Part shown: positions 1 through 21,041 of the stretch, piece after piece
How positions within the stretch are numbered: position 1 is the first letter of the stretch
Layout: the number at the start of each line of letters is the position of its first letter
IMG/VR virus record: IMGVR_UViG_3300027687_000092
Coordinates: 1 to 21,041 of that record
Direction: 5' to 3' (one strand)
Source of the DNA: a virus
DNA length: 21,041 bases
Translations under genes and position numbers: made by a program
The notes under the pieces: generated by a model
Database searches by the model: none
Told to the model about the DNA's origin: nothing
The model's input: the letters and a program-made list of their open reading frames with translations, nothing else

Positions 1-336
1 GTGGGTTTTTATTTTCCACTTGGTTAAGCTATTACTATCAATAATCATTACATTATTGGTTGCACAGGCTACTCCTTCATTGCTCGGAACTAATTTAGAC
101 CAACGTATTGCATTATTTACTGTGGTTAATTTACCATTAATAACCACACTATCGTAACGACTTTCAGCATACTGTTGTTTTGTTATTACAATACAATCAC
201 CATCTTGCTCATCTGTTGTATACTGTAAAGGTTTACCTGTTTCTTTATTATAGTACAATCGATATGAATAGTCAACCGGTTTTTTTGGTTTTATTATATC
301 TGCAAACAGTTGATTAAATTCTTTAGGATTTATCAT
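1..336 (-). CDS. Conserved small phage protein, 3' end outside the window
   Basis: This frame is open from an ATG at 336 to the left window edge, giving 112 codons with no stop. The start has an AGGAG at 343-347, six bases upstream, and overlaps the end of the preceding glycosyltransferase-like gene by 14 nt, so the two are probably translationally coupled. The product begins MINPKEFNQLFADI. It carries a tyrosine-rich stretch (DYSYRLYYNKETGKPL, about residues 22-37) and a segment reading IVITKQQYAESRYD (about residues 50-63). From memory this resembles a family of small conserved unknowns near tail-fibre genes in marine myoviruses, with 'fRlYYd..tGkPl' and 'YAESRYD' signatures; I could not verify this. 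There is no signal peptide or membrane segment in the visible part. The function is unknown. Confidence 0.75.
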   Translation of the reverse strand, partial: MINPKEFNQLFADIIKPKKPVDYSYRLYYNKETGKPLQYTTDEQDGDCIVITKQQYAESRYDSVVINGKLTTVNNAIRWSKLVPSNEGVACATNNVMIIDSNSLTKWKIKTH

Positions 337-1093
337 AACACTCTCCTAGTTTCTTGGCTAGATACTTTTGATGATAATGCACAAACCCATGTTGGTTATG
401 TCCGTTGATACGTATTACACCATCAACTATTTCCCATATTAATTCTTTGTTCCAATCAAATGCACTGGTTCCTAATATATCTGGTTTCATGTGTACAATC
501 TGTGGACCTAATCCTGGAGTAACAAATTCATCTGCACACAATGCATAAATCAAATCAGTGCTTGGGTTTTCATTTTGAGCACCTTGTACATTTACTTTAA
601 TTTCATCCCAAGACTCAAACAAATGTTTTACAGTACTAAAAAATTCCTTAGCCTCACGACTCATTCTCCAGTAAGTGATTGCATTGTATACATCAGGTAA
701 ATTGTTTCTATCAAATATTTTTCTATAACGTCGATTATTTGATGTGATGTTATGATAGTTTCTACAACCCGTTGATACCCAAACTGGTTTAGTACGATAT
801 AAGTTCCACCAATGATCGACTGGTCCGCTTACTACCATGTCTGCTTCTAACTTTACTGTTTCATGAAAAGGACTAGCATCAAACACTTGCCAATCGGTTG
901 TCCAGCCACCAGTATTACCATAAGGGAATTTTTTTACATAATCAAACAGCGGATTACTATATTCAACATCAGTGAGTAAACAAATTTTTACATCAGGATG
1001 CCAGTGCCTCAAACTCTTTGCAAGTGTTTCTGCACATGCAATATAATCTTCACTACCTACTATGAGGTATCCTTTGTCTGCTTCATACTGCAT
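323..1093 (-). CDS. GT-A-like glycosyltransferase family protein (second paralogue)
   Basis: The 256-aa product has a Rossmann-like start: GYLIVGSEDYIACAETLAKS, then VKICLLTDVE. This is the strand-helix-strand pattern of nucleotide-sugar-binding GT-A enzymes such as the GT8-like group. An E-A-D motif (residues 83-85, context VKLEADMVV) sits where a metal-binding DxD would be expected, but its first acidic residue is Glu. A His-rich tail (HNQHGFVHYHQ, about 232-242) could supply the C-terminal His often used for metal or pyrophosphate binding. The order of motifs matches the upstream gene, so the two look like diverged paralogues. The start at 1093 has GGAG at 1101-1104, seven bases away, and overlaps the upstream stop by 11 nt. 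Substrate and acceptor are unknown. A degenerate or nucleotide-binding-only homologue is possible. Confidence 0.7.
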   Translation of the reverse strand: MQYEADKGYLIVGSEDYIACAETLAKSLRHWHPDVKICLLTDVEYSNPLFDYVKKFPYGNTGGWTTDWQVFDASPFHETVKLEADMVVSGPVDHWWNLYRTKPVWVSTGCRNYHNITSNNRRYRKIFDRNNLPDVYNAITYWRMSREAKEFFSTVKHLFESWDEIKVNVQGAQNENPSTDLIYALCADEFVTPGLGPQIVHMKPDILGTSAFDWNKELIWEIVDGVIRINGHNQHGFVHYHQKYLAKKLGECYDKS

Positions 1094-1856
1094 ACAAGTT
1101 CTCCAAATAGGTTTTTCCTATAACGTGTAAATCGTGATGTTCTATACATATACGCCTTGTTGTGTGTTCTATCCACCACTTATTATCTAAGAGTTCTACT
1201 TTGATATCTGGATCTACGTTAAATAAAGGCCATGGAATATCACACTGTGTCGGAATGGTATTTCCATTGCAAAGCAATAATGAAATGCTCAATGCAAAAT
1301 CATTGCGGAATTTTCTTGAATCAAACCCAAAGATATTTGCATAGTGATGATAGTTTTTTTCTACCATCTTCCATACTGCAAATACATCTTGTGAGAACGT
1401 GCTTTTGTCAAATATAACCACAGTGGCCCACCACATTTGTGTATTTTTAGTGCCAAATCTTTCTATGCGTTTTTTCTTCTTAAACACCTCAGTAACTGAT
1501 TTGTGAGCAAGAAAAGGTTGTGAACACTCTAGCATAGGTAATAAGTCTGCACTGTTTACCATATAGTCTGTGTCAACTAGTAGTGTTCTATCATATGGTG
1601 TGTGATCTATTGCACAGTTTCTTCCAAAGTTATACCACGCTGATGATCCTCCTCGATCAAAATGATATTTTTTGTTTTTATCACTGGGTTTATCTACAAT
1701 AATTTGTTGATCAAATATATCAGTTTCTAGTTTAATATCTGTTACTAGGCTCACAGGTATATTTAAATATTGTTGTATTCTTTTGGCGCATTCTATAGCA
1801 AGTTTGGTATACTTAATCTCACTATCAAATGCAAAAAGTAAAGCACCTACAGTCAT
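1083..1856 (-). CDS. GT-A-like glycosyltransferase family protein with DTD motif (first paralogue)
   Basis: The frame extends upstream to an ATG at 1892 (269 aa), but I prefer the ATG at 1856 (257 aa). That start makes an ATGA overlap with the stop of the 100-aa gene. The protein then opens directly on its first predicted strand (MTVGALLFAFDSE), and its length matches the 256-aa paralogue. Neither start has a strong Shine-Dalgarno. The fold signature is a strand, then a helix (KLAIECAKRIQQYL), then PVSLVTD. The catalytic-type DTD motif is at residues 95-97 in context RTLLVDTDYMV, typical of divalent-metal binding in GT-A transferases. Near the C-terminus is RRICIEHHDLHVIGK, with candidate metal-binding histidines. 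No membrane segment or signal peptide is seen, so it should act in the infected cell's cytoplasm. The acceptor could be a virion protein or a host-surface glycan precursor; this is inference from position only. Confidence 0.72.
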   Translation of the reverse strand: MTVGALLFAFDSEIKYTKLAIECAKRIQQYLNIPVSLVTDIKLETDIFDQQIIVDKPSDKNKKYHFDRGGSSAWYNFGRNCAIDHTPYDRTLLVDTDYMVNSADLLPMLECSQPFLAHKSVTEVFKKKKRIERFGTKNTQMWWATVVIFDKSTFSQDVFAVWKMVEKNYHHYANIFGFDSRKFRNDFALSISLLLCNGNTIPTQCDIPWPLFNVDPDIKVELLDNKWWIEHTTRRICIEHHDLHVIGKTYLENLYAV

Positions 1857-2155
1857 CTGTTTTTGGATATTTCGTTGTATTCTGATTGCCATGCGTTCAT
1901 TTGTTCTTGCCAGAGTTGCATTGCCAGTTGTTTGAGTTGTTCACTATCTACACTAACTGGAGTATTGTAGTGGTCTTCTAATACCACTTCTCCTGTGCAT
2001 ACACTACACAACATTATTAATTCTGGAGAGGCTCGCCACATACCACCGTTGTGTGCAAAAAGCATTTTGGCTTGATATGTTTCACGCAGTACAATTCTTG
2101 CCTGTTGGTGATCAAATCTAGTTCTTATTTTTTTACTGAGTTTTTCTGTGTCCAT
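1853..2155 (-). CDS. 100-aa conserved hypothetical protein, first gene after the terminator
   Basis: This is a small, soluble, mostly helical-looking protein. It has a basic N-terminal half (KLSKKIRTRFDHQQARIVLR) followed by YQAKMLFAHNGGMWRASPEL, about residues 27-46, which looks like the conserved core. The C-terminal helix (SEQLKQLAMQLWQEQMNAWQ, about 71-90) is amphipathic. The single CxxC (CSVC, about 50-53) is too little to argue for a zinc site. It is the first gene downstream of the intrinsic terminator at 2172-2204 and starts only 17 nt beyond it, with a weak ribosome-binding site. Its stop overlaps the ATG of the first glycosyltransferase-like gene (ATGA). From memory, similar small proteins occur near tail-fibre genes of marine T4-like phages. 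A chaperone or assembly role is possible but unsupported here. Confidence 0.7.
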   Translation of the reverse strand: MDTEKLSKKIRTRFDHQQARIVLRETYQAKMLFAHNGGMWRASPELIMLCSVCTGEVVLEDHYNTPVSVDSEQLKQLAMQLWQEQMNAWQSEYNEISKNR

Positions 2156-2171
2156 ATTTTTACTTAGTCAC

Positions 2172-2204
2172 AAAAAAACCCTAGTTAATAAAAACCAGGG
2201 TTTT
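2172..2204 (-). terminator. Rho-independent terminator closing the structural operon
   Basis: Read on the minus strand, AAAACCCTGG (2204-2195) pairs with CTAGGGTTTT (2184-2175). This is a 10-bp stem with one G-T wobble and a 10-nt A/T loop. A run of seven T residues (2178-2172) follows, partly shared with the stem. It lies 20 nt past the stop of the 320-aa gene and just ahead of the 100-aa gene. Because the 5' arm starts with A residues it could also work weakly in the plus direction, but no plus-strand gene needs it. Confidence 0.88.
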
Positions 2205-2223
2205 GTATATTTTTAATTAATTA

Positions 2224-3186
2224 TTATGATTGGACCCAACTTGGTGAGTTCTGTGTGACTGTACCCCATGACGCTGTTAAGTGTGTTGTACTTGGCGGAC
2301 GTATTGTTGATACCTGTGTTAGTGTACCATCAACTAAATCTGGTGACCCTGGATCTGGTGGAGTGTAATCATCTGATAAATCTGTTTTAAGTGTAAGAAC
2401 TGTTCCGTCTACTGGAATTGATCCATACACTTGAATTTCGTTATCGCCATATCCTGAAGGTGGAATTTGATCGTATAACAGTTGTTCCGAAGAAGCTATC
2501 GGTGACATTACTCCAGTTCCTGTTAGTAGTGTTCTAGTTGTACCTGATCCACCAATTTTTGTTATACCTGTGTATGCAACACCTGCAATGGTTTTTGATG
2601 CTCCAATTCCTGAAATAACAATTGTTCCGGCTGCAGTAAGTGTATCTGACCATGCAGTGTTCTGTGAACTTGCAGTACCGCCTGTTCTTGACCACGACAA
2701 ACGTATCAATCCGCCTGCGTTGAAAAAGTATCTCAACTGGTTTCTACTTGCAAATGTAAATGTTTTTGTAAGTACTGAACTTGTGTTCCAACTAGTAGTT
2801 GTTACTGAACTTACTGATGCATCTGATCCTGAAGCTGCGGCATTCATTTTTCCATTAAATGTTGCAGTGATGTTTGCCTGCAATGCCGCATAGGCTTCAA
2901 TCGTATTACCGGCTGACGGATTTGTAATTGATGTAATTGATGTTCCCTGGTGACTGGCAAGAGTTGCGTTTCTTGTTAATAGTGTTGTCCATGATGTAGC
3001 AGTAATGTTTGTGCCTGCAGTAACTGGAGGTACTTCAGTTCCTTGTCCGTATCCAAATTCTTGACCGCCTACTCCGATAATAGAGTTAATGTTGGCTACT
3101 GATTGATCACCTGTACCAGCAGCATTTCCTGTTGCAAATATATTATAATCGTCATCTAGGATGGTATTTCCTGCTGAGTATGTCAT
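2224..3186 (-). CDS. Ser/Thr/Gly-rich putative virion (tail or fibre-associated) protein
   Basis: The 320-aa protein is rich in Ser, Thr, Gly and Ala, almost free of Cys, and has no signal peptide or membrane segment, as expected for a beta-rich virion protein. Its most distinctive block is residues 149-180: NQLRYFFNAGGLIRLSWSRT, then a Gly/Thr/Ala/Ser linker to NTAWSDTL. From memory, this pattern recurs in unknown structural proteins of large marine phages. The first 60 residues (MTYSAGNTILDDDYNIFATG...) may form an attachment segment. The C-terminus is Pro/Thr-rich (YTPPDPGSPDL, about 273-283; TIRPPSTTH, about 295-303). The start at 3186 has an AGGGA about 10 nt upstream, and two in-frame TAA codons end the gene. 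It lies after the tail fibre and before the terminator, so it is the last gene of the structural operon. The precise role is unknown. Confidence 0.7.
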   Translation of the reverse strand: MTYSAGNTILDDDYNIFATGNAAGTGDQSVANINSIIGVGGQEFGYGQGTEVPPVTAGTNITATSWTTLLTRNATLASHQGTSITSITNPSAGNTIEAYAALQANITATFNGKMNAAASGSDASVSSVTTTSWNTSSVLTKTFTFASRNQLRYFFNAGGLIRLSWSRTGGTASSQNTAWSDTLTAAGTIVISGIGASKTIAGVAYTGITKIGGSGTTRTLLTGTGVMSPIASSEQLLYDQIPPSGYGDNEIQVYGSIPVDGTVLTLKTDLSDDYTPPDPGSPDLVDGTLTQVSTIRPPSTTHLTASWGTVTQNSPSWVQS

Positions 3187-3215
3187 TTCTTTTTAGTCCC
3201 TTTGTATTAGTATAT

Positions 3216-3245
3216 ATTATACGCTATTGCTTGTGGCGTCCTCAA
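3216..3245 (-). promoter_or_regulatory. Possible sigma70-type promoter ahead of the 320-aa gene
   Basis: On the minus strand a perfect TATAAT (3221-3216) follows TTGAGG (3245-3240; four of six matches to TTGACA) at an 18-bp spacing. The start codon of the 320-aa gene is about 30 nt further on. In AT-rich DNA a TATAAT can occur by chance, and the box overlaps a protein-like fragment, so this is only a candidate. Confidence 0.28.
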
Positions 3246-3350
3246 ATTGAGTCAGTCTCCTAAGACCTTAGTGTTCTTCTTTACCACGTCACCTACTCTT
3301 ACGATAGCTGGTTTATTGTTTCTGCTTGTATTTATAGTAACTATACGATC
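3217..3350 (-). pseudogene. Protein-like, startless and frameshifted fragment of a structural gene
   Basis: In the gap between the tail fibre and the 320-aa gene, one frame (3350-3252) reads IVTINTSRNNKPAIVRVGD then VVKKNTKVLGD and a TGA. The -1 frame (3267-3217) continues as LRRLTQFEDATSNSV and a TAA. Joined across the overlap at 3252-3267 they would make one plausible 45-residue segment. There is no ATG anywhere in the gap and no usable in-frame start. From memory, the wording resembles N-terminal or linker segments of marine myovirus structural proteins ('...VRVGDVVKK...LxxFeDvd...'). I read it as the decayed remnant of a fibre gene removed by module exchange. Chance coding-like sequence, or a 5' untranslated region, remains possible. 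Confidence 0.4.
3329..3336 (-). promoter_or_regulatory. T4-type late promoter box TATAAATA
   Basis: This is a perfect TATAAATA on the minus strand, starting 5 nt after the stop of the tail-fibre gene. It equals the T4 late consensus recognised by the phage sigma factor gp55 with the gp33/gp45 coactivators. By eye, ATAAATA occurs only here and at 4755-4761 on the minus strand, and nowhere on the plus strand. Transcription from it would start about 135 nt before the 320-aa gene, giving an unusually long leader that includes the startless fragment. Confidence 0.6.
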
Positions 3351-4729
3351 TTAACAATCGCTTCTATACTGCCAATACCTTCGTCTGTTTTGCTTTCTAA
3401 AGCTCTTCCAATTACATTAAAAGCTGTTGTTTCATCCAAGTTTGCCGACCTTGCTACGCCATTTCCAGCACTAACAAGTCTATCACCTTTTGTAATAAAT
3501 CCCATCACGTTAACAGGAACTCTTCCTGCCATTGCAATTGGTGGATGTGTTTCGTTTGTTCCAGCTCCGCCGTTCATTAGATATGCTGGTTGTGTTGATA
3601 TCACTCCAAATACTTTTCCACTTAGTTCTTCTGTACAAATCGTAATTTCTTCTGTTCCACCAAGTTCAACAATCGTTCCCGGAGCGTACTCTGCATCTGC
3701 ATGAAAACGCTCAGCCATATCAGAATATTGTGCTGACGTTGCAAGAGCGTGTAAGGTATTAAACCTTGCTCCAGATGCACCAATGTTTCCTACACCGTTT
3801 GTACCACCATTTATTATAGCAGTAACAGCATTTCCGGAATTAATTGTTAAAGTCTTTGGAGCAACTAAACCAGCAGTAGCACCATCAATGGTTAATGCAG
3901 TAGTTGTTACACCACCATCATTGACTTGGAAAATTGTATCCCCGTCTTGTGTTTGGTTAGCAACATATACGTCTGTTCCACTTACAAACATTCTTCCGTC
4001 ACTGTCTCCACCAACATACAACCCAGTATCACTTAACACACTTATACTTGTGTTGTTGCTTGTGGCTGCATCGGATCTCATAAATGATGTTGAATTTAAT
4101 GTGTCTAATGTGTCTGCATTTGTTGCCGTTCCATTGAATACTGCGTTTGTAACAGTAGTACTCATATTTAGGCCTGGACCAATTGTTGCAAATCCTGAGA
4201 TAGCTGCCGCCGGAGTAAACGTTGCATCTTTGGACCAAATACCACAAATAACATTATTAACATACATCTGTACAACAACATGATCACTTGCACCGTTGTC
4301 TGTTATTGTTGTTACAATAGCACCTGATGTTCCTTCACCGCTTGTTGATGCAGGACCAATGGTTACAAATGCACTTCCACTATATGCTTTTAACTGACCG
4401 TTTGTAGTGTCAAACCACAAGTCACCAGCAATATTTGAACTTGGTTGCGATGCTGATGCAGTGGCTGCTGATATAACTTTAAAAACTGTACCATTGTACA
4501 CTTTCATTACACTATTGGTTTTATCCCACCAAAGCTGACCCGTTAAAGGTGCGCCTGGTGCTGATGTATTTGAGGCATTTTCTAGCAACCGTATATAGTT
4601 CTCATTCAAGAACTCACCGTATCCAGCGTAGTTTTTTCCAACTAGCGTTTGGCTCGAATCTGTGTTAATAGTACCATCCGCAACTACTGCAAATATTGTA
4701 CCATCTGTTAAGTTAATGGTATATGACAT
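3341..4729 (-). CDS. Tail fibre-like protein with a C-terminal assembly/autocleavage-type domain
   Basis: The 462-aa product has a modular fibre layout. Residues about 20-85 hold the block VGKNYAGYGEFLNENYIRLL followed by GQLWWDKTNSVMKVYNGTVF. A second copy of the LW.D..N..xKxY.G motif lies near 102-120 (GDLWFDTTNGQLKAYSG). I recognise this pairing from marine myovirus fibres. The middle (about 130-330) is a low-complexity Thr/Asn/Gly beta shaft. Residues 335-462 begin YSDMAERFHADAEYAPGTIV and continue through VFGVISTQPAYLMN and AMAGRVPVNVMG. This matches the 'YaDlAE...Y.pGtvv.fgG' C-terminal domain of many phage fibres, which resembles intramolecular chaperone/peptidase-G2-like domains. Its likely role is trimer folding at the fibre tip, with self-cleavage untested. 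The start at 4729 has GGAG at 4739-4742, nine bases away, and a late promoter box just before it. Confidence 0.82.
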   Translation of the reverse strand: MSYTINLTDGTIFAVVADGTINTDSSQTLVGKNYAGYGEFLNENYIRLLENASNTSAPGAPLTGQLWWDKTNSVMKVYNGTVFKVISAATASASQPSSNIAGDLWFDTTNGQLKAYSGSAFVTIGPASTSGEGTSGAIVTTITDNGASDHVVVQMYVNNVICGIWSKDATFTPAAAISGFATIGPGLNMSTTVTNAVFNGTATNADTLDTLNSTSFMRSDAATSNNTSISVLSDTGLYVGGDSDGRMFVSGTDVYVANQTQDGDTIFQVNDGGVTTTALTIDGATAGLVAPKTLTINSGNAVTAIINGGTNGVGNIGASGARFNTLHALATSAQYSDMAERFHADAEYAPGTIVELGGTEEITICTEELSGKVFGVISTQPAYLMNGGAGTNETHPPIAMAGRVPVNVMGFITKGDRLVSAGNGVARSANLDETTAFNVIGRALESKTDEGIGSIEAIVKIV

Positions 4730-4754
4730 TCTGTTTTACTCCGTTTTCTAAGTG

Positions 4755-4762
4755 TATTTATG
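4755..4762 (-). promoter_or_regulatory. Late promoter box CATAAATA for the tail-fibre gene
   Basis: CATAAATA on the minus strand matches the NATAAATA late motif described for T4-like marine phages. It spans the TAA stop of the 220-aa gene. A start a few bases downstream would leave a roughly 20-nt leader containing the GGAG (4739-4742) of the tail-fibre gene, which is ideal geometry for a late transcript. Confidence 0.6.
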
Positions 4763-5420
4763 TTGCACTAAGATTAGTTAATGTTTGTATTCGCACTGTG
4801 TAGTCAATTTGTATTTGTCTATTCAATGATTTTTGAACAGGGTGAAAGATAACATGTGTTATCAATCTAAGTTCAGTTGCACTGCCGTTCCAAGTTTTTA
4901 ATCCTAGTTCGTCAAATACATAGTCGCCGTTAAAGTCTGTTGAGTTATCAAAAGCCTGTTGCCCCGATGGCTCACCATAGTCTAACAAACAACTTACTAG
5001 TATATCTGTATACACTTTACCAGTGGTATGTGTGACAGTTAAATTATTTCTACTAGTATCTGTATTTGCTGAACTATTATCGTCTACAACCTTAGCATAA
5101 GTTGGGTTGTATAAGTTGGCATTTTGTCCTGTTGTGTTAGGTGGCAAATACGTAATAACACCAGTTGGGTCAACACTACTACCACCATTACCAAAAGCCA
5201 TACTGTAAATTTGTCCAACTGTTTTATTGGCTAAACTGTTTGCCAACGCTTCGCTGATATTTTCATAGTGAATAGCATTTCTCTTGTCAACAATAACCTC
5301 GCCGCTATTAGGGTCAAAGATTTTGATATGCCCACTTATTGCAAGTTGGCCATTCTCATTAGGACGTTGTTCATCTAGTTCTTTATCCACTGTGGCCTCA
5401 TTGTTTGTTTCTTGTTCCAT
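4758..5420 (-). CDS. Conserved 220-aa virion structural protein
   Basis: The protein starts with an acidic, disordered-looking leader (MEQETNNEATVDKELDEQRP) and then a compact beta-rich domain. Its blocks are IKIFDPNSGEVIVDKRNAIH (32-51), a Gly-rich turn SMAFGNGG (73-80), YLPPNTTGQNANLYNPTY (91-108), YTDILVSCLLDYGEPSGQQA (137-156), VFDELGLK (168-175) and ITHVIFHPVQKSLNRQIQID (187-206). I recall this series ('FGNGG...YxPPNTTG...FDELGLK...HVIFHPVQKSLNR') from conserved unknowns in marine T4-like phage structural clusters. It lies 31 nt after the giant gene and 28 nt before the tail fibre, so a baseplate or fibre-attachment role is reasonable. An AAGG lies about 10 nt before the start. There is no sign of enzyme motifs. 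Confidence 0.75.
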   Translation of the reverse strand: MEQETNNEATVDKELDEQRPNENGQLAISGHIKIFDPNSGEVIVDKRNAIHYENISEALANSLANKTVGQIYSMAFGNGGSSVDPTGVITYLPPNTTGQNANLYNPTYAKVVDDNSSANTDTSRNNLTVTHTTGKVYTDILVSCLLDYGEPSGQQAFDNSTDFNGDYVFDELGLKTWNGSATELRLITHVIFHPVQKSLNRQIQIDYTVRIQTLTNLSAT

Positions 5421-5451
5421 GCTGTATTTACCTTACTACTTAACCACGGTT

Positions 5452-8400
5452 CTAACTCTTAAGGAATAATGCCGCTGCAGTGGTCTGATCTTGCAGGGCT
5501 ATTCCGTTACTTGCTGTACTCACACCTTGTGCGTACATTACTTGAGCTTTAACTATTGATATATTAATTTCACTTCCAACTGCTGGTGCAACAGTAAAGG
5601 TAATTTCAACCTGTGTTGCATCAACTCTGGTTACTATATAATCAGTATCAGCAATCATTACTGCTCCGCCTACACTAACTCGTACTGCTTCGTCTAGTTC
5701 GGTACTGTCTAATGTAGTTGGAACTACAATTCCTGTTCCAAAAAATATTCTAGTAGTGCCGTCGCCAATATTAGTTGTATCTGTTGTTGTTTTTTCTTGG
5801 TACACAGTAGGTAGTTGCTCTCCTGGGCCTATATCACTAGCCGCAACGCCTATAATATGAGACATTGCACTTGTGCCGGCTACTCCTCTACGTAACCCAC
5901 TAACTGTATTATTACTCGTATCTCTTGTTCTATATGTAATTCTTTCTGCACCAATCATTACCTGACCAAATATATTTGATCCTAGATTTGGTTCACTGAG
6001 TTTGCCTACATCTTCAAAATATATAACATCTGCACTAGTAGTTAAATCTTGTATTAACTTAGTAGTGTTGGTGGTATTCAATCTCAACAACTTTTGATTA
6101 CCAAGCATATCTTGAAAGATACGGAAATTTAAACTATTTGGCACGACTGTATTAGTAAACATTGTTACTGCAAGTACATCTGCTGCTCCAAGAATACTTC
6201 CGCTTACTGTAAGAATACTAAATCCACTAGTGCCAGTGCTTATACTAAATCCAATTGTATCAGATAAACGAGCACCGTTTAGCGTTACTTCTAATCTGCC
6301 AGAATTTTCAATTAGTCTACCAAGTGCAAAGTTGTTGGTTTGAATAGTTGATCCAACTGTCTTATCAAATTCAGTTGAATCATATGGATCTGAATCAAAT
6401 GTTACACCAGTAGTAATACCTTCGGTAGTTGGTCCAACATATACCTTTGTAAGTATATTTTGTTGTGCAGTATCGTTGTAGGTAGAAACTGCAAACGGTG
6501 CGTCTGGAATAGCACTAACTCTTAAATTTAACTGATCGCCAAGTACAGTATAATCAGCTTCGGTAGTAGTAAATATTTTAATACTTGCACCATTAGCTGG
6601 CTGGCTATTAGCGTTAAACGCTACATACCTATCACTACTACCGTCATATGTACTTAAATTCCAGTTAACTGCAAGATCACTTTGTACACTATCAATATAT
6701 ACCAAAACATCATTATCAGCAATAAGGCTCTGGTTTGTTCCAGCAGTTGTACTTAGGTAATAAGGACCTAGACTTGATCCATCGCTGGTATATTCGATAC
6801 CTTCTGGTGGACGGAGCCTAAGGCCATTACGCTCAACTGTCATGTTAGGAATGTTGGTTCCTTGTAAACTGTTTGTTAAATTATCTTGTAAACTTGATCC
6901 ATCATATGCAAAGTACTGAACTTGTGGTGTACTCCAGGAATATTGCACAGGAGTTGTTGCACCAAGAGCAACAATTGTAACCCAATCTGTTGCAGTGTAT
7001 GTGCTTGTAAATGTAATTGCAGTTGAAAAAGTTCCTGATACTGCAAACGAATAATCTGTAATAATCTCTCCGTTAACAAAGATAACCATCTCGTTTATTT
7101 CAGTAAAGGTAACTGGAATTATTTCAACATCTGATGATATTGTGTTTCCAACTATACTTTCTTTATATAGTTGTGATCCGCCGCCAATTCCAAAAACTTG
7201 CAAGTCTACTGTATCTCCAACGCCAATTTGTGAATCAGAGTTAGTAATAGTTATAGTTTTTGTTACCCAATTTACAGTATAGTTTCCTGTAGGAAAAATT
7301 ACCTGTCCGCCATTGAGATTAATAAGTTCTACACCAACCGGATGTAGGATAAGACTTCCAAAGTCAATGGTTGTGTTAACACCAGTATACACAACGCTTG
7401 TGCTGTTAATACTAAATCCGTGGCCATCATTATTCCAATCGCTACCTGGTCGAGTATAAACTTTTAAATCTAATGTATCAAATTCACTACCAGGAATTAA
7501 TTCTTCAGGAGCATGCGAACTATATGTGTCAATAAACCCACCACCTACAACGTTAATATCTGTAGCTCTTGTACCTAAGTAAGTGTCTGTAAACGAGCTT
7601 TCATATATTACATCAAGTATACCTGGATCGTATGTTGGTAATCCTTCTGGTCCAAAGTCTATGTTATCATATGGATTGATATCAAAATTTCCAACATCAA
7701 ATCCTGTGTTTTGATTAAAATTTGGTCCTTCAACTTGTACTCCAGGATAGTCAATTCCAGACATCACTTGTGCTAGTTCACGCCCTGGTTCGTTGGGCTC
7801 GGGTGTGTACAATCCAATTGTTCTATCTGCACCATCTAACGTATCTGGACTAACCACAGTGTAGTTTTCTGGGTCAAATGCAGTACCACTTGTAAAGTTA
7901 GTTGTTACGTTGTATACCTGTGGTAACGAAACATTAATTACTCCAACAGTCGGTACAGGAAAACGTACTAATTGATTTGCAGTATATGCAGTATTTGCAG
8001 TCCAATCAACAACCTGACTTGTGTATGTTATTCTATCATATTTGACAGTTGTAGTAAAGTCACGCACTTGTTGTGGTTCAAGAACTGCTATTGCACTAGC
8101 ACCTGTGCCATTACCACCTGATATTGTTAGTGTTGGTGTTGTTATATAACCACTACCTGCAGTCAGTAGTGTTATTCTTATGACCTCACCAGCAGTATTA
8201 ACAACAGCAGATAGAGTTGCCTGTATTATTGCATCACCAGTTACTACTACTTGCGGAGCAACAGTATATCCTGATCCAGAGTTAAGAACTGTTACACTCT
8301 TAAATATTAGTTTATAGTTGTTATACCACTGGTTCCATGGAAATGTTTGCCAAACAACACTAGTACTTGGTACTGCACTTAGTGATTTTGGATTTGCACT

Positions 8401-11400
8401 ATCATCAAGTATTGGCGATACAAATTGTCCTCTAAGACTATCGTAGTATGCTGGTAAGTCAAAGTCTGTTATGCTACCCTTGTACGTATCTTCACCTTCG
8501 TAGCGTAGATTAAATTCTCTTACCTGAACATGATACGGTTTAACTTCGTTAATATATTCACTAACAAAGTCTTGGTTATCACGTCTAAAAATTGGGTATT
8601 CAATTAAGTCACGTATTTTATGATTAACATCAATCAAACTAGTCTTGAACAACCAATCTGGTGCAGGTTGCTCGCTCATTATAAATTCAAATGTTAGTAC
8701 TAATAATTCGTTTCTAAACAATCTTAAGTTAGTTGTAAATATTTCTTGATTTAATGCTTGAAGTATTTGTCTTGTTTCGATATTTGGAGCCTGATCAAAA
8801 CGTTGTGCATCAAAAACTTCAACATCAAACCCAAAGTTACCATCCGCATAGTTCCAAATAGTACTGTCAATTGCAACTGTACCGTCTTCTAAGAAAACTC
8901 TTGTCCATTCACTGGTTGTTGTGCTATACTGATATACTTCTTGCTTGCCAAAACTATTTGCTTGTACAGTTGCCCATGCACCGTCTAATACGTTTGTAAG
9001 TGCTAGTAGATCACTGTATACTTTTACATCATAAGTGCTGGTGTTTGCACCACTATAGGTTGTAAAATCTGCATTTATACCATTCCAATTTACATAACTC
9101 CAGTATAGTTTTGTATCATAGTTTTGTACTCTTGACAGTAACAGTTTTTGTTCTGCTTGCACAGTATAAATTGTCCATAGTCCCTCTTGTGTACTATCAC
9201 TTGCTATAAGATATTTGTAACCCACTGCTACTTGACGTAAGTCTTGATATGTAAGTTCAGCGTAGGTTAATAAACGCTTGTCCCATGCACTACTTGCTGA
9301 AGTTGGTTCTGGTTCTTCACTATTAAGTAACTTAAAGCTCTTGCTATCAGATATTGGATATAATTTCATTATCTTATTAGCACGAGTCATATAGTTTTCG
9401 AGTGCAAGGAATCTGTTAATAAAGAGACTCTGTCTTGGTCGGAAACTAACACCATACTTGTCTGCAACACTTAATGTAGCATCTGGTACAAGGTTACCAA
9501 GTGTGTCTTCTCCACAATAACTATCTAAGAATTTTCTATAAAGACCTGCACCTAAGAAACTTTTTGCATCACCAACAGTAATTAAATCATATTCGCTATG
9601 CACATTATCATCATTTGCAATCTTATCAAATTCTACATGTAGTATTGTATCTTTTGCTGAAAATAAACTCCTACAATTATACAAACTTACTGTACTCGGA
9701 CTAATAGCAGCAGTATATGATATTCCGCTTGATCGTGGATCAGAAATATATTGGGCAATACCACTTGAACTTAGTGTTTTATTTGAACTTACTGCTGTTA
9801 GTCCTTTAACCCAATAGTAATAGTAGGTAATAAATGTACCTGCACTATCAAGTTCACTGGTTATTACATAACTTGTAGTAGTATATACTGTTCCTTCGCC
9901 TGTGTATGATTCTGGTGCTACTGTATTCTTAGTCCATTGATAAATGTCTACTGACGATCCGTCAAACAACTGTCCCCAACGACGTGCTTTGTATTCGATA
10001 GTATCTTGATGATAGTCGATAAAACGTACAGTTGATAGGTCCCACCATATTTTACCTAGGTAAGTAGTGGTCCATTGTGAACCAAAGTTGTTTACAGTTC
10101 CTGTGTTGTAGGCAGCTGGATCAATACCACCTGTATAATCAATATTTGCTTGTGCGGCTCCTAATATCTTACCTTGTAGAGGATCAATAAAATCTAAATA
10201 GGTAGTAACCTCGTTGCTAACTTTGTTATATGTAAACACACTGTTAAGCAATGCGGCATTGACAATTGGTTGCTGTGTATAAATTGCTTTCCATGCTGAT
10301 TCTTTGTTAACATTTGTTAACTGAGTCACTCTACCAAAATCACCAGAGCTATCATTGAGATCATCATTTGGAGCACCAACTAATAATATACCATCATAAT
10401 AGTCAACTGCTGAACCAAATTTATCTAAACTTGTCATGCTAGTATCGTAAATTTGTTGTCCAAATACAAACTTGCCTGGGTTAGTAGCACTTGAATTTGC
10501 TGAATTCAAGTAATTGTAAGTGTAAGCTACTCCTGATTGGTTCAATGGATCAATAACTGTTGTGCTTCTTGAATCAAAGTAAGTTGTGTTGGTATCAAAT
10601 GTTGTTGGCAAACTTGCAGTTGCATCTGGAGCACCAACTACCAATGTAATTGCATCACTATCAATTTTTAGACTATTACCAAAATGTCCGTATTCCTGTG
10701 CAATCGGTGATACAATTGTTTGTGCAAAAATTATAGGTGTTAATCCGAGAGTTGCAAATGCAGTTCCTACTCCTGGGGCAACTTCTAACTTTATGTATTG
10801 TTCAACTGCTTGTACATTATCAAGCGTAATCTGTAATGCACCGCCTACGCTGGCTGCAGTTATGTTTGGTAAGTTTGCAGTTATTATATCAGTTACTAAA
10901 CTAGCAACTGTTGTTCCTGTAAGTGTTACATAATAGTTGTTTATCCTGATACTGTCAGTAGCAGTCAATACTGGATTGGCTACAGTACCTGTAATGTTTC
11001 CAAATAATCTTGCTTGGTTGATCCATCGATCAACACTACCACCTTGGGGAACAATTGTACTATCATTTGGCTCACTTATGTATAGACTACAATTAGTAGA
11101 ACACATATCTACCACTTGACCAAAGTTGTAACTTTGTCCAACTGTAGGAGAATTAATAGTTTGTACTAACCTAAACGTATTTGTTTCAATTTCTACAATG
11201 TCACCAATGTTAAGTGTGTATGGGTTTGTTGCAGTTCCAATTGTGGTTGTAGTTCCGCTAAAACTAAACTCAGCATTGTTATTTTGCTCGGTTGGTATTA
11301 GAAATGTTCCGTTAACTATTACAGTTACCGGACCAGTTGGTGTATCAGTGGTTGTAAAATTTTGTGTAGTAGTTGAAGCAGTTGTTACTTGAAAACGCTG

Positions 11401-14400
11401 AACACTTCTATCGTAAATGTATACTTTACCAGCATCTGTTGTAGTAATTGCTCCTACAGTAACTGATGCTCCAGGAGCTCCTATAATAAGCTGTCTTCCG
11501 TCAGTAGTAGTTGAAATACTTTGTCCTATTAGATCTCCAACACTGCCTGCTATAGTTATAGTTGCTACAAAATCCCAATGTGTTTTTGCATCAATTAAAA
11601 GTGTTCCACTGTTGATGGCCACAAGCAAAGTTACTGTGTTTGCAGTAAACGTGTAATCAGCAATCGGACGTAACAATGCACCATTGTAGTATACTGAAAA
11701 ACTGTAAATATCTGTTACAGGAAATACTGTAGCAGTACTGAATGTACTTGTGCTAACAGTTGGTAGATACGTAACGCCTTGCAACCTTGTAATTCTAATT
11801 GTATCGTTTTCGTTAGGTGCAGTTGCAAACCTAACAACTTGTTGACTAGCTAGATTTGTTTGTACTGTATAAGCCGCTCCTGCAGTTTGTGAAACATTAT
11901 TTCGACTAACACCTATTTGTGTTTGAGCAGTTGCATTAACAGCACTTACAACTATAGTTCCTGCTATAATAAAATCTGTAGTTGTGCCATCTCCAGTAAA
12001 GTTAAGTGTCTGCGATTGTACCTCAACTTTGTTGTATGCCCAAACATAATCACTACTTGATGTAGCAGTTGATGCACTTATATACAACCAACGCTCATTA
12101 TCACTGACTGCTACATCTTGTCCAAAGTTGTCAGTATCGTTTGTTCCTGTGTTAAACAACTGTGTTTGTGTGTACTCGCCGTTTGCACTGTTACGTTTTA
12201 TTGATAGTGCATATCCTTTGTTGCTATCACTAGCAGGAGCACCTGTTACAACCCATTCAGTATTTCCAACACTTAAACTTGTGCCTGTACCTACAAAACC
12301 AGTGGCAGTAGGTGACATAATTGTTAATTCTTTATATTCAAGAGTGTCAGACTTGTTATAACAGTAAATTCCACCTTTGCCACTTGCATTTCCTGGAGCA
12401 CCAATTGCAAGACCTTGTCCAAGTAGTCCTTGCTCGATTGTTGTTCCAAATAGATCATTTAATACAGGAGTATCAGCATCTATTTCTGTTGGTGTGCCAA
12501 AGGGATTGATTTTTTGAAGTACCGCCCAGTTATCATTGCCATAATTATCTACCCATGCTTGGTTTCCTGGAACAATGTTGTTTGCAAAACTTAAATTAGC
12601 AACATCACTTGCTTGTGCAACACGCACACTCTCAAGAATAAATGAACGCCCATCTCCAGTAACAGATACAGTTTCACCAGGTAGACTAAGTGTAATTGTT
12701 ACTGTTCTTAAAGATGGAACAGTACCAACAATATAAGCGCCATCAACTGATGCATTAAAGTACTTAATGATTATTCTATCATTAACAGATAATCCATGAG
12801 GTACATCAAAAGTTATAGTACTTGTTTCATTTAGATTATCAACCACCAAGATGACACTAGCTGGTACTAGATTGGTTCTGTATATGTTCCAATCATATGA
12901 GTTTGCTTTGGCTACCCAAATATTTGTACCAAGTGCAATGGCATCTAAATTAGCAAGTACATTTGTTAGATCATCATAGTTAAAAACTTTAATATCAATA
13001 TCGTCATAGTTTACATAACCAGCTGACGGCAGGCTAACATCTTCCGGAATAGTTGTAACTGTTGGCAAAATATTCTTATTTGTAATTTTATAACTTTGTT
13101 TCCAAATATTTTCAACCAATACTGTTTGATTAGCAGTTGATACTTCTTGTGGATCAATAACTGCAATGGTACTTGGATTACTTAATAATTTACTTTCGTC
13201 TGTGCGTAGTTCAAAATAACTTCTGTTTGCATTAGCACCATAGATACCACGCTGAATTGCCCAGTTCTCAAAAATTTCATACTCTGCTTCTTCTTTGCCA
13301 AGATTTGCACTTGTAAATATTTCTGCAGCCTGTAATGTGCCTTTTGTTCCAAGAAACTGTGAATACAACCCAGCTTGCGAAATATCATCTAGGTTCAAGT
13401 TTTGCATGTACTGTCTTGGACGAAAACCAATAAGTCCTAGTCCTAACAGGGTTGAATCACTTTCAAGATTGGCAGTGTGTATATCATAATTTTCACGTAG
13501 GCTGTCTGCTTTGGTTGCAAGGTTAGGCAATAATCCAGTTTGTATTTGTGCATAATCACTCTTAATCCAATCAGCAAAAACAAACGTTTCACTCGGTGAC
13601 AATAATCTAGTTGCACTCCAGTATGCATTTTTATAAAGTACAATTTGTCCTTTAGTAAAGGATGTGTTTGCTACCCATTCCTTAATATTATCTTGATTAA
13701 GAATAAAACCTTGTGCATCAAGTGTACCGTTCCAGTCAAAAACTGTATTACCGTTTAATAATAGTCTATTTTGTCTTGCACCAGTTATTGGTTGATATAT
13801 CAAATCGTTAAAGATACTAACGTTATCAAATACAATAATATGTTCATATGAAGTAAACCTTGCATTAAGAAAACTAAAAGTCTGATTGTTAACTCCAATC
13901 AGTTTGAGTTCATTGTCTAGTCTTTCAACGGCATAATCTTTGCCTAACAATGGGCCAAAGTTTTGATTTAACATTACATCATTGATATTTTCGTTGGCTA
14001 GACTTTCAACAACACTGTTTGGTTTTTCTAATTTTAAAACATTTGCAGCAGGGTTAAGATTAATAATACTTCCTGTAATCCAATCTTGTCCTACCCAGTA
14101 TAGGAATTCATTTGCCATCTGAGTCCAGTTAAGAATAACTCCATTCTCTGTACTATCAAAAGTTAGCCCTTGTTCAATAAGCAATTGACCGTAACTAACT
14201 AAAAAATCAACCACTGCACTTGCAGTTGTAAACACATAACCATAAGGAACTTGAACCACATTTTTAGTAAAAGTCTCTGGAATACGAACTGTGTTTCCGT
14301 TTACTGTTATTGTACTAAAAGTTCCAGCAATGGTACTTTGTAATATTTCAAAGTAAGGTTTAGTAATCGAATAACCCGACACTGACCACCCACCGCTAGT

Positions 14401-17400
14401 TCTCTGGACTGTGATACTTGAATACTGTACCTCAGCAAAACTTGGATTTTGATAGAGAAATAGTTGGTAACTTTCATCGGGTAATAGCAAACTACTGTTA
14501 AGACTGTTTGGTGATGACTTTTCAGAAAATATTTTCAAGTATCCTTGATCACTAAATGAAGCCATTCGATAACACAATCGAATATCCATATTTGATAAAG
14601 TGGACTTTAGTGCAGTGGTACTGTCTAAACCTGTAACTCTATTGTAATCAACAATAAAGTTGATGTAACTATTCTTAATTGTTCCATTACCGTATACAGT
14701 TACTACACTTGGGTCAATTCGAAATCTGTTATTATACAGATATTGATAAAAGTCTGTATTATATTTCCATAGATCTCTGTCTGCAAATAACGAAAAGTAT
14801 TTTGCAGGTTTTGTTAGTGCTAGTAATCTTTGTATTGCAAACGGATAGTAACTGCTACGTCTCCAGGAATCTTCAGCAGGTGCCATATCTCCTGCTACCC
14901 AGGACTTTACAAAGCTATCTATATCGTAACTTCCAACAATCGAATCCATTGGCGATACAAGGTTACCTTGTGAATCAGTTGGAATACACTCTAATAACTG
15001 TGGACGAATATATTGTTTTCTTATTACATTTCCTGTTGGATAAGCAACAATACCCTGGGCCATGTCATTCCATAGAACAGTATTACCTGATGTATATGGA
15101 GCTGGTCCGTATGTTGTTTGCCACCAAGTTGGCTGTACAGTTAGCCCAACCATTTCCCATGGACGAGTATGAGGCGAATCAGTATCATATAGCTGGAAGT
15201 ATATTCCTCTCCAGAAACCTAATAAAGGATTTCCAGATAATCTGTTTTCACTTTGACTATAGTTCCATGTAAATTGATTGTCTTCGATATAAGTTTGGTT
15301 TTTATAAGGAACACGGTTGGCACCAACCCATGATAAGAAACTAACATTTAATATATTGTTAACTTCAGTTAGAGTGTAATCAGTTGTTCTAAACTGTCCT
15401 GGAATAACATCAACTGCTTGAAGCGGTGGATTGTACCTTTCAGCTTCATTTATCTTAATATTATTGTAAATTCTCTTTTCAAATTCTAATAAAACAGCAT
15501 TTCTATAATCGCCTGTTTCGAATGCTACAGTTAAACTACCATCATGTCCTTGTATAACATTTGTTGGTGTTACGTAGGTATTGTCTAAAAACTCTTGCGG
15601 ACGATATATGTTATATAACCCCATCATACTAGGCGTTGCTGGTACATAACTTGCATAAGTTGTAGCATATTCGTTTATGGTGATTATATCACCAATGTTT
15701 AGTGTTATCTGTGTACTGTTGATTGTAATTCTTGGACCATCAGTTGCTACAGTGTACTCATATCCGTCTCCAACAAGTATAGTTTGTATGCCAGTGCTCT
15801 TAGGAGTATAATATACTAATATACCTTTGTAGTTTGCAGAGGTTAAGTCATAACTGTAAAGAGTATCAAATACATAGGTTGTAATTGGTGTTATTGTGTA
15901 TACTGTAGTTTCAAAGGTGTTGCTATTTGGAATTGCATCTGTCCAATAAAAAGGACTAGATTCAGTTTTTCCTGCATTGATTCCTAATAGTGTACCATCA
16001 AGTATCTGTGCAGTAGTTTTGCCTTCCCAATCATTAGTTGCAACATAATCTAAAATTTTGTTTTTAGTTTTGTTATATTCAGAACTATTAAATTCTATAG
16101 CACGGAAAAATTCAAAGTCTCTTCCATTAATAAAATTTGTCATCAATGTTACTGGTGCACTTTGTTGTAGTATTAGATCTCCAAAAGGAACAACATTACC
16201 TAAATCTCGTACGTTATTGTTACCGTGTATTTTACCTGTAAAGTTTTCTAAGTTTTGACAAATACTTTCATAATGTGTACGCACTGTACCTAGGGTAAAG
16301 CTCTTGCTATTTTCATTCATAGCGTTTGATTCTAGGTTTGATGGAATAGTATAAAATGCTATACTACTTGGGCTATCACTAAGCACCTGAGCTTCAACAA
16401 TAGCACCATTAACTGGTACTGTATTAGGTTGTCCTAACTCATTAGGATTAAAAGTAATTACTGTTACATTATCGCTATTGGTTGCATATGTATATGTGTT
16501 TGAAAGAACAAACTGACCTTCAACAAATACCTTAACTGGAATTTTTGATGTATCACTTAAAACTGCAATGTCTAATACCAGTGGAACTCCGGTATAATCA
16601 AAACTGAAACTTTGTCGTTGTGTATTTGTTTCAAATGATGTTTGCCATCCAAGCAACTTATCAAATGTGCTTATAGTATTATACTGTCTAACTGTTCCTG
16701 TGTCAATGTTTTTTGTAGCACTGACCGTTCCGTTAACATATATAAATGTATCAACATATAAGTTGTTGTCAAAAACAATATCACCAACGTTAGCAATAGT
16801 TAGATATTTCAATGGTTGATCAATAACAGTATCTGTAACACCGGTTCCAACTGCATAACTAAAAAGTTTTGATCCTTTAAAAGTTGTACTTGGGTATACA
16901 GTTGTATCACTAAAACTATAACCACTGCTATCAAATACATCAAACAATGGTGCTTGGTTAACACTAGTTTTTTGTTGTCCTGATATCCAAGTTGTTCCAT
17001 TAAACCAATAGGACTTTCCTTGTTCGATAACACCTGATGTTATTATAACATTTGTGTTTGTTGGAACATCGGGTGTGGTTAAACTTGCTGGTTGCAAATC
17101 AATAACATCCACACTACTATCTTCAAAATCAACAAAACTCACAGTATAAATTTTGTTGCGTACTTCTGCATCTATGTCTGCAGCAAATATAACTCTTGAT
17201 CCTGCAACAAAATTGTAACCATCTACACTATATCCAATGGTACCGTTTATGTTTGAAAATGCATCCGTTTCAGCAAAGTCAATGATGTCTACTGCAGGAG
17301 TTGCCAATGTTCCATAATTAAATAGTTTTAGGTTTTTTCTAAATTCAAGTATTGGACGTTTAGCTCGGTTGTTATTATTAATCACTAAAGGAACATTGTT

Positions 17401-19065
17401 ATAGATAGCAGTTGCTTCGAGTACCGCAATATGGAACCACCTATTACCTCTGCTCCAAGCATTTTGGGCTATACTAGCTCTGTTTATTATCATGTAATCT
17501 TGTACAGTTGGAGCATTTGCGGTAGCATCAAAACCACCATCATCAAATGATTTACTATCAAACGGTACAGTTGCACTGACTGTATATGTTTCTGGTGTTA
17601 TAAAGTCTGTTACCAACATTAACTCAATAGCAGTACCAACACCTTCAACATAGTATTCTAGATTCTCATAACTTGCTGGAACTACTGCACCAATGAATTG
17701 TATCTTGAGTCCATTTGTAAAAACAACACCGTTTGGAGATGTATAGTTTGTTTTACCGATAATATCGTCAACTCTGAGATCTGATGCATTTGCTTGATCA
17801 ACAAGACGGATAACACCAAAGTTTGTTTCATCACTCTGATCTTGATAATAAAGCACATCAAGGTTAGCAGTAATTAATGGTTGACGTTCAAATGTACCTT
17901 CTGCATTTTTATACCAAGTAACTCCAGCATAGTCTGTACCATATTGTATCAAAGTTTTGCTTAGGTCAGCAATAGTTCGAACTCTTGTAAGTTCCATAAA
18001 CGGACGTAGCGGATTTGCATAGTTAAAGTTTATTCTCCATTGCACATAACGCTCAGCATCAGTTGCTAACGGTACACTATTATCAAATCCTGCATTTGGA
18101 ATCCCCGGATTATCTTGGTCAAAAAGTGTGTCATCAAAAGGAGTAAAAGTTTCCCAACCTAAGTTAGTATCTGTTGTAAAGATTAATGTGCGATTTTGTA
18201 AATCAGTAATACCATCTATACCGTTTGTGTTAGTTGCTAAGAAGGTATCAACAAATTGATTGTTTATATCGCTAAATTTAAGTGTATCTTCAACAAGATC
18301 AGTTGAACCAATATCTGTTAATGTAAAGAAAAAGTTTTGTGCAGTATTCGAAGGAACTGTGAATACAACTGTACCAACGTCATCACCATTGTTAGCAACA
18401 CCTAATACTTGTCTTGAACTTTGATTTGGTTGTTGAGGAAGTACTCCTGATGTTCCAGGAACACTTTGTATCCAAAAATTACGGCCAAGAGCGTTAACAT
18501 CAAATGTGTATTCGCCTTGACGTACAAATGTTAATGTAGGTAATGCTCCTGCTTCTCCTGAAAACGTATAACCGTTAGGTGTATAAGCAACATCAAATGT
18601 GTCACGAATTGGTACTGTGTTAGCAAAAACATCAACACTATTTGGTCCTGCTGGCACCCAATAATATTGACTAAAGTTTACATATTTGTCGTAGTCGACA
18701 AAAGGATCAAAACTATAATGCTCACTGTCAAAGAGTCTGTCACCACGTGTAACGTCTGCACCTTGTAATTCGAGGCTATCAATTATTCCAGGATAGGTTA
18801 TTGCATTTGCAACAGTATTAGTGTTTGGTGTAAGTTGCACCACTCCAGGTTCAAGTTGATAATCAGTTCTAGTAGCAGTTGGTTCTAATACATAACTATC
18901 AGATGCAGTAACACCAGGGCCAATCTTACGACCAATATAACCTTCAGTTGGCTTTAACTTTGGGTTCTGTGTAAGTTGGTCAAGTGTACTACGAAGAAGT
19001 TGCTTGTTAGCAGGAGTTTGAAATATTTCTGGTAGAAAGTCTTCTGAGCGAATTCTTTTAGCCAT
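5452..19065 (-). CDS. Giant 4537-aa multidomain virion protein (baseplate/adhesin type)
   Basis: One open frame of 4537 codons encodes a mosaic protein. Residues 1-150 form a conserved head: FLPEIFQTPANKQLLRSTLD, YIGRKIGPGV and TRTDYQLEPGVVQLTPNTN. A conserved stretch near 1150-1215 includes VIQGHDGSL and EKRIYNNIKINEAERYNPPL. A carbohydrate-binding-like module lies at 1797-1833, and a seven-repeat FG-GAP region at about 2205-2920. A conserved aromatic-rich section (about 3000-3560) includes FRPRQSLFINRFLALENYM. Two GSGY repeats (about 3588-3652), a second carbohydrate-binding-like module (3688-3738) and beta-sandwich repeats to the C-terminus follow. No signal peptide or membrane segment is seen. 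The start is three nt after the upstream stop, with a GGAG 11 nt away. It follows a gp6-like gene, where T4 carries the wedge and fibre-attachment genes 7-10, so a baseplate-peripheral role is inferred. The alternative is a tail-fibre or tape-like protein; its lack of long helices argues against a tape measure. Confidence 0.85.
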   Translation of the reverse strand: MAKRIRSEDFLPEIFQTPANKQLLRSTLDQLTQNPKLKPTEGYIGRKIGPGVTASDSYVLEPTATRTDYQLEPGVVQLTPNTNTVANAITYPGIIDSLELQGADVTRGDRLFDSEHYSFDPFVDYDKYVNFSQYYWVPAGPNSVDVFANTVPIRDTFDVAYTPNGYTFSGEAGALPTLTFVRQGEYTFDVNALGRNFWIQSVPGTSGVLPQQPNQSSRQVLGVANNGDDVGTVVFTVPSNTAQNFFFTLTDIGSTDLVEDTLKFSDINNQFVDTFLATNTNGIDGITDLQNRTLIFTTDTNLGWETFTPFDDTLFDQDNPGIPNAGFDNSVPLATDAERYVQWRINFNYANPLRPFMELTRVRTIADLSKTLIQYGTDYAGVTWYKNAEGTFERQPLITANLDVLYYQDQSDETNFGVIRLVDQANASDLRVDDIIGKTNYTSPNGVVFTNGLKIQFIGAVVPASYENLEYYVEGVGTAIELMLVTDFITPETYTVSATVPFDSKSFDDGGFDATANAPTVQDYMIINRASIAQNAWSRGNRWFHIAVLEATAIYNNVPLVINNNNRAKRPILEFRKNLKLFNYGTLATPAVDIIDFAETDAFSNINGTIGYSVDGYNFVAGSRVIFAADIDAEVRNKIYTVSFVDFEDSSVDVIDLQPASLTTPDVPTNTNVIITSGVIEQGKSYWFNGTTWISGQQKTSVNQAPLFDVFDSSGYSFSDTTVYPSTTFKGSKLFSYAVGTGVTDTVIDQPLKYLTIANVGDIVFDNNLYVDTFIYVNGTVSATKNIDTGTVRQYNTISTFDKLLGWQTSFETNTQRQSFSFDYTGVPLVLDIAVLSDTSKIPVKVFVEGQFVLSNTYTYATNSDNVTVITFNPNELGQPNTVPVNGAIVEAQVLSDSPSSIAFYTIPSNLESNAMNENSKSFTLGTVRTHYESICQNLENFTGKIHGNNNVRDLGNVVPFGDLILQQSAPVTLMTNFINGRDFEFFRAIEFNSSEYNKTKNKILDYVATNDWEGKTTAQILDGTLLGINAGKTESSPFYWTDAIPNSNTFETTVYTITPITTYVFDTLYSYDLTSANYKGILVYYTPKSTGIQTILVGDGYEYTVATDGPRITINSTQITLNIGDIITINEYATTYASYVPATPSMMGLYNIYRPQEFLDNTYVTPTNVIQGHDGSLTVAFETGDYRNAVLLEFEKRIYNNIKINEAERYNPPLQAVDVIPGQFRTTDYTLTEVNNILNVSFLSWVGANRVPYKNQTYIEDNQFTWNYSQSENRLSGNPLLGFWRGIYFQLYDTDSPHTRPWEMVGLTVQPTWWQTTYGPAPYTSGNTVLWNDMAQGIVAYPTGNVIRKQYIRPQLLECIPTDSQGNLVSPMDSIVGSYDIDSFVKSWVAGDMAPAEDSWRRSSYYPFAIQRLLALTKPAKYFSLFADRDLWKYNTDFYQYLYNNRFRIDPSVVTVYGNGTIKNSYINFIVDYNRVTGLDSTTALKSTLSNMDIRLCYRMASFSDQGYLKIFSEKSSPNSLNSSLLLPDESYQLFLYQNPSFAEVQYSSITVQRTSGGWSVSGYSITKPYFEILQSTIAGTFSTITVNGNTVRIPETFTKNVVQVPYGYVFTTASAVVDFLVSYGQLLIEQGLTFDSTENGVILNWTQMANEFLYWVGQDWITGSIINLNPAANVLKLEKPNSVVESLANENINDVMLNQNFGPLLGKDYAVERLDNELKLIGVNNQTFSFLNARFTSYEHIIVFDNVSIFNDLIYQPITGARQNRLLLNGNTVFDWNGTLDAQGFILNQDNIKEWVANTSFTKGQIVLYKNAYWSATRLLSPSETFVFADWIKSDYAQIQTGLLPNLATKADSLRENYDIHTANLESDSTLLGLGLIGFRPRQYMQNLNLDDISQAGLYSQFLGTKGTLQAAEIFTSANLGKEEAEYEIFENWAIQRGIYGANANRSYFELRTDESKLLSNPSTIAVIDPQEVSTANQTVLVENIWKQSYKITNKNILPTVTTIPEDVSLPSAGYVNYDDIDIKVFNYDDLTNVLANLDAIALGTNIWVAKANSYDWNIYRTNLVPASVILVVDNLNETSTITFDVPHGLSVNDRIIIKYFNASVDGAYIVGTVPSLRTVTITLSLPGETVSVTGDGRSFILESVRVAQASDVANLSFANNIVPGNQAWVDNYGNDNWAVLQKINPFGTPTEIDADTPVLNDLFGTTIEQGLLGQGLAIGAPGNASGKGGIYCYNKSDTLEYKELTIMSPTATGFVGTGTSLSVGNTEWVVTGAPASDSNKGYALSIKRNSANGEYTQTQLFNTGTNDTDNFGQDVAVSDNERWLYISASTATSSSDYVWAYNKVEVQSQTLNFTGDGTTTDFIIAGTIVVSAVNATAQTQIGVSRNNVSQTAGAAYTVQTNLASQQVVRFATAPNENDTIRITRLQGVTYLPTVSTSTFSTATVFPVTDIYSFSVYYNGALLRPIADYTFTANTVTLLVAINSGTLLIDAKTHWDFVATITIAGSVGDLIGQSISTTTDGRQLIIGAPGASVTVGAITTTDAGKVYIYDRSVQRFQVTTASTTTQNFTTTDTPTGPVTVIVNGTFLIPTEQNNNAEFSFSGTTTTIGTATNPYTLNIGDIVEIETNTFRLVQTINSPTVGQSYNFGQVVDMCSTNCSLYISEPNDSTIVPQGGSVDRWINQARLFGNITGTVANPVLTATDSIRINNYYVTLTGTTVASLVTDIITANLPNITAASVGGALQITLDNVQAVEQYIKLEVAPGVGTAFATLGLTPIIFAQTIVSPIAQEYGHFGNSLKIDSDAITLVVGAPDATASLPTTFDTNTTYFDSRSTTVIDPLNQSGVAYTYNYLNSANSSATNPGKFVFGQQIYDTSMTSLDKFGSAVDYYDGILLVGAPNDDLNDSSGDFGRVTQLTNVNKESAWKAIYTQQPIVNAALLNSVFTYNKVSNEVTTYLDFIDPLQGKILGAAQANIDYTGGIDPAAYNTGTVNNFGSQWTTTYLGKIWWDLSTVRFIDYHQDTIEYKARRWGQLFDGSSVDIYQWTKNTVAPESYTGEGTVYTTTSYVITSELDSAGTFITYYYYWVKGLTAVSSNKTLSSSGIAQYISDPRSSGISYTAAISPSTVSLYNCRSLFSAKDTILHVEFDKIANDDNVHSEYDLITVGDAKSFLGAGLYRKFLDSYCGEDTLGNLVPDATLSVADKYGVSFRPRQSLFINRFLALENYMTRANKIMKLYPISDSKSFKLLNSEEPEPTSASSAWDKRLLTYAELTYQDLRQVAVGYKYLIASDSTQEGLWTIYTVQAEQKLLLSRVQNYDTKLYWSYVNWNGINADFTTYSGANTSTYDVKVYSDLLALTNVLDGAWATVQANSFGKQEVYQYSTTTSEWTRVFLEDGTVAIDSTIWNYADGNFGFDVEVFDAQRFDQAPNIETRQILQALNQEIFTTNLRLFRNELLVLTFEFIMSEQPAPDWLFKTSLIDVNHKIRDLIEYPIFRRDNQDFVSEYINEVKPYHVQVREFNLRYEGEDTYKGSITDFDLPAYYDSLRGQFVSPILDDSANPKSLSAVPSTSVVWQTFPWNQWYNNYKLIFKSVTVLNSGSGYTVAPQVVVTGDAIIQATLSAVVNTAGEVIRITLLTAGSGYITTPTLTISGGNGTGASAIAVLEPQQVRDFTTTVKYDRITYTSQVVDWTANTAYTANQLVRFPVPTVGVINVSLPQVYNVTTNFTSGTAFDPENYTVVSPDTLDGADRTIGLYTPEPNEPGRELAQVMSGIDYPGVQVEGPNFNQNTGFDVGNFDINPYDNIDFGPEGLPTYDPGILDVIYESSFTDTYLGTRATDINVVGGGFIDTYSSHAPEELIPGSEFDTLDLKVYTRPGSDWNNDGHGFSINSTSVVYTGVNTTIDFGSLILHPVGVELINLNGGQVIFPTGNYTVNWVTKTITITNSDSQIGVGDTVDLQVFGIGGGSQLYKESIVGNTISSDVEIIPVTFTEINEMVIFVNGEIITDYSFAVSGTFSTAITFTSTYTATDWVTIVALGATTPVQYSWSTPQVQYFAYDGSSLQDNLTNSLQGTNIPNMTVERNGLRLRPPEGIEYTSDGSSLGPYYLSTTAGTNQSLIADNDVLVYIDSVQSDLAVNWNLSTYDGSSDRYVAFNANSQPANGASIKIFTTTEADYTVLGDQLNLRVSAIPDAPFAVSTYNDTAQQNILTKVYVGPTTEGITTGVTFDSDPYDSTEFDKTVGSTIQTNNFALGRLIENSGRLEVTLNGARLSDTIGFSISTGTSGFSILTVSGSILGAADVLAVTMFTNTVVPNSLNFRIFQDMLGNQKLLRLNTTNTTKLIQDLTTSADVIYFEDVGKLSEPNLGSNIFGQVMIGAERITYRTRDTSNNTVSGLRRGVAGTSAMSHIIGVAASDIGPGEQLPTVYQEKTTTDTTNIGDGTTRIFFGTGIVVPTTLDSTELDEAVRVSVGGAVMIADTDYIVTRVDATQVEITFTVAPAVGSEINISIVKAQVMYAQGVSTASNGIALQDQTTAAALFLKS
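7852..8004 (-). other. Second carbohydrate-binding-like (CBM5/12-type) module in the giant gene
   Basis: Residues about 3688-3738 read WTANTAYTANQLVRF, then a 14-residue insertion, then VYNVTTNFTSGTAFDPENYT. The W..NTaY..gqlV.....vY.vt......f....y order follows the small CBM5/12 chitin/cellulose-binding fold, although the final Trp is replaced by Tyr. Function is inferred from the pattern only. Confidence 0.4.
8108..8305 (-). repeat. Two tandem GSGY-type repeats in the giant gene
   Basis: Two related units lie about 40 residues apart (residues about 3588-3612 and 3629-3652): VTVLNSGSGYTVAPQVVVTG and ITLLTAGSGYITTPTLTISG. Both share the pattern (I/V)-T-(V/L)-L-x-x-G-S-G-Y-x-x-x-P-x-(V/L)-x-(V/I)-(T/S)-G. 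These short beta repeats are common in phage and bacterial surface proteins and probably form consecutive turns of one beta domain. Confidence 0.75.
10306..12453 (-). repeat. Seven FG-GAP (integrin-alpha-like) beta-propeller repeats in the giant gene
   Basis: Seven repeat cores fall in residues about 2205-2920. They are LLGQGLAIGAPGN (near 2220), GTSLSVGNTEWVVTGAPAS (near 2270), FGQDVAVSDNERWLYISAS (near 2325), IGQSISTTTDGRQLIIGAPG (near 2525), FGQVVDMCSTNCSLYISEPN (near 2665), FGNSLKIDSDAITLVVGAPD (near 2810) and FGSAVDYYDGILLVGAPNDD (near 2895). All follow FG..v......l..gaP, usually followed by G.vy.y. Seven is the number of blades in an integrin-alpha propeller. Spacing is irregular because beta-sandwich segments (about 2353-2630) are inserted between blades three and five. 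The fold is a family-based inference. Confidence 0.75.
13567..13677 (-). other. First carbohydrate-binding-like (CBM5/12-type) module in the giant gene
   Basis: Residues 1797-1833 read WVANTSFTKGQIVLYKNAYW, then SATRLLSPSETFVFADW. This fits the W...t.Y..Gd.V.y.g..Y.a........p.....W pattern of CBM5/12 modules, with Trp at 1797 and 1833 and an aromatic YW pair between. These modules bind chitin-like or other polysaccharides and are frequent in phage tail proteins. Confidence 0.55.
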
Positions 19066-19068
19066 AAC

Positions 19069-21030
19069 TTATACTACTCCGCTGTTTGATGCAGTTCGCA
19101 ATTGACTACTAGTTAGTGCATCAATTACTTCAACATCGTTGACTGTGGCAGAATTTACAAATATCTCATTTGCTTGACTGCGAATTTCGTATAAATCACC
19201 AAATGACTTTAATGGATCCACTGGAACAAGAACTACTGTACTAATAATACTTCCTAGTTGATCGTGCAAGTAAGCACTAAGCTCTGAAAAGAAGAACGTG
19301 TCTCCAAAGTCCCAATTGTCAATAGTAAAATATGTATTCATACTTGACACAACTTGACTTTTAATTTCACTAACGCTCGCAGTACTCGACGGATTCTTAA
19401 CACACTTGAGTGTTGCCCTTAGTTCGACTGCTGCTTTGGTTCCAAATAATGGTTTAAAGGTTGCACTGTTTAAAATAATGTTATCACTGATCATTTTGTA
19501 TTGGTCAAGTGTTGAGTAACTTGTAGTAAGTTCATCAATAGTTGGTTTTGCAGGCTCTGGTACAGTTCCTGTTGAATCAGTAACATAATTTTGATATGCA
19601 ATATAATACGACTGTGTAACAAGATAGATGTCAATAATGTTAGTGGTTCCTGGATCAATTCTTCTACTTAACGGTGCATTGTGTCTATACTGAAAGTACA
19701 ATCCTTGTCGACCAACATATGTTATATAACCAGTAACTTGTGCAATAGTTCTAAGTCCATTATACGCAACTGTTAGTTGATAAAATTTTGCATCAGTGTA
19801 CGCATAAAATACTTGCTTGTCTGGGTACTCACTTTTTACTAATTCTATAGCAGCCTGGGTTGCTAGTGTACCATTTACCACACCACCTGCAAGTGGAAGA
19901 TATCGTTCAAGATTATCAAAATCAATCGTTTGTTGTAGGTAAATTCTTTTGTTATTTGGATTAACTAGCGGTGCAACTAAAGTTTGAAAGTAGTCTGGGT
20001 TGTCTGGTACACCGTCGTTATCTGAATCTTTGTATGATATTCTAACACGGAAGTCATCTATAAATCCATCTGTTTCAACGGGCTGGTCAATAATATCAAG
20101 TACTTCATCGCTGTTTAGTGTTGCACTTGAATCCGGTAGGTTATTGGTTTTTAAGACGTTAATAAAGTCATTAATAACTGTTCCTGTTTTAGGATCATAA
20201 ACTTTTTGTGTTCCGTCATAAAAGAATCTTGTTTCAAGCACACTAGCCCAGAAACGTTGTAAACTTCTTGAACTAACTGTGTATGTTACTCCGTCTGTTT
20301 CAAATGCTACCAACCAGGAATTATCTTGTCCGGTTCCTGTTGTGTTTTGTGCATTTGCAAGACTAAATGTTATTGCTGAATTCAAATTAGTTGCTGTAAT
20401 AACATACCAAGTTCCGGTTAGGTTATTGTATCCAAGTCCAAAATTTCTATAAAGTTCAATTTGCTCACGCATGGTTGTTTCAATTGCAGTTGGCAAGTTA
20501 GTTATAAAATTTGGAATTACTTCTGTTGGAACTGCAAGTGTTGGAATAAAATTATTAATTGTTACAGGACCTGTTCCATCAGCATTGTTACCAACACCTT
20601 GATTGGTTCCGTCAAGTTCTAAAGCTGACACAGTTGCCCACAATACCATTTTGTCTCCAGGCAGAGTAGGAGATCCTGCAATTAATCTGTTAAACTCATT
20701 GAAGTAAAATCCTGTAGGAGGTACAAACTTAATTAACCCACCTAACGCAATATATTTTTTATTATCACTTGCTTGTGGGCCAACTGGTGCTGGTGCTCCG
20801 CTTGAAACAAACTTAAAATATCCAGTAGTTTGGTTGTTAGCAGTTGTACTTTGGCTCCAGTTTAAGTTTAAATTTGTTAGACTTGGGCGAAGAAAATTTT
20901 CATAGTAAAATTCTTGCATACCACGACTTGCTAGTACTGGCTCAACTTGATTTACTATAACATCTGTAATGTCATTTTGATCAATAAACGTAAATGTAAA
21001 ACTTGGAACAGCAGTGTTTTCGTATATCAT
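19069..21030 (-). CDS. Baseplate wedge-like protein (gp6/baseplate-J type), possibly 5'-truncated
   Basis: The 653-aa frame ends with a domain (about 535-640) reading AAVELRATLKCVKNPSSTAS, SEIKSQVVSSMNTYFTIDNW, FGDTFFFSELSAYLHDQLGS and NEIFVNSATVNDVEVIDALT. The series of a conserved strand, an amphipathic helix, 'd.fy.seL...i.......v..v.v' and a C-terminal strand matches the C-terminal part of T4 gp6 and other baseplate-J proteins, as I recall them. At about 333-346 is a DSDNDGVPDNPDYF calcium-type loop. Residues 415-475 (FYAYTDAKFYQLTVAYNGLR...) form an aromatic-rich beta section. It is immediately upstream of the giant gene with a 3-nt gap. The start at 21030 is 11 nt from the window edge and the same frame stays open to the edge, so the true start may lie upstream. 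An alternative is a different wedge component of similar fold. Confidence 0.6.
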   Translation of the reverse strand: MIYENTAVPSFTFTFIDQNDITDVIVNQVEPVLASRGMQEFYYENFLRPSLTNLNLNWSQSTTANNQTTGYFKFVSSGAPAPVGPQASDNKKYIALGGLIKFVPPTGFYFNEFNRLIAGSPTLPGDKMVLWATVSALELDGTNQGVGNNADGTGPVTINNFIPTLAVPTEVIPNFITNLPTAIETTMREQIELYRNFGLGYNNLTGTWYVITATNLNSAITFSLANAQNTTGTGQDNSWLVAFETDGVTYTVSSRSLQRFWASVLETRFFYDGTQKVYDPKTGTVINDFINVLKTNNLPDSSATLNSDEVLDIIDQPVETDGFIDDFRVRISYKDSDNDGVPDNPDYFQTLVAPLVNPNNKRIYLQQTIDFDNLERYLPLAGGVVNGTLATQAAIELVKSEYPDKQVFYAYTDAKFYQLTVAYNGLRTIAQVTGYITYVGRQGLYFQYRHNAPLSRRIDPGTTNIIDIYLVTQSYYIAYQNYVTDSTGTVPEPAKPTIDELTTSYSTLDQYKMISDNIILNSATFKPLFGTKAAVELRATLKCVKNPSSTASVSEIKSQVVSSMNTYFTIDNWDFGDTFFFSELSAYLHDQLGSIISTVVLVPVDPLKSFGDLYEIRSQANEIFVNSATVNDVEVIDALTSSQLRTASNSGVV

Positions 21031-21041
21031 ACCATCGCTGG

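Follow-up and report, generated by a model that had tools for sequence, protein, structure and literature searches.

Genes and features of the window

The window, the whole stretch of DNA analyzed here, is a complete IMG/VR virus record of 21,041 bases and is most likely a fragment of a genome. It contains no detected tandem repeats or tRNAs. The genes and protein modules on which the analysis bears are as follows.

19069–21039, minus strand: gp6-like baseplate wedge gene whose 5' end lies outside the contig (PHROG 10646, gp6-family profile)
5452–19065, minus strand: giant virion structural protein of 4537 amino acids, PHROG 10938 (hmmscan, E 8.7e-286), under purifying selection
18616–19065, minus strand: conserved N-terminal domain, residues 1–150 (aligned in all seven cultured homologues and 36 other IMG/VR rows)
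16372–16611, minus strand: beta-sandwich unit, residues 819–898 (seeded unit profile)
13555–13695, minus strand: CBM5/12-like module (chitin-binding type 3 fold), residues 1791–1837 (Pfam match below cut-off, plus fold)
13288–13431, minus strand: gp7-core-like segment, residues 1879–1926, with KGT at 1908–1910 (cyanophage gp7-core comparison)
10297–12486, minus strand: seven-blade FG-GAP cassette with three interblade beta-sandwich units, residues 2194–2923 (blade and unit profiles)
Minus strand, residues 2205–2238, 2260–2291, 2313–2346, 2512–2553, 2647–2678, 2794–2833 and 2882–2917: FG-GAP blades (seeded blade profile)
Minus strand, residues 2364–2431, 2441–2490 and 2562–2630: beta-sandwich units inside the cassette (seeded unit profile)
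8341–10296, minus strand: conserved core region, residues 2924–3575, with a VKPYH motif at 3508 (aligned in cultured homologues)
8077–8298, minus strand: GSGY module, residues 3590–3663 (tblastn)
5539–7143, minus strand: C-terminal region with four beta-sandwich units, residues 3975–4509 (seeded unit profile)
4758–5420, minus strand: conserved 220–amino acid protein that follows the giant gene, PHROG 11259 (matched in 60 phage records, in 59 of them at ≥80% coverage)

The giant frame begins with ATG and has no internal stop in its 4537 codons; for the base composition of the window, with bases taken as independent, the chance of such a stop-free run is about 10^-128. Complete frames of 4521–4630 amino acids are present on ten other IMG/VR contigs (loci L010, L011, L012, L013, L015, L016, L020, L021, L022 and L023), and their products align with the window protein over the whole chain at 46–88% identity. 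Given that these frames lie on ten other contigs, an assembly join is excluded. Two further loci, L008 and L009, match the giant protein at 93 and 89%, respectively, up to their contig ends. In comparisons with L010 and L013, dN/dS was 0.06–0.19 in each 500-residue block, with values of 0.09 and 0.31, respectively, for the last 37 residues, whereas in the comparison with L022 five of the ten blocks were uninformative because synonymous sites were saturated. The gene is thus under purifying selection over its full length. The first-pass annotation had described an unbroken frame and had named an assembly join or an internal stop as what might undo that description; the frame proved intact and neither defect was found. 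In the relative L040, the giant frame is in two parts (6494–15223, 2909 amino acids; 15297–23603, at least 2769 amino acids), owing to a sequencing error or to a genuine break.

The gene downstream of the giant, encoding the 220–amino acid PHROG 11259 protein, has a counterpart with 56% identity in Atu_ph07 and lies close behind the giant gene in both Phosso and Atu_ph07; its product is likely a further baseplate part. The minus-strand gene at 3341–4729 encodes a 462–amino acid protein whose two ends match PHROG families that include "virion structural protein" (E 2e-9) and "tail fiber protein" (E 7e-4); it is probably a fiber or appendage protein. Adjacent genes at 323–1892 (minus strand) encode proteins of 256 and 269 amino acids, the first belonging to PHROG 1903 and the second to no family, and their sequences gave the impression of glycosyltransferase-type proteins.

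A widespread protein family of ordinary length for its kind

The match of the window protein to PHROG 10938 ("virion structural protein") comprises four stretches, the best of which covers residues 806–1792. A tblastn search with residues 1–1000 gave matches in 57 of 50,697 phage records, with the 40 listed being 284–490 kb in size, and the 2537 middle residues likewise matched 57 phage records, including, among the 30 listed, the 86-kb phiKp_21. Coliphage Sharanji, with E. coli K12 MG1655 as its host, is also among the listed matches to residues 1–1000. The last 1000 residues matched four phage records over 7% of the query length. Relatives were encoded in all 62 candidate IMG/VR stretches in one scan and in at least 588 of 598 in another.

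Homologues in cultured phages comprise 4449 (Atu_ph07), 4555 (Phosso), 3857 (PA5oct), 3333 (PBECO4), 3807 (SCTP-2), 3771 (Vibrio phage 2.275.O) and, from annotated coordinates, 3340 (CBB) amino acids, and AP-J-162 has a "structural protein" of 4455 amino acids (PMC11242549). Stop-to-stop frames in the 43 records searched extended over 3648–6753 amino acids, with the shortest abutting its contig end, so that open frames of PHROG 10938 relatives span 3333 to 6753 amino acids overall. With cultured relatives of 3333–4555 amino acids and IMG/VR relatives of up to 6753, the 4537 residues of the window protein, which the first-pass annotation had regarded as exceptional, are mid-range for the family; the Phosso chain is longer.

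Labels in the listed phage records were "structural protein," "virion structural protein" or "hypothetical protein," with a chitin-binding type-3 domain protein appearing once. Among the titles and abstract openings listed in literature searches outside subscription journals, none describes the family as gp7 or a propeller in it. The family is known and abundant, yet vaguely annotated and barely described; the new points are the propeller cassette and the assignment to gp7.

The giant gene lies directly behind gp6

The frame at 19069–21039 matched PHROG 10646 ("baseplate wedge subunit") with an E of 6e-108. It spans positions 480–1138 of a 1139-position gp6-family profile, and because coverage starts at position 480, the 5' part of the gene lies outside the contig. 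Comparison of the family gp6 with T4 gp6 by hhalign gave an E of 1.9e-5 over 312 columns. Among the 68 loci with at least 1500 nucleotides of upstream sequence (L021 was excluded because its contig starts too near), a gp6-family frame ends between -1 and 91 nucleotides upstream of the giant gene in 67, although 41 of the 68 contributed to the profile and so match partly by construction. The placement after a gp6-like gene that had been noted from the window itself is supported.

The sole exception was Salicola phage SCTP-2, which has no recognizable gp6 or gp25 before the giant gene. Its giant is preceded by a 3096–amino acid protein (L005, 5609–14899) without gp6-family similarity, and gp25 is far away. 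A gp25 match was present in all 15 records, 14 of them above the cut-off, and the cultured phages examined, SCTP-2 again excepted (six of seven), have gp25 immediately ahead of gp6.

According to PMC6300606, TssE-TssF-TssG of the type VI secretion system corresponds to P2 gpW-gpJ-gpI and to T4 gp25-gp6-gp7, with a (gp6)2-gp7 heterotrimer. Given this correspondence and its location directly behind gp6, the giant gene occupies the gp7 slot of contractile tails.

Conserved regions and modules of the chain

Parts of the protein conserved throughout the family are approximately residues 1–150, 420–1060, 1139–2070 and 2924–3575, with the final 30 residues of the N-terminal domain being aligned in just part of the cultured homologues. 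The C-terminal region (3975–4509) is poorly conserved between clades.

A single type of beta-sandwich unit is present in seven copies at E < 1e-3 and in eight at 1e-2; the propeller holds three of them and the C-terminal part holds four. Seven hand-picked pieces of the window protein served as seeds for the profile, so that seven of the eight copies are seeds. The place near residues 819–898 is occupied by a unit in many longer relatives as well. The GSGY module yielded tblastn matches in four phage records, two of them from cyanophages, and is common to structural proteins of other phages; it is located elsewhere in the chain of the Atu_ph07 and Phosso homologues.

For residues 1791–1837, the Pfam CBM_5_12 match (E 0.003, 18 bits) was below the cut-off of 26.2 bits. 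A Pfam scan of the 1120–2090 region revealed the same weak match in 16 of 36 members, with any other family being found in at most two. Structural comparison of this module by VIA-align gave a Z of 7.4 for Milano baseplate chain 8fqc_P1 (rmsd of 0.9, 45 aligned residues) and of 3.9–6.1 over about 45 residues for chitinase and chitin-deacetylase chains, all of these values being below the Z of 8 under which a match is not conclusive. Sequence and fold thus point the same way and suggest a CBM5/12-like domain.

An AlphaFold2 model of residues 2912–3575 was good locally (mean pLDDT of 80.9, 79 rows). Foldseek gave no match with an E of <0.1 for this model, and gp7 was not among the candidates listed, which carries no weight against a gp7-like fold. 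Its VIA-align matches (maximum Z of 5.3, to tail, tailspike and SH2-like structures over about 50 residues) were treated as noise. A Pfam scan of the 2900–3620 region in 34 members found no family in more than one.

The first-pass annotation had pictured a mosaic chain composed of a head, a propeller, a sugar-binding-like module and many beta-sandwich units. Its mosaic nature was substantiated by the FG-GAP cassette, the CBM5/12-like domain and the seven or eight beta-sandwich copies, the last counted with seeds from the window protein itself. The propeller is described below. For the sugar-binding-like module, the fold agreed with the proposal whereas the sequence score did not reach the cut-off, and the "head" matched nothing.

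A predicted seven-blade FG-GAP cassette detected in some lineages

Pfam FG-GAP_2 matched one stretch, residues 2880–2908, at 29.3 bits against a cut-off of 23. A blade profile seeded with by-eye picks from the window protein itself detected seven blades, in agreement with the propeller proposed initially, and it detected seven likewise in nine relatives with complete frames. The same seeded profile detected no blade in any of the seven cultured homologues or in L025 and L026. The cassette site comprises 118–193 residues in PA5oct, Vibrio phage 2.275.O, PBECO4 and CBB, which is too short to accommodate a propeller. It comprises 416 residues in SCTP-2 and about 1100 other residues in Atu_ph07 and Phosso, and a diverged propeller in one of these three inserts could have been missed by the blade profile.

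In L025, 19 residues stand in place of residues 2194–2923 of the window protein, with the flanks aligning at 31 and 44% identity. A midpoint-rooted tree of conserved columns, for which support values are not given, grouped L025 with the clade of the window protein. A sister clade of longer proteins, some with frames cut by contig ends, carries an insert of 645–915 residues at this site with two to four detectable blades. Given that L025 groups with the window's clade and that the sister clade also has an insert, the simplest reading is that the cassette was lost in L025. With the cassette present in the window's clade and 19 residues in its place in a lineage related to it, the family provides a natural experiment on the role of an integrin-type propeller in a phage tail.

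Synonymous divergence (pS) from L010 was 0.55–0.66 in residues 2001–3000 (10066–13065), compared with 0.35–0.46 in the remaining 500-residue blocks, a hint of recombination in the vicinity of the propeller cassette.

A segment with weak resemblance to the gp7 core

When a 44-row family alignment was divided into 22 overlapping segments, profile comparison of these with T4 gp7 gave no match. With T4 gp7 as a query, none of the 13 jumbo-type records was found, nor was the cyanophage, and neither approach revealed similarity to T4 gp7 along the full length of the chain. Searches of the PDB by sequence and profile, for which the complete protein and three alignments served as queries, yielded nothing credible (best E of 0.024), and alignment A1 matched nothing in the whole Sf-FP1, P-SSM2 and T4 records.

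Cyanophages provide a bridge between the window family and T4. The gene order is gp25, gp6, a 3048–amino acid virion protein, a 175–amino acid protein and gp8 in S-PM2, and gp25, gp6, a 3335–amino acid giant, a 177–amino acid protein and gp8 in Sf-FP1, with gp6 and gp8 of Sf-FP1 being verified by hhalign (E of 8e-40 and 2e-7, respectively). The two giants are encoded at 8464–18471 of L260 (3335 amino acids) and 5073–14219 of L341 (3048 amino acids). An alignment of 65 rows built on the first 420 residues of the Sf-FP1 giant (SfFP1_81) matched the T4 gp7 core with an hhalign E of 2.5e-4 (95 columns, probability of 43%), or 7e-5 after trimming, and gave no match with gp6, gp8 or gp10. The cyanophage giant is labeled just "virion structural protein" despite this match.

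When the window family was divided into 80 sliding segments and these were compared with the cyanophage core, the best three scores (26.0, 26.0 and 23.3) all fell on residues 1879–1926 in one register, and the best score away from that position was 17.3. Segment 1845–2010 scored 25.7 with an HHalign probability of 14% over 47 columns, a score equaled by none of 100 column-shuffled decoys (top decoy, 22.9). Merging of the cyanophage and T4 gp7 cores increased the score to 28.6 (pairwise E of 7e-4; best elsewhere, 17.9). Pairwise E-values for the gp7 core were 0.0007–0.006, uncorrected for the 80 segments, and the match depends on the cyanophage bridge. The KGT triplet in this segment is present in all 44 aligned family rows, including all seven cultured members. 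The structure model of the surrounding region (residues 1120–2090) was poor, with a mean pLDDT of 55 (36/37 rows), so that the absence of gp7 among its fold candidates carries no weight. The KGT segment therefore appears to resemble the cyanophage and T4 gp7 core weakly but specifically, and to judge from this sequence comparison the giant protein is likely, but not proven, to be the gp7 orthologue.

Several other candidate correspondences were rejected. An N-terminal "LPEIF" helix was compared with cyanophage gp7, but 9 of 60 decoys were as good or better. SfFP1_84 (2758 amino acids) was considered for the gp7 slot; the "baseplate wedge" gene ahead of it proved to be gp8-like, gp6 is SfFP1_80 and the slot is occupied by SfFP1_81, and comparison of SfFP1_84 with the window family gave no match. 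The 220–amino acid window protein showed no similarity to the 177–amino acid cyanophage protein (E of 1.1).

Presence of relatives in virions

Giant proteins of relatives have been shown by others to occur in purified virions, at a published coverage of approximately 8%. CBB_236, whose identity as the homologue of the window giant was confirmed at the gene level, was detected by mass spectrometry (21 unique peptides, 7.72% coverage; PMC5259590), and the annotation of PA5oct gp355 reads "ESI-MS/MS." PMC7247149 reports gp245 of phAPEC6 (381.88 kDa) with 17 peptides and 7.6% coverage, lists gp244 "baseplate wedge" before it in the table and assigns phAPEC6 and PBECO4 to the same species; from position, size and this shared species, we infer that gp245 is a homologue. 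Coverage this low is compatible with either a full-length or a processed chain. Together with the position after gp6, the virion data bear out the original view of a baseplate-associated, multidomain chain.

Interpretation and alternatives

Our results are probably best explained by a gp7-type baseplate wedge protein of giant size, made by a T4-like jumbo phage that has the Rak2-like phages, Atu_ph07 and PA5oct as relatives. In each of the six wedges, a conserved scaffold (residues 1–150, about 420–2070 and 2924–3575) would join the gp6 dimer, clamping it and tying the wedges into the baseplate as does T4 gp7. Between and behind the scaffold parts, the chain would have grown by the addition of cassettes: the FG-GAP propeller, the CBM5/12-like domain and the beta-sandwich repeats. 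We infer that these cassettes lie on the exterior of the baseplate and project from the wedge, where they may meet the cell surface or carry fibers. Placement in the gp7 slot gives the family a testable role and ties jumbo phages, cyanophages and T4 together.

Modules such as propellers, CBM5/12-like domains and beta-sandwiches are common in surface-contact proteins. Their presence in the giant, the failure of both the segment comparison and the T4 gp7 search to give a direct match to T4 gp7, and the separation of the giant gene from gp6 in SCTP-2 are all consistent with a different possibility: a giant adhesin or receptor-binding protein anchored to the baseplate beside gp6, with gp7 itself missing or unrecognized elsewhere. 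We consider this possibility unlikely, given that 67 of 68 loci have the giant immediately after gp6 and that the gp7-core-like KGT segment is retained in 44 of 44 rows, beyond what an accessory adhesin would need. The fusion of peripheral baseplate functions envisaged in the first-pass annotation, taken here as gp7 joined to gp8, gp9, gp10 or gp11, fared less well and appears improbable. Phage-Gp8 was above the cut-off in only one of 15 records, T4 itself, and matched none of the 13 jumbo-type records, so that the function of gp8 could have moved into the giant chain. However, comparison of T4 gp6–gp12 with the 22 overlapping family segments gave a highest HHalign probability of 3.4%, with none of the segments resembling gp8–gp12; gp11 and gp12 were represented by single sequences, and the control comparison of the family gp6 with T4 gp6 worked (E of 1.9e-5). 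In addition, matches to the gp9/gp10 N-domain lie elsewhere in 8 of the 13 jumbo-type records (E of up to 0.1; three above the cut-off), and a gene annotated as gp10-like exists separately in PA5oct. A fusion of T4 baseplate proteins is without support from sequence, and a gp7-like protein enlarged by inserted cassettes fits better.

That the giant frame is an assembly artefact, or that it encodes a polyprotein cut before assembly, is very improbable. The coverage of about 8% in mass spectrometry of homologues and the two-part frame of L040 would be compatible with such an explanation, but full frames are present in seven cultured phage records and on ten other contigs, and purifying selection acts throughout, both of which argue against it.

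If the gene encodes a gp7-type wedge protein, the wedge clamp might also be a platform for exchangeable surface modules, which would bring host contact inside the baseplate trigger, beyond separate fibers. This extension is tentative and, in our estimation, rather doubtful. Were it true, propellers and strings of beta-sandwich units would be inserted in the wedge protein itself, and host contact would not depend on separate fibers alone.

Comparison with known systems

The closest counterparts of the window protein are those of the Rak2-like jumbo phages and their kin (PBECO4 gp538, CBB_236, PA5oct gp355, Atu_ph07 AUZ94962 and Phosso XYS97451), which belong to the same family, occupy the same place after gp6, share the conserved N-terminal, middle and 2924–3575 regions and are virion-borne where tested. 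They differ in that no FG-GAP blade was detected in them (none in the seven scanned), have zero or one beta-sandwich unit and comprise 3333–4555 amino acids. The cyanophage giants S-PM2p084 and SfFP1_81 resemble the window protein in their position in the gp25–gp6–giant order and, weakly, in the KGT core segment, whereas their gp7 core is near the NH2-terminus, their length is 3048–3335 amino acids and their sequences otherwise show no credible similarity. T4 gp7 shares with the window giant the slot after gp6 and, weakly and by way of the cyanophage bridge, a core segment with the KG[IT] helix, but it consists of only 1032 amino acids, has no cassettes and gives no direct sequence match. With FG-GAP (integrin-type) seven-bladed propellers, the window protein shares seven FG-GAP-like blades predicted from sequence, including a Pfam match above the cut-off, but its run of blades is broken by three beta-sandwich units.
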